Assembly (NCBI GenBank): GCA_963281255.1
Contig: OY725489.1
Location: 6,510,523-6,574,522, forward strand
Length of the DNA stretch: 64,000 nt
Direction of reading: 5' to 3'
Source of the DNA: Aphrocallistes beatrix
Taxonomy: Eukaryota; Porifera; Hexactinellida; Sceptrulophora; Aphrocallistidae
Shown: one piece after another, positions 1-64,000 of the stretch
Layout: the number at the start of each line of letters is the position of its first letter
How positions within the stretch are numbered: position 1 is the stretch's first letter
The notes under the pieces: model-generated
Databases searched by the model: none
Told to the model about the DNA's origin: nothing
Seen by the model: the letters and a program-made list of their open reading frames with translations, nothing else
Program-made: the position numbers and the translations under genes

Positions 1-204
1 CATCTCCTTGTCATGACGTCAGCATTACTCAACTAAATTTTAAAAATTGATAAATTTGGTGATTTTTCGTGCGATATCGATTAGAACAGTAGGACAGACG
101 TATTTCGAGATGTTATTTCCCTTATAATTGACCAATGTGACCCCAGGCGACCGAAGGGAGCCTCTGGCAGACACAAAGTTTCCACCAGCCGCGAAGCGCG
201 CTTG
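1..204 (+). mobile_element. Short Helitron, 3' end only (family B)
   Basis: The right end of a non-autonomous Helitron that begins before the window. It has the family's conserved tail: a TGACGTCA site near position 14, the gatatcgatta block near 73-83, and a GC-rich end finishing GCGCGCTTG at 204, followed by host T. Many copies in this window stop at exactly this point. The tail is slightly shortened (part of the GCAAGCAAGC stretch is missing). Confidence 0.8.
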
Positions 205-1125
205 TCTATAGAATTTTTCGTTGTCGTACAGAATAGAATAGAAGTGAGTTCGGAGTAAGATGGAGAAGCTGGCTAGTTGATAGTGCAGCGTTTGATGGTT
301 ATGGCCGATGGTAAAATGTTTGTCAATGTATAATATTGCAAGTTGCTTGTCGATGTTAGGGAGATGTCTGATTTCAATTGTTGTTAGAGTAGGAATTGAT
401 TTGAATTGACCAGATTGTCTTTCGAAGATGGAATTAGTTGACCCACAAGATTTGCATTTACTTGGGAGGAGTCTGCGACTAACTGAAGACTCTAAGTTGG
501 TGATGACGCTCCCTATGGTACCTAGCATACAGGTGGTGTTGAAGGTGTTTGAGCATTGGTGGCATTTAAATGTGGAGATGTAGCGATCATTGGATAGGTC
601 CGTACGTAGAAATTGAATGATATTACCCTCTGATCCGAAAAAGTCATAACATTTAACCAGCGATTGGTAGATATTTTTTAGTCCAATATGTGAAGCAATG
701 TACACTCGCAGTTCATCAAATTTCTTACTGGCGACAAGAGAATATATTTGATGGAATTTGCAGGTTGATGGTGTTGTTTCGATTACTTTCGGTGAATTAA
801 TAAATTTGTCCTGATTTAAACTTAGAAGTGCAACTATGTTGTCGACTGGGAAGGTGTTAAATTGCAGGATATTGATGTATTCGCCCTCCCATTTAGGGAA
901 TGTTATAGATTGTAATGAGTCTTCAGTAGCGCTAGCGAGGTGTTCAGATGGTGATGATGGTGTTGATTCGATGGTAATAATTTCTGGTTCTTTCGGGAAA
1001 ATCAACTCAATCACTACAGGGAATAGAACTGCGAGAGGGTAATCGTAATCCCTTCTTTTCTCGAGTTGATTCGCTGTGATGGGAATTACGATATTCATTA
1101 TACCATTGAGTGACAGTGATGGCAA
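40..1125 (-). pseudogene. Possible USP-like protease remnant, tail supplied by a Helitron
   Basis: An open frame of 361 residues. Residues 1-307 are unique sequence. Residues 308-361 are translated from the Helitron end at 1-204, so the natural C-terminus has been replaced. Two CxxC pairs (C188/C191 and C224/C227) form a likely zinc ribbon. A late block with H294 (THFYSILYDNEKFY) resembles the catalytic-His box of C19 ubiquitin-specific proteases. Earlier, NTFPVDN (residues 90-96) sits where related transposon proteases, as I recall them, have a Cys; here it is Phe92. Upstream sequence to about 1370 stays open in a different frame, so a frameshift near 1100 is likely. The USP assignment is tentative and rests on motif spacing only. 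If right, it came from a transposon accessory gene and is probably catalytically dead. Confidence 0.4.
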
Positions 1126-1802
1126 TATATTCCTTGGTTATGTAGTTGATTGTAGTTGATGGGTGGTGATCATATAGTGTAGTGAGTAATGTTAGTGATT
1201 TAGCTTTAGAGGGAATGATTTCGTGAAGATCTGATAAGTAGGTGTTGTTGAGTAGTGATGTTAATACTTGAGGTTTGATGGCGTTAAATTTGTTGTATAG
1301 TATTTCTTTTTCTGTCTCAGATAGTAGGTATTCTTGGCTGTCAAATTCTCCTCTGTCGCTCCCAAAGTTAAGATATCCATATCATCATAGGATTCTAAGA
1401 ATCTTATATATTAAAATGCTAGGATTTTTTTTTTTTTTGTTTGTCCGAATTGATTGAAGAATTGGCAAGTCGTAGAGATACGAAAATTGGCATGTAGGTG
1501 TCAAATGGTGAATCTAGGCTTTCGAAGATCTAAGCGAAATGTTCACACCTCGCCGAGATAGGTGACAAAATGTGCTGACCAATCAAATTCGATTATTTTA
1601 TAATGTAAATACATTGGAATAAAATAGTAATGACTTATGCATATATTTGTGATGGAGTTTCATTGGTTTATGTGAGAACCAATCAATTATCAGCCTTTTA
1701 TATTCTTGAACTATAGTCCTAAATAATTAATATAATGACTTTCTTTAATTTATGGATCATAAAATTTTGTTTTGTTCTCTGTTCAATTTTTTATGTTTAG
1801 AA

Positions 1803-2846
1803 ATGCCCCTTCTAAAGAATAAGCGAGGACGTTCTTGCGAGAAACGTTTTGATAGTGATGCGCAGCGTAAGAAATGTGCGCGCTTGAGTGATACCTCGGA
1901 GGCAAGGGAAGCCCGCCTTAATCGCCAAATGGAGTACCAGGATACTCATTACGTCAAGCAGAGCTCTCAGAAGAAGGCTGAGCGACTTGAAGCGCAGCTG
2001 AAGTACCAGACTGCTCATTTTGATAAGCAGAGCTCCCAGGAGAAAGCTAAACGGCTTACACCGCAGCTGAAGTACCAGACTGCTCATTTTGATAAGCAGA
2101 GCTCCCAGGAAAAGTTAAACGGCTTGCAGCGCAGCTGAAGTACCACACTGCTCATTTCGAGAAGCAGAGCTCCCAGGAGAAAGCTAAACGGCTTGCAGCG
2201 CAGCTGGAATACCAGACTGCTTATCGCGAGATGCAGAGCTCCCAGGAGAAAGTTATGCGGCTTGAAGCGCAGCTGAGGTACCAGACTGCGAGGAATACAA
2301 AGCAGAGCTCTTTACATAGGTCTGTTCGCCTGAGAAATCAGAGAACGTATCAGTTAGCCAAGAGTAGAGGTAAAACTAAATTTACATTCCTTAATATTGC
2401 ACGTTCTATGCAAGTAACTGAAACTTCTGATGACATAATTGACGAATTTTCAGTTGGACGGATGGAATATCACTGTTCACATTGCAATGCTAAATTTTGG
2501 GAGAATGAAAAACTCTCCACTAGCACTAAGGATGACTTCAAGTTTTCCATCTGCTGCGGACAAGGGAAGGTGGTTATTCCCGCCTTACCTTCTCCCCCTG
2601 AGCTGCTGATGCATCTGCTGACGGCTACTGACAGTCGAAGCAGAGCATTCAGAGAACACATTCGAGCTTATAACTCGGCTCTAGCGTTCGCTTCACTCGG
2701 CGTTAATCTCGATAAAGAGCTAGCTAGCGCTAGGCGCGGAGTGTACACATTCCGTATCCATGGTGTTGTGCATCATTACATTGGGCAGCTGACTCCTCGA
2801 GTAGGAGAAACTCCTTCATTTGCACAAATTTACATCCATGATGGTA
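1803..2846 (+). pseudogene. Helitron Rep-helicase, N-terminal part
   Basis: This encodes the N-terminus of the Helitron protein. First comes a basic segment. Then come five or six tandem units of about 24 residues of the type RLxAQLKYQTAHxxKQSSQEK (about 1930-2300), a coiled-coil-like array usual in animal Helitrons. Then comes a zinc-finger segment (HCSHCNAKFW, CCGQGK), followed by the conserved ENIRxYNSAxAFxSxG-type and TFRIxGxVxHxIG-type blocks. One base is missing in one repeat unit (about 2110-2115), which shifts the frame. Reading stops at 2845, where a mariner inserted inside the IYIHDGTPEGE motif. The first ATG at 1752 is possible, but ATG at 1803 starts the conserved basic part. Confidence 0.85.
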
Positions 2847-4157
2847 CGAGGGGCACTCGAAAAGTTTTGACGTTCACCTACATATCAAATAGTTAGTAGG
2901 AAGATTTATATTACATTTTTTCAAAATACTCTCCATGAGACTCTATACATTTTTTCATTCTACTAAACCACTTCTGAAAACACATTTTCCACTCATCTTT
3001 GGGTATGGCTTCGATTACCTTGAAAAGTGCCCCCGCCAGCTCCTCATTCGATGAAAATCTCCTTCCACGCAACTCATTCTTTATCGTAGGGAACAGCCAG
3101 AAGTCGCAAGGGGCTAGGTCTGGACTGTAGGGAGGATGGGGCAGTGTTCTAAGTCCACAATCTTCCAAAAACTCGCGAGTTCTGAGTGCGGTGTGAGATG
3201 ATGCGTTATCATGATGGAGCAAAATTCCCCTGACGCCCGTCTTTTCACGCTGTGAATTTATTTCTGTGATGACTTTGGGGAGGCATACTGTGGTGTACCA
3301 ATCGGCAGTAACTGTTTTTCTATCCTCAAGCGCCACAGCTGCTACAAACCCACTGGATCTGAAAAAAATTGCCCACATTTGCTTCCCTACAGATTTCGCC
3401 CTTCGTACTTTTGTTGGGGGTGGAGCATCTTCTTCCACCCACTCCTTCGATTGTTGTTTTGTTTCCGGATCATAATGGTATATCCATGTTTCATCCCCTG
3501 TAAGAATATCCGAAACAGCCCTTGAAGTTCCATTATCAAATCTTTTGAGCATAATTTTGCAAAAGTCAACTCGGGCCGATTTTTGCTCTAAAGTCAAAGA
3601 ATGGGGGATCCAGCGGGCACACAACTTTCGTAGACAAAGTTCTTTATGTATAATGGTATTAATAGTCCCCGATGAGAGGCCAGTTTCATGCTCTATCTGA
3701 GCGTATGTAACATGAGAATCCTGGATCACTAGTTCCAATACTTGATCCACATTTTGCTCATTGTGGGAAACACTCGGCCTCCCTGCACGAGGAGCATCGT
3801 CCAGAACGAAGTTCCCATGAGTAAATTCTCTGTACCATCGCTCAATTGTACTCAAAGAAGGAGCAACATCTAGGAAATGTTCCTGTAAAGTTTCATGGAT
3901 CTCCTGCCTCGTCTTCTTCATTTTGAATAAAATCAAAATCATTGCACGAAAATCACGTCTTGTGAAATCTGAGGATGATGCAAGCAAGTTAGAAGCCATG
4001 CAGACTAACAAGTCAAATATTTCTGAAAGTATGAAAGATAAATGAATGAAATTTTCAGTGTATGCTAATAACCGCAGAATGAAACGAATTAGCAATAAAT
4101 CTTTCTTCTAGATTAATGGTTTCATAGCAAACGTCAAAACTTTTCGAGTGCCCTACG
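2847..4157 (-). mobile_element. Mariner transposon, apparently complete
   Basis: 1311 bp with matching ends: left CGAGGGGCACTCGAAAAGTT, right end its inverse with CGTAGGGC at the tip. It is flanked by TA on both sides (2845-2846 and 4158-4159). Conceptual removal with one TA rejoins the Helitron frame as D-G-T-P-E-G-E, so the insertion is exact and younger than the Helitron. It contains one full transposase gene. It resembles the short element at 36089, whose ends begin CGAGGGTCACTCG. Confidence 0.95.
2911..3999 (-). CDS. Mariner transposase, D,D34D, intact
   Basis: 362 residues, the normal length for a mariner transposase, with no internal stop. It would bind its own inverted repeats and catalyse cut-and-paste movement to TA sites. 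The order is: N-terminal paired helix-turn-helix region (about residues 25-115), linker WIPHSLT (130-136), then the catalytic core. Its acidic triad is D169 (TGDETW), D264 (HHDNASSHT) and D299 (SPDLAPCDFW), exactly 34 residues between the last two. The start is placed at MASNLL because the 32 upstream in-frame residues are hydrophobic and unlike the family. It looks competent, although activity cannot be judged from sequence. Confidence 0.93.
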   Translation of the reverse strand: MASNLLASSSDFTRRDFRAMILILFKMKKTRQEIHETLQEHFLDVAPSLSTIERWYREFTHGNFVLDDAPRAGRPSVSHNEQNVDQVLELVIQDSHVTYAQIEHETGLSSGTINTIIHKELCLRKLCARWIPHSLTLEQKSARVDFCKIMLKRFDNGTSRAVSDILTGDETWIYHYDPETKQQSKEWVEEDAPPPTKVRRAKSVGKQMWAIFFRSSGFVAAVALEDRKTVTADWYTTVCLPKVITEINSQREKTGVRGILLHHDNASSHTALRTREFLEDCGLRTLPHPPYSPDLAPCDFWLFPTIKNELRGRRFSSNEELAGALFKVIEAIPKDEWKMCFQKWFSRMKKCIESHGEYFEKM

Positions 4158-4159
4158 TA

Positions 4160-7100
4160 CTCCTGAGGGAGAGCTGGAGAATCGCCAGCGGCACCTTGGA
4201 GATGCGAATCTCCCCGAGCTGCGACTACTGCAGAACTTCCTGCATGAAGTAAACCCCTACGTCTCTCACTTCAGACAAGGTGTAGATATGATGAGAGACA
4301 AGGGGGGAGTGGACGTTAGGATGACCATCAGAACTGATGGTGCACCAGATCCGAGACGCTATAACGCTCCAACTGCTCCCGAAATAGCAGTCATAATGCC
4401 TGGAGATGGCTACACTGAAGGTGTGGCAACCAGGGATATAGTGCTGCATGCACGTACAGGAGGTTTAAAACGTATCACTGAAACCAAATGGAGGCTATGT
4501 GCATACGATAGCCTCCATTATGTTTTATTGTTTCCTTCAGGAGATAACGGCTGGCACCTGGGCATTCCCCACAGTAGAGGGAAAGGCTGTGTTACTGCAA
4601 TAGAGTTCTACTCTTACCGCCTATTGGTAAGGAGCTCTCTGAGCTATCTGCATCTCTTCGGCAGACTGTTCCACCAGTATATCGTGGACATGTACGCTAA
4701 AGTTGAGCAGCAAAGGTTGAACTACATAAAGTTAAACCAGGAAAAGATCAGAGTGGATCTATACAAAGGCCTGGCCGATGCAGTATCTGCAGGTGACGTC
4801 AATCCTATGGCGTATGGAAAGAGGATCATACTACCTTCTTCCTTCACGGACAGTCCTCGACAGATGTTCGAGCTCTATCAGGACAGTATGTCTATCGTAC
4901 GGAAATACGGTAAACCTGATTTATTTATTACATTTACATGTAACCCGAAATGGGAAGAGATTTTTTCTGCTCTTTTATTGAATCAGAAAGCGACTGACCG
5001 TCCAGACTTAACTATAAGAGTATTTAGAATGAAATTGCGTGAACTGCTTAATGACATTGCGTTAAGCATGTTCTAGGGAGACCACTCGCGCATGTCTACA
5101 CCATCGAGTTTCAAAAGCGCGGTCTCCCTCATGCACACATCCTGATCATCCTATCAGATCAGGATAAACCTAGAGATCCAACTATGTATGATAAGATAGT
5201 CTGTGCTGAGATTCCTGACAAGGATCTCAACCCTAGACTTTATCATATTGTGAAGTACTGCATGATCCACAGCCCATGCGGCGTAGTAAGGAAACATGCT
5301 GCCTGTATGCGAGATGGAAAATGCAGCAAGAAATACCCCAAAGTATTTTCTCAGTTTACCACAACCGGTAATGACAGCTATCCTATGTACAAACGTCGAA
5401 ACAACGGCCGTACAGTTATTGTGAATGGAATTCAGCTGGACAATAGGTGGGTTGTTCCATACAACCCGTATTTACTTTTGAGATACAATGCTCATATAAA
5501 TATTGAGATTTGCTCTACCATTAGTGCTGTTAAATACCTCTACAAGTATGTGTATAAGGGTCATGATAGAGCGATTGTCGAATTTCGCATTGGTGATAGT
5601 GCTGGAAATAGCACTAACAAAGCAACCATGGACGTCGATGAGATTGTCAATTAGCTTGAAGCGCGTTATGTTTCTGCTGCTGAATCCTGCTACCGACTCT
5701 TTGCGTATGAGCTTCATGCTAATCTACCACATGTCATGAGGTTAGCTCTCCATCTGGAGCATCACCAGCCTGTCGTGTTTACCGGAGATTCTGACTTGCA
5801 GGAGGTTCTTCGTAGACAGAGGGATACCACCCTTACAGGATGGTTTTTGGCAAAACCAAAAATACCTTAGTGCTCGCAAGTTCACATACACCAACTTCCC
5901 TGATGAGCTTGTATGGAATAAATCCAAACGTGAGTGGACCGAAAGGTTGAAAGGACATGGTAACATGATAGGTCGTGTCTATTCCGCCCATCCCGGTGAA
6001 GGAGAGCGTTACTTCCTCAGAATGCTTCTTAACCATGTAACAGGCTGTACCTGTTACCAGGATATCCGCACTCTCCCTGATGGCACCGTCTGCACTACCT
6101 TTAAGGAAGCGTGCCGTAGACGAGGCCTGTTGGAAGATGACCAGGAGTCCGATGACTGTCTCACTGAGGCCGCTACCTGTGCTATGCCAGCACAACTGCG
6201 ACAGTTATTTGTTACTATCCTTCTGTTCAATGAGCCCTGTGACCCACTAGCGCTGTGGAATAAGCATAAGGCGTCTCTTGCAGAGGATTTTCTACTTCGT
6301 GCGAGAATTCTTTTTCCCAATGTCAAATTGAATGCGTCTGTTTTGAATAGTGCGTTACTAGATATTGAGAATCGCTTAGAAAAGCATGGAAAATCTTTGT
6401 CCGATTATCCCGAAATGCCTATCCCCACTCAAGATAGGAGTCCATTTGATCTACCGCGCATCATTCAAGATGAACTTGCATATGATGCACCTGAACTAGA
6501 CATAACTGCAGATACCAACGTGCCTTTACTGAACCCTGATCAGCTGAGTGCATATAACTGTATTATGGAGTCTATAGACAATCCTATTGCTGAAAACAAA
6601 GCATTTTTTGTAGACGGTCCCGGTGGGACTGGCAAAACATTTTTGTACAATACATTGTTAGCTAAGATTCGCTCCCGTGGTGAAATCGCACTAGCAATGG
6701 CTTCATCTGGAATAGCAGCTCTCCTCCTAGAAGGCGGGAGAACTGTTCATTCTAGATTTAAAGTTCCTATCACGTTGAATGAACTATCTGTGTGTAATAT
6801 CACTAAACAGAGTGCTTTAGCCAAACTTATACAGGGTGCTAAGCTTTTAGTTTGGGATGAAGCTCCTATGATGCATAAACATGCTGCTGAATGTATAGAT
6901 CGGACATTGAGAGATCTCTGCTCCAACGATCTACCATTTGGCGGCAAAGTTATTGCATTTGGAGGTGACTTCCGACAAATCCTACCCATCATTAGGCGTG
7001 GATCGAGGGCCGAGGTCGTATCAGCCTGCCTTAACAGATCTTCACTTTGGCACCATGTCAAAGTGATGAAATTGACCATAAATATGCGTCTTCGAATGGA

Positions 7101-8055
7101 TTCATGTCAGGATCGTGAAAAGGGTGGTAACTTCTCTGACCTTTTATTGAGGGTAGGAGAAGGTACTGAGCCTCATGATGAGAATAACATGATTCCTTTA
7201 GATCACAAATATGTAGTACGTGGTGAGTCTATTGCAGACTTAGCCACTGCTATATATGGTAACATTAAATAGCACTTTAATGATCGTGATTACGTCACGC
7301 CGCGTATTATGATGTCTCCTAAAAATGAGACAACTGAAAAGATAAATAAATACGTGATTGATCAACTTCCTGGTGAAGCAAAGGTATTACTGAGTGCAGA
7401 CTCAGTAGATACCAGTCAGGCAGCTATGTATCCTACTGAATACCTTAATTCTATTACGCCTACTAGCTTGCCTCCACACCGCCTCTACCTTACGGAGTAT
7501 GCGTCAATTATACTCTTGCGCAGTCTCGATCCCACGAATGGGATGTGTAATGGCACGCGATTGCTAATTAGAGCATTTTTAAACAATATTATAGATGCCG
7601 AAATTGCCACAGGTGTCCATTGTGGCAAACGAGTGTTCATTCCTCGCATTATAACGACTCCTTCTGAAACAGATTTTCCGTTTGTTCTCAGACGGAAGCA
7701 GTTTCCCATTCGCCCTGCCTATTGTATAACAATTAACAAAGGGCAGGGGCAGAGTCTAGATTCTGTTGGTATATTTCTACCATCTCCTGATGCTATATTC
7801 AGTCATGGGCAATTGTACGTTGTCCTGAGTCGAGTTAAGAACTCTAAGGGCTTGAAAGTCATGGTTTGCGGAGCAAACTATTCCACTTCGGGTGGCGTTT
7901 GGATTAGGAATGTGGTCTACCGTGAGGTATTCCAAAACCGTAATATCAATCCATCCCTTAATGATACCATGAATCTTTCTCAAATAGATATATCATTGAG
8001 TGAAATTTCATTTTCTACTGCAGACTTAAGGAATCGCTCTGAGGATTCCTATTAG
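4160..8055 (+). pseudogene. Helitron Rep (HUH) and Pif1-type helicase
   Basis: This continues the Helitron protein after the mariner. The Rep nuclease motifs are FITFTCNPKW (about 4918-4947), the HUH-type LPHAH (histidines at 5130 and 5136), and the two-tyrosine motif YLYKYVYKG (about 5535-5560). The SF1B/Pif1 helicase follows: Walker A GPGGTGKT at 6616-6639, Walker B LLVWDEAP, GGDFRQILP, TINMR, the late TINKGQGQSLD and VVLSRVK. Breaks are a frameshift near 5055-5065, TAG at 5652, an extra T in the run at about 5841-5846, and TAG at 7270 (probably from CAG). The family nicks and joins single DNA strands and unwinds during rolling-circle transposition. This copy cannot make a full protein. Confidence 0.9.
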
Positions 8056-8261
8056 AGCAGCAGTATCTCTAACAGTACTGTCAATCGCTTCTCCCTGAAC
8101 ATGAGGACTCAGTTAGCCATAAGTATTGACATGGATCCTGAGTTGATTGCAGACTATGAGAACACTTTTGTGAATATTATTGATAGCTGTTTAGGACTAT
8201 ATTATAGATCCCTAGAATGCGGCTATCACAAATGTTGGGGACACTTTAAATCTGTGTCCTG

Positions 8262-8709
8262 TCATTGGGGACGGTAATTGTCTTTCCGTTCTTTATCTCA
8301 TATCATATTTGGTACTGAGAAACATTACAACGATTTGAAATCAAATTTGATTACAAAATTCCGCAATAGTCCAGAACACTCCTTAAATGTCATGCACATG
8401 TCAGGCATTACAAGTGAAGAGGAGTTGGACGATCATTTTGAGCTAATCAACATTCCGAACGAATGGGGTACAAATGTAGAATTAGCTATTTTAGGTGCTC
8501 TAGCGCATCTAGATATTTTAGTGATCAATGCAACTAATAATGATCACCAGTTTTGGAGAGTGGATACCATTTATGCACACAATATTGTGCCCGCTATTTC
8601 TCTGTGTAACCCTACCTTTAATGGTCAGAGGTTGGGTATAGTACTACATCGACTACACAACAGCGACATGCTATACCATTTCGATCCATTTTATTTCAGT
8701 AGCTCATAG
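8262..8709 (+). pseudogene. OTU cysteine-protease domain at the end of the Helitron protein
   Basis: The motif GDGNCL (catalytic Cys codon 8279-8281) is followed, after loss of one T, by FRSLSHIIFG in the next frame. The domain then runs open to 8709. Conserved features are NEWGTNVELAILGALAHLDILV in the middle and YHFDPF near the end, which supplies the catalytic His. OTU proteases cleave ubiquitin chains, and OTU extensions are known in some animal Helitrons. The stretch between the helicase stop (8053) and this domain (8056-8260) is mostly open in the helicase frame, so it was probably one polyprotein. It is inactive here because of the frameshift next to the active site. Confidence 0.8.
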
Positions 8710-9553
8710 GAATTTTTGTGCAGACGAATTCAGGATTTGAAAGCTGGCTACAGGATTTTCTGTAAGTGGCGCCTTTCTTGACGTTATGTCATGTGTGGCT
8801 GCTTTGAGCGCCCCTGATTCTATTTTGAGCTACTTTAAATGGCGAAATTACCACCATCTATATAATCATCTCAACAAATCTCCTATTTTGTAAGTATATT
8901 ATTATTAGTTAAAGTAGTATCGACTCATGGAATATATTATTCTCTCTAAAATAGTGTAAAGACACATCCTATAATACCTCATTCAACACGATTAGATGAC
9001 ACCAAATACAATTATTCTATTACTGATTCAATTGATGGTAATTACAATTCATTGCATTTGCTGTGAGAACATTTCAACTGCTTATAGGTATGTTTTTTAA
9101 TTAATAGATGTATCCATATATATTTTGAAGGCGATATATCAGTGTGATATCTATTATCATGCACTATTTAGTTAATAATTTTCATTATGGAAATATTCAT
9201 AAGCATAAATGCGATCAGTGGACATTTAAATTGACTAAAGATACCCGAGTTTTGTATTAAAATCGAGTTAGTAGTATTACCTGGGATCCGAATTGATCAA
9301 TGAGTATGTGATTCGTAGTTTGAACTTAATTTAGTTCGAACTCTCATTTAGATTTTCTCATTAGTTCCGATTAGTTGCATATTGAGTCTACTTATAGAAA
9401 TCTATTTCAAGCCCGATTGAAATTACGTCAAATCGAAATTCCATTGATACTAAGTCTTTTCAAAATCTATTTTCTACTTTGATTGAAATTCAATGGGAAT
9501 TCTATTAAAATTGAAATTATTTTTGTAACAGTGATTAATTAGGAATCATACTA
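8710..9553. other. No gene seen
   Basis: AT-rich sequence without a supported ORF. I looked here for the Helitron 3' hairpin ending CTTG and did not find it. Confidence 0.5.
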
Positions 9554-9859
9554 CAGTAGCACGTCAGTTATCCGAACTTCAGTTATCCGAACACTTCAGT
9601 TATCCGAACCCCTTGGTTGACCAAAATAAAATATAATAAATGTATAAATGATGCATCCTGAGTTGAGAATTGAAATTATTACACTGTCATCATTTTATAT
9701 ACTAATGATGATACCTACATAAGCCAATAAGTATTTTAAACATATTCATCATTATGACAACTTAGTACTACTGACCAACTTTTCTATATAATTACATAAC
9801 AACTTCAGTTATCCGAACCCCCACGGTCCCAACCCGTTCGGATAACTGACGTCCTACTG
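9554..9859. mobile_element. Short pogo/Tigger-like inverted-repeat element
   Basis: 306 bp with ends CAGTAGCACGTCAGTTATCC and its inverse (CAGTAGGACGTC on the right), flanked by TA at 9552-9553 and 9860-9861. TTATCCGAAC is repeated three times near the left end and once near the right. Ends of the form CAGT...TATCCGAAC with TA duplication are typical of pogo/Tigger miniature elements. No coding capacity. Confidence 0.85.
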
Positions 9860-9966
9860 TATATTAATATAACTTACAGTTCTTCAATTTAGCGTATTGA
9901 ATCATGAACGTCCAGTCCAGGTAGGTAAGTTATAATATACCAACTGTATGGAACGAATGTGTACTA

Positions 9967-10452
9967 ATGTGCGCTCTCTTGCAGATACACCACGAGACGA
10001 ATGTGCACTCTCTTACATGCAGATACACCACGAGACGAATGTGCACTCTCTTACATGCAGATACACCACGAGACGAATGTTCGCTCTCTTACATGCAGAT
10101 ACACCACGAGACGAATGTTCGCTCTCTTACATGCAGATACACCACGAGACGAATGTTCGCTCTCTTACATGCAGATACACCACGAGACGAATGTTCGCTC
10201 TCTTACATGCAGATACACCACGAGACGAATGTTCGCTCTCTTACATGCAGATACACCACGAGACGAATGTTCGCTCTCTTACATGCAGATACACCACGAG
10301 ACGAATGTGTAATCTTACATGCAAATACACCACGAGACGAATGTTCGCTCTCTTACATGCAGATACACCACGAGACGAATGTGTAATCTTACATGCAAAT
10401 ACACCACGAGACGAATGTGTACTCTCTTACATGCAGATACACCACGAGACGA
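9967..10452. repeat. 38-bp minisatellite, about 12.5 copies
   Basis: Unit starts (ATACACCACGAGACGAATG) fall at 9985, 10023, 10061 and so on every 38 bp to 10289. Two 36-bp variants start at 10289 and 10363 (GTGTAATC replacing the CGCTCTC part). The final partial unit ends at 10452. No unit carries a stop in any forward frame, so all three forward frames stay open; 38 is not a multiple of 3, and all three frames therefore repeat the same 38-residue peptide cycle. Each unit ends CTCTCTTACATGCAG, which looks like a 3' splice site. I do not regard the open frames as evidence of a protein. Confidence 0.95.
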
Positions 10453-10453
10453 T

Positions 10454-10870
10454 TAAGACACAATGTTATAGAACTCTATGCACATATCCTTAATGTTTAT
10501 ATTAAATGATGAACTGTTAAAATGCAACAACCATATGAATGTGAATTATTCCAGAATAAGCACAACTCATTTCTTTTCAGATCAATGGGATATTATTGTG
10601 GGAGTAGGACATTGAAAATGGTTATGTTGTTCCTTTTAATCCGCATATTTTACAATAATGAATATACGTATTGTCAAATATATATGGTGATGCTATTTTC
10701 AACTGCAAAGTCGGTCATTTCACTAATATATGTTGAAATAATGCAGTGACGTAAAGCGTTTCAGTATTTCAGGTAGGTTGTTAGGATTTATTTATATCTA
10801 AGCATGCATTATTGAGATTGTATAAATACACTGATAAACGCGTAATAATTTTAATAAAATTCCTATACTT
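10454..10870. other. No gene seen
   Basis: AT-rich. One 75-codon open stretch (10522-10749) has no recognisable motif. Confidence 0.5.
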
Positions 10871-10873
10871 ACA

Positions 10874-11209
10874 ATGACTGGAACATCTGAAGAAATAATT
10901 ACTGATAACCCGGAGGAGATAACAGCAGAAACACTGGAGGAAATAACAGCAGATCTATCGGAGGAGATAACAGAACCACCGGAGGAAACAATGAGTGAAA
11001 CGTCTGAGGAGACATTTTACGAGCCACGGCCACGTGAAAAGAAGAGGATGGAGAGGAGGGAAGAAGAGAGGGAAAGGGACAGAAATTTCCATTTTACGAG
11101 CCACGGCCACGTGAAAATAAGAGGACGAAGAGGAGGGAAGAAGAGAGGGAAAGGGGCAGAAATTGCCATGTCGTTCAAGAAAATAAAGTTACTTGAAGAT
11201 ATAATAGCG
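10874..11209 (+). CDS. Possible first exon, acidic then basic low-complexity protein
   Basis: ATG at 10874 opens 112 codons ending at a strong splice donor (ATAGCG then GTGAGT at 11210). Residues 1-50 are made of short acidic repeats (EEITAE, EEITAD, EEITEP, EET). Then comes an Arg/Lys/Glu-rich part and the tail MSFKKIKLLEDIIA. A 77-bp direct duplication (11014-11090 and 11091-11167) is read in two different frames, giving first FYEPRPREKKRMERREEE and then FTSHGHVKIRGRRGGKKRG. The downstream intron would contain the Helitron 5' end at 11247. I recognise no family. It may be the start of a host gene, a transposon exon, or chance. Confidence 0.35.
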
Positions 11210-11246
11210 GTGAGTTTTTGTGCGATTATTATAACTAATATACGTA

Positions 11247-11575
11247 TCTTATATATTAAAACTCTAGGATTTTTTGTTTTTTTGTTTGTTTGTTTGTCCG
11301 AATTGATTGAAGAATTGGCAAGTCGTAGAGATACGAAAATTGGCATGTAGGTGTCAAATGATGAATCTAGGATTAATTTCGAAGATCTAAGCGAAATGTT
11401 CACACCTCGCCGAGATAGGTGACAAAATGTGCTGACCAATCAAATTCTATTATTTTATAATGCAAATACACTGGAATAAAATAGTAGTGACTTATGCATA
11501 CAATCAAAAGGACTATTTGTGATTGAAATTTATTGGTTTATGTGAGAACCAATCAATTATCATCAATTTTATAAT
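11247..11575 (+). mobile_element. Helitron family A, 5' fragment
   Basis: It begins TCTTATATATTAAAAC after host A. It stays similar to the first 300 bp of the autonomous copy at 1402 (same GGCAAGTCGTAGAGATACG and ACCAATCAATTATCA blocks). Similarity ends about 11575. No 3' end was found. Confidence 0.8.
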
Positions 11576-12111
11576 GCCATTCACACGATTCTATTTCATA
11601 TAAATGATTGAATACTGCTATTTTGAGTCTATAATTTGATTGTTAACAACAATTAAAGTGTGTTATATGCTACGATCTATCAATTCGATTATAAAATAAC
11701 TTTTAACGACATGGACTGGAATTGATTATTTAAGTATAATAATCTTTAGCAGTGAACTTTGTGTATTCAAATTGAGCTTACATTCAGGATTAGTTGATTT
11801 AATACGAAGTAAATAATATTTATCACGAAACAAAATTTCTGTTACAGTTCTGATTTTCATAAATGTAACCGTAGACAAATGACAATCCAGCGTACTTAGT
11901 ATAAAACAAGAAAGCGACGTATTGTTAGACAAAGTATTGTGTAATACCAAAATAATCGAAGAGGCTTGCTCTCAACGGCTAGGTAATCGAGTACGATCAA
12001 AAATCATATTTAATAAAATAATCCCTTTGGATTACTTACAAGTTACAACAATTAGTGTGCTTTTGTTAACTAATAAAATACTAACACACACTGCTACGAG
12101 TGCTACAGATG
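11576..12111. other. No gene seen
   Basis: AT-rich. Short open stretches on both strands (11726-11950, 11922-12119) lack motifs. Confidence 0.45.
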
Positions 12112-12119
12112 ATACATAG

Positions 12120-12766
12120 CAGGGGTGCTCAAACTTTCAAATCTACGGGCCACTTTAAAAATTAGGCTCCGCCTTACGGGCCACAAATCATAGATCGCCT
12201 CGGGCTTTATTTTAATCGATTTTCAAGCTATACTATTAGACCTTATATTGCATTAACAATGGATTCTACTTGTAAATGCTGGTTATTGACTTAAATTATA
12301 ATCTTTTGAATGGATTCGAATCATTTGATGTCGCAAGTGGACAATAGTACTAAACTTAGATTTGAGGTATACTATGAACTGTTCATAGTAAAATAACATT
12401 GCAGAAAAATATACCTAAACTACGAAATTTAGCTAATGAGAGTGATAATGTTGCTTGGATTTAACTAAGCTAGTAGAACTCGCCATATCAATTTAGGTTC
12501 TGCCTCCTACGTTATACTTGTGAAGCTCTAACAATTGATAGAATTCGTAAATGTAAACTATCGTTAGCAAATACAGTATTAATACTAGGAACATTGATGC
12601 ATTTGTAGAGTATCTATAATTATTTCTATATGGTGTTTAGAAAGAACAATTATTATCTGACGATTGAAGCACGTCAATCTACTGTATATATATGAATAAT
12701 GAAAACCAGCGAATTATCCGCGGGCCACAGCGAATGGTCTCGCGGGCCACCGTTTGAGCATCCTTG
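12120..12766. mobile_element. Non-autonomous hAT element
   Basis: 647 bp with ends CAGGGGTGCTCAAAC and CAAGGATGCTCAAAC (inverse). Both tips contain GGGCCAC blocks. Flanked by a perfect 8-bp duplication ATACATAG (12112-12119 and 12767-12774). TIR start, TSD size and G-rich tips are those of hAT. No transposase. Confidence 0.92.
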
Positions 12767-12774
12767 ATACATAG

Positions 12775-13171
12775 CATGTAGTATAGAAGTATGTACAAGA
12801 ACAGTACTTACTGGTATCCAGATGTTAGGTCATGGATACTAAGTGCGTAGCTCGTAATGACATCAAATTGTAGCTGTGTGATAATAATCCCTTGAAAGCA
12901 CAGCAAGATTTTCAAGTTTTCATATGAGTCTTCAATTAACACTTTCGATTAGAGTATAAAACCCAAATTAAAAAGTGCACAATCTCAGTATTTTGGTATT
13001 CTCAATGTTTTCTCGTTATAACACTACCTTTGAATCGACCTGTCACGCCTTAACTAGTACGAGCGGAGCAATTGTGGATGCCATAACTGGCCGCCCCTTT
13101 CCACAACAGGTCGGGGCCGGACCAGTCATGGCGTAGAAGCCGTCAGGCATTGCACTTTTCAGAATAGTGAC
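12775..13171. other. No gene seen; GC-rich patch
   Basis: Mostly AT-rich, with a GC-rich segment near 13075-13140 (CTTTCCACAACAGGTCGGGGCC). It faintly resembles the GC-rich stretch at 51930. Confidence 0.4.
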
Positions 13172-13429
13172 CTGTTTCGTAGTATTTTGAGGCGCTTATA
13201 TAGATGGTGTATATATGGACCATGGATGTGCTATTATATTTTAACCTGTAGTATTCTGAGGCGATATCGTATGATTTTGAGGCGCTTGTATAGGTGAACC
13301 AGGGATGTGCTATTATATTTTGAACAGTAGGATTCTGAGGCGATATCGTAGGATTTTGAGGCGCTTATACATGATTGCATATATCTTGTACAAGTTCGTG
13401 ATTGTAATTAATCGAAGATTACTACCATA

Positions 13430-13695
13430 CATAGGCGTCGTAACCCATCCGGTTACCCGGCAATTGCCGGGCAGCCCAGAGTGAATGCTGGGTACTACCC
13501 GGTAAAAGCTTAGTGCTATTATGTACTGGTAATTGGCTATTACTAATTCCTCATGTAGATCAAGGGTTCACGGCCCATTTGGCTGACGGTAACGCTGGAT
13601 CAGCTGAAGATACGGCCCGATTAACTGACTGAACGGCCCTGGATTATTGTGGCCGGGCAGTCCAAGGGTAGGAAAGAAAGTTTACGACGCCTATG
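13430..13695. mobile_element. Miniature hAT-type element, CATAGGCGTCG family
   Basis: 266 bp, ends CATAGGCGTCGTAA and inverse, flanked by perfect 8-bp CTACCATA (13422-13429 and 13696-13703). The interior has GC-rich CCGGTTACCCGG and GCCGGGCAG blocks. A second copy is at 20947-21230. Confidence 0.92.
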
Positions 13696-13803
13696 CTACC
13701 ATATTAACATTATAATTTGGAAGCTTGGCATATATCTATATTACAGTACCCAGCAATAATGCCAACTTTATGTCAAAATCAATATTTTTGCGCAAGATTA
13801 TAG

Positions 13804-15030
13804 TTAAGGTTGGTGTTTCCCATGCGAAACTTGTTTTTTATTAAAAATGTGCCCAAATTGCTTTTTTATCATTTTTAGATCCTTATAGAGGTTCTAAACA
13901 ATAATCCCGACTTTTATAACTCCAACCCCAATATTTCGCCACTTTGAGCCACTTGTATCACCTGGTGTCGCTCTAAAAACGACACATTATAAATGCGAAA
14001 TGTCCCACAGCTCTAACTTCTTTAAACAGTGCCAGATCATCTTTTTAATGCTGAATTCATGCTCAGCACTAGATTTCCAGCATTTTGATATATATATTGA
14101 CCATATTTGGAAACATTTTTGTTTGAACGTGCCTAGCAACGGCCAGGAATTTTTTCACATTCCTGACCGTTGCTAGGAAAAGGCAACCAAAAATATTTCC
14201 AAATATGGTCAATATATATATATCAAATTGCTGGAAATTTAGTGCTGAGTACGAATTCAGTATTAAAATAACGACCTGGCATAGTCAAATAAAGTTATAG
14301 GCATGGGATTTCGGAGAAAACTATCGGACATGGTCATTTTTGGGACCCCAGTTATAACTGTCAACTTTTTCACACTTTTGAAGGTGTCATGATGTGAAAA
14401 TATTTGATATGTCATATTTTGAAGTTAAGTACTACTATAAGTTGTTGATTGAGGATGTTTTGATGTTATATATTATCAGAATACCGTAAAACAAATGGAA
14501 ATCAAGTCTTTCCGAAGAAAATTGCTTTGTAGCCTGTTTTTAGCACTTAAAAAATCAATTTTACAAAGGAGGAATCTCTAGTTACAAAGGTCGTAGAGTT
14601 AAAAACTCGATGGTTTTAGAAAGATCTCGTCACGTAGAACAAAATGATAGAGACAGATTTTTGATATTCTACTTTAGAAAAAAGTTAAAATATTTTTCCT
14701 TACGAAAATCTGCCTCTAAATTTTGTATAAACGAAATTTGAAAGAAACATTTATTTGGGTTAAAATTGAAAATTCTATTCCTATTATTTTCTTTATTCAA
14801 CCATTTTGTGTAAGAATAATTGAGTAAAAGAAGGATAAGGCATTGAAGTTTCCTTGAATGTCCTCTATAAATTAGGTCATTTGGGGAAAAAAATATTTTT
14901 CTCTTACTTCTTGGGCTCCCGAAAAGTGTATTTTTGCAGATAACTCATCGAGAATAGTTTCCACAAAAAATTTCAGGAGAAAATAATGAAAACTTTAAAA
15001 GTTAGTTCTGGAAGGAAACACCAACCTTAA
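13804..15030. mobile_element. TTAA-flanked non-autonomous element, family K, copy 1
   Basis: Bounded by TTAA at 13804-13807 and 15027-15030. The ends are GGTTGGTGTTTCC and inverse. It holds a strong internal inverted repeat (14035-14285). The TTAA duplication with GG/CC ends fits Kolobok better than piggyBac, but no transposase is present to decide. Copies at 21877 and 38889 have GGTTGGCCTTTCC ends. Confidence 0.82.
14035..14285. repeat. Internal fold-back in the TTAA element
   Basis: Two arms of about 100 bp. The left arm contains GCTGAATTCATGCTCAGCAC and TGACCATATTTGGAAA, and the right arm their inverse. The centre is the tight hairpin CCTAGCAACGG...CCGTTGCTAGG around 14155. The same fold-back lies at about 22600-22860, and a weaker half is at 51640-51700. 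Confidence 0.85.
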
Positions 15031-15680
15031 AGATAAATAAACAAATCACTTTGAAATTTGAAATTTGATCTAAATAATGCCTCCCCCCCTAAAATATATC
15101 CAGCCCCTCCAAATAATATTTGGGCGCTACGCCATGGGTCACATGTGCATAAAAAACAGTTCCATTGTCGACTTTCTCATTATTACTAACCTTGATGGTC
15201 ACCTGTACACAACGGTCCTTTTTGGCTAGTCAAAAACCTCCGCTTTAATTAAACAGCTAAATTTTGTAACTGAATAAATATGTCTAATGAAATAATTTCG
15301 GACATAATGACATATTATTAATGCAAAATTCCATACATTTTCCAACAATACTTATACATAATTATTGATTACAGTACAAAATATGTACACTCAATTACAT
15401 ACAAAAATTTATTAAATTGCTATGTTGAAATGCTTTCTATAAGAAGAGTGTCATCTTATTAATCAGTCAACTCTTCTGATAAGGTCCGTCTAGCTCTAGT
15501 CTGGCACTGGTATCATGTGTACCGAGGTCATAGTACTGAGATGTAAAGCTAATTCCTTTGAGTGTTTCGTCCCGGCTTGGACTCATCAGTTGCGTTGCCT
15601 TTCACGTAATACACTCGAGCTGGATGTACGCATCGTGGCAAGTTGTAAGCAAGTGTAACGTCATTAGGAAGGGCTGGTTG

Positions 15681-16361
15681 TTACTCAACTAAGTGTACTT
15701 GATCTGAGATTGAGCCATATGTAGGAGTTGGGCTATTCAGCATCGAGTTGACTGGTTCAAAGTGAAGACCATAGTTGGTGATGTAGAGTGCTGCGGTTGG
15801 ATTCGTGCTAGCGCCCAGTAAGCTCCAACGTACTTCACGAGTTAGAGTCCCTTCCTTCCTATAATCGTTATTGGCCACATATATGTCGACATTAAGAATA
15901 TCAGAAGCGACCATAATCTCAACATCGCTTCCCCAAGTTCCTTCAAGTGATGTTAGATTTTCTGTGAGAAAGTATCCACAAGGTGTCAATCGCTTCGATT
16001 TAAAATACCATCCAAGTCGTGATATACCTTCGCTTGCAATAAAATGAGCAATAATGAATCTGAGTTGCGGATGGCTGTTTTGGCTACCAGTAATGATGTG
16101 AGAAAAACAGCGAAAAAGGCAATTTCCGTCACCAACTATGTTCTCCGTTTCCCACGGCTCATAGTACTCGAGTAGCTTCCCGTTGTAGTTGACAGGTTGC
16201 TTGCTGATAGAATGAAACGGAAGTCCCAAGAGGTCGCATTAAGTCCTTTGCCAATTTTCGCTGATACAATCAATAATGGGAGATTTAGGCGATGACAGGG
16301 GAACATGTTTCTGAACAGAATCTAAGTTATCCCACAGCATTGTATTGAGATATTGCATCGC
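15681..16361 (-). pseudogene. Ginger1 OTU exon (copy 2)
   Basis: Homologous to the last exon (31524-32186) of the intact element. It starts after an AG acceptor as AMQYLNTMLWDN and runs to a stop at 15681. The OTU active-site motif is intact (ENIVGDGNCLFRCFSHIITG), and a late His lies in NYGLHFEPV. One in-frame TAA interrupts QRT*CDLLGLPF, just before the OTU part at about 16232. From that point to 15681 the frame is open for 182 codons. It is part of a decayed gene and probably not expressed as a whole. Confidence 0.85.
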
Positions 16362-16375
16362 CTAGTGATTAGATA

Positions 16376-17311
16376 TCCTTACTAAAACTTTAATGTATAT
16401 TTATTTATATATACAGTGGAACCTGTATATAACGGCCACCCAAGGGATTGGACAAAATTGGCCGTTATACACAGGTGACCGTTATATACAGGTGATTGTC
16501 TTTCCCCCAAAAGTATCAACTGAAATAAATATAAGTTTTTAGAAATCCATTACTTGAAGTAATTACATGAAACTTGTTTATCGTTCGTAACAAGCCCTGT
16601 AATAAACACATAAAAAGGTGAAAAAAGAAAAAGGTGATGGCCGCTATAGACAGGTAGTGGCCGTTATAGACAGGTGATGGCCGTTATACACAGTTTTAGG
16701 GTCAATAAGGGACTACAAACGGGTGGCCGCTGGCCGCGTTGAGCAGGTGACCGCTATACACAGGTTCAATATTATGGAATTTCGGACGGGACTGTTCATT
16801 GGTGACCGCTATAGACAGGTGACCGTTATATAGAGTGGCCGTTATAGCAGGTTCGACTGTATATATATATCTCTGTAACGAATTGATTGAAGAAACTGCC
16901 GGTCACAGAAAGCTCATTTTTGGCATGTGGGATCATGGAATTATGACGTCATTGTCACATTTTTAAAAGTTAAGCAACACAGTTATTCGAGCATAACTCA
17001 GCCATTTTAGGAGATAGAAGGCTGAAATTTTAATAGAATCTGTATACTAACACGTCTCACATATGATGCAACTATCATCAAAAAAATGATGACTCATCAC
17101 TTTTTATGACGTCATCATTACTCATCAAAATTTTAAAAATTGATATTTTTGGTGATTTTCGTACGATATCGATTAGAACAGCAGGACAGACATATTTAGA
17201 GGTGTTAACTCCCTTATAATTAACCAATGTGACCCCAGGCGACCGAAGGGAGCCTCCGGCGGATACAAAGTGTCCGCCAGCCGCGCAGCGCAAGCAAGCG
17301 AAGCGCGCTTG
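16376..17311 (+). mobile_element. Short Helitron family B inside a Ginger1 intron, itself split
   Basis: Starts TCCTTACTAAAAC after host A and ends GCGCGCTTG before host T. The 5' TA-rich linker is interrupted by a 446-bp element (16414-16859); the rest (from CTGTAACGAATTGATTG) continues at about 16870. It carries the family blocks TGACTCATCAC, two near-palindromic TGACGTCA sites, and the hairpins GGCGGACACaaaGTGTCCGCC-like and CAAGCGaagcgCGCTTG at the 3' end. It lies between Ginger1 exons 9 and 10. Confidence 0.88.
16414..16859. mobile_element. Short pogo/Tigger-like element
   Basis: 446 bp with ends CAGTGGAACCTGTATATAACG and CAGTCGAACCTGCTATAACG (inverse), flanked by TA (16412-16413 and 16860-16861). 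The interior repeats GGTGACCGTTATA and GGCCGTTATA many times in both orientations. Confidence 0.85.
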
Positions 17312-17354
17312 TAGTTAATAATTGCGCATATGTATTTCTAATAATGAAGTCATA

Positions 17355-18846
17355 TTGTACGAACCACAAAATACAGTACTTTGTGTATATATCTAGCTGC
17401 TTGGAGCTCTGTTAAGTCAGGATAGAGATCAGAAGTCCAACCAAGCAACGTCTCAATCAACTCTCTCTTGTCTAATACGAGTAAGGCTGCTCCATATTGT
17501 AAGGGAACGTGGAATTTGTCACAGAAATTAGATGTATGAACACAAGTAATCAATTCTTATTTTTACATCCATTTTTTTGTATCTATGATCTCATTCACGA
17601 AACTACTACTTAATTAAACTTAACTTAAACTAAGTAAAAACGTTATTTTTAAAAAGGAAATTGGGGACATCGTGCTTCACTTTGAGTTTATGATGTAAAC
17701 TCTCATGTAGCGGTGTCATGAAGGTACCACTCCGTATATTCCCCCTCAGAATTTCCTACAGGTGAATCAAGACATTGAATAACGAAAGTACAAAATATTA
17801 CACCATAAAGAATTGTAGTGACGATAAAGATTCAATTGTAGTAGATTGACGTCAATCGAATAATTTAATTTTAGACAAACAACAAAATACGATATCAAAA
17901 TGGAACTATGTGTGAAAAAGAAGGTAATCATTACTTTGAAATTCCTGACGTGTGTGAATATGGTTTCTCGGCTGAATCCAAAGAGACTCGGACAAACCTA
18001 GAGAAGAAAATTCCTAAATTCGTGTTACTTGAACACTTCAAATAACAAAATCTTGAAGCTGTGAACTAGTACGTACCTGAGAAGAGTCGGTTTTTGTCTT
18101 TTTGCTGCATTCATTGCTAACAACATCTGTAGCTTTCGTTTCCTTTCTAAAGGCTTAAAGGGACATTCAAAATATGGCCTTACGATGTGGAGTGGAAGCT
18201 TTCTTTTCTTTTTTGGATGGGTCAGTACTTACAAGCACAGCATGACTCTCTGTCACCCTCGACAATGTGTGAGGTCCTAAATACTTCCCCTGCTCTTTGG
18301 TGTTCGGTAACCTCTAATTTGGCCATGTTAGTAACGAGGACTTGATCACCTTTCATTAGAGATGGCCTGTTGATATTTAAATGAAAATTAATTTAGCTTT
18401 TCAAGAGTCACCATTATGAATATTACTTAGTAGTATAGTTTGAAGGAATCAACTCACCTGTTGCCAGTCACTTTCTTATCATAGTGTATCTTTTGTCTGA
18501 GTTGCTCAAAATTGATACAATCCACAGCTGACTTGTTGGTGGCTGTTCGGGCTGCGTGGATGAGAGCAACTTCTTCCTGGGGTTGGTCATGGGGTGGGCA
18601 AAACAAATCGACACACTCATCTTCCGGAGGCACGGTTTCAGATATAATTGCCTCTTCCAATTCAAAATCTGAATCTTCGTTTAGATCTAAATCATTGATC
18701 GCCGAAAGTAGATCTTGATGCCTAGATTCTCTTCCCCACATCACCTTGAAAGGTGTTTGTCCGTGTGATCTCTTTTTGGTGGAATTCATCGCAAAGGCTG
18801 CGGATTTTAACAATTTTGACCAATGATCACCTGTCTGTAATTCCAT
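17355..18846 (-). pseudogene. Ginger1 exons 5-9 (copy 2)
   Basis: Five exon-like blocks in the order of the intact gene. Exon 5 is about 18454-18846 (HWSKLLKSAAFAMNSTKKRSHGQ, MWGRESRHQD). Exon 6 is 18077-18366, the GPY/F region (KYLGPHTLSRVTESHA, HIVRPYFECP), with frameshifts. Exon 7 is about 17938-18001 (VCPSLFGFSRETIFTHVRNF). Exon 8 is about 17645-17755 (EILRGNIRSGTFMTPLHESL). Exon 9 is about 17355-17460 (LIETLLGWTSDLYPDL). AG/GT borders are mostly kept. Exons 1-4, with the zinc finger and DDE core, are gone, so this copy cannot make a transposase. Confidence 0.75.
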
Positions 18847-19224
18847 CTTAACTTAGTTTACTAAAAAATGAAATATTGTCAACGTATGTAAGGGGAAATA
18901 ATCGGAAATTCATACAAAATAGATTTCAAATAAATTTGTTTAAAACGGAATAAACTAGCATACCGTATTGCTTCGAATAAGCGCCCGGGCGCTTATTTAT
19001 TTCATGCACCCTTTAGACCCGGCGCTTATTCAAACCGGCGCTTATTCAAGCCCCGGCGCTTATTTTTTTCATTCGCTATTTTGACCCGGCGCTCTTTTTT
19101 TTTGTTTACACATTGACTGGCACTTTTATTTTTGCCACAACTGAGAATGTTAGTTCTATTAAAAAAGCATAATGTAATGTTTCAAAAAGCACTTCTATCT
19201 ATGCCACTACTGAGAATACTAGTT

Positions 19225-19424
19225 NNNNNNNNNNNNNNNNNNNNNNNNNNNNNNNNNNNNNNNNNNNNNNNNNNNNNNNNNNNNNNNNNNNNNNNNNNNN
19301 NNNNNNNNNNNNNNNNNNNNNNNNNNNNNNNNNNNNNNNNNNNNNNNNNNNNNNNNNNNNNNNNNNNNNNNNNNNNNNNNNNNNNNNNNNNNNNNNNNNN
19401 NNNNNNNNNNNNNNNNNNNNNNNN
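19225..19424. other. Assembly gap, exactly 200 N
   Basis: A placeholder gap. The sequence to its right is one arm of a long palindromic repeat, so the gap may hide the palindrome centre and the missing arm. Confidence 0.99.
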
Positions 19425-20513
19425 CCAAATATAACCTATTGTGCAATCATATGATGACTAATCGAAATTTTAACAACGGATATGGATACTTTGGCGTCAT
19501 ATTTATATATGCTGGTAATATATTTCGAAGTTCTATTCTGCGTCGCTCATGATTTTTGGCAGATCATGTATTTGATCAACCATCTTCGACCGCATCCCTG
19601 GTCCTTTTTGGAGATTTAGATGGAAGGCCTTATATACAGAGTGCTATAGTCGGAATAAATATCGGACTGTTTAGCAAATATTAGTCCACTAAAATTAACT
19701 TTTCAACTCATTAGTGACGTTTATTGCATTCCTATTACATAGCAACAACAGCATTGCACTGTTTATGTTTAGTCTGTCTGTGGTCTAATATACAACAGAC
19801 TTATAATTCCGAATGCACATCTCAATAGCAGAATGTTGTAAGAATGGGTGATATTATAGAGGAAGACATAAAAGCATTTTCAAAATGGTGGAAGTTGAGA
19901 GTTGTCAGGTCAATTATATATTTTTACTAAAGGGATGGTGCATAAAAATTTGAGTTATATATAGTAGAAAGTGTTTACACGTACAAAAATGTGAATAACT
20001 CAAAGAGAACATATGGAAACCAAATGATTTTTTTATACAATGAATTATGAATATAAACAGTAAATATCCAAAAATAAAACGTTTCTAAAATATACATTTT
20101 TGTTACGTCCCGGTTAGTTCCGGTTTCCTTCGGGAGTTGGTTTCAGCTCCAGTTTTCACAAAGAAAAGGAACTCAAAACTTAATTTACTCAAGTTTTTCG
20201 TATTCTCCATACGTAAAAACTTAAGTTTTGCAATTTTTATGAAAGAATTTGATGAATATTTTTCGAGTTATTCGAGTTTAAAATGAGATGGTGATTTTAC
20301 CATTGTGAAAATCCTTGGTCAAACAGCAAAAATTCAAAAATTTTTGACGTCATAACTCAAAAACCACATGACCGATTGATCAGAAATTTTCACAAAGGTA
20401 AAGACATATCAGTGCCCTGTCGCACAGCAAATTTCAGACAAATCGGTTGATGGTGGTGAAATGATTGGTTTTTTGACATGGAATTTTCTATATACTAGTA
20501 TAGATTAATCGAG
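19425..20513 (-). repeat. Palindrome arm plus repeat ending in a Helitron-type 5' end
   Basis: 19425-19830 matches one arm of the palindromes at 26440 and 50039 (TCTTCGACCGCATCCCTGGT, TTAGTGACGTTTATTGCATT). 20103-20513 matches 29385-29760 (GGAACTCAAAACTTAATTTAC, CACATGACCGATTGATC). It ends in the inverse of the family B start (ATTAATCGAGTTTTAATAG, AAGG). Position 20047/20048 is the empty-site equivalent of the Helitron insertion at 27658-29325. Confidence 0.75.
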
Positions 20514-20514
20514 T

Positions 20515-21300
20515 TTTAATAGTAAGGTTATAAATATATCTGTTACGAATTCATTGAAGAAACCTCCAGGTGCAGAAAGCTGATTTTTCGCATGTGGGAG
20601 TCTTTTTGCTATGGCTCCAGCAAGTTCAGACGAAAATGTCGACTCATCATGGAATTATAACGTCATTGTCACATTTTAAAAAGTTAAGCAATATAGTTTT
20701 TATCATAATTTAAGCCTTCTATCTCCTATAATGGCTGAGTTATGCTCAAATACTCAGCCATTATAGGAGATAGAAGGCTTAAATTTTGATAAAATCTGTA
20801 TACTAACATACCTCACATATGACCCAACTATTAGATCAAAAAATGATGACTCATCACTCTGTTATGACGTTATCATTACGCATCAAAATTTTAAAAATTG
20901 ACAAATTTTGTGTTTTTTCGAGTGATATCGATTATAACATTAGGACCTTAGGCGTCGTAACCCACCCGGTTACCTGGCAATGGCCGGGCGGCCCAGAGGG
21001 AATGCCGGGTAGTACCCGGTCTCCCGGGTGCTACCCGGTAAAAAGCTTGGTGCTATTATGTACTGGTAATTGACTGTTAATAATTCCTCATGTAGATCAT
21101 AGGTCACGGCCGATTTGTCTGACGGTAACGCTGGATCAGCTGAAGATACGGCCCGATTAACTGACTGAACGCCCTGGATTATTGTGGCCGGGCAGTCGAA
21201 GGGTAGGAAATAAAGTTTACGACGCCTATGAGTAGGACAAACATATTTAGAGATGCTTTTTAAAAAAAGCCCGAATATATGTGAATAAAGATTTCGAATT
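20515..21300 (+). mobile_element. Short Helitron family B, partial and interrupted
   Basis: Family B blocks run from ATCTGTTACGAATTC at 20530 through AATGATGACTCATCAC (20841) to GATATCGATTATAAC (20923). They are then interrupted by the miniature element at 20947-21230, resume as AGTAGGACAAACATATTTAGAG and fade out. An internal duplication of the CTCAGCCATTATAGGAG block in inverted order is present near 20730-20775. Confidence 0.75.
20947..21230. mobile_element. Miniature hAT-type element, CATAGGCGTCG family, copy 2
   Basis: 284 bp, closely similar to 13430-13695. The left tip is CTTAGGCGTCG and the right tip CGACGCCTATG. Flanking 8-mers are ATTAGGAC and AGTAGGAC (7 of 8 match). Inserted in the Helitron tail. 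Confidence 0.88.
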
Positions 21301-21876
21301 GGACAATTAAACTATTTAAAGAAATGCAAGTCGTATATAATGTCTTATGCATTTGAAACTCTTGAGTGCAGCAAATTTTCTAGGATCTCTGACTTGATAA
21401 ACAATGAGAAACATGAAAATATTCAATAACTTCCATCTAGTATATTGCATCAACTTTATTACATTATTGGAAATTATTATAGGCTCTCGTACAGCTAAAA
21501 ACTCGAAATCTTTGATACCTAGATCATAAGTCATTTCCTTGGATAATCTAGGGATCCCTGGAGGGTTGGTAAGGATGTACTATGTATATAAATAATTAAC
21601 AGTTGGAACCGAATAATAAGGATCGATGAGTCTAGATTTCTCCGCATTGACTGGAAGAATAGGGTATGGAGAAAGAGCAACCAATGACTCAACTTTGATT
21701 GTATTAGGAAGACTCTCCAGGGATTTGTACCACTGACCTCTTTAGTAGAACTAAAACGAATTATACACGAGGAGTGGGGAAAAATAACTGCCAAATATTT
21801 GGAAAATCTCGTAAATCAATGGTGAAAAGAATGGTATCATTAAAGAAGCAAAAGAGGGTCACACAAAGTACTGAAG

Positions 21877-23066
21877 TTAAGGTTGGCCTTTCCTATAATA
21901 GCTAACTTTTGACTTTTTCAACCGATTCATTTAATTTTTTCAGTGCAGATTTGAATCGCAGAGTTATCTGCAAAACTGCATTAATAATTGAAATAGTTCG
22001 AACGATAAAAAAAATTTTAAATAATTTTGGGCAATTTACAGGGAAAAAATCTGAAACAATATTCCTACGATCTTTTAGAAACTTTTCAAATTCATTCATA
22101 AATCGATCATCTAACTAATGAACAGACAGATTTTTGAAATTGTTAAAAATTCACGCCAAAACACCCGAGGTATTTTATTTTTCGTAATTTTGACACTATT
22201 TTTTTTATAATTCTCTTTTTATTCCTAATATCAAAATTCTGTCTGTTCATTATGTTCTACTCTTCGAGATCTATCTGAAACCATTGAGTTTTCGCCCCTA
22301 GTTTGAATTTTCAAAAAGTTATCAACTTTATAATTGCTGAAAAAAAAGTCCCAGAAAATAGGTTTCAAAAAATATTTATATATGCCCCTCAATATCCATC
22401 GGTATAAAACTGCTTTAGAATATTAAATAGCATACAAATATCCATATTTGACAACTTATAGCAGTACTAAACTTCAAAATATGGTATATGAAAATTTTTC
22501 ACCGTTAAAAGTGTGAATAAGTGGTCATTGATGGCTAGTCCCCCAAAAATATCCACATTCAATAGTGTCCGCCGGAATCCCAGATAAATTATTTTTTTTA
22601 ACCGTGTCAGATCATTATTTTTTGATATATATATCAAAAAATAATGATCTGAATTTGATATATATATTGACCATAGTTGGAGAATCTTTTGGATGTCCGT
22701 GCATAGCAACGGCCAGGAATTTTTTCACATTCCTGGTCGTTGCTAGGGACCCGCAGTCAAAGAATTTCTCCGAATGTGTCCAATATATATATCAGATTGT
22801 CGGAAATTTAATGTTGACCATGAATTTAGCATCAAAATTATGATCTGACATTGTTTAAAGAAGTTATTGATATGAGACAAAAATGTGTCCTTCTTTGGGC
22901 GACACCAGGTGGTTCAAGTGGCTCTAAGTGGCAAAATATTGGCTTTGAAATTCTGAAAATCGAAATTGAGGTTTAGAACCCCTTTAGGTATCTAAAAATG
23001 GTTAAAAAGGTCTTTTGGTTGATTTTTGATAAAAAACAAAATTCCCATAGGAAAGGCCAACCTTAA
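21877..23066. mobile_element. TTAA-flanked non-autonomous element, family K, copy 2
   Basis: TTAA at 21877-21880 and 23063-23066; ends GGTTGGCCTTTCCTAT and inverse. The internal fold-back near 22600-22860 includes the centre TAGCAACGGCCAGG...CCTGGTCGTTGCTAG and a perfect small palindrome TTTTTTGATATATATATCAAAAAA near 22616-22640. Open stretches inside are repeat translation, not genes. Confidence 0.82.
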
Positions 23067-24690
23067 GGATCACAAAACTGGATTAAGTAGTTAAAGTTAT
23101 TATTATTAAACTACAGTAGTTTACAATAGACAGTGGTACATAAATATTATACAGAATTAAATTTATTTATCAACTATAGTGAGCTGTTCCAATACTTTTT
23201 GGCCAGGCAGTATAGATACTAGGGCGGAATTTTCGAAATCATTACGAAAGAACTTTTTCCAAAACAAAAAAATATTAAATATTCGTTTGATGACTTGGCA
23301 TTATTAAATGAATCAACGCAATTTGTAACAAAGTTCAAAAATCAAAAGTTTTAAAAATCGTCATTTAATTAAAATGGGAGAATAATCCATAATTTAGAAA
23401 GAAAAATACGTGTACAGTGAGGGTAGCTAATTATATAGCATACTTACCAACTCTCCGGAATTTTGAGCTTTCAACTAACCTAGAATAATTTCCATCATTG
23501 GAATATAGTTTATGGGAATTATTGTAATTTTATGTAACTCATTAAAAATATGATAACTTCCATGGATTTACCATTGAAATCCAGGGATTTCACTCTCTTA
23601 ATCCAGGTAAATTTTCAAGAGGGGTTGGTAAAGTTAAAAGTTAAAGTTTATAGAATTAGAAAATGTGTATAAAAATGTGTAATACCGAATTTTCAAATTT
23701 CCTAAGCTGGTTCAAAATTTCAGAATTGTGGTTCTATAAAAAGAAAATATACACATTTCGTTTGATAAATTCAAACGAATACATGAATATTCATTTTTGA
23801 TATTAATAAATAATAATATTTAATTACGGAAAAAAACGAGAAATCTTATCCATGCACCAACAAAACATGTAAATCACTACCGTTATTGCATTCAGGCTAA
23901 GAAAAAAATTAAGAAACCTTGTATATGTATGAAAGAGAGTCTACGGAATAGAAATTGTCTCAAAGTTCAAATCTTTAATATGCCGTGCATAAGAAAATAT
24001 TCTGATAAAATTAATTGTTAAGGAAGAAATTTTTGAAGCATTGTTTTTTAAAGGTGTGTTTTTCGAAAGAAAAAAATTTGACACTGAATTTGTTTCAGTC
24101 TAATTAAATACTAGAAAAATATTTTGAGGAAAAAAATTTTAATCTGAAAATTATTAGTAAATAAGTGTATACAAATTTATCGCATTCATAATTTTACAGT
24201 TAATTTTATCTCTGTATTTTAAAAACTCGTTTTCAATCATTCAAACCCGCTGACCAGCCTGATTTCAGTGTGAACGGCATATAAACTCAGGGGTACAATT
24301 GCACTATCTTACACCCCCAACTTTTTTTAGAAATACCATAATACCTGTTTACGTGTTGATAGAACTTCCTTCAGGAAGCGGAATGAGCGAAAGAGAACCA
24401 AAATCGGTTGAGATTCAACCAAGTTACACCGATTTTAATGTTACAAGCCAAAGTCTATGGGAAAATGTTGCTATACTGAATGATGCTGTATAATGTATTA
24501 CTAATGGTTGTGCAATGATATCGCGATCTGCATACTTCCTTTTGAATCCTTACTATCTTACACAGTCAATATTAGACGTTACTATTTTAAGATCGAGATT
24601 TTGGTAGTTATGATATGCAAAATCCCAAAAACAAAAATCCAATCTTATTGATTCTAGTCATTGCTTCATAAAATTTGATTACTGAACCAC
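23067..24690. other. No gene seen
   Basis: Very AT-rich. A 64-codon open stretch (24299-24493) has no recognisable motif. No TIR pair identified. Confidence 0.45.
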
Positions 24691-25369
24691 AATTAGAGTT
24701 TTAGCACAAAAACCACCAAATTTTTCAATTTTTCAATTTTTGCTGTGCAATGATGATGTCATAACGGAATGATGAGAAATCAGTTTTGATGATAGTTGTA
24801 TCTAGTGAACAACCGAAATTGATTTTGGCCGAAAGTTTCGGTTTCGCTCGTTCACTAGTTGTATTGTTATAGTTTAGTACAGCCACTCGAGCAGCCACCC
24901 AAGACCACCCAAGCAGACGAAAGTCATGTAGTCACTTAAGATGATTATATATTCATCAAACCCAATCTTTATGTTATTTACTTCGTTTGTTCTTTACTCA
25001 AATTCTATAATTACTTCGTTTGGTCAAATTGTTCGTTCAGATTGCCACAATTAGTCACAACAGTATTATATGTGAAGAATATTAATATACTCATTCTATA
25101 AAAATTTCAGCATTCTATCACCTAAAATGGCTGAGTTATAGTCTAAAAACTTAAATTTCTAGTTATAAAAAAAGGTGGCAACGAAAATGTCGACTGATCA
25201 TGGAATTAGACGTTCCATCATGAGTCGACATTTTAATCTGAGGTCAGAACTTAGTGGAGCCATAGCCAAAAGACTCCCACACGCCAAAAATCAGCTTTCT
25301 GCGCCTGACAGTTTCTTCAATCAATTTGTTGCAGATATATATACATTAATCGAGTTTTAATAGCAAGGA
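24690..25369 (-). mobile_element. Short Helitron family B, interrupted, 3' end lost
   Basis: The 5' end is at 25369 (inverse TCCTTGCTATTAAAACTCG before ATTAAT). The body runs leftward through CAGTTTCTTCAATCAATTTG, GACTCCCAC and TGAGTCGACATTTT. The part from about 24690-24795 (GATGATGTCATAACGG, TGATGATAGTTG) belongs to the same copy. Between them, 24796-25080 is foreign sequence. The GC-rich 3' end is absent. Confidence 0.7.
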
Positions 25370-25372
25370 TAA

Positions 25373-26438
25373 TATAAAAACCATCGTATGCACGGTAATT
25401 CCGATAATCGCTGTATAATTATTATGTTAATTAAAATGATATTTGCTCTTTAATTCTTGTACTTTACCACGCTGCTGCTGCTGCTCTCTCTCTCGCTAAC
25501 GCACACCAGCGGCTATATACTTATGTAAACTAGTTTGATGGCTGCTGTATTCAAATTCAGAGTCTACAAATTCATCTAATTAGTATTAGCAGCAGTGAAC
25601 TTGATTAAACAATATGATTGGATTTTGCATATCATAACTACCAAACTCTCGATCTTAATAATTCACAAATTGAGTACCTAAATAACGTGGCTGGGTGTGT
25701 AGTTTCTCTTATCCAAAAATCTAACCTATTTAACAACTGATAAGGGATCTCAATAAATTATCATAGATTTATTAGACAGGGGTCACTTATGTATCCATAT
25801 ATTGCTGTTATCGACTGCGTTACTACTTGTATTATTCATAAAACTTTCATCAAATTGCTAACTCTCAAGTTCTTCGAAAACAGTTTTATCCCGGTTCAAC
25901 TCGTACTAAATCACTAGTATTAATTTTAATCATAGTTGATGACAAATGGATTAATATGTGTGAGAGAATTGTGTTGTTGTGAAATATAATAATTCTTCTC
26001 TTTCTTATGAATGGTGTGACAAGACCGGATAAAGGATAAAGAAAGAAAAGTGATGTCTAACGGAATAACAACGTTTTGATCTTCCTTAATCTTAGAATAT
26101 TATCGTCTCTTCATAACATCCCTCAGTTTACTAATTTTAATTATGTAATTCACCACTTCAATAATGATTATTCCTACTTAGTGTATATTGTTAGTCTTGC
26201 CGTGCTGTGCTATGAATATATTTCGAATGTATTTGTTGTTTGAAATTTAAATTGAACTTGTTATGATTATAAACGCTCATTTATTCATGACTTAACCTTT
26301 TGGACTAAATGATATGACTTTAGTAAGTGTGGTGGACAAATAGGAAGCGAATAAATGTTAAAATTAGTGATAAATTCACTTAGCTCGTTTATCCAATCAA
26401 TGGTCCAGAAAAAAAGGTCTGCGCCATTGCCTTAGTGT
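25373..26438. other. No gene seen; short GCT and CT runs
   Basis: AT-rich, with a (GCT)4 plus CTCTCTCTC microsatellite at about 25472-25495. No supported ORF. Confidence 0.45.
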
Positions 26439-26439
26439 A

Positions 26440-27475
26440 TTAGAATGCTATGGTCTGTTGTATATTTCACCGCAGATAGACAAAACATAAATAGTGCAAT
26501 GCTGTTGTCGCTATGTATTAGGAATGCAATAGATGTCACTAATGAGTTGAAAAGTTAATTTAGGAGGATTAATATTTGCAGAACAATCTGATATTTAGTC
26601 CGACAATAGCACTCTATACATAAGGCCTCCAATCTAAATCTCAAAAATGGACCAGGGATGCGGTCGAAGATGGTTGAACAAATACATGATCTGCCTGAAA
26701 TCATGAACGATACAGAATAGAGCTTCGGAATGTATTACCAGGATATATAAATATGGCGCCAAGGTATCCATATCGGTTGTTAAAATTTAGATTAGTCACC
26801 ATATGGTTGCGCAATAGGTCATATTTGGGACAGGTTGTTTAAAGGCACTTCGAAGTGGTTTTATTTTAGGTTCTTTCGTATAGAATTGAGCTGTGAATGG
26901 CTTGATGCGAAAAGTTTGAATTTCTTACGGAATGTTGTTACATTCCAGCGTTGCTATGGAAGCACATTTTGATTTGATGAGGTCATATCTTAAAACCCGC
27001 AATAACTATGCATTCAAATTTGATCTTATTTGATTGCCTATAGACTACGTCCTATAAAGCCATTACATAATTTTGACGTCCAGGAACATCATTTTCACGT
27101 CTAAAGTGATAAATGGTTGAAGTGATAATGGATATTTAATTTCGGATATGGATACCTTGGCGCCATATTTATATAACCAGGTAATACATTCCGAAGCTCT
27201 ATTCTGCGTCGTTCATGATTTCAGGCAGATCATGTATTTGTTCAACCATCTTCGACCGCATCCCTGGTCCATTTTTGAGATTTAGATGGGAGGGCTTATG
27301 TACAGAGTGCTATGGTCGGACTAAATATCAGATTGTTCTGCAAATATTAGTCCTCCTAAATTAACTTTTCAACTCATTAGTGACGTTTATTGCATTCCTA
27401 TACATAGCAACAACAGCATTGCACTGTTTATGTTTAGTCTATCTACGGTCAAATATACTACATACTTATAATTCC
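26440..27475. repeat. Long imperfect palindrome, about 1.04 kb
   Basis: Arms of about 500 bp around a centre near 26957. The left arm reads GACAATAGCACTCTATACATAAG, CCAGGGATGCGGTCGAAGATGG, ATACATGATCTGCCTGAAATC. The right arm carries the inverse (GATTTCAGGCAGATCATGTAT, CCATCTTCGACCGCATCCCTGG). Related to the palindrome at 50039 and the arm at 19425. No coding capacity. Confidence 0.85.
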
Positions 27476-27711
27476 TAATGCACATATCAATTGCAGGATG
27501 TTGTAAGAATGAGTGATATTATAGAAGAAGACATAAAAGCATCTTCAAAATGGTCGAAATTGAGTTATACTATATAGAAAGCGTTTACAGGCACAAAAAT
27601 GTAAAATGACACAAAGAACATATGGGAACCAAATGAATTTTTGTATACAACGAATTATCTTTACTATTAAAACTCGATTAATGTTTGTATATGTGTATAT
27701 ATAAATATATA

Positions 27712-28244
27712 CAAGCACGCTTCGCTTGCTTGCGCTGCGCTGCTGGCGGACACTTTGTGTGCGCCGGAGGCTACTTTCGGTCGCCTGGGGTCACATTGGA
27801 TAATTATAAAGGGGAGAACATCTCTAAATATGTCTGTTCTACTGTTATAATCGATGCTGCACGAAAAATCATCAAATTTGTCAATTTTCAAATTTTTTTG
27901 ATGCGTAATGATGACGTCATAACAAAGTGATGAGTCCTCATTTTTTAACGATTATGTGAGGTATATTAATACTATACACACTATTAAAATTTCAGCCTTC
28001 TATCACCTAAAATGGCTGAGTTATGGTCAAAAAACAAATTATAAAAAAGGTGACAATGACGTCATAATTCCATGATGAGTAGACATTTTAGTCTGAGCTC
28101 AGAACTTAGTGGAGCCATAGCCAAAAGATGTCCACATGCCAAAAATCAGCTTTCTGCGCCTTGCAGTTTCTTAAATCAATTCGTTACAAATATATATATA
28201 TATACATATGTATACACACATTAATTGAGTTTTAATAGTAAGGA
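27712..28244 (-). mobile_element. Short Helitron family B, nested copy 1
   Basis: 533 bp, complete. 3' end CAAGCACGCTTCGC at 27712 after A; 5' end (inverse of TCCTTACTATTAAAAC) at 28244 before T. It has both GC-rich hairpins and the TGACGTCA sites. Confidence 0.92.
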
Positions 28245-28272
28245 TATACACACATACACACATACACAAACA

Positions 28273-28763
28273 CAAGCGCGCTTCGCTTGCTTGCGCTGCG
28301 CAGCTGGCGGACACTTTGCGTCCGCCGGAGGCGCCCTTCGGTCACCTGGGGTCAAATTGGTTAATTATAAGGGAGATAGCATCACTAAATATGTCTGTCT
28401 TACTTTTATATTCGATATCACTTGAAAAATCATCAAATTTGTCAATTTTAAAATTTTTGATGCGTATTGATGACGTCATAACAAAGTGATGAGTCATCAT
28501 TCTTTGATGATAGTTACATCATATGTGAGGTATGTTAGTATACAATATTCTTTTAAATTTTCAGCCTTATATATAATGGCTGAGTTATGCTCGAATAAGT
28601 GTGTTGCTTAACTTTTAAAAATGTGACAATGACGTCATAATTCCATGATGAGTCGACATTTTACTCTGAGCACAGAACTTACTGGAGCCATAGCCAAAAG
28701 ACTCCCACATGCCAAAAATTAGCTTTCTGCGCTTGGCAGTTTCTTCAATCAATTCGTTACAGA

Positions 28764-28794
<31 letters not shown>

Positions 28795-28831
28795 GAATAA
28801 ATATACATTAATCGAGTTTTAATAGTAAGGA
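28273..28831 (-). mobile_element. Short Helitron family B, nested copy 2
   Basis: 559 bp, complete. Starts CAAGCGCGCTTCGC at 28273 and ends AATAGTAAGGA at 28831. Inserted between A and T of the host Helitron linker. A TA dinucleotide run of about 22 bp lies near 28765-28788. Confidence 0.92.
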
Positions 28832-29325
28832 TCTGTAACGAATTGATTGAAGAAACTGCCGGGCAGAGAAAGCTGATTTTTGGCATGTGGGAGTCTTTTG
28901 GCTATGGCTCAACTAAGTTCAGAGTTCGGAACAAAATGTCGACTCATCGTGGAATTATGACGTCATTGTCACATTTTACAAGTTAAGCAACACAGTTTTT
29001 CGGGCATAACTCAGCCATTATATGAGATAGAAGGCTGAAATTTTAATAGAATGTGTAGATTAATATAACTCACATATGATACAACTATCTTCAAAAAATG
29101 ATGACTCATCACTCTGTTATGACGTCATCATTATGCATCAAAATAATTTGTATTGACAAATTTGGTGATTTTTCGACTGATATCGATTTTAAAACTTAGA
29201 TGGACATATTTAGAGATGATATCTCCCTTATAATTAACCAATGTCACCCCATGCGACCGAAAGGAGCCTCCGGCGGACACAAAGTGTCCGCCAGCCGCGC
29301 AGCGCAAGCAAGCGAATCGCGCTTG

Positions 29326-29765
29326 TGATTATAAATATTTAAATACCAAAAAATAAAACAATTTCTAAAATATACATTTTGGTACGTCATGATTCCGGTT
29401 TGCTTCCGGAGTTGGTTTCAGTTCTAGTTTTCATAAATGAAAGGAACTCAAAACTTAATTTACTCCTGTTTTTCGTATTCTCCATATGTAAAACCTAAGT
29501 ATAGCAATTTATGGAAGAGTTTGATGATTATTTTTTAGTTATTAGAGTTTAATATGGGATGGTGATTATACCATTGTGAAAATCCTTGATCAAACAGCAA
29601 TAATTCAGAATTTTGCCACGTCATTAGTCCAAAACCACATGACCGATTGATCTGAAATTTTCACAAAAGTAAAGACATTTCAGTGGCATGTTTGCACAGC
29701 AAATTTCAGACAAATTGGTTGAAGGTGGTGAAATGACTGGTTGATTCGCCATAGATTTCCCCGTA
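29326..29765. repeat. Continuation of the repeat split by the Helitron at 27658
   Basis: Aligns with 20048-20480 (CCAAAAAATAAAAC, GGAACTCAAAACTTAATTTAC, CCACATGACCGATTGATC). No gene. Confidence 0.75.
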
Positions 29766-30140
29766 AGTATTTCAAGGAGATACGTGCCCATGCTTAACAT
29801 CTCTTATAGCTCTACTTCATCGTATGCTGTAAGCCAATTCGTAATTTTTCGCGGGCGGTATCCTCATAAAGTTGTCTGATGATTTGAATGGTATAGACTG
29901 ATGATTTGAATGGTAAAAATTGTTGAAACAAATCATTGAAATTTATGAACAGGGACGATTACCTAGTCATCTGTTGTTTTGCCTATATTTAGCCATTCAC
30001 CTCAAAAGTGATTTTTCAAATCGTCATTGAGCAATAAATATTAATTTAAATAAAATAATCCATTGACTCACTCCTGAATCCTTCATTACAGTCCAAACAG
30101 TTCAAATTCAAAAGTAATAAAAAGTTATTAACAAACTGTA

Positions 30141-30743
30141 TCTTGTATATTAAAACGCTAGGATTTTTTGTTTGTTTGTTTGTCTGTATTGATTGAAGAA
30201 GTGGCAAGTCGTAGAGATATGAAAATTGGCCTGTAGGTGTCAAATGATATGACAACGATTAAGTTCTAAGAACTAAGAGAAAATCACAACGCTGCAAAAA
30301 AATGGAGAACAATTTTTCACACCTTTTGTATACAAAATAAATGACACTATCACAATAGAAATCATTGTATGAGACTACAATAGATCGTCATTGCTATTAA
30401 TTAATACTTCAAAGCAACAACTTTTCTTTGATATCTTTAGCAATAAAAAATACACCTTTATGTACAAGTACATATTTTCAAACCATTTGAAGAATTTTGA
30501 AAATATGCTAGAAACTAACTTCCAACGTTTAATATGAGAATTTTATTGCTGTAGATTTAGAATACTATATTTTTAGGTCCATACGTGTGAGAAATTATTC
30601 GTAAACTTTTGCTGACAATATTTATATATAGAAAAAATATTGCCGAAATAGGTTTGACTGATTCACTACAGCCTCACGCAGGCCGACTCTGTGAACACTC
30701 CGTCTCCGCAAGCCGCGCAGCGCAAGGAAGCGAAGCCCGCTTG
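30141..30743 (+). mobile_element. Short Helitron, family A 5' end with the shared 3' end
   Basis: 603 bp. It begins TCTTGTATATTAAAACGC after A, as the autonomous copy does at 1402, and contains GGCAAGTCGTAGAGATATG. It ends GCGCAAGGAAGCGAAGCCCGCTTG-type sequence at 30743 before T, the same 3' end as family B copies. This links the autonomous Helitron with the abundant short ones. Confidence 0.85.
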
Positions 30744-30827
30744 TTACTACTATATATGGATATGCAGATTTTAATAAATAAATATATATATTAGAAATCA
30801 TGCAACAAATATTTATTTCGGTAAAAA

Positions 30828-30895
30828 AAGCTATCTATCTATCTATATATCTATATAAGTTTCTGTCTAATCTAATCTATCTATTTATCTATCAA
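30828..30895. repeat. CTAT tetranucleotide microsatellite
   Basis: Runs of CTAT/ATCT, interrupted near 30855-30875. Confidence 0.9.
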
Positions 30896-30968
30896 CGAAC
30901 TGATTACAAAATCGAAGTTAGCTGATTTTTAATATATCAGATAATTTTGCACTGATTCGAGTAAGTTC

Positions 30969-31167
30969 TGTTGCGTGAAATTCTGAGGCGCGTGAAATTC
31001 TGAGGCACTTGTATACAGGGACCATGGATGCACAACTAGCGTGACATTTTGAGGCACTCCATGAAATTCTGAGGCATGAACAAAGAAACCTGATCAGAAC
31101 ATATGATCTAAGACTACTAGGTTTCTGGTTCCTATTACAGATGATGTATCATCTAACATGATGATTT
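30969..31167. repeat. Ginger1 left terminal inverted repeat
   Basis: Pairs with 35603-35801. It includes GGGACCATGGATGCACAAC and ATATGATCTAAGACTAC. Subterminal GTGAAATTCTGAGGC repeats may be transposase-binding sites (inference). Confidence 0.95.
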
Positions 31168-31523
31168 TCATTCATTTACGTATTATATTATTCTTGTTGT
31201 GGTTAACAAGCGTAAGAGGTCTGTATTTCTTTACTATTTTTATAAAAGACAGTCAAACAACATAGTCTAACGATCATTTCTATAAACCGTATCTAGCAGT
31301 TCTCTCTGATCGCTATAATATGGAATTGTATATCGTTAATTGTCAATATTGTAATCAAATTAACTAAATAATGATACCAACAAGTAAATGTAACACAACA
31401 TATTATAATTCAACGCCTAATCTATCAATCTGATGACAAAATTAACAAAACTTGAACAGTATTGCATAAAGGACTGAGTAAATGTGACTTCATAATAGTA
31501 TATTTTCATTACATTAAAACTTC

Positions 31524-34500
31524 TTAATCCATTCCAAAAGTTGGAGTGGAAGAATTAATCATAGAAACAACAGGTTCGTAGTGTTCATGATAGTTCTTTA
31601 TATAGAGTGATGAATTGGTATCTTTCGTAGCTCTAAGCAGGCTCCATCGTACCTTGCTAGTGTACTTATTCGCTTCCATACTATAATTGTTGTTAGCTAT
31701 GAATATATCCGCTTGAAGAATTGCGGAAGCTGCCATTATCTCAAAATCGCCTCCCCAAACGCCATCTAGGTAGGTAGGCCTTTCACTAAGAAAGTAATCA
31801 CATGGTGTAAGGCGAGATTGTCGAAAATACCAACCCATTTGTGTAGTACCCTCGCTTGCCATGTAGTTAGATATGATAGAACGGAGAGTAGAATGATTTT
31901 CCTGGCTTCCTGTAACAATTTTGGAGAGACAACGGAATAGACAGTTGCCATCTCCCACGATATCTTCAGTTTCCCATGGTTGGTATTTTGAAAGTTGTTC
32001 ATTTAAGAGGTGATCGGGTTGCCTGCATACGGAATGAAACGTGAGTCCGAGCATAGCACATTTCTGACGCTGCCATCGCTCATCGACTACCGTAATATTC
32101 GGGCTTTTAGTCAACATGCTAGGAATGAAATTCCTCCAGTTGTCAGGAAACGTTTCCCATAGCATGGTGTTTAAGTATTGGATTGCCTAATACAAGGAGA
32201 GTTATAATTACCCTAATTTTGTAAATTTCATAACTATGCGCGAAAATACAGATATTATTAAAAAAACAGAAAAATTTGCATTCTAGCTAAAGGCTCGAAA
32301 CATTTTCTTTGTTATAGTCGAAATAAAACATTTTATTATTTCGAAATTTGTTTAGTCTAACACAATTTTTAATTGCAATCTCACCAATAGTCAATTAATC
32401 AACTAAACAGATATCACAAACTTACCACTCCATATAATACTTTTTCTGTGTATTTGATGGCTAATGAGCCGCCAAATTGAGGATATAAATCCACTATCCA
32501 ACTTTGAAGTTTTTCACGAATTGCTTTTTTCTACAAATTAGAAATATGTTAATTTAATTGCTATGTAGTTGTGCTAGGAACATTGCGAGTTCATTACTCC
32601 TTGATAACTATAAACTATAAATAGAAAAATGACGTAGCCAGCCGCGGGTTTTAAGTAATTTGAAAAACTCTTAAGTAGTTTATGGTCATACGCATGACTA
32701 TCTTGCATGCATGTGCATTGTTAGTATCCTATTGTTGGTATTAACTCAATTCCATGAGCTATAATTAGCAAAGAGAATCCAGTCTAAATCATTCAGTTAC
32801 TTATCGTAATCATTTTGTATTTGTCAGAGTGTTTATTACATCATCTGCTACACTTCATCTTTTACGAAATGTTGGAAATGTACAAGTAATTGCGGTATTT
32901 ACGTTTTGAAATAATGAAACAATGAAATAATCTAAATATCGAATTTATCTTGTTCGAGATGGTTGATATTTAAATCCAGAGATAGAAATTTTCCAATAAA
33001 ACTGGAAATAACTGAATAAAGAATTACTCACCAAATTAACTTCACTTGAGTCATTCAGGAAACGAAATAATAATGTGTTTGGAACATACTCGTGATTTTT
33101 ATTGAGCAACTCATGAAGTTCTTGATGTAATTGACTCATGAACGTTCCTTCCCTGATATTAGTTGCTAAAATTTCCTGTGTAGAGAAATAAGAAATAAAC
33201 CTTTCGAATGGCTAAATATAATTGACGAAAAAGGTAGTAGAAAAGAATGGAATAGGCTACCTTGAGATTGTTGAGATGTCTCACTATTTGTACTCTTTGA
33301 AATCCAAAAAACTTGGTGTCACTCGAAATCTAGATATTAATTAAAATATTTGACGATATAATCAAATACAAAATTTGTAAGTTGAGAAATGTCAATTATG
33401 TTATTACTAACCTTGGTAGTGTTCACGATATCGATTTTTACATCTGTTTTTTTCGTTGTTTGATTAATATTGCTCGAAAGAACATTTCTTTTGAAGTAAG
33501 GTCGGGTTATATGAATTGGAATTTTCTTTTCTTTTCTTTTTCCCTGTTGATCTTGTGAGACGATAATGTGACTTTCGGTGATCCGTTTTACTGTTTGTGG
33601 TCCCAAGTATTTTCGTTGACTTTTGGTTTTCGGCATTTTTTTAAATTTTGGCATATTTAAATATAAAAACTGGTCTCCCTTTTCCAGTGAATGTCTAGAT
33701 GGAACATAATGGATATTCAATAACCTACTGGTAACATTTCTTTAAATATTTAATGCGGAAGCTAAGTTTGAGCAGATTTTAGTTGAAGTTTCTTTTAGAA
33801 AATGATTTTATTTAGTATAAGTTTGTAGAAATTTGAAAATATACCTGATGTTGTTTACTTTTTGGTCGTATTGCCTCTTTTGTTTTGATTGTTCGGTTAG
33901 AATCGACTTGACTGCAGACTTGTTTGTATTCTCTCTATTTTCATCAATAATGGATATCTCTTCCTGGTGTTGTTGAGAAGATGGCTGGAATAAGTCTTCG
34001 ATTTCACCACTGTTTTCCTCATCAAGCGGGAATTCGTCGACTATAGTCTCCTCGCACTCAAAATCTTCAGCCGATGTGGAAGAAATATCGTCGATAGAGA
34101 GTAGTTCTTCATATCTGGACTCTCTTCCCCACATTACTCTGAAGGCAGTATATCCGTGAGACTTTTTCCTAGTACTGTTCATTGCAATGACAGCAGACTT
34201 GAGGAGCTCCGACCATTCTTTATTAGTTTCGATGCACATCTTGTTCAACTTCCTAAATTTGCATATTAATTAATGAAAAAATAATTTTATATCTATGTTC
34301 TCCAAATCCAGTTATTAACAAAAATTATTACATCTTGAGGATCTTATTATGTGCTTCCACTAATCCATTAGCCATTGGATGATATGCACGTGTCTTTCTG
34401 TTGTCAATCCCTAACCGCTTGTGGAAATCTTGGAAGATCTACATACATGCTGGAATGACATACGATTCTCAAGTAAATTTCTAAATATTTTGATGGTTAT

Positions 34501-35476
34501 CGTACTTACGTTGCTTGTAAACTCCTTTCCTTGATCATGCTGGATAACTTTGGGCAAACCAACTTCAAGGTATATGTCCTTCAGCTGCTGAATTACTTCT
34601 TCAGAGGTCTTTGTTTTAAGCGGTCGAGCTAACACGTATTTGCTAAGGTAGCACACTGTAACAAGTATGTGTTTGAAACCTAGTCGAGTCACTGGGAGAT
34701 CGCAGATGAGATCCATGCCTATGTGGAACCATGTTTGGTTTGGAGGAGGGATAGGCTGAAGTTTTCTTTGAGGTTGTGCAGGTAATGGCGCTTCAGATTG
34801 GCAGTAATCACATGTTTTTTTCTAAATAGAATTGCTAAATATTCAAGGTCTTCAAAAATGATTCAATATAATGAAGCAATACATAAAAAGGCAAACAAAT
34901 TAATAGACTCAGCACTCACGTATTGAGAGACATCTGTAAACATTCCTTTCCAGTAGTATTGTTGCTGTATTGCTAAATAAGTAGAGTTGATTCCTGGATG
35001 GCCTACTTTATCATGGAACTTTTTCAAAATTCCATCGACTTCTTCACTTAGAGCGACTTTTACATCTACCTCTGTTCCCTCAAGATTGATTCTCTGAAAC
35101 AAATGCTCAATCAAAATTAAATTTTATTTGTCAAATATTTTCGGCAGAAAAAGTGCTCGGGGCCTTATACGTATACAACTCTTTGCACAGATATTGCATG
35201 CATTTATTCTTTAAGATAAGTTTCACAACCTTATCTTAGCAACTTTGCAATAATTAGAAAAAAACAACTACAAAAACTTGGTGCTCACCAATAGTTCAAC
35301 TAGTTTAAGTCAAGAACTCAATTCCTTACCTTGTGAAGAGTATCTGATTCTCCAATAAAGTAGCCTGAAACGCTTCTCCTGAAATTCCATTTTGTCTTGG
35401 AGTTAAGTGATGCTGCTGGTGGGTATATGTCATTTCGAAGGAAATTAATAATGCTTTCGTATTCCTCTGAGTTCAT
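31524..35476 (-). CDS. Ginger1 transposase with OTU domain, 10 exons, open
   Basis: Exons, all with GT/AG borders: 35330-35476, 34920-35093, 34510-34821, 34332-34438, 33845-34252, 33412-33724, 33261-33329, 33032-33175, 32426-32530, 31524-32186. They sum to 2442 nt, that is 813 residues plus stop, in one frame. The domains in order are: N-terminal part with IYPPAASLNSKTKW; an H2C2 zinc finger (FHDKVGHPG, then TCDYC across an intron); the integrase DDE core (GMDLICDLP, HDQGKEF, GLVEAHNKIL); a GPY/F module (KYLGPQTVKRITES, HITRPYF); and the OTU protease (EDIVGDGNCLFRCLS, late NYHEHYEP). The integrase would cut and join the TIRs; OTU would remove ubiquitin. The start is the first ATG in exon 1. 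Splice sites are my reading and unproven by RNA. Confidence 0.88.
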
Positions 35477-35602
35477 TTCAATGCAAAAAGAAAGGAAAGT
35501 TACTCAATAAAATAACTGAATTTGCAATACTGTTAAAATATTATATTTAGTAGGAAGTTAATACTTTATATATAAACGCTTTGGTAGTAAAGACGAATAA
35601 CC

Positions 35603-35801
35603 AAATCATCATGTTAGATGATATATCATATGTAATAGGAACCAGAAACCTAGTAGTCTTAGATCATATGTTCTGATCAGGTTTCTATGTTCATGCCTCA
35701 GAATTTCACGGAGTGCCTCAAAATTTCACGCTAGTTGTGCATCCATGGTCCCTGTATACAAGTGCCTCAGAATTTCACGCGCCTCAGAATTTCACGCAAC
35801 A
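35603..35801. repeat. Ginger1 right terminal inverted repeat
   Basis: Inverse of 30969-31167. Lies upstream of the gene's first exon, so it probably also contains the promoter. Confidence 0.95.
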
Positions 35802-36088
35802 GTTCTAATCCAAGGCGAAAATGACAACTTAATATCTAGTAGTATGGGTGCACGTTCTAACTAGAATCGCTCATATCGTAAAATTGGTATATTGTGGCGG
35901 AAAAATCAACTTTATTATTTAGGCACATGAAACCATAGGTATGCTAAATAGAAGTTGTTTTATACATGAACCCACTTACTAGCTAAAATCGAAGTATACG
36001 CTATGATCATATAGGCCAGAATCCCTTGTGGTGGGGTTTTCGAGCCATAGGCACAACATTTTCCGAAAATGAGGGGAAAGAAATGATA

Positions 36089-37204
36089 CGAGGGTCACTC
36101 GATAAGTTTTGAGCCTGGAGTAGTTGCTTCCATTTGATTGTGTTGAACATTTCCTAGGATTATTTATTACCTATTATTACTTGTATCTTTGGCTTTGAGT
36201 TAGATTGGACAAGTTTCTAAAATATTATGCCACATATCATGGAGTGTCCTTGTGGACTCCAACACATTTGCAGGTCATTTCATTTGGAATTTTATTTATT
36301 CTCTATATGAAAAAATGATAGTTGGGAACAAACTTTTGATATTTCAATATTATCAATGATACGATATATTCACAATCCGTGGGGATTCTATGAATATCCT
36401 TACTATTAAAACTCGATTAATCTATATATATAGTATATATGTACGTATATACGTAGTATATATATCTCTGTAACGAATTGATTGAAGAAACTGCAGGTCA
36501 TACAAAGCTGATTTTTGGCATGTGGGAGTCTTTTGGCTATGGCTCCAGTAAGTTCTGAGCTCAGAGCAAAATGTCGACTCATCATGGAATTATGACGTCA
36601 TTGTCACATTTTTAAAAGTTAAGCAACACAGTTATTCGGGCATAACTCAGCCATTATAGGAGATAGAAGGCTGAAATTTTAATAGAATCTGTATACTAAC
36701 ATACCTCACATACAAAAAATGATGACTCATCACTTTGTTATGACGTCATCATCACGCATCAAAAATTTTAAAATTGACAAATTTGGTTATTTTTGAGTGC
36801 TATCGATTTTAACACTAAGATGTACATATTTAGAGATGTTATCTCCCTTATAATTAACCAATGTGTCCCCAAGCGACCGATGGGAGCCTCCGGCGGACAC
36901 AAAGTGTCCGCCAGCCGCGCGCAGCGGAAGCAAGCGAAGCGCGCTTGTCATATTTAAATTTCGTTTGCAAAACATAAATAAATGTTCAAAGATATCCGAA
37001 TTCAACACTTGTGTTTGCGTTTTCATATATGCTAATACAAAATATGCTAGACAATATCTTCATCACAATATTTTAGAAACTTGTCCGATTGAAATCAAAC
37101 TCAAAGTCAAAGATAATAATAGGTAGGTGAATAATCCTAGAAGTTTTCAACAAAATCAAACGGAAGCAACTGCTCCAGGCTCAAAACATCTTGAGTGATC
37201 CTCG
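36089..37204. mobile_element. Non-autonomous mariner containing a Helitron
   Basis: The ends are CGAGGGTCACTCGATAAG and the inverse of CGAGGATCACTCAAGATG. Similarity extends about 90 bp inward (GAGCCTGGAGTAGTTGCTTCC). Flanked by TA (36087-36088 and 37205-37206). Without the 551-bp Helitron it would be about 565 bp and has no transposase. The tips resemble those of the intact mariner at 2847. Confidence 0.88.
36397..36947 (+). mobile_element. Short Helitron family B, complete
   Basis: 551 bp from TCCTTACTATTAAAAC (after A) to AAGCGCGCTTG (before T). It has a 3' hairpin pair, GGCGGACACaaaGTGTCCGCC and CAAGCGaagcgCGCTTG. This is the cleanest single copy in the window. Confidence 0.93.
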
Positions 37205-37604
37205 TAGCAGTATAGTGCATATTCTTGAACTTCACACCAACGGAATATCCTTCAAGGCCAGGAGGTAAGTGAAAAGCCTCATTAACTAGGTGGTGTACTC
37301 TTCCTACACGGGGGGTAGACCATCCATTGCCAAAAAAAAAATTAGATTTATGGGGTTTGTGCTCTCCAATACATAGGAGTAATGCTAATAACTAAGATTC
37401 GGTATAAGTTAGAATTGGGAAATGTAAAATGGGCGAGGGAGTTGTCATTGGGAGTGTATTGGCCCTCTAGACTTAGCTTAATAATTCTCACTTTTTAGTT
37501 TTGAAGTTTTCAGAACTTTCCAGACAAGGAAATGATGATGATAACTTTGAATAGTTCGTATGAAAATGGACCATGGACGAATGTGGAAGCACATATTATA
37601 CTAA

Positions 37605-38027
37605 CATTCGCGCTTCGCTTGCATGCGCTGCGCGGCTAGCGGATACTTTGTATCCGCCAAAGGCGCCCTTTGGACATCTGGGGTCACAATGATTAATATA
37701 AGGGAGATAACATCTCTAGTAAATACGTCTGGTTAGTGATCATTATAAACGATATCACTCGAAAATTCACCAATGTTGTCAATTTTCGATTTTTGAGTAA
37801 TGAGACGTTACATAAGAGTGATGAGTCATCATTTTTTGATGAAAGTTATATCATATGTGAGAAATAATTGTATAAAAATTTCATCAAGATTTCAGCATTC
37901 TAAGACCTAAAATAGCTGAGTTATAACCGAAAACTGAAACTTCTAATTATTAAAAAGTGACAATGACGTCATAATTCCATGATGAGTCGACATTTTGGTC
38001 TGAGGTCAGAACTTAGTGGAGCCATAG
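37605..38027 (-). mobile_element. Helitron family B, left half of a head-to-head pair
   Basis: The 3' region (CGCGCTTCGCTTGCATGCGCTG) is at the left; the body runs to GTGGAGCCATAGC at about 38027. The 5' end is missing. Diverged from other copies. Confidence 0.75.
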
Positions 38028-38029
38028 CG

Positions 38030-38481
38030 ATATGAATTGATCAAAGAAACTGCCAGGTACAGAAAGTTGATTTTTGGCTATGGCTCGACTAAGTTCTGAC
38101 CTCAGACGAAAATGTCGACTCATCATGGAATTATGACGTCGTTCTCACTTTTTTAAAAATAATAAATTTTAGTTTTTCGACTACTGCTCAGCCTTAGGTG
38201 ACAGAAGGCTGAAATTTTAATAAAATGTGTATATTAATAAATCTCAGATATAATACAACTATCATCAAAAAAATGATGACAAATCACTCTGTCATGACGT
38301 CATGTATAAATCAAACATTTAAAAACTGACAAATTTGGTGATTTTTCGTGCGATATCCATTATAACATTTGGACAGACGTATTTAGAGATCTTATATCCC
38401 TTATATTTAATCAACGGTGGCCACAGGCGCCCTTTGTCGCCTCTGGAGGACACAGTGTCCACCATCCACGCAGCGGGCTTG
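38030..38481 (+). mobile_element. Helitron family B, right half of a head-to-head pair
   Basis: Starts inside the element at GATATGAATTGATCAAAG and ends AGCGGGCTTG at 38481 before T. With 37605-38027 it makes a large imperfect palindrome joined at the lost 5' ends. Confidence 0.75.
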
Positions 38482-38769
38482 TTTACTAAATTTTGGCTGC
38501 AAAATCAACACTTTCACACAAGTTTTGCTAAATTCAAATGATTCAATAAAATATAAAGTTGTATACATTGTGCATAATAATGGTAAACCCAATGTTGAAG
38601 GAGAAGTATAGTGAATCATGCATTTTAAAACCATCTTACCTGCGGTAGATTATCAATGGCTAGAGCTGAAACGAATATACCGATAATTCGGATATTCGTT
38701 TGCGTTATTTGGATAATGTTACAATAAACTACAAAAATCCCACTTTTTATATAACACAATAAATAGCAA

Positions 38770-40320
38770 GATTACTGACATGTCAAATGATATTGAAGCT
38801 AATGTCCTGGAGAAACTCAAAGACAGCAAATTTGCACTTTAACCTGATGAATTTACCGTTATTAGTGGCAAAGTAAAATAAATTTATCTTAAGGTTGGCC
38901 TTTCCTATAATAGCTAACTTTTCACTTTTTCAACCGATTCATTTAATTTTTTCAGTGCAGATTTGAATCGCAGAGTTATCTGCAAAACTGCATTAATAAT
39001 TGAAATAATTAAAGAGATAAAAATTTTAAAAAAAATTTGGTCATTTTACAAGTAAGAAATCGGAAACAATATGCTTACAATCCACTAGAAACTTTTCAAA
39101 TTCATCCATAAAACGATGATCTAACTAATGAACAGACAGATTTTTGAAATTTTGAAAATTGTTAAAAATTCAAACCAAAACACCCGAGGAATTTTATTTT
39201 CAGTAATTTTGACACTATTTTTTTCTTAATTCTCTTTTTATTTGTATTATCAAAATTCTGTCTGTTCATTATGTTGTACTCTTCAAGATCTATCACAAAC
39301 CGTTAAGTTTTCCCCCTTTAGTTATCCTAAAATGGTTAAAAAGGACTTTTGGCAAATTTTTGATAAAAAACAAAATGCCCATAGGAAAGGCCAACCTTAA
39401 AGAAAATGTGTAGGAATTTGTACCGATGGTGCACATCCGATGACCGGATCCTAAAATGATTTGCATCACTAGTGAAACAAAAGAATCTAAGTGTAGTCAT
39501 TCTACACAATGTTTTCTACATCAGGAATCACTAATTGCAAAACGATTGGAGATCATATGAAAACAATTTTGAATCAAGCTTTAAAAATGTTTAACTACGT
39601 CAAACAAAGACCACAAAATTCATGGAATCAGCACATCTAGTAAACCTCATTCTGCATACGAAAGTCCGATGGCTCTCAAGTGGTTGCGTATTTATGAGCT
39701 TAGAGAGGAATTACTCATTTTTTTCAATCAAAAAATTTATTCGAGTTTTCTGAATCACTTAGAGATGGATCATGGTGTGCTGTAAATTAGAATACCTAGC
39801 AGATATATTCCAACAATTGAACGAAGTCAACACTAACATGCAAGGAAGAACAGAAAATGTACCTACAAACTTTGTTCATTTCAAAAGAAACTTGGAATAT
39901 GAAAAACATGTGCCTCAAATGGAAATCTAGAGATGTTTCCTCTAGTTTTTGACACAAAATGGCATGAAATTCTTTTGGAACACTTGACTTTTTACAGGAA
40001 AAAATTGAGTACTACTTTCCTGGATTATTAGTAGAGGACTATGATTAAGTCAGATATCCATTTTTAGAAGTAATATCAAAACAACAATTGACACTAAAAG
40101 AACAAGAAGATCTAACAGATATTCTTCATGAAAGGACAATGAGGTTGAAACATTACGAGCTTTAACTGGATTAGTGTTGAAAGTGAATACACTTCCATTG
40201 CACAATGTGCCGTGAAAAATTTGATGCTTTTCTCAAATCTTTCATTATATAGACAATTTATACAGAAGCATCGTGACCTGATTCGCGATCTTCGCAGCGT
40301 GCCAGGACACATTTGTATTC
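38770..40320 (+). pseudogene. Decayed hAT transposase (SCAND3/ZBED type)
   Basis: Recognisable fragments in order: LEKLKDSKFAL (about 38811-38842), CTDGAHPM (about 39420), HMKTILNQALKMFNYVKQRP (about 39556-39613), LEYLADIFQQLNEVNTNMQGR (about 39790-39850), YPFLEV...LTLKEQEDLTDIL (about 40057-40130) and FWISVESEYTSIAQCAVKNLM (about 40167-40230). Frameshifts and stops are frequent. The TTAA element at 38889-39400 splits the first two fragments. It is more diverged than the open hAT at 41942 and belongs to a different lineage of the same group. Confidence 0.75.
38889..39400. mobile_element. TTAA-flanked non-autonomous element, family K, copy 3
   Basis: Outer TTAA at both ends; ends GGTTGGCCTTTCCTAT and inverse. 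An internally shorter version (body 504 bp) of the copy at 21877, lacking the fold-back. Confidence 0.88.
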
Positions 40321-41040
40321 ACCAAACTCACCATATAAAACACAGTTCTATGTCTCAGACTCGAAAAATATTTTTAATCATTGAAAATATTCGAGTAACG
40401 ATCTCTAAAGACGATAATAACTAAGAATGTTTGAGTATAAGAAATTATATACACAATGAAGCTTGTAACAGAATCTATTGGTCACCCGGTATGTTAACAC
40501 TGAAAGTTTACACATCAATTTGTCGAAAGGTGTAAAATAAGTGAAATAACACGCAAAAATAGCGCTAATCAAAATAAAGGATGTAACATAATTTAAACAT
40601 ATTAGATAATATATTGAGTAAATTGATTTCGGAATTTCGAAAATCTTTACGGAACATATCGATAAAATAAAATTTGGATTCTCCCTCGATCCAACTAAAA
40701 CAAAATATTAATAATGTAATTGAGAAATACGTCTACCATTTCCCAACGAGCGAACCTTATTAAGTAAGGATCATCATGTCTAAATTACTGTTTGGATGAT
40801 ACAATTTAAGGTTCTCCAAAGTGGAGCCAATTTGGGCTCATTGGACGCTCTGAGCAATATTTGTTTTTTAGTTACAGTTTTTTTTATCAGCAATTCGTTT
40901 TATGAGATCACTAAAACTCTCAATAAAGAAATTTTCTTCCAGAGTATATCTGAAAATACTTTTGGGTTGAGCTAAATCATCAAAATGACACGTTTCTGCT
41001 CGTTTTGAAATACCAAGTGTTCTAATTTTATTATATAATT
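40321..41040. other. No gene seen
   Basis: AT-rich sequence between the dead hAT and the recombinase remnant. No supported feature. Confidence 0.4.
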
Positions 41041-41656
41041 TTAGGAAACATTGGAATCCACATATTTCGCTTTTAACCTGTGTAAAACAGGACGAAATAA
41101 AACACTAGATTCAAGATCATCTTCATTAGCAAGTGGATTTTTCTGCATTTTTTCCAGTTGTAAGAAGGCGCAGAGCAGACCGAAATGCCCATTATGCAAT
41201 ATATAGTATTTGTCATGTGCCTTCCTGCTGTGGCCCATCAATTGAGCAATCCTCTCACTCAGAGCAGGATTTGTTTCGCGGTAAGTGGCTGCAGCTCTTC
41301 TAAAATCAGTCACTGATTCCTCTGTAAGAAATACCCATATCCAAAAGCCCTCTCCTTACGATAGGCGTAACTAACGGACTTGAAATCCTGCCCCTCGCGA
41401 AAGTCTGAAAGATAGGACTAGCATCAGACAATAAACTTGGATCTGAAAATTAAATCGGAAGTTTTGGAAGAACAGCTTCTGTGAATATTGTTAATGCTCT
41501 AAAAATATTGGAAGGCACAAATATTTTAGCGGGTTGATGACTGCCTGTTTTGTGTTCTGATACCATAATAAAATTATATCCCGAAACTTTTTGGGTCTTA
41601 GCAATTTTAATTTCATCAATTGTCATACCCGAAATTATCCCGGAACGCTGTGCCAT
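41041..41656 (-). pseudogene. Tyrosine recombinase remnant, Crypton type
   Basis: The C-terminal half of a tyrosine recombinase. A catalytic-Arg region lies at the start (AQRSGIISGMTIDEI, then EHKTGSHQPAKIFV). The end has FRRAAATYRETNP and LMGHSRKAHDKYYILHN, which carry the His and the nucleophile Tyr of this fold. One in-frame TAA (41448-41450) interrupts it. A frame change near 41320 may be a frameshift or an intron (an AG acceptor TTTCTTACAG is there). Animal proteins of this shape are Crypton elements or genes derived from them. The N-terminal DNA-binding half is not visible; the hAT at 41768 sits just upstream of the coding start. Confidence 0.65.
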
Positions 41657-41767
41657 AGCATTCTATATACTAAGGCAATGGCACTCACGAAAAAATTGGT
41701 ACCATGGATTGGTTAAATACTTCAATCCTAAAACCGCTAATTAAATAACTGTTATTATCAACTACAT

Positions 41768-44124
41768 CAGCGGTTCTCAAACATTTCCTCATTGTGTACC
41801 CTTAAAGCAGGATTTTATGCGGCTCGTACCCCTTCAAATGGATCACAACCTTACTTTATAAATATTATGTTTACAATCCCTTTAACCCAGTTGTGCAGAA
41901 TATACTTGTTTTATTAATATAGAAATATAGCGCAAAATGAATTAATGGGATGGATGTGCTTGCATTTTGCGCACTAGGTTATCAATTCGTGGTACAGTTT
42001 TCGTAAGGGCCAGACGGAGATCATCTTCGACTGCCATCCGCGCTCGAAATTTGTTCTTGATTAGAAAGAGCGAAGAAAATCCTTGCTCACAGAGATAAGT
42101 GCTGGGAAACATTAATAAGGGTTTTACAGCTATTTTTGCCACGTTGGGATACATCACGCTCATTTCGCACCAAAACTTGGTGAGTGAGAGTGTTTCGAAT
42201 TTATCTCTGGCATTGGAATCGTTTATTAGTTCAACAAATTCTTCTTGGAGTATGTCAGGTATCGAAGTTACATCCAAGATAAATGGATTTCGAATCATTT
42301 TCATGTCCGAATCGCTCAGATCTGGGAAGTAATCCTGAAGTTCATTGCGTAATGCGGATAGATGAGCCTTTACTAGAGCACATATACTCTGATCTGTAGT
42401 ATCTCCAAGAGCTGCTGACAAGTTTTCAAAGAAATCTAACTTTCCAACGCTTACTTTAGCTTCCCAGAGTTCTAGTTTCATAAGAAATGCCCGAATCCTG
42501 TCCACAAAATCAATTATGGTAGTAAACCGTCCTTGGAGTGACTTGTTGAGCAAGTTGATACGCGTGAAAATGTCAGTTAGCCATTCTTTATCTGAGAGTT
42601 TATTGGAAAATAACTTTGACTTCTCTTTCCCATCGCGTTCAAAGAATTCAAGCAATTGGTTTTTCATTGAACTTACTCGAGAGAGCATGTTCCCGCGTGA
42701 CAGCCAACGAACTTCAGTATAGAAGAGTAAATTTTCATGGTCACTATCTATTTCTTGGCACAATAGGCGGAACATACGTGTATTCAAAGCACTGGACTTG
42801 ATAAAATTGACCATGGTTACAATATCGTCAAGAACAAGTTTTAGATGTGATGGAAGTGTTTTAGATGCAAGAGCATATCGATGTATCATACAATGATTGT
42901 GTTTCGAGACTGGATTGACTCTCTTTACTCGAGCTCGAAATCCTGAATGAATCCCTAGCATAGCAGGTGCACCATCTGTTGTGCAAGCAGAAACGTTCTT
43001 CCAGGATAGTCTCATCTTTTCGAAATAATCAGAGACCTGCTGAAAGATATCTTCTCCTTTCGTAGATGTCTCCAGGCACTGACAAAATAGGAACTCTTCC
43101 TTAAAGTCCCCATATTTAATGTACCGTGCAAATACCAGTAGCTGTGCACAACTAGAAACATCAGTTGACTCATCAAGTTGAATTGAAAAAGTGTTCAAAG
43201 GAGCTCCCAGAATCTCAGCAACTATCTGCTGCTCAACGTCATCTGCCATATCTCTAATCCTGCGCTTAATGGTGTCGTTGGAGAACAGTAGAGAAACGAG
43301 TTTCTTTTCAGCACTATCTCCCAGAACGCAATGCACGATGTCCTTGCAACAGGGGAGTATAAGGTTCTCTGTAATAGTATGCGGTTTCTTCGCCTGAGCG
43401 ATTCGCAAAACCACCATGTACGATGCACGAACGCCCGCCTGAGTCTGTTGACTGAATTGCCCTCCATGATCGAGACGGATTCGCTTTACTCCGACCTCTT
43501 TGTGCTTAAAGAAATCGATATCTTTAGTTGCAAGATCAGGGTGGCATCCGCTTAAATGGCGTTTTAGAAAACTTGGTTTCATCGAGCTCTCAGATAACAC
43601 CTTACAACAAACTACACATTGTGGTAGTTCCTGCCCCTCTTTAAGTATGAATGTAAATCCGTACTTGATATAATCCTCATTATACTTCCGTTTCTTAGCA
43701 GATTCCATAATAATTTTGTTAAAGCGTAAATTGTCAAGGTCACAAACGAATACTGGTTCAATCAAGTATTTACGTTTTATACTTTGAAAGAATACTTCTA
43801 TACACGGGTAGATGTGATATGCAAATTGACATGGGGTAACACATAGGTATGTAGAGATAATGGAATCCTTAATAGCATAACCACAAACAATAGCACAGGT
43901 GATAACTAATAATTATAATTATTGAAGAAACCATTGCAACCGATATATTTTAACTAAGTATACTAATATCAATTTACTTTGTAAGTGCTGGTCTGTTGGG
44001 ATGCTGGAGTGGGGCGAAATTTATTATAACCGAATTGATATTATTGTGTTAAACATCGGCGTACCCCTATAAAAAGTGTTGACGTACCCCCAGGGGTACG
44101 CGTACCCCAGTTTGAGAACCCCTG
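41768..44124 (-). mobile_element. Complete hAT transposon
   Basis: 2357 bp flanked by a perfect 8-bp duplication AACTACAT (41760-41767 and 44125-44132). Ends CAGCGGTTCTCAAAC and CAGGGGTTCTCAAAC, then GTACCCC-rich subterminal blocks on both sides. It contains one open transposase gene. Confidence 0.95.
41942..43708 (-). CDS. hAT transposase, SCAND3/ZBED-like, open
   Basis: 588 residues from MESAKKRKYN, the family-type start; an upstream in-frame ATG at 43765 would add 19 residues. A BED-type zinc finger lies at residues 31-56 (C31, C34, H51, H56). The RNase H-like catalytic core shows LDESTD (about residue 180), CTTDGAPAMLG (about 250) and HCMIHRYALASKTLP. The C-terminal hAT dimerisation block includes FPSTYLCEQGFSSL and NKFRARM. 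Length and motif order match intact members, and no stop or frameshift is seen. It would excise and insert elements with CAGNGGTTCTC ends and 8-bp target duplications. Movement is plausible but unproven. Confidence 0.92.
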   Translation of the reverse strand: MESAKKRKYNEDYIKYGFTFILKEGQELPQCVVCCKVLSESSMKPSFLKRHLSGCHPDLATKDIDFFKHKEVGVKRIRLDHGGQFSQQTQAGVRASYMVVLRIAQAKKPHTITENLILPCCKDIVHCVLGDSAEKKLVSLLFSNDTIKRRIRDMADDVEQQIVAEILGAPLNTFSIQLDESTDVSSCAQLLVFARYIKYGDFKEEFLFCQCLETSTKGEDIFQQVSDYFEKMRLSWKNVSACTTDGAPAMLGIHSGFRARVKRVNPVSKHNHCMIHRYALASKTLPSHLKLVLDDIVTMVNFIKSSALNTRMFRLLCQEIDSDHENLLFYTEVRWLSRGNMLSRVSSMKNQLLEFFERDGKEKSKLFSNKLSDKEWLTDIFTRINLLNKSLQGRFTTIIDFVDRIRAFLMKLELWEAKVSVGKLDFFENLSAALGDTTDQSICALVKAHLSALRNELQDYFPDLSDSDMKMIRNPFILDVTSIPDILQEEFVELINDSNARDKFETLSLTKFWCEMSVMYPNVAKIAVKPLLMFPSTYLCEQGFSSLFLIKNKFRARMAVEDDLRLALTKTVPRIDNLVRKMQAHPSH

Positions 44125-44314
44125 AACTACATAATGATCTCATATTGTGAGTTCATGGTTGTTTAAATATTCATTTTGAAAATATTATTTAACCACAATA
44201 TTTAATTTACTTCACATACAACACTAGTGTATTATTTTGCTGCATATTATTTCTATTACTCATTTATAATACCTCACTTGACAACACTAATTGCATAAAT
44301 CATTATTTGGACGA

Positions 44315-44469
44315 GATGTCTTGTCTCGCGCCTGACTCTACTTCCAATTACAGAGGAGTAGAACACTTCATGAAGTTTTTCAATTTCCTAAAGATGGTGC
44401 TCTTCGTGAAAATGGTATTGAGCCATTCTAAGAAGTGTGAATACTACCAGAACAACAAGATCCCAAGGG
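44315..44469 (+). pseudogene. Possible THAP-domain exon remnant
   Basis: SNYRGVEHFMKFF followed, one frame over, by FPKDGALRENGIEPF, then CEYYQNNKIPR and a GTGAGT donor at about 44469. The order CxxxxCxSNYR, FPKD..LR, W/G-I resembles the C2CH THAP zinc finger used by P-element and other transposases. Short and frameshifted, so tentative. Confidence 0.35.
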
Positions 44470-44957
44470 TGAGTGATTTCTTTAGTAATGTAGTTAATTA
44501 TTCTAGAATCATGCATATACATACTCAATTTGGGTAGAAACAATTGACTGAATTTAAAAGACTTATAAAAAGTGTTGCCTTCCCCAAATTTAGTAAATGC
44601 AATCCTCGTTACTACAAAAACGTGGGCATAAGTACCTTTTTTTAATTTCGGATAAGTGCAATTTGTCTAAACGTGCTCCAAATTATTATCGGAATTATCT
44701 AAACGTGCTCCAAATTAACATCGGCACATTTCGCCTTTCCAACCTGACATGCCTGCTGGTTGTCAGGTTGGAAAGGTCTTGGAAAGGCCCTTAAGATTTT
44801 CCATTAGTCAACTTCAGCCGAACTGTTAGCTTATATCATCAATAAGAACAGTGCAGTGTAGACCAGAACTAAACTGTTGAGTTCTTGAAATTCGTTAATG
44901 ATGTTTAGAAATGTTCAATGCGAATTGGGTAGGGAAGAATAGTCGTTTAACGACGAT

Positions 44958-45110
44958 CATAGGCGTAACTATTTTGATTTTTTCACGGTTAGCTGGGGTG
45001 GTGAGATTTGTAAACATATATCAAACTAATGTGGCATGCCACCCCAAGTCAACATAACATTTAGGTTTGGGTGGCACGCTACTCCTGCCACCCATGGAGT
45101 TACGTCTATG
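44958..45110. mobile_element. Miniature hAT-type element, 153 bp
   Basis: Ends CATAGGCGTAACT and CATAGACGTAACT (inverse), flanking 8-mers ACGACGAT and ACAACGAT (7 of 8). The interior contains an inverted GGGTGGCA/TGCCACCC pair. Its tips start like the CATAGGCGTCG family. Confidence 0.85.
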
Positions 45111-45444
45111 ACAACGATGTATCTGCACCTTCAACAGAAATTTAAAAGATTTATTATGGCCCTTCCCGTACTAATATTATTCATTTGGCATGTGCTACTA
45201 TGGAACTAGAATATTGTACACTTCTAATAAAGTTAAGACCTATATATAATGCACTAGTATTGAAACAAGAGAATAGTAAACTGGCTAAATTCAAGAACTA
45301 TTTTAATATATTCTTTGTTTATTTAGTCAACTTCACAGACTGTAGAAGTTCGGAATGTGTGACTATATTCTATTAAAACTCCGGAGTGTGATTGTTCCTT
45401 AGTACCTTGCAGAAATATATCGTTCCCTTATGATGCCTCAAGTC

Positions 45445-45822
45445 TCAGGTCGGTCAAGTCAAGTCAAGTCTGTCCCTCAAGCTAAGTCAAGTCTGTCCCT
45501 CAAGCTATGTCAAGTCTATCCCTCAAGCTAAGTCAAGTCTCTTTCAAGCTAAGTCAAGTCTATCTCTCAAGCTAAGTCAAGTCTGTCCCTCAAGCTAAGT
45601 CAAGTATGTCCCTCAAGCTAAGTCAAGTATGTCCCTCAAGCTAAGTCAAGTCTGTCCCTCAAGCTAAGTCAAGTCTATCCCTCAAACTAAGTCATGTCTA
45701 TCTCTCAAGCTAAGTCAAGTCTGTCCCTCAAGCTAAGTCAAGTATGTCCCTCAAGCTAAGTCAAGTATGTCCCTCAAGCTAAGTCAAGTATGTCCCTCAA
45801 GCTAAGTCAAGTCTGTCCCTCA
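45445..45822. repeat. 23-bp tandem repeat, about 16 copies
   Basis: Unit GTCAAGTCTGTCCCTCAAGC plus TAA, with C/T/A variants at CTGTCC (TATGTCC, TATCTCT). One shorter unit lies near 45537. It directly precedes the pol tail at 45838. Confidence 0.95.
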
Positions 45823-45837
45823 ATTGAAGATCTTCGA

Positions 45838-46155
45838 GTAAATGGGTGCATGCTAACAGGTGTAAACTCTATGTTCCACTTCCAACCCCAGACCCATCAT
45901 TTTCAGAACCCCCTCTAGTAGCAAGTAATGATGAATGTACCGAGCACAGTGATAATTCGCCAACGAACCAAGTAGAACTTATGATTCAACACCTGATGCA
46001 GAATCCTCTGAAGAAGAGACCTTACCTACGTTATCACTGGAATTACCACCTAGACGTTCAGGAAGGGTTAGAAGAATGCCTGAGAAGTTTCCAGACTCAG
46101 CATGGATTAGATATAATACCAATTCCACGGAGGTCGATAAATAACGAGGGAGGTG
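45838..46155 (+). pseudogene. Ty3/gypsy-type pol C-terminus
   Basis: KWVHANRCKLYVP is the usual post-integrase 'H-N-x-K-Y' block. After a frameshift near 46020-46030 comes LELPPRRSGRVRRMPEKF, the common end of such polyproteins. It is followed by a purine-rich GAGGGAGGTGA tract and TGTTAGG, which would start a 3' LTR at about 46156. The LTR is cut off after about 40 bp by Helitron sequence. Only this tail remains. Confidence 0.55.
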
Positions 46156-46194
46156 ATGTTAGGTCGGGTTTCTAAGTAACCCATAGGTTCTTTA

Positions 46195-46505
46195 CTTGTT
46201 TGAAACTGCCAGGCGTAGAAAGCTGATTTTTGGCATCTGGAAGTCTTTTGGCTATGGCACCGCTAAGTTCTGAGCTCAGACGAAAATGTCTACTCATCAT
46301 GGAATTATGACGTCATTGTCACATTTTTAAAAGTTAAGCAATACAATTATTCGAGCATAACTCAGCTATGATATGAGATAAAAGGCTGAAATTTTAAAAG
46401 AATATGTATACTAACATACCTCACATATGATGCACCTATCATCAAAAAATAATGACTCATCACTTTGTTATGACATCATCATTACTCATCAAAATTTTAA
46501 AAATT
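46195..46505 (+). mobile_element. Short Helitron family B, internal fragment
   Basis: From GAAACTGCCAGGCGTAG to CATCAAAATTTTAAAAATTG. Both true ends are missing. Confidence 0.8.
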
Positions 46506-46690
46506 GAATTATCTATTATACAGCCGTGTGATATCATTGGAAATTATATCCCAGTATTACATCATTTCTACTTATCTATTTGATTCTAAAATTATCTATT
46601 ATACAGCTGTGTGATATCATTAGAAATTATATCCTTGCATTGCATTAGTTGTACTTTGCGATGTGATTCTAAAATTACCTATTATGCAGC
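46503..46690. repeat. Tandem duplication of about 97 bp
   Basis: AAAATTATCTATTATACAGC followed by GTGTGATATCATTGGAAATTATATCC occurs twice, with a third diverged start near 46675. Confidence 0.85.
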
Positions 46691-47526
46691 TGGCTACATA
46701 TCAATTTCTCCTCACTGTTACTAAAAATATCAAAGTTCAAATAGTTCTCAATGACCAAACTGACACACAAATAGTAATATCAACCTAAACATATATTTAA
46801 AATTTATCCCTCCTCTCAATTTCAACATATTTTGATTTTGCCTTTTGGTTATTTTTTTCAAATATCTACTCGTTCATTGTTGCTCGCTATCTTGATGGCC
46901 TCACAGCCAAAATAATCAGCGCTTCCATTCTCCGATTCAGATGGAGAGGAATATCTGAGCGATGGCTTGTCCGTTTCCGAGGGAGAACAATTTTCAGATG
47001 ATGAGAATAGTGAAATATTTGGGTACCTTGAATCACCTGCGATTGATACGAATGTATATAATAAAGTTTCTGCTTCAAGTGTGGAGACAGATGATGTTAA
47101 CTTCGAGGTGCCCCTTTCAAGTCCCATCACCCAGCTAATTCCTTCTCTGCCTGATTTACAGATCCAATCAGCAGAAGTTGATCAACCTGACCATTTCATC
47201 TTTCCTTCCATAGAGAATCAAACAATGAGACAATGTAAAAGAAAGCGATCAATTAGTCCTCTCCAATCGAGGCAAGCTAGACGACTCGAGTTCCACTTCA
47301 ATCCATCATTCAAACCTGTCAAGCCTTTCACTTATGTTTCCTATATCGGCGATGCCACGAGACAGCCATCAGTAACGGCCCCAATACTTCCACTTGTCCT
47401 CCCTCTCTTGACCCGGCATTCAAACTCCCACCTTACTTTCCACCTAAATCAAAAGATTGGGAGATGAGGTTTGGATTCTTTCCCAATATCTCACGCAAAT
47501 CTGCAAGTGGAATCCCTCACATACTA

Positions 47527-48857
47527 CGGGCATTCAATAAGTAGTCGTTATCATAGTATACTTTCCCCAAAACAAGTAATATAATTAATATCAATGCTGC
47601 AATTTCTCGAACTACTCTCCTTGATGCTGTATAACTAGTATTAGCCTCTTAATCCAATCCAAAAAACTTTTTTGAAGTCTCCACGTGGTATACCTTTCAT
47701 ATACTGAAAAATCGCCGATCCGAGGTGAGGCCGACTTTCGAATTCCCTCCCTGAAAGGTGTTTCTTCAGCTTAGGGAAGAGCCAAAAGTCGCATGGAGCG
47801 AGGTCTGGTGATTAGGGAGGATGATCTAGCTCTACAACTCTCAGACTTTCCAACTTTTCCCTTACCAGCTTGGTCTAGTGGGGTCGGGCATTATCATGCA
47901 ATAATCTCAATCCTCGAGTTCCAGTCCTTGGCCGTCGATTGTGGTAGAATTTCTCAACCTCAGATAGGCACTCACTCATGTAAAATGATCCAGTAATAGT
48001 GGTATTCTTGGGGACACAAATCTGGCACACTGGACCATAAGAATCAAAAAATATGCAGTACATAACCTTGGGGTTCCGGAAGTCATATCGAGGGATTATT
48101 GGTGGGTCCTGGCCTTTAGCTACCCATACTTTGTTAGCTTCCTTTGACAAAGGCTCGCTATAACGCACCCAAGTCTCATCACCAGTCACGATCTCGAATA
48201 GACTCCTGGAGTCGGTTCTATCGAAGTCAGAAAGCAACTTTTGAGCACATTGAACCCTCTTAGTTTTCTGGGCCTGTGCTAGTGCATGCGGGACTCACCG
48301 AGCGCAGATTTTCCTAAATTGAAAATTGTCATGCACAATGGTATGAGCGGTTCCCGTTGAGACCCCAACTGCATTAGCTATCTCCATCAATGAAATAGGG
48401 GGTCTTCTTCAAGTAATTCGGAAACCTCGAGGACAAATTTGTCACTGGCGCCGGAAATCGGCCTCCCTGCTCTGGGCTTATCTTCTATCGACTCTCTTCC
48501 CTCACGAAAACGTCGGGTCCTGTCAACTATCGTGGAATATGGAAGAGTTCTATCATTATAAACCTCCATCAAATCCTTGTGGATGTCGGTTGAAGAAACT
48601 TGGAGCAGTGTATGAATCTTTACATAGGCTCGCTGCTCAGTTTTGAAATCTGCACTCTCGGAAGCCATAATAAATGCCAGTATATAAAAATGCCAAACTA
48701 ATAATAGCCACAGTATAAAAACCAAAGCTCAGAATTGAAAAAGTAAAGTATCATTTGAAAGAGCATCGGTAGGGCTACATTAGATATGCTAACCCAATTC
48801 TGAATTAAATGGAACAACCAAGATAAATTGCAATAACGACTACTTATTGAACGCCCG
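47527..48857 (-). mobile_element. Mariner, second family, decayed
   Basis: 1331 bp with ends CGGGCATTCAATAAGTAGTC and inverse of CGGGCGTTCAATAAG, flanked by TA (47525-47526 and 48858-48859). Not the same family as the one at 2847. Confidence 0.93.
47641..48668 (-). pseudogene. Mariner transposase, inactivated
   Basis: Starts MASESADFKTEQR at 48668. The N-terminal helix-turn-helix reads to about 48387 and ends in a frameshift. The core restarts with VTGDETWVRY, LLHDNARPH and SPDLAPCDFWLFP, the three mariner aspartates. Stops replace single codons after NARPH (TAG) and in PPY (TAA). The reading ends WIGLRG at 47641. The missing codons and frameshift show that it is dead. Confidence 0.88.
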
Positions 48858-49910
48858 TAGTAGATTTGTTTCGTAAATGCAATATAGGTTAATCATGAGT
48901 CACGTTCTCAGCTTGAGAATACACACTACAGAAAATCATTCGATCAAATGGCGACACCTATAGAGAGATTTTATCCAAAGATTTGATATTTGGACAATGC
49001 TCCTCATGCTAAAGCAATTATTTCACCTGCAAAACTGGAAGTTCTGCCCTTCTTTAACGATCCTTTTGAAGATGCATGTCGTGTAACTAGAGTACCTGCT
49101 CATAAGTACTCGAAAGTCGTCCAGCCATTCAAGAACCTACTGAGCTTCTTCATTCATCACCACCAGATCAAATGCATTCCTTCTCCGAAGAGGGAAAATA
49201 TCTATCAGAGCGTGATGCACCGATATACTTTTTCGAAGCCATATTTGATTCATCTCAATTGAAAACTATCGTCCGGCAAACAAAGAGTCGATTTCTTGCA
49301 ACGAAATTCGGTGTTTCATCGGGTTACTTCATTGGACTGGGCTGGCTCAATTCCCTAATCGACAAGCATACTACGCCGAATCTAAAATCTACTATCTGCC
49401 TCACTTCATCTCACACATGTCGCGCAATCGATTCGATCAACTCATGTCGATGTCGTTATCCAACTCTCACAACCTTATCTCTCGAAAGGCCATGTCCTAT
49501 TTACAGATCGCATCTTTTCTCATCTCGATCTCGCTGCAAATCTTCGAAGTCGTCAGACATGGATGGTGGGTACAGCTAACATCAGTTCCTTCCCACCTGA
49601 TTTGGAATATTTGGTATCAAATATGTATTGTCTGACATGTTGCACAAATATCAGATGTGCAATCTGTATTGTAAAGAAGCGTCCAGCTTGTTCAAGCTGT
49701 AAAATGCCACTATGCTATGCTTGTGGTCAAATCAATCAACAAAATCTACTCACAAGACAAACGTACGACCAGACACCACAGACTGCGCCTGAAGCTGACA
49801 TGTATCAGTCACCTATTTTTCCTAGCATAGCCATTACAAGTCCTCTCGCCTCCGAAGATGACTTCACCTCAGAAAGCCTCTGACCTGATGCCACTTCTAT
49901 TTACTATATA

Positions 49911-51506
49911 CAAGCCCGCTTCGCTTGCTTGCGCTGCGCGGCTGGCGAACACTTTGTGTCCGCCGGAGGCTCCATTCGGTCGCCTGGGGGTGACATTGGT
50001 TAATTATAAGGGAGATATCATCTCTAAATATGTCCATCCATAGCCTACTATAATAAGACCTCAGAGTAACTTGCGAATTTGGCACTAGGGATGCAGTAGA
50101 AGATGGTTGAAGAAATACATGAGCAGCCTTAAATCATTAACAAAGCACAATAGAGCTTAGGAATGTATTACCAGCATATATAAATATGGTGTCAAAGCAC
50201 CCATATCCGTTGTTAAAATTTAGATTAGTCATCAAATGATTGCGCAACAGGCTATATTTGGGTCAAATTTAGTGATTTTCAGAGGTCTTTTAAGGGCACT
50301 TCTAAGTATTTTTATTATAAAGTTTTTCGCATAGAACTGAGAAGTGAATGTGTTGATACTAAAAATTTGGAATTTTTTCATGGAATTCCAGTGTTGCTAT
50401 GGAAACGTGTTTTGGTCAGTTGGGGCTATATCTTAAAAACAGCGATAGCTAGACATCCAAATTTGATCCCATTTGATAGCAAATTGGCTATTTCCTATTT
50501 TGCTATAATACAATTTCTGTGTCTAAATTCAATGGTTTACGAGTTATTAGACAATTTATCATATTGGTCACATTTGGTAATTTGTCGAATATCTCGTAAA
50601 CCATTGAATTTAGACACAGAAATTGTATTATAGCTAAATAGGAAGTAACCTATTTGCTATCAAATGAGATCAAATGTCTAGCTATCGCTGTTTCCAAGAA
50701 ATACCACCAACTGACCAAACACGTTTCCATAGCAACACTGGAATGTAAGAACATTCCATGAAAAAATTCCAAATTTTTAGTATCAACACATTCACTTCTC
50801 AGTTCTATGCGAAAAACTTTATAATAAAAATACTTAGAAGTGCCCTTAAAAGACCTCTGAAAATCACTAAATTTGACCCAAATATAGCCTGTTGCGCAAT
50901 CATTTGATGACTAATCTAAATTTTAACAACGGATATGGGTGCTTTGACACCATATTTATATATGCTGGTAATACATTCCTAAGCTCTATTGTGCTTTGTT
51001 AATGATTTAAGGCAGCTCATGTATTTCTTCATCCATCTTCTACCGCATCCCTGGTAAAGTTACTCTTAGGCCTTATGTATAGTAGGCTATGGTCCATCTT
51101 AGTTTTAAAATCGATATCACACGAGAAATCCCCAAATTTGTAAATTATAAAATTTTTGATGCGTAATGATGACGTCATAACAGAGTGATGAGTCATCATT
51201 TTTTGATGATAGTTGCATCATATGTGAGTTATATCAATATACACATTCTATTAAAATTTCAGCCTTCTATCCCCTATAATGGCTGAGTTATGCTCGAATA
51301 ACTGTATTGCTTGACTTTTAAAAATGTGACAATGACGTCATAATTCCATGATGAGTCGACATTTTGCTTTGAGCTCAGAACTTACTGGAGCCATATCCAA
51401 AAGACTCCCACATGCTAAAAATCAGCCTTCTGCGCACGGCAGTTTCTTCAATCAATTCGTTACATATATATATATATAAACATTAATCGAGTTTTAATAG
51501 TAAGGA
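49911..51506 (-). mobile_element. Short Helitron family B split by a long palindrome
   Basis: 3' end CAAGCCCGCTTCGC at 49911 after A; 5' end (inverse TCCTTACTATTAAAAC) at 51506 before T. The palindrome at 50039-51092 separates its two parts. The join (ATGTCCATCTTAG) matches the corresponding block in the Helitron at 27658. Confidence 0.9.
50039..51092. repeat. 1054-bp near-perfect palindrome (fold-back element)
   Basis: Arms of about 490-520 bp around a centre at about 50566. The tips are CATAGCCTACTATA and TATAGTAGGCTATG. Flanked by a direct TCCATC (50033-50038 and 51093-51098), a target duplication in the Helitron. Inner arm blocks are GTCTAAATTCAATGGTTTACG and its inverse. No coding capacity; an open stretch inside is arm translation. 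Confidence 0.93.
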
Positions 51507-52470
51507 TATAATTGTTAGTTAGTTACTCTCTACCCTCACATCGTCGCACTTTAAATTATATTTAATTTTTCTAATTCATAAATATGGAGATCGGAATTTG
51601 ACATTCCATGCTTTTTCCAGGTAACGCCTCAAATATTTTTCCAAATATGGTCAATATACACCTCGAAATTTTGGAAATTGAATGCTGAGAATGAATATGC
51701 TATATTTTGCATTAGGTTCTATGGACAGGGGTTATCTTGTTCCTGGTTACTTCCCAATTAAGCTGTTGTTCCGATTAACCGGAGTTCCTATTAAGCGGAG
51801 TCGACTGTACCTGTTTCTAGATATAAAAAAACAATTTCCATAGGTTGAGAAACCCGAAACAATCTTGATTGATGATCTAAATACATGTTCTTATGTACAG
51901 AGGCGCAGAGTTGCACCCGCGGCGACTTTCCACAACGGCCAGCGGGCTGTGCGGGCTAAGCAAAATTTTTGCAGGCCTTGCGGGCCGGGCACAACTCCAC
52001 CGTGATGACGACTGATCTGAACTGTTTTTTTATTGTAATAAGTATTAATTAGGGGATACTTAATCAAGTAAATGAAACTTACTTAATTAAGTAAATGAAA
52101 GTTACTGCGAAACTTAAATAAAGTAAGTCTTCACTTACATCAGTTTTCAGAAATTCAGTTCCAGATAAGGATTCCATAATTAGACTTTTCCCGTGACAAT
52201 TAATTGAATTTTATATATTACCCTGCTACAAGTCAAATTTTTATAATTCCAAATTTACTATTTCTTGTTAGTATCCTCATATTAATTTATTAATCCACCG
52301 TCATGTCTTTTGTTGAATAAGTAGACATTGAAGCTTTTTCTGGTCCGGAATTTACATAGTTTCTCCAGATTTTATTTTTGCGGGCTTCATGCGGGCCGGA
52401 TAATTCAGTTGCCGGCCGCGGGGCGGGCTGTGGAGTGGGATGCATTAAAATTGCGGGGTGTCAATTGTGA
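51507..52470. other. No gene; GC-rich block of unknown origin
   Basis: 51900-52010 (CAGAGGCGCAGAG, GCGGGCTGTGCGGGCTAAG) and 52378-52445 (GCGGGCCGG, GCCGGCCGCGGGGCGGGC) are GC-rich islands that may be the ends of one decayed inverted-repeat element. The TSD is not clear. A half fold-back of family K lies at 51640-51700. Confidence 0.4.
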
Positions 52471-53458
52471 TTTCAGCAGCTTTATTTGTCGCAGACAATA
52501 AACAACATTGAATTTAATTCAAATATTCGTAAACTGTCTATACCAACTTTTACAACCGTCCATAGAGCAACTACAATTGATTTGATAAGTAACGGAATTT
52601 TCGTCGAAAGGAATATTAATCGACGGAAGATTGGTCAAAAATATTCGTGGAAAACTAGTTGCTCACTTCGAGATGATTAATACTGAATTTCAATGAGATA
52701 TAAAGGAATTGCCGAGAATAGAGTATTTTCAGATGATTTCTATAAGAAAGTAGTAAAGGAATTTTTCCTAAGAATAGAATTTAGTATTTTTATGAAATAT
52801 TGAAGGATTTATAATAAATTGGTCAAAAATGTAGCTATGTATTACTTGATAGGAAGGATACATGATTCTAGGAATTACTATGGTCGGGGCTAGTTATATT
52901 GATTCAAAATATAATTTAAATCCTCCTTCCAAATATTTTTGATAAATTTTTCGTCGACAAATCTTCCGCCATCGATTTGACAAAATATTCTAGACGGGCT
53001 AAGTTTATTCTTGCTGCTAATACTATCCAGTAGATATTTCCAATTTCATTTTTGGAATATTCATCTACATCATTTACATTTAAATCAACAAAATGTGATA
53101 GTGCTGACGTATCACCCGTTTTAAACGACATTTTAATTGCTCATTTGTGGTGCTTTGCATTCCGTCCCATGCAGTAGTAACCATTTAACATACCTTTTTA
53201 CAGAATTTGTGTATCACGGATACCTCATGGATTTTAGGAATAAATATCATTAAAAATCACGGATTTCTATACCAAATCTCACGGATTCTGATGAGATCAG
53301 GTTGGCATCTCTGCAAAATACATATAATTACAAGTATGCAAGCAGCTACATGCAATCATTACTGCGATATCTTACGGCTTGCTGAGTAAAGACTTAGTCA
53401 AAAATTTCCAGGCCATTGTTTTTAACTTGAATTTGCACTCAGTTAGACTCAGGAAATG
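52471..53458. other. No gene recognised
   Basis: Two short open stretches (52486-52680 on + and 52916-53131 on -) have no known motif. Confidence 0.4.
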
Positions 53459-53466
53459 GTATAGAC

Positions 53467-53616
53467 CAGAGGTGTAGCCAGGGTGCGGCATATGCGGCCA
53501 TGGCTGCACCCTCAAAGGGCGGTGCCCACCAGAAATTCACGAATTAACATTGTGTGCCGCATCCTATTCATGGAAATGCCGGAAATTGCACCACCATTGG
53601 ACTGGCTACGCCTCTG
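53467..53616. mobile_element. Miniature hAT element, 150 bp
   Basis: Ends CAGAGGTGTAGCCAG and CAGAGGCGTAGCCAG (inverse), perfect 8-bp duplication GTATAGAC (53459-53466 and 53617-53624). Confidence 0.95.
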
Positions 53617-54111
53617 GTATAGACCATGATTTTCAGATGCAGAAAACAAATAGAGCCTTAGCAACAACATTTAAAATAAAGTGGAGATCAATACGGCGCT
53701 ATTAAGATATGGTCATGAATGAATAATTGGGAGAAAAATGGAATTTCTTAAAATTTATAGATCTGGGGATATATGGTACCACCATCACCATAGTTATCAA
53801 GAAAATAATAAAAAGGGTTATTATCGCTACCTTCCCAACTGAATATTGTATCAGTGACCTATTAACATGCAAATTCGTATGCCATTCATAGGATGCTATA
53901 AGATCAATGACCTGGAAAGTTTCGCAGATTTTTACTTAGCAAGCGGAATAATATACTAGGCCATGGTGCAGCTAATTAACACTTCTGTATGTTAATTGCA
54001 GCTGTTGATGTAAGATTCCTACTCTAAGTTTCTGACCTAGGGACTAGAAACATTTCAGTAACTGGAGTCACTGTTAGAAAGCAATAAAATTGACTTGAAG
54101 TGTACTAGCTA

Positions 54112-54702
54112 CAGTAGACCCTCGATCAGGGCCGGCGACAGGGGAGGTAGCTTGGGGTAAAACCGGGGGGCCCGTGGTAAATAGGGGACCCGGGGTAAAT
54201 AGGGGCCCCAGGTCGGCATTTAAGATGTCCATTGTAATTGTGTCTTATATGTACATAATAAGCTTGTATCACAATATGAATTCCTTTGTTTTAGTTTTCA
54301 CTAATAGAATAATTGCTATGATCGATATCACACTTAGCAGACAAAGGATTCTGTCATTAATAAATTGTCATTAATTTATTCCATTGTTTGAAACCTTATT
54401 ACTTGTATTAATCTAATTCCTTCACCACGATATAAAATATGGAATTATAGAAATTGCTCTATTTCAATTATTAAATATTTCAATATAAAGTCTAAGTCCT
54501 ACGTTCATAAATCAGGTGCGCAAAAACGTCAAGAGAAGAGGGTAAGAGATGGAGGGGCCCGGCCAGAAATCTTACTAGGGGGCCCGTAAATTCTGTCGCC
54601 GGCCCTGCCCTCGATTATCCGAACAGTGCGAGTAACAGTTTATGAAATATTTTTCAATTGAATTTGTGGAAAATAATGTGTTCGGATAACTGGATTTGAC
54701 TG
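54112..54702. mobile_element. pogo/Tigger-like element split by a hAT element
   Basis: Left end CAGTAGACCCTCGAT after TA. The sequence resumes after the inner element as TTATCCGAAC. The right end, GTTCGGATAACTGGATTTGACTG at about 54680-54702, is a looser match. The inner element's duplication proves the split; the right boundary is uncertain. Confidence 0.6.
54127..54607. mobile_element. Non-autonomous hAT element
   Basis: 481 bp with ends CAGGGCCGGCGACAG and inverse, perfect 8-bp duplication CCCTCGAT (54119-54126 and 54608-54615). G-rich subterminal GGGGGCCCGT blocks lie on both sides. Confidence 0.95.
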
Positions 54703-57590
54703 AAATAACGTTAGGATAGGTGAAATAATGTGCTCGTAGAAATTATACTGTCAGAATATTCTTTCACAAATTCTGGCAAAAAATTTTAAAATTTCAATTT
54801 ATTTGCCATTTTTAAAATTTCAATTTATTTGCCACATAATCAATACACTATTATTTAAATCTAAGTGTGTGTAAATACAAAATAGTAATAGAACTAATAG
54901 AACATATTTACTAACATTTAAGTAGTACATACATAAGTACTTAAGAGTATAATAAAATGTGTATTTCGCTTATCCGAACGATTTCACTCATCCGAACACC
55001 AATCTTCGAGCTAACAAACGGAGGTGTAAAGTAGAGCTATAAGAGATGTTAAGCGTGGGGAGGTATCTCCATCAAGAAATACTGGCACATTCCAAACCGT
55101 TTTTGATTCTCATTTCTAGATTTTGAGATACAGTGTCTCAAAGTCTGTTTTTAAAATTTTCCGCTAGCACATCTTAATGGTAGAAATTTAGGCACTCAAT
55201 GAATTGTTTAGGACATACCAAGGAATCAAACGCTTCCAAAATCGAATCATAGATAGTCTACCATATTTGCAACTTCATAGGACCAGAAGAAAGTTAAAAT
55301 GACAAATATTGTAAATTTTATCGGTGTCCGGAAAAAAAGGGCCAAAAAAGGGCCAAAAATGTCTGTTTTTTTGGGGAAATCATGAATAAAATCACCGAGT
55401 TAGAATATATCCAAAAAATGGTGGTCCTACGTTCATCGCCTAATGATATGAAACAACTCTTGAAATTTTCAAACTTCTATCTCAAACAAATTTGAGAAAT
55501 AATTCTGTAAAGACGGTCAATTTTGAAATTTTAAAGTCCCGAGATATAGAGATTTTAAGTTTAGGTGTTAAGAAGAATGTAAAATGAGTTATTAATAATG
55601 CACATAAGCATCCACAGACATTTATTCGCATCCATACTGCTGATTTAGGTATATTAAAGCCAAATATTTACCAAAAATAGCAAAAGTACCCTGAAAATCC
55701 ACAAATTTCCTTGAGGCCACTAACTCCGAATATTTTGAGATAATTGTAGATAATATTTCAAATTCATGGCACAGCGAAGTATAATCTATCAGTTTAGAAT
55801 GAATAAAAAGCTTCCAAAAAGTATATTAGGAAGTTAGAGCGAAAGTCTACGACTTTTAGTTTCGAAGTTAGGATTTTCGAAAAATGCTACGTCATCATAT
55901 GACAAAAATCTAAAACTTAACATTCCATAGGGTGTAGTGCAATTATTATCAAAGAATCATATATGTACACTAGTAAAAAGTATATTAGGAAGTGAGAACT
56001 AAGAATTTGGACTTGTATTTACAAAGATAGAGAGATATCTCTTTTTGGACCCTAAATGGGGGTTTTTGACCGAATCTGCGAGGTCCAAGGCCAGAACTTT
56101 CAAAATAATTATCAAAAGTTCTCCAATTTTTCAGTACATAATATTAACGGCAATTGTATTCACTATTTAGCATAATAGCTAAATTTGGACACATATTTAA
56201 TGATTAGATTCGCCATTTTCTAATAGATTCAAAGTTCTCCATAGAATTTGTATTACAATTAAATCAATGATAAGTCGAGAATTATTTATTTTTTGACAAA
56301 GGAATGTTCGAGGAACCTATATATTTTCGCATATATCCTTTTATTTAAGGATATAATATATGATATATCTACAATAGTTTTTAAGATATGACATCAGCCT
56401 CTTTCGGGACCTTAGAGGGATATTATGGCCGAACTTTACCTATAATATGCGATATCTCAAGAACAAATGGTCGGATCCGAACAAATTTTTTTTTGAAACG
56501 ATCAGAATTTTATTTCTGACCCAGTGATCGCTAAATATCTGAGATCAAACTTGCGATTTCCCGAGGATTATATAAATGAACTCCCTTATAGAGCTATTTT
56601 GTTGGGATTTTATTTGCCCATTCTTTTAAATATTTGTGTTTTATAATCTCCAAAGGTGCTAATACAATGTTAAGGTTCATATCATTAAAAAAATATCAAA
56701 TAAGTTAACGCTTCCGTATACATCCATTGTATTACGTATGAATGGAAAAGTGGTTTGTGCTCAATTATTATCATAAACTGTGATATATGTCAACTCGGGT
56801 ATATCAATATAGTTAAAATGAGCGTCTAACATCAGTGACACCACTATTTGAACTCGATGTATTTTTAAAATTTCAAAATCTCCGTTGCTATAGGTAATAA
56901 TACTTCAACTTTCCTCGAATTCAACTATTTGGTATCTTAAGAAACTTCATTTGACATCGGATATCTCTTAATTGATATATAACCTTAATTTCGACCGAGC
57001 GTTTTTCGTTAAAAAGTGCAAATTTTTACATTGCCACCTGATTTACTGAATTTATTCAAAATTTAGTATATTTTTTGACTTTTTTTTGACGTATTCATCT
57101 AAAACTTTGAAGAGGGTAATCAATTTGAAAATCTGTACGGTAATATTTAAAGCATTAGGCTTAGAGCTTATATTATGGTAACATAAAGCTTATAGAATGA
57201 ACCAATTCTGAGAACGAAATCATAAAAGTTTGTGAGGATTGTCATTTTAACTATAAGTGAAGACCGCATACAACACTAAGTCATTTATCCATGGTTCAAA
57301 ACAATATTAAATTTATATTCACAATCTAAATTCATTATGATCAATTTTGGAATTGATTGAAATATATATATATATTGCAGTTCAATAATCAATCCAATAT
57401 GTTATTATATCTGAAAATTTCAAACTTTTCAACTAATTATTCTGCACGAAAAAGTCAGAATTGTGAAAAATAAACATGTAAGCATTTACCACAAAATTTT
57501 CGGACTCTTACATTCTGATCCATGGTACAATTAAAATCAGTAAAAAGTGAATACAAACTTCTAATGCGAATATTGTTATCCATAGTTTAA
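54703..57590. other. No gene seen
   Basis: About 2.9 kb of AT-rich sequence with no ORF above about 60 codons. 55026-55085 is an inverted relative of 29766-29822 (GATGTTAAGC, AGAGCTATAAGAG). Confidence 0.5.
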
Positions 57591-57740
57591 GGTATGGTTC
57601 CATTGAGTTCAGACACCAAAGACGAAAATGTTGAAAGACCACGAGATTGAGACGTCATTGCCACGTCTATATAATTAGAAATTTCAGTTTTGCACACTCA
57701 GCCAATTTAGGTCATTGAAAGCTGAGAATAAAACAATAGT
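57590..57740 (+). mobile_element. Old Helitron family B fragment
   Basis: Diverged family blocks: GGTTCCATTGAGTTCAGAC, GAAAATGTTGAAAG, GAGACGTCATTGCCACG, CACTCAGCCAATTTAGG. Ends not found. Confidence 0.55.
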
Positions 57741-58579
57741 AGGTGTAAATCAACATGCCCAGAATCATATACTACCATCCATAAATCAGTCCGCAAGTTA
57801 GGCCTGCCTCCCCAGATGAGCGAAGACCACATGAGTTGCGATTTGCAAGTCAGGACTGATAAATAATAGGGCAGATATTGTTATTTATATTCATTGCTTG
57901 AGCCTACAATTGCATCGACATGTGTGATCTAGCCCTTCCTTCCAGGTGATGAGATAATATAGGAAATATCATCAGCAATTCTCAGAAAGGTGAAGTGTAT
58001 ATAAGAACGCAATAGATAGTTTATGAATATTACTGAGAAGCATTCCAATATTGTAAAACTATCGTTTTATATCTAAAATTTGACATTTGAAAAAAGTATG
58101 AATATACGTAATACAATTTGAGTGCAGCAATAGTAGGGAGATGATCTTATAAAATGGAGGAAGTATCTCGTCCGTATGTATGATAAATTGGAACTTAATA
58201 GTAGAAATGTAACTAATCATCCGTAAATTCCTGATCGGTTCCACTAAGTTTGGTTACTGAGGTCAGGACTGTATCAACCCATTTTGAGTTGGCAAAATCA
58301 TATCAATGAGTTGATTATAGCCGTCATATGAAAATGAATTGTTGAAACAAGTTCATTTAGTACAAATGAATCATTCCGAAAATGAGTGGGCTGTAGACAA
58401 CTCATTTTTTGAAAGAGTTGAATGGGTTGCTGTGGTCAAGGAATTTCCATGAAAAATGACTTGTTTTTGCTAATTGGGTTGATACAGCCCTGACTGAGAT
58501 AATCTGGAATGGCGTATTCCGTAAATTAGGCAATTACAATTAGAATTCCGGAAAGTTTCCGTCAAGTTCCACAAATTAG

Positions 58580-58761
58580 GGACTCAGATTTCAAATAAAA
58601 TTGACAATTTGGTGATTTTTCCAGTGATGTAGATTATAACAGTAAAAGACAGACATGTTTAGAGTGATTATCAACCTTATAATTAACCAGTGTGAGCCCA
58701 GGCGCCCAAATGGTGCGTCTGGCAAACACAAAGTGTCCGCAAGGAAGCGAAGCGTGCTTAT
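58580..58761 (+). mobile_element. Helitron family B, 3' end fragment
   Basis: AATTGACAATTTGGTGATTT through CCTTATAATTAACCAGTG to GGAAGCGAAGCGTGCTTA. A deletion removed part of the hairpin region. The tip is TTA instead of TTG. Confidence 0.75.
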
Positions 58762-59054
58762 GTTTCTGTAAGTTAAAATGCAAGCCATCAAGTTCTAAAC
58801 CTTCAAACCGGTTGCTACGTTTTAGGCATTATACGCATTGAAATTAATAACAAACGCTAGTTTAGTCTAAAAATAGATATATTACATCTATAGAACATGT
58901 CTAAATTTAGCAACACTCATACACAGACACACAACGTACAATTACAACTGCAAATGGATAGCTATTAAATAGAGATAAATACGATAAATTTGCTCAAATT
59001 ACGCATCCAGAAGAAGTAAAATAATCAAAGTCATTCTACAAAATAAATCTGAAA

Positions 59055-59564
59055 ATGTCTAATAAAATGTTGGGAAAAATGAGTACATATCAACGTGCAT
59101 GTAACATCTTCCCTAGTGAAGGTATCCAGTTCGTGCCAGGAAAGTTACGAATTGGGGAGTGCAATCAGAACATAATAATTGAGAAGAGAGCCGGCCAAAA
59201 GAATATTCACTTGTGCAGAGACGTCATCGAACACATCTGGAGTGGAGGCGAGAGTAAACAGCTCCAGCTTACATTCCGAACAGAACGAAATACATTGACT
59301 ACCCATATCCGTCGTAGACGCCATCATTCTGATTATTGGCTGGACATCTTCGCGTCCTACAATGATGAACAATTCATGCAAGAATTTGGATGTGACCAGT
59401 TTCATGCATACAAAGAGCATGTTAAACAATATGGTAAAGCATTCCGGTGGAATCCACCGAAGCTAACATTCGAGCAAAGGGAAGAAAAATTCAATCAACA
59501 GTATTTGCCAGCAGATATAATGCTCGACTATCCACAATTAGAGATACTCACTTACTTGGAGTAG
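59055..59564 (+). CDS. Unrecognised 169-residue protein
   Basis: ATG at 59055 (a second in-frame ATG is close behind), open to TAG at 59564, then AATAAA-like AATAATAAAG at about 59640. Not a repeat translation: composition is normal, with Cys, Trp and His spread through the chain (HLCRDVIEHIWSGGE, HIRRRRHHSDYWLDIF, EFGCDQFHAYKEHVKQYGKAFRW). The C-terminal half is rich in Glu/Gln and aromatic residues. No signal peptide or membrane segment. It is the nearest ORF upstream of the Mutator-like gene on the same strand, so it could be an accessory gene of that element. I do not recognise the family. Confidence 0.5.
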   Translation: MSNKMLGKMSTYQRACNIFPSEGIQFVPGKLRIGECNQNIIIEKRAGQKNIHLCRDVIEHIWSGGESKQLQLTFRTERNTLTTHIRRRRHHSDYWLDIFASYNDEQFMQEFGCDQFHAYKEHVKQYGKAFRWNPPKLTFEQREEKFNQQYLPADIMLDYPQLEILTYLE

Positions 59565-59649
59565 ATTTTGTATGTCTGTAACAATCATGTGATTCATTGC
59601 TATTACTTTACAACTATTAGTACATAGTATAACTATTATAATAATAAAG

Positions 59650-60660
59650 TACTTGTTGATAAATTAGTAATAATATCACTAGACGTACATAACACCATTT
59701 GTCTATATTATTATATTGGATCTACGTATGATCCTATGTAATATTGTAGCACAGTTCTAAAATGAGTGCTGGAGTCCAGGCCTGGCGCTAGTGGCATGCA
59801 CAGACCTGAGTAGAAAAGACATCACTAATTTCCCTGGATTTTCCATGGAATTCGCATTTTAAATCTAGAACATTTTTGAGAGGAGCTTGTAAGTATACTC
59901 GAGGGGTTGGTTATACGGGAGGGTTGATTTGAAATTAGTTGATGTATCACACAGTAATACTCAACATATTATCTAGAATAAGAAATAAAATAGTCTATTG
60001 ATTGCAGATAGAAGATAATTGATGAATACTACAAGCGATAAAAACCATTTTTGGGTTAAACTTTCAAAGTCAATTTACGAGATTTAATAAATGGGGGAGG
60101 GGGGCTAGAAAAAAACATTAATTAATAAGCGGGGGTCAGTTTATTCGGACACCTAGAGTAGACCCATCAGATATTTGCAGCCACAAATGCGACAAATGAC
60201 TTTGTATACAAGTCGTCTTATTCGGCAAACTTAGCCCTCTAGCAACATCATAGCAGCATAGGAATGTAACAACATTCCATTCTTAAAACTTGTTTGAACC
60301 CTATCGAGTGATCCTTCTTGCGACTTCCGCTCGGTCTAAATTTGACAATGATTTGTGAATTGGGTATTTCGTCCAAATTGCAAGATTGCAATAATTTGTT
60401 TCGAACCACAGGCACAGGGTCGAGATACTTTCTCAGAATAAATGTCGCCTATTTCAAATTCATCCCTTTTGGTCTACATAATCACCACAAAAAGCATGCT
60501 AAACATGTCCAACCGTGCTCATTTCCCTAAACAATGATCAAAAGTCACTAGACCACAAATGGCTACAAATTTAGCCGTTTACAAATATAATCAACAAAAA
60601 TAGATAGATAAATATCCTTGATGGTGTTTGGATTAACAGTACTTTCAACATATTTTATGC
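59650..60660. other. No supported gene
   Basis: AT-rich. At 60318-60530 a short open frame reads GSRYFLRINVAYFKFIPFGL, faintly like a reverse-transcriptase core, but this is not enough to call. Confidence 0.35.
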
Positions 60661-60861
60661 CAGCGGTTCCCAAACTGGGGTGCATGAACCCCCTAGCGGT
60701 GCACGGGACAAGGATCAGAACTGAATATTGAGCATTTTTAACAGAATTATTTTTGAAGTTATATGCACATTACTCCTAGATCTTGGCATAGGTCCTGGGG
60801 TGCACAAAATAATTTTTAGGTGTCAGGAGGTGCACGAGGTAAAAGGGGTTGGGAACCACTG
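60661..60861. mobile_element. Miniature hAT element, 201 bp
   Basis: Ends CAGCGGTTCCCAAACTGG and CAGTGGTTCCCAACCCC (inverse). Perfect 8-bp duplication TTTTATGC (60653-60660 and 60862-60869). The tips resemble the complete hAT at 41768, which could mobilise it (inference). Confidence 0.95.
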
Positions 60862-60869
60862 TTTTATGC

Positions 60870-61279
60870 GAACAAAAAGGTTCTTTACCGACCACATAAG
60901 GGTGCGCGTTATTGGGAGGTGCCCCATTCAAGGCTCCATTTTCCATCCCAGACAACAATATGTCACAATAGCAATGCACACATAACAGTAGATATGTAAG
61001 CACGTTACAACCAAGTGCAATTGGAATTTAGCTTAGTAAGAATTGAGAAATGCAAACACCATCCATAATTGGCAAAATTCTAAAAATATCAACATGTGCA
61101 TGTGCACTGTACATGGCTAGCTATATTTAGAATTCTGTCACCACAATACAAGAAACTAGTTCTATTATTAGCATGTGAGGTGGAACTATTATGCGCACTA
61201 CAACTGTAGTTAATTTTAACGTTGTTACACCAAATCAATATAAGTATGGAAATAATTAATGTCATAACTAATTCAAAAA
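60870..61279. other. Upstream region of the Mutator-like gene
   Basis: AT-rich. No inverted-repeat end recognised. Presumably contains the promoter. Confidence 0.35.
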
Positions 61280-63667
61280 ATGTCTTCTTCAGAACAAGAA
61301 ACTATTTCTACATTTCGAAGCGCAGATCTCCCGAAGGTTTGCATTCCGGCTGATTTTGAATCTAGCATGGAGTCAAGTGGGTCTGACAATGAAGGTGATT
61401 TCATATTCAAAGTCCCAACAACCCCAACTGATTTAACACCAGCTACATCCACGCCTACTGAGCTCGGATCTACTCTCTCTCAAGTAGCCCTCTCTTCGCA
61501 GACATCCGAAGAATCGGATAACACGGCACCAGCTACCCCAGTGCATACCAAAAAGCAGCGAGGACATAAACTCAACACTGGGAGGTTTCGGAAGGGTGAG
61601 GGAGTCAAAAGAAAATCTACTTTCACACCATCTACCACGAAGCGATTACCCTTTCATACTAGCACTCCGAAATCTAAAACACTATTACAGCAAGTGAAGT
61701 TTCCTCAGCCCAATAAACGCCTCAGTATTATGGTACAGAAGGATGGAGCTCAATCATTTCGTGATCTCTACGTTCCTCATGGCTCGCAAATAATTGATAT
61801 CGATATACTGAGTACGGTATTTTCCCTATTCAGATGCACTGAGGCACACTGCACTGGTAAATTGAATATGTATCAATACGCTTTTCGTGATGGGTTACAA
61901 TCATATCTCTTGTTGAAATGCAGTCGCTGCCATCTTGTGCTTGCTGAATTTCCCACATCCTGTCCGGTTGGAATGAAACCAAATGAAGCCGTGAACGATT
62001 CTCAAATGCTTTGCCGGAAAAAGTCGGAAGTCAACGTTAGAGCTTTACTAGCAGCACACTGTACTTCCATGAGCTGGAGTGATTTTCTACTGACCTGCAA
62101 TCTCCTTGATATACAAAATACCTGGCATAGAATGTCCAAGTCTCTACTCGCGCAATTGGTCCTTTCTACAGATAAAATATGCCAGCAATCCATGTCCATG
62201 ACAGCAAAAGAAGTGAGAACCAAAGCTGAGTCATCTAACATTCCTGGTTGCAAGGTATGCGCGGTGAGCTTTGACGGATCTTGGCACAGGCGCGGACATT
62301 TTAGTAATCAAGGATTCGCCGGGGCTATTGAAGTCAAAACGGGGAAAGTCCTTGACTACGTCCTTTACGAACGCGTGTGTAACAAATGTATCAGATGGAC
62401 GGAAGAACGTAAGAAAGAAAACCCAGAGGAATACAGCGAATACTGGGAGAAACATTCGAGCGAATGCCCAGCTAACTTCTCTGGAACAAGTCAGGCGATG
62501 GAATCTTCTGGTGCAATAGAAATCTGGGGTAGATCAGTTGACAAGCATTCTCTAGCCTATACTACATATGTGGGAGATGGGGACTCAAGCTCTTTCAAAA
62601 GGTTGGAACAAAATAATCCTTACAAAGGAATGGAAGTTATCCGGAAAGAGGAATGTCTTAGGCACACGCAAAAACGATTAAAGAAACACCTCAAAAAGAA
62701 GACAACTACGAAAACAATGCCCTCCAAGCCAATACCCGCATCAAAAGTCGAGAGAATTGCTCATCTATACGCTCTTGTTATTGGCAAGAACAGAGGCAGA
62801 ACACCACTAGACATTCAAAACGCCCTTCACACACTGATGAATCATTTGTTCGAGGAACACGATCGTTGCCCACACTCAAAAGAATCCTGGTGTTACTTTC
62901 AAAAGGGCCTCGCAATTTCAGCTGAGAATACCTCTCATCCACCTCCCATACTCCGACAACCCTATCTGAATAAAGACGAGTATTCGCGCCTGGAAGATGT
63001 TTTCAAGAAATTTGCAAGCATTGAAATGTGTTCCGCTCTGACAATGGGATTAACACAGAACTGTAATGAGTCGCTACATTCAGTTGTATGGCATAATGCT
63101 CCAAAGACAAAACGTGTAGGACAAAAGTCACTTCAAGCCGCTGCTGCTATTGCTGTGTGCACTTTCAATGAAGGTTCAATGATGCTCGCAGCTATTCTGT
63201 CAGAACAACATGTACAATGTAGCCGTATAACTCTTGAACACTTAGCATCGATGGATAAAGAAAGGAACCGCTGTAAACTTAAAGCCGTTATGGCTACTCA
63301 AAAGAGGCGTCGGAGAGTTCTCAAATCCCAATTCATTGCAGCCGAATCCTCCAGGCGTAGACGTGAAAAGGATACTACGACCTATAAATCTGGAGGTTTT
63401 GGTACTGAGCTCTCATCTGTTGCCATGAAAGAATTACCTTCCACGAGTGTTAACCCTGATGACTCTGAAACAGTTTGCGAGGAATGTGAACAACACGACT
63501 GCCCAACCGGGGGAAAGAGGGCGAATGATGACTGGTTAGGTTGTGAGTTCTGCCTGAGATGGTTTCACTGTGGATGCGTCAATACCAGTCTAAAGGAAGT
63601 GGGAGATGATCCTTATATCTGTAGGAAATGTGACTTGGAATTCGAGTCCTGTGTAGAAGCTGTATAA
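61280..63667 (+). CDS. Mutator-like transposase with C-terminal PHD finger, open
   Basis: 795 residues without a break. Residues 1-150 are Ser/Thr/Pro-rich and disordered, with a basic patch (KKQRGHKLNTGRFRKGEG). Two Cys pairs (FRCTEAHC, KCSRCH, about 188-222) form a probable zinc ribbon. The catalytic core fits the invertebrate Mutator-like transposase domain: D332 (SFDGSWHRRG), D433 (YVGDGDSSSF) and E597 (NCNESLHSVVW), with CNKC...SSEC zinc ligands between. A basic tail (ATQKRRRRVLKS) precedes a PHD-type finger from C733 (CEEC, GCEFCLRWFHCGC, ICRKC). The PHD could read histone tails for targeting. AATAAA lies at about 63737. Terminal repeats were not found, so it is either an element with unseen ends or a domesticated gene. 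Confidence 0.88.
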   Translation: MSSSEQETISTFRSADLPKVCIPADFESSMESSGSDNEGDFIFKVPTTPTDLTPATSTPTELGSTLSQVALSSQTSEESDNTAPATPVHTKKQRGHKLNTGRFRKGEGVKRKSTFTPSTTKRLPFHTSTPKSKTLLQQVKFPQPNKRLSIMVQKDGAQSFRDLYVPHGSQIIDIDILSTVFSLFRCTEAHCTGKLNMYQYAFRDGLQSYLLLKCSRCHLVLAEFPTSCPVGMKPNEAVNDSQMLCRKKSEVNVRALLAAHCTSMSWSDFLLTCNLLDIQNTWHRMSKSLLAQLVLSTDKICQQSMSMTAKEVRTKAESSNIPGCKVCAVSFDGSWHRRGHFSNQGFAGAIEVKTGKVLDYVLYERVCNKCIRWTEERKKENPEEYSEYWEKHSSECPANFSGTSQAMESSGAIEIWGRSVDKHSLAYTTYVGDGDSSSFKRLEQNNPYKGMEVIRKEECLRHTQKRLKKHLKKKTTTKTMPSKPIPASKVERIAHLYALVIGKNRGRTPLDIQNALHTLMNHLFEEHDRCPHSKESWCYFQKGLAISAENTSHPPPILRQPYLNKDEYSRLEDVFKKFASIEMCSALTMGLTQNCNESLHSVVWHNAPKTKRVGQKSLQAAAAIAVCTFNEGSMMLAAILSEQHVQCSRITLEHLASMDKERNRCKLKAVMATQKRRRRVLKSQFIAAESSRRRREKDTTTYKSGGFGTELSSVAMKELPSTSVNPDDSETVCEECEQHDCPTGGKRANDDWLGCEFCLRWFHCGCVNTSLKEVGDDPYICRKCDLEFESCVEAV

Positions 63668-64000
63668 CTATTGTTTCTGTAGTAGCATGCCACCATTAGA
63701 ATAGTATGATATACTTGTTTGCTCATTTGTACTATAATAAATATCTATGCATCAATCTAGCCAAGGGAATTTGAAACTGCGTCACTAATATTAAAAATAA
63801 TGGTCGACATACCGATAGAAAAGCACCACAAAAACAGTCAATAATAGTTTCGAAATTGGAAAAATACAGTCAGGTTCGCATATCGTTATGAATCCCATGG
63901 GGGCCCAAAATATTTTCACAATAGAGAGAGTCATACACAGTAAGCGAAATCAAAATAATAGAAATTCTATAGAACCGGTCAAATTGGGACCCAGAGGATT
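63668..64000. other. 3' flank of the Mutator-like gene
   Basis: Polyadenylation-like ATAATAAATA near 63735. Otherwise no feature seen. Confidence 0.45.

Follow-up and report, generated by a model that had tools for sequence, protein, structure and literature searches.

A segment of a contig from the glass sponge Aphrocallistes beatrix (OY725489.1), lying in the 64,000-nucleotide stretch analyzed here as a whole (the window), raises the question of whether an integrase-like gene framed by long inverted repeats is a complete transposon, and of which kind. We are strongly inclined to see in this segment, hereafter element A, an autonomous cut-and-paste DNA transposon that belongs to the Ginger superfamily, lies closest to the OTU-type Ginger1 elements, and was inserted intact, as it combines both ends, a target site duplication, an open ten-exon frame, the corresponding domains, and residues at the catalytic places.

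Ends and target site duplication of element A

Element A occupies window positions 30969-35801 (4833 bp), coordinates that proved exact, and is delimited by the following features:

30965..30968, no strand: target site duplication GTTC, left (read from flanks)
30969..31167, plus strand: left terminal inverted repeat (TIR), 199 bp, at the 3' end of the gene (repeat comparison)
35603..35801, minus strand: right TIR, 199 bp, at the 5' end of the gene (repeat comparison)
35802..35805, no strand: target site duplication GTTC, right (read from flanks)

The TIRs, which a preliminary description of this DNA had put at about 199 bp, measure 200 nt at 98% identity in the repeat comparison and, once trimmed to the duplication, indeed 199 bp with five mismatches. 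These mismatches fall at positions 77, 93, 115, 172, and 178, giving an arm identity of 97.5%, so that the two arms agree fully over their outermost 76 bp. Since the repeat arms of DNA transposons are not made identical upon insertion, this 97.5% identity gives no insertion date. The termini read TGTTG...CAACA, in line with the TGTNR of Ginger1, and the GTTC duplication that had likewise been described is perfect on both sides (30965-30968 and 35802-35805). Because a chance 4-bp match at fixed ends is expected with a frequency of only ~0.6% given the local base composition, and because the TGTTG...CAACA boundary is exact, we take the duplication as real, albeit as a single case.

A predicted ten-exon gene and its protein

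The gene of element A is encoded on the minus strand, an orientation that was absent from the preliminary description. The predicted coding sequence starts with the ATG at 35476, comprises 2442 nt (813 aa plus stop), and closes with a stop codon whose last base is 31524; all nine predicted introns follow the GT-AG rule. The earlier statement that ten exons sum to 2442 nt in one frame without a stop could be reproduced exactly, with the following exons:

35330..35476, minus strand: exon 1, ATG, YPYY-like motif (Y18 P19 F32 Y39) (gene model)
34920..35093, minus strand: exon 2, first part of the H2C2 zinc finger (H76, H81) (gene model)
34510..34821, minus strand: exon 3, C111/C114, catalytic D144 and D203 (gene model, alignment)
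34332..34438, minus strand: exon 4, catalytic E239 (gene model, alignment)
33845..34252, minus strand: exon 5, end of the integrase core and acidic stretch (gene model; relative in element B)
33412..33724, minus strand: exon 6, GPY/F-like region (GPQ) (gene model; relative in element B)
33261..33329, minus strand: exon 7, 69 nt (gene model; counterpart of 63 nt in element B, by eye)
33032..33175, minus strand: exon 8 (gene model; relative in element B)
32426..32530, minus strand: exon 9 (gene model; relative in element B)
31524..32186, minus strand: exon 10, OTU cysteine protease domain (D672, C675, H795) (gene model, Pfam, PDB match)

Under loose splice rules, the longest spliced frame reaches 2502 nt on the gene strand and 885 nt on the opposite strand, and none of 60 local shuffles attained 2502 nt (mean 790 nt, maximum 1431 nt). 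The G+C content is 38.7% in the exons and 27.9% in the introns.

Within the 813-aa spliced protein, Pfam recognizes Integrase_H2C2 (residues 68-116, E 1.4e-16), rve (residues 142-232, E 2e-11), and OTU (residues 671-779, E 1.3e-9), and the best 60 of 111 PDB matches are headed by foamy virus integrase (E 3.9e-22) and the Ty3 polyprotein (E 1.1e-20). In the alignment with foamy virus integrase, D144, D203, and E239 pair with the D, D, and E that we take to be the catalytic residues of that enzyme, and the 35 residues between D203 and E239 give a D-D-35-E core. Upstream of the zinc finger, Y18, P19, F32, and Y39, placed by eye, fit Y/F-P-Y/F-Y/F. The position of GPY/F reads GPQ (residues 424-426), with GP and its context kept. 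The zinc finger, DDE, and OTU motifs announced in the preliminary description were thus recovered by Pfam and by alignment, while the GPY/F motif was found in its context only. No domain other than H2C2, rve, and OTU exceeded the curated cut-off in the scanned frames, namely the spliced protein and 16 of the 23 frames of at least 50 aa that overlap element A, each of the 16 being scanned separately.

Exon 10 also matches OTU domain-containing protein 1 in the PDB, albeit weakly and around the DGNC motif (3.2e-5). Assigned by motif, D672, C675, and H795 presumably form the OTU catalytic set; H795 falls outside the Pfam and PDB matches, and all three residues are kept in the relative described below. 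Folding this exon together with its counterpart in that relative returned an unusable model (mean pLDDT 38.1; 217/220 residues below 50).

A decayed relative and repeated end motifs

The window contains a second, related element, element B, which ends at ~18860 and was absent from the preliminary description. It is given here with the motif arrays found in the ends of both elements:

13173..18860, minus strand: element B, decayed relative, left terminus present, stop-containing counterparts of exons 5 to 10 (protein comparison)
13184..13362, plus strand: AWTYTGAGGC x5, left end of element B, partly in a tandem 79-bp repeat (motif count)
30980..31075, plus strand: AWTYTGAGGC x4 in the left repeat of element A (30980, 30997, 31046, 31066), proposed transposase sites (motif count; function inferred)
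35695..35790, minus strand: AWTYTGAGGC x4 in the right repeat of element A (35695, 35715, 35764, 35781) (motif count; function inferred)

The left end of element B starts with TGTTT and is preceded by GACC, the partner terminus being absent for comparison; a run of 200 N (19225-19424) comes after the element. The upstream part of element B could not be located: exons 1 to 4 of element A give no match better than E 0.25, and introns 1 to 3 likewise lack a counterpart. Further downstream, protein matches were obtained for exon 6 (E 1.4e-10), exon 8 (8e-9), exon 9 (6e-6), and exon 10, whose counterpart shares 54.6% protein identity with element A. Exon 7 on its own returns no match at the corresponding site; its support comes from boundaries that fit by eye and from a longer match (E 8.6e-4) running through an intron and stop codons. 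At the DNA level, exons 5 and 10 score above all 30 shuffles and the other eight exons do not; intron 8 scores 32 against a shuffle maximum of 29, a slight excess that we take as chance. Over the 217 codons of exon 10 left after removing gaps and stops, the two elements differ at 63% of third positions versus 32% of first and 27% of second positions (dN ~0.37, dS saturated), a codon-position pattern suggesting that the protein has been under selection after A and B diverged.

Out of 11 comparable splice boundaries, six lie at the same place in both elements, as judged by eye (those flanking introns 5, 7, and 9), and five are shifted or not found in element B. The acceptor of intron 6 keeps its phase in an exon shortened by 6 nt, that of intron 8 fits only with an AG making the exon 3 nt shorter, that of intron 4 is 1 nt off, and the donors of introns 6 and 8 were not located in element B by eye. 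By sequence comparison, element B supports the 3' half of the predicted gene of element A. At the GPY/F position, it reads GPH, so that the loss of Y/F may be a trait of the lineage rather than a sign of decay, bearing in mind that B is itself decayed. Repeats common to other parts of the window also sit within element B.

Exact AWTYTGAGGC motifs occur 13 times in the 64 kb, where 0.73 would be expected, and none of 100 shuffles reached 13, a contrast to be read knowing that the pattern was picked after inspection of the ends and that the matches are not independent, the arms of A being mutual copies and the array of B partly a tandem repeat. All 13 are terminal, with four in each end of A and five in the one end of B. 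With one mismatch allowed, the enrichment is mild (29 versus 17.5 expected; 1/100 shuffles reached 29). Another word, GACCATGGATG, is found exactly three times in the window, once per known end (two of A, one of B) and nowhere else, and with one mismatch at four further sites (19593, 26650, 27259, and 37569). Because much of the remaining end sequence has diverged between A and B, both repeated motifs are probably binding sites.

Three of these one-mismatch sites (19593, 26650, and 27259) fall in two related repeats, 19425-19899 and 26453-27564. Within the latter, 26453-27465 forms a long inverted repeat whose arms match at 89% over 66 nt and at 94% over 266 nt, and which resembles the Ginger ends in an 11-bp word only. 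Both repeats were considered as non-autonomous Ginger1 elements and rejected, as blastn with either end of A or with the left terminus of B gave no match there at E <=1.

The rest of the window holds other mobile-element-like features. Reading frames of a Helitron extend over 4117-8529 (Pfam Helitron_like_N, E 3.8e-44); after them, 8261-8529 bears a faint likeness to the OTU domain of element A (E 0.068), and a Pfam scan of 8278-8709 returned nothing. An open frame of 799 aa at 61268-63667 encodes a Mutator-like transposase domain (E 1.8e-50), with a PHD finger below the cut-off, one of 656 aa at 41942-43912 has hAT-type matches below the cut-offs, and one of 398 aa at 2911-4107 presumably encodes a mariner transposase, judging from its looks. 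At 9980-10452, a 38-bp unit is tandemly repeated 12.6 times, and Rfam gave no match anywhere in the window.

Affiliation, alternatives, and significance

Ginger1 is described as having TIRs of 40-270 bp, a 4-bp duplication, TGTNR ends, and a size of ~2.6-7 kb; every family but one in Table 1 of the founding paper carries an OTU or Ulp1 tail, the OTU type being represented by Hydra Ginger1-1, -2, -3, and -11, one Aplysia family, and two aphid families (PMC2836005). Element A resembles these OTU-type elements in its single transposase with an H2C2 finger, DDE core, and C-terminal OTU domain, as well as in its TIR length, 4-bp duplication, TGTNR start, and overall size, and its YPYY-like residues, placed by eye, may be a further likeness. 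The earlier view of a structurally intact Ginger1 with an OTU domain is upheld, in the sense of a Ginger1-like element, by its domains (H2C2, rve, OTU), TIRs, duplication, and open frame. It departs from them in three respects. Its duplication is GTTC, on one copy, when 112 Hydra copies had CCGG in 75% and CCGT/ACGG in 24% of cases, which agrees with the initial remark that GTTC lies outside the CCGG/CCGT set (PMC2836005); it has nine predicted introns, versus zero to four in the 16 families of Table 1 (PMC2836005); and it carries GPQ instead of GPY/F. Neither a GTTC target nor nine introns was mentioned for Ginger1 in the titles and abstract openings listed, which is no proof of absence. Because GTTC is outside the known set on one copy and one motif residue is off, we file element A as a Ginger1-like variant and not as a plain Ginger1 member. 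Its intactness by itself is unsurprising because intact Ginger1 copies have already been published: the idea that Ginger1 is usually found decayed is at odds with the founding paper, which has complete elements in 3/4 species (PMC2836005).

Other affiliations fit less well. Ginger2/Tdd elements share with element A an integrase-like transposase with H2C2 and DDE, TGTNR ends, and a 4-5 bp duplication; however, Ginger2 is without YPYY and GPY/F and prefers RTATAY (PMC2836005), whereas element A has a candidate YPYY-like motif and its site is TAAGTTCTAA (one site, by eye). Judging from this one site, from the frames scanned, and from its terminal repeats, element A does not fit the definitions of Ginger2/Tdd, of Gypsy LTR elements, or of domesticated genes devoid of terminal repeats. 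We also looked for close relatives. The first 299 residues gave 4 pattern matches in viral contigs and 53 in prokaryote genomes, and the last 176 gave 5 in viral contigs; tblastn confirmed none of them, both collections being unlikely places for animal transposons.

Regarding rival explanations, Gypsy (Ty3) integrases possess the same type of zinc finger and catalytic core, and reside within a retroelement with a reverse transcriptase and direct LTRs. The closeness of the integrase core to Ty3 and foamy virus integrases could suggest that the locus is what is left of a Gypsy LTR retrotransposon, or of another integrase-bearing element, lying between chance repeats. Yet Pfam found no reverse transcriptase, RNase H, or gag in the 813-aa protein and 16/23 element frames, the repeats are inverted rather than direct, the gene has introns, and the same frame ends with an OTU domain, which makes this explanation scarcely credible. 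Slightly less improbable, but still very unlikely, is a host gene recently domesticated from Ginger1 with its repeats still attached by chance, as GIN1, GIN2, and Imagin descend from Ginger1 transposases and have introns (PMC2836005, PMC3424704, PMC12863088). In number, the nine predicted introns are indeed closer to the six to eight of these host genes than to the transposons' range of zero to four (PMC2836005), and H2C2, rve, and OTU domains are all present. However, GIN1, GIN2, and Imagin are fixed host genes, whereas element A keeps its TIRs, with both ends and the duplication intact; it also retains D-D-35-E, when Imagin has lost its repeats and catalytic residues (PMC2836005, PMC3424704, PMC12863088). 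Moreover, several intron positions are common to the decayed relative B, and those introns therefore belong to the transposon lineage.

A third scenario, compatible with the transposon reading and to which we give a little under an even chance, is that this copy is structurally complete yet immobile, through its splicing, its GPQ, or its TIR mismatches. The five mismatches between the arms and the GPQ speak for it; against it, the outermost 76 bp are identical, and the GPH of element B, for what a decayed copy is worth, allows for a change throughout the lineage. In one Hydra family of Ginger1, some copies are <1% diverged and are thought by the authors to be still active (PMC2836005).

If element A is an autonomous transposon, its mobility may be sketched from related integrases, excision of Ginger1 being termed unknown in the founding paper (PMC2836005). 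A spliced mRNA would yield the 813-aa protein, whose zinc finger and neighboring parts would recognize the AWTYTGAGGC arrays at either terminus; both ends would then be brought together, and the D144-D203-E239 core would cut beside TG/CA and insert them into target DNA at strand breaks 4 bp apart, from which repair would generate the GTTC duplication. As a guess close to one found in PMC2836005, the OTU domain may act as a deubiquitinase on the protein or on repair factors. More tentatively, and at odds that we regard as rather unfavorable, element A could represent a multi-intron OTU-type Ginger1 lineage that has moved off CCGG/CCGT, recognizes its ends via AWTYTGAGGC arrays, and has changed the third residue of GPY/F; the target change and the GPY/F change might be linked.

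Element A has more predicted introns and, on this one copy, another target than the published examples, and is otherwise ordinary. Ginger1 transposases are closely related to Gypsy integrases. A complete copy whose target differs, whose ends carry repeated motifs, and whose gene has nine introns would offer a usable start for a transposition assay. If the proposed lineage is real, a tight CCGG preference would be a trait of some lineages and not of the whole Ginger1 group. The introns common to the diverged elements A and B also bear on whether GIN-type host genes inherited theirs from the transposon.
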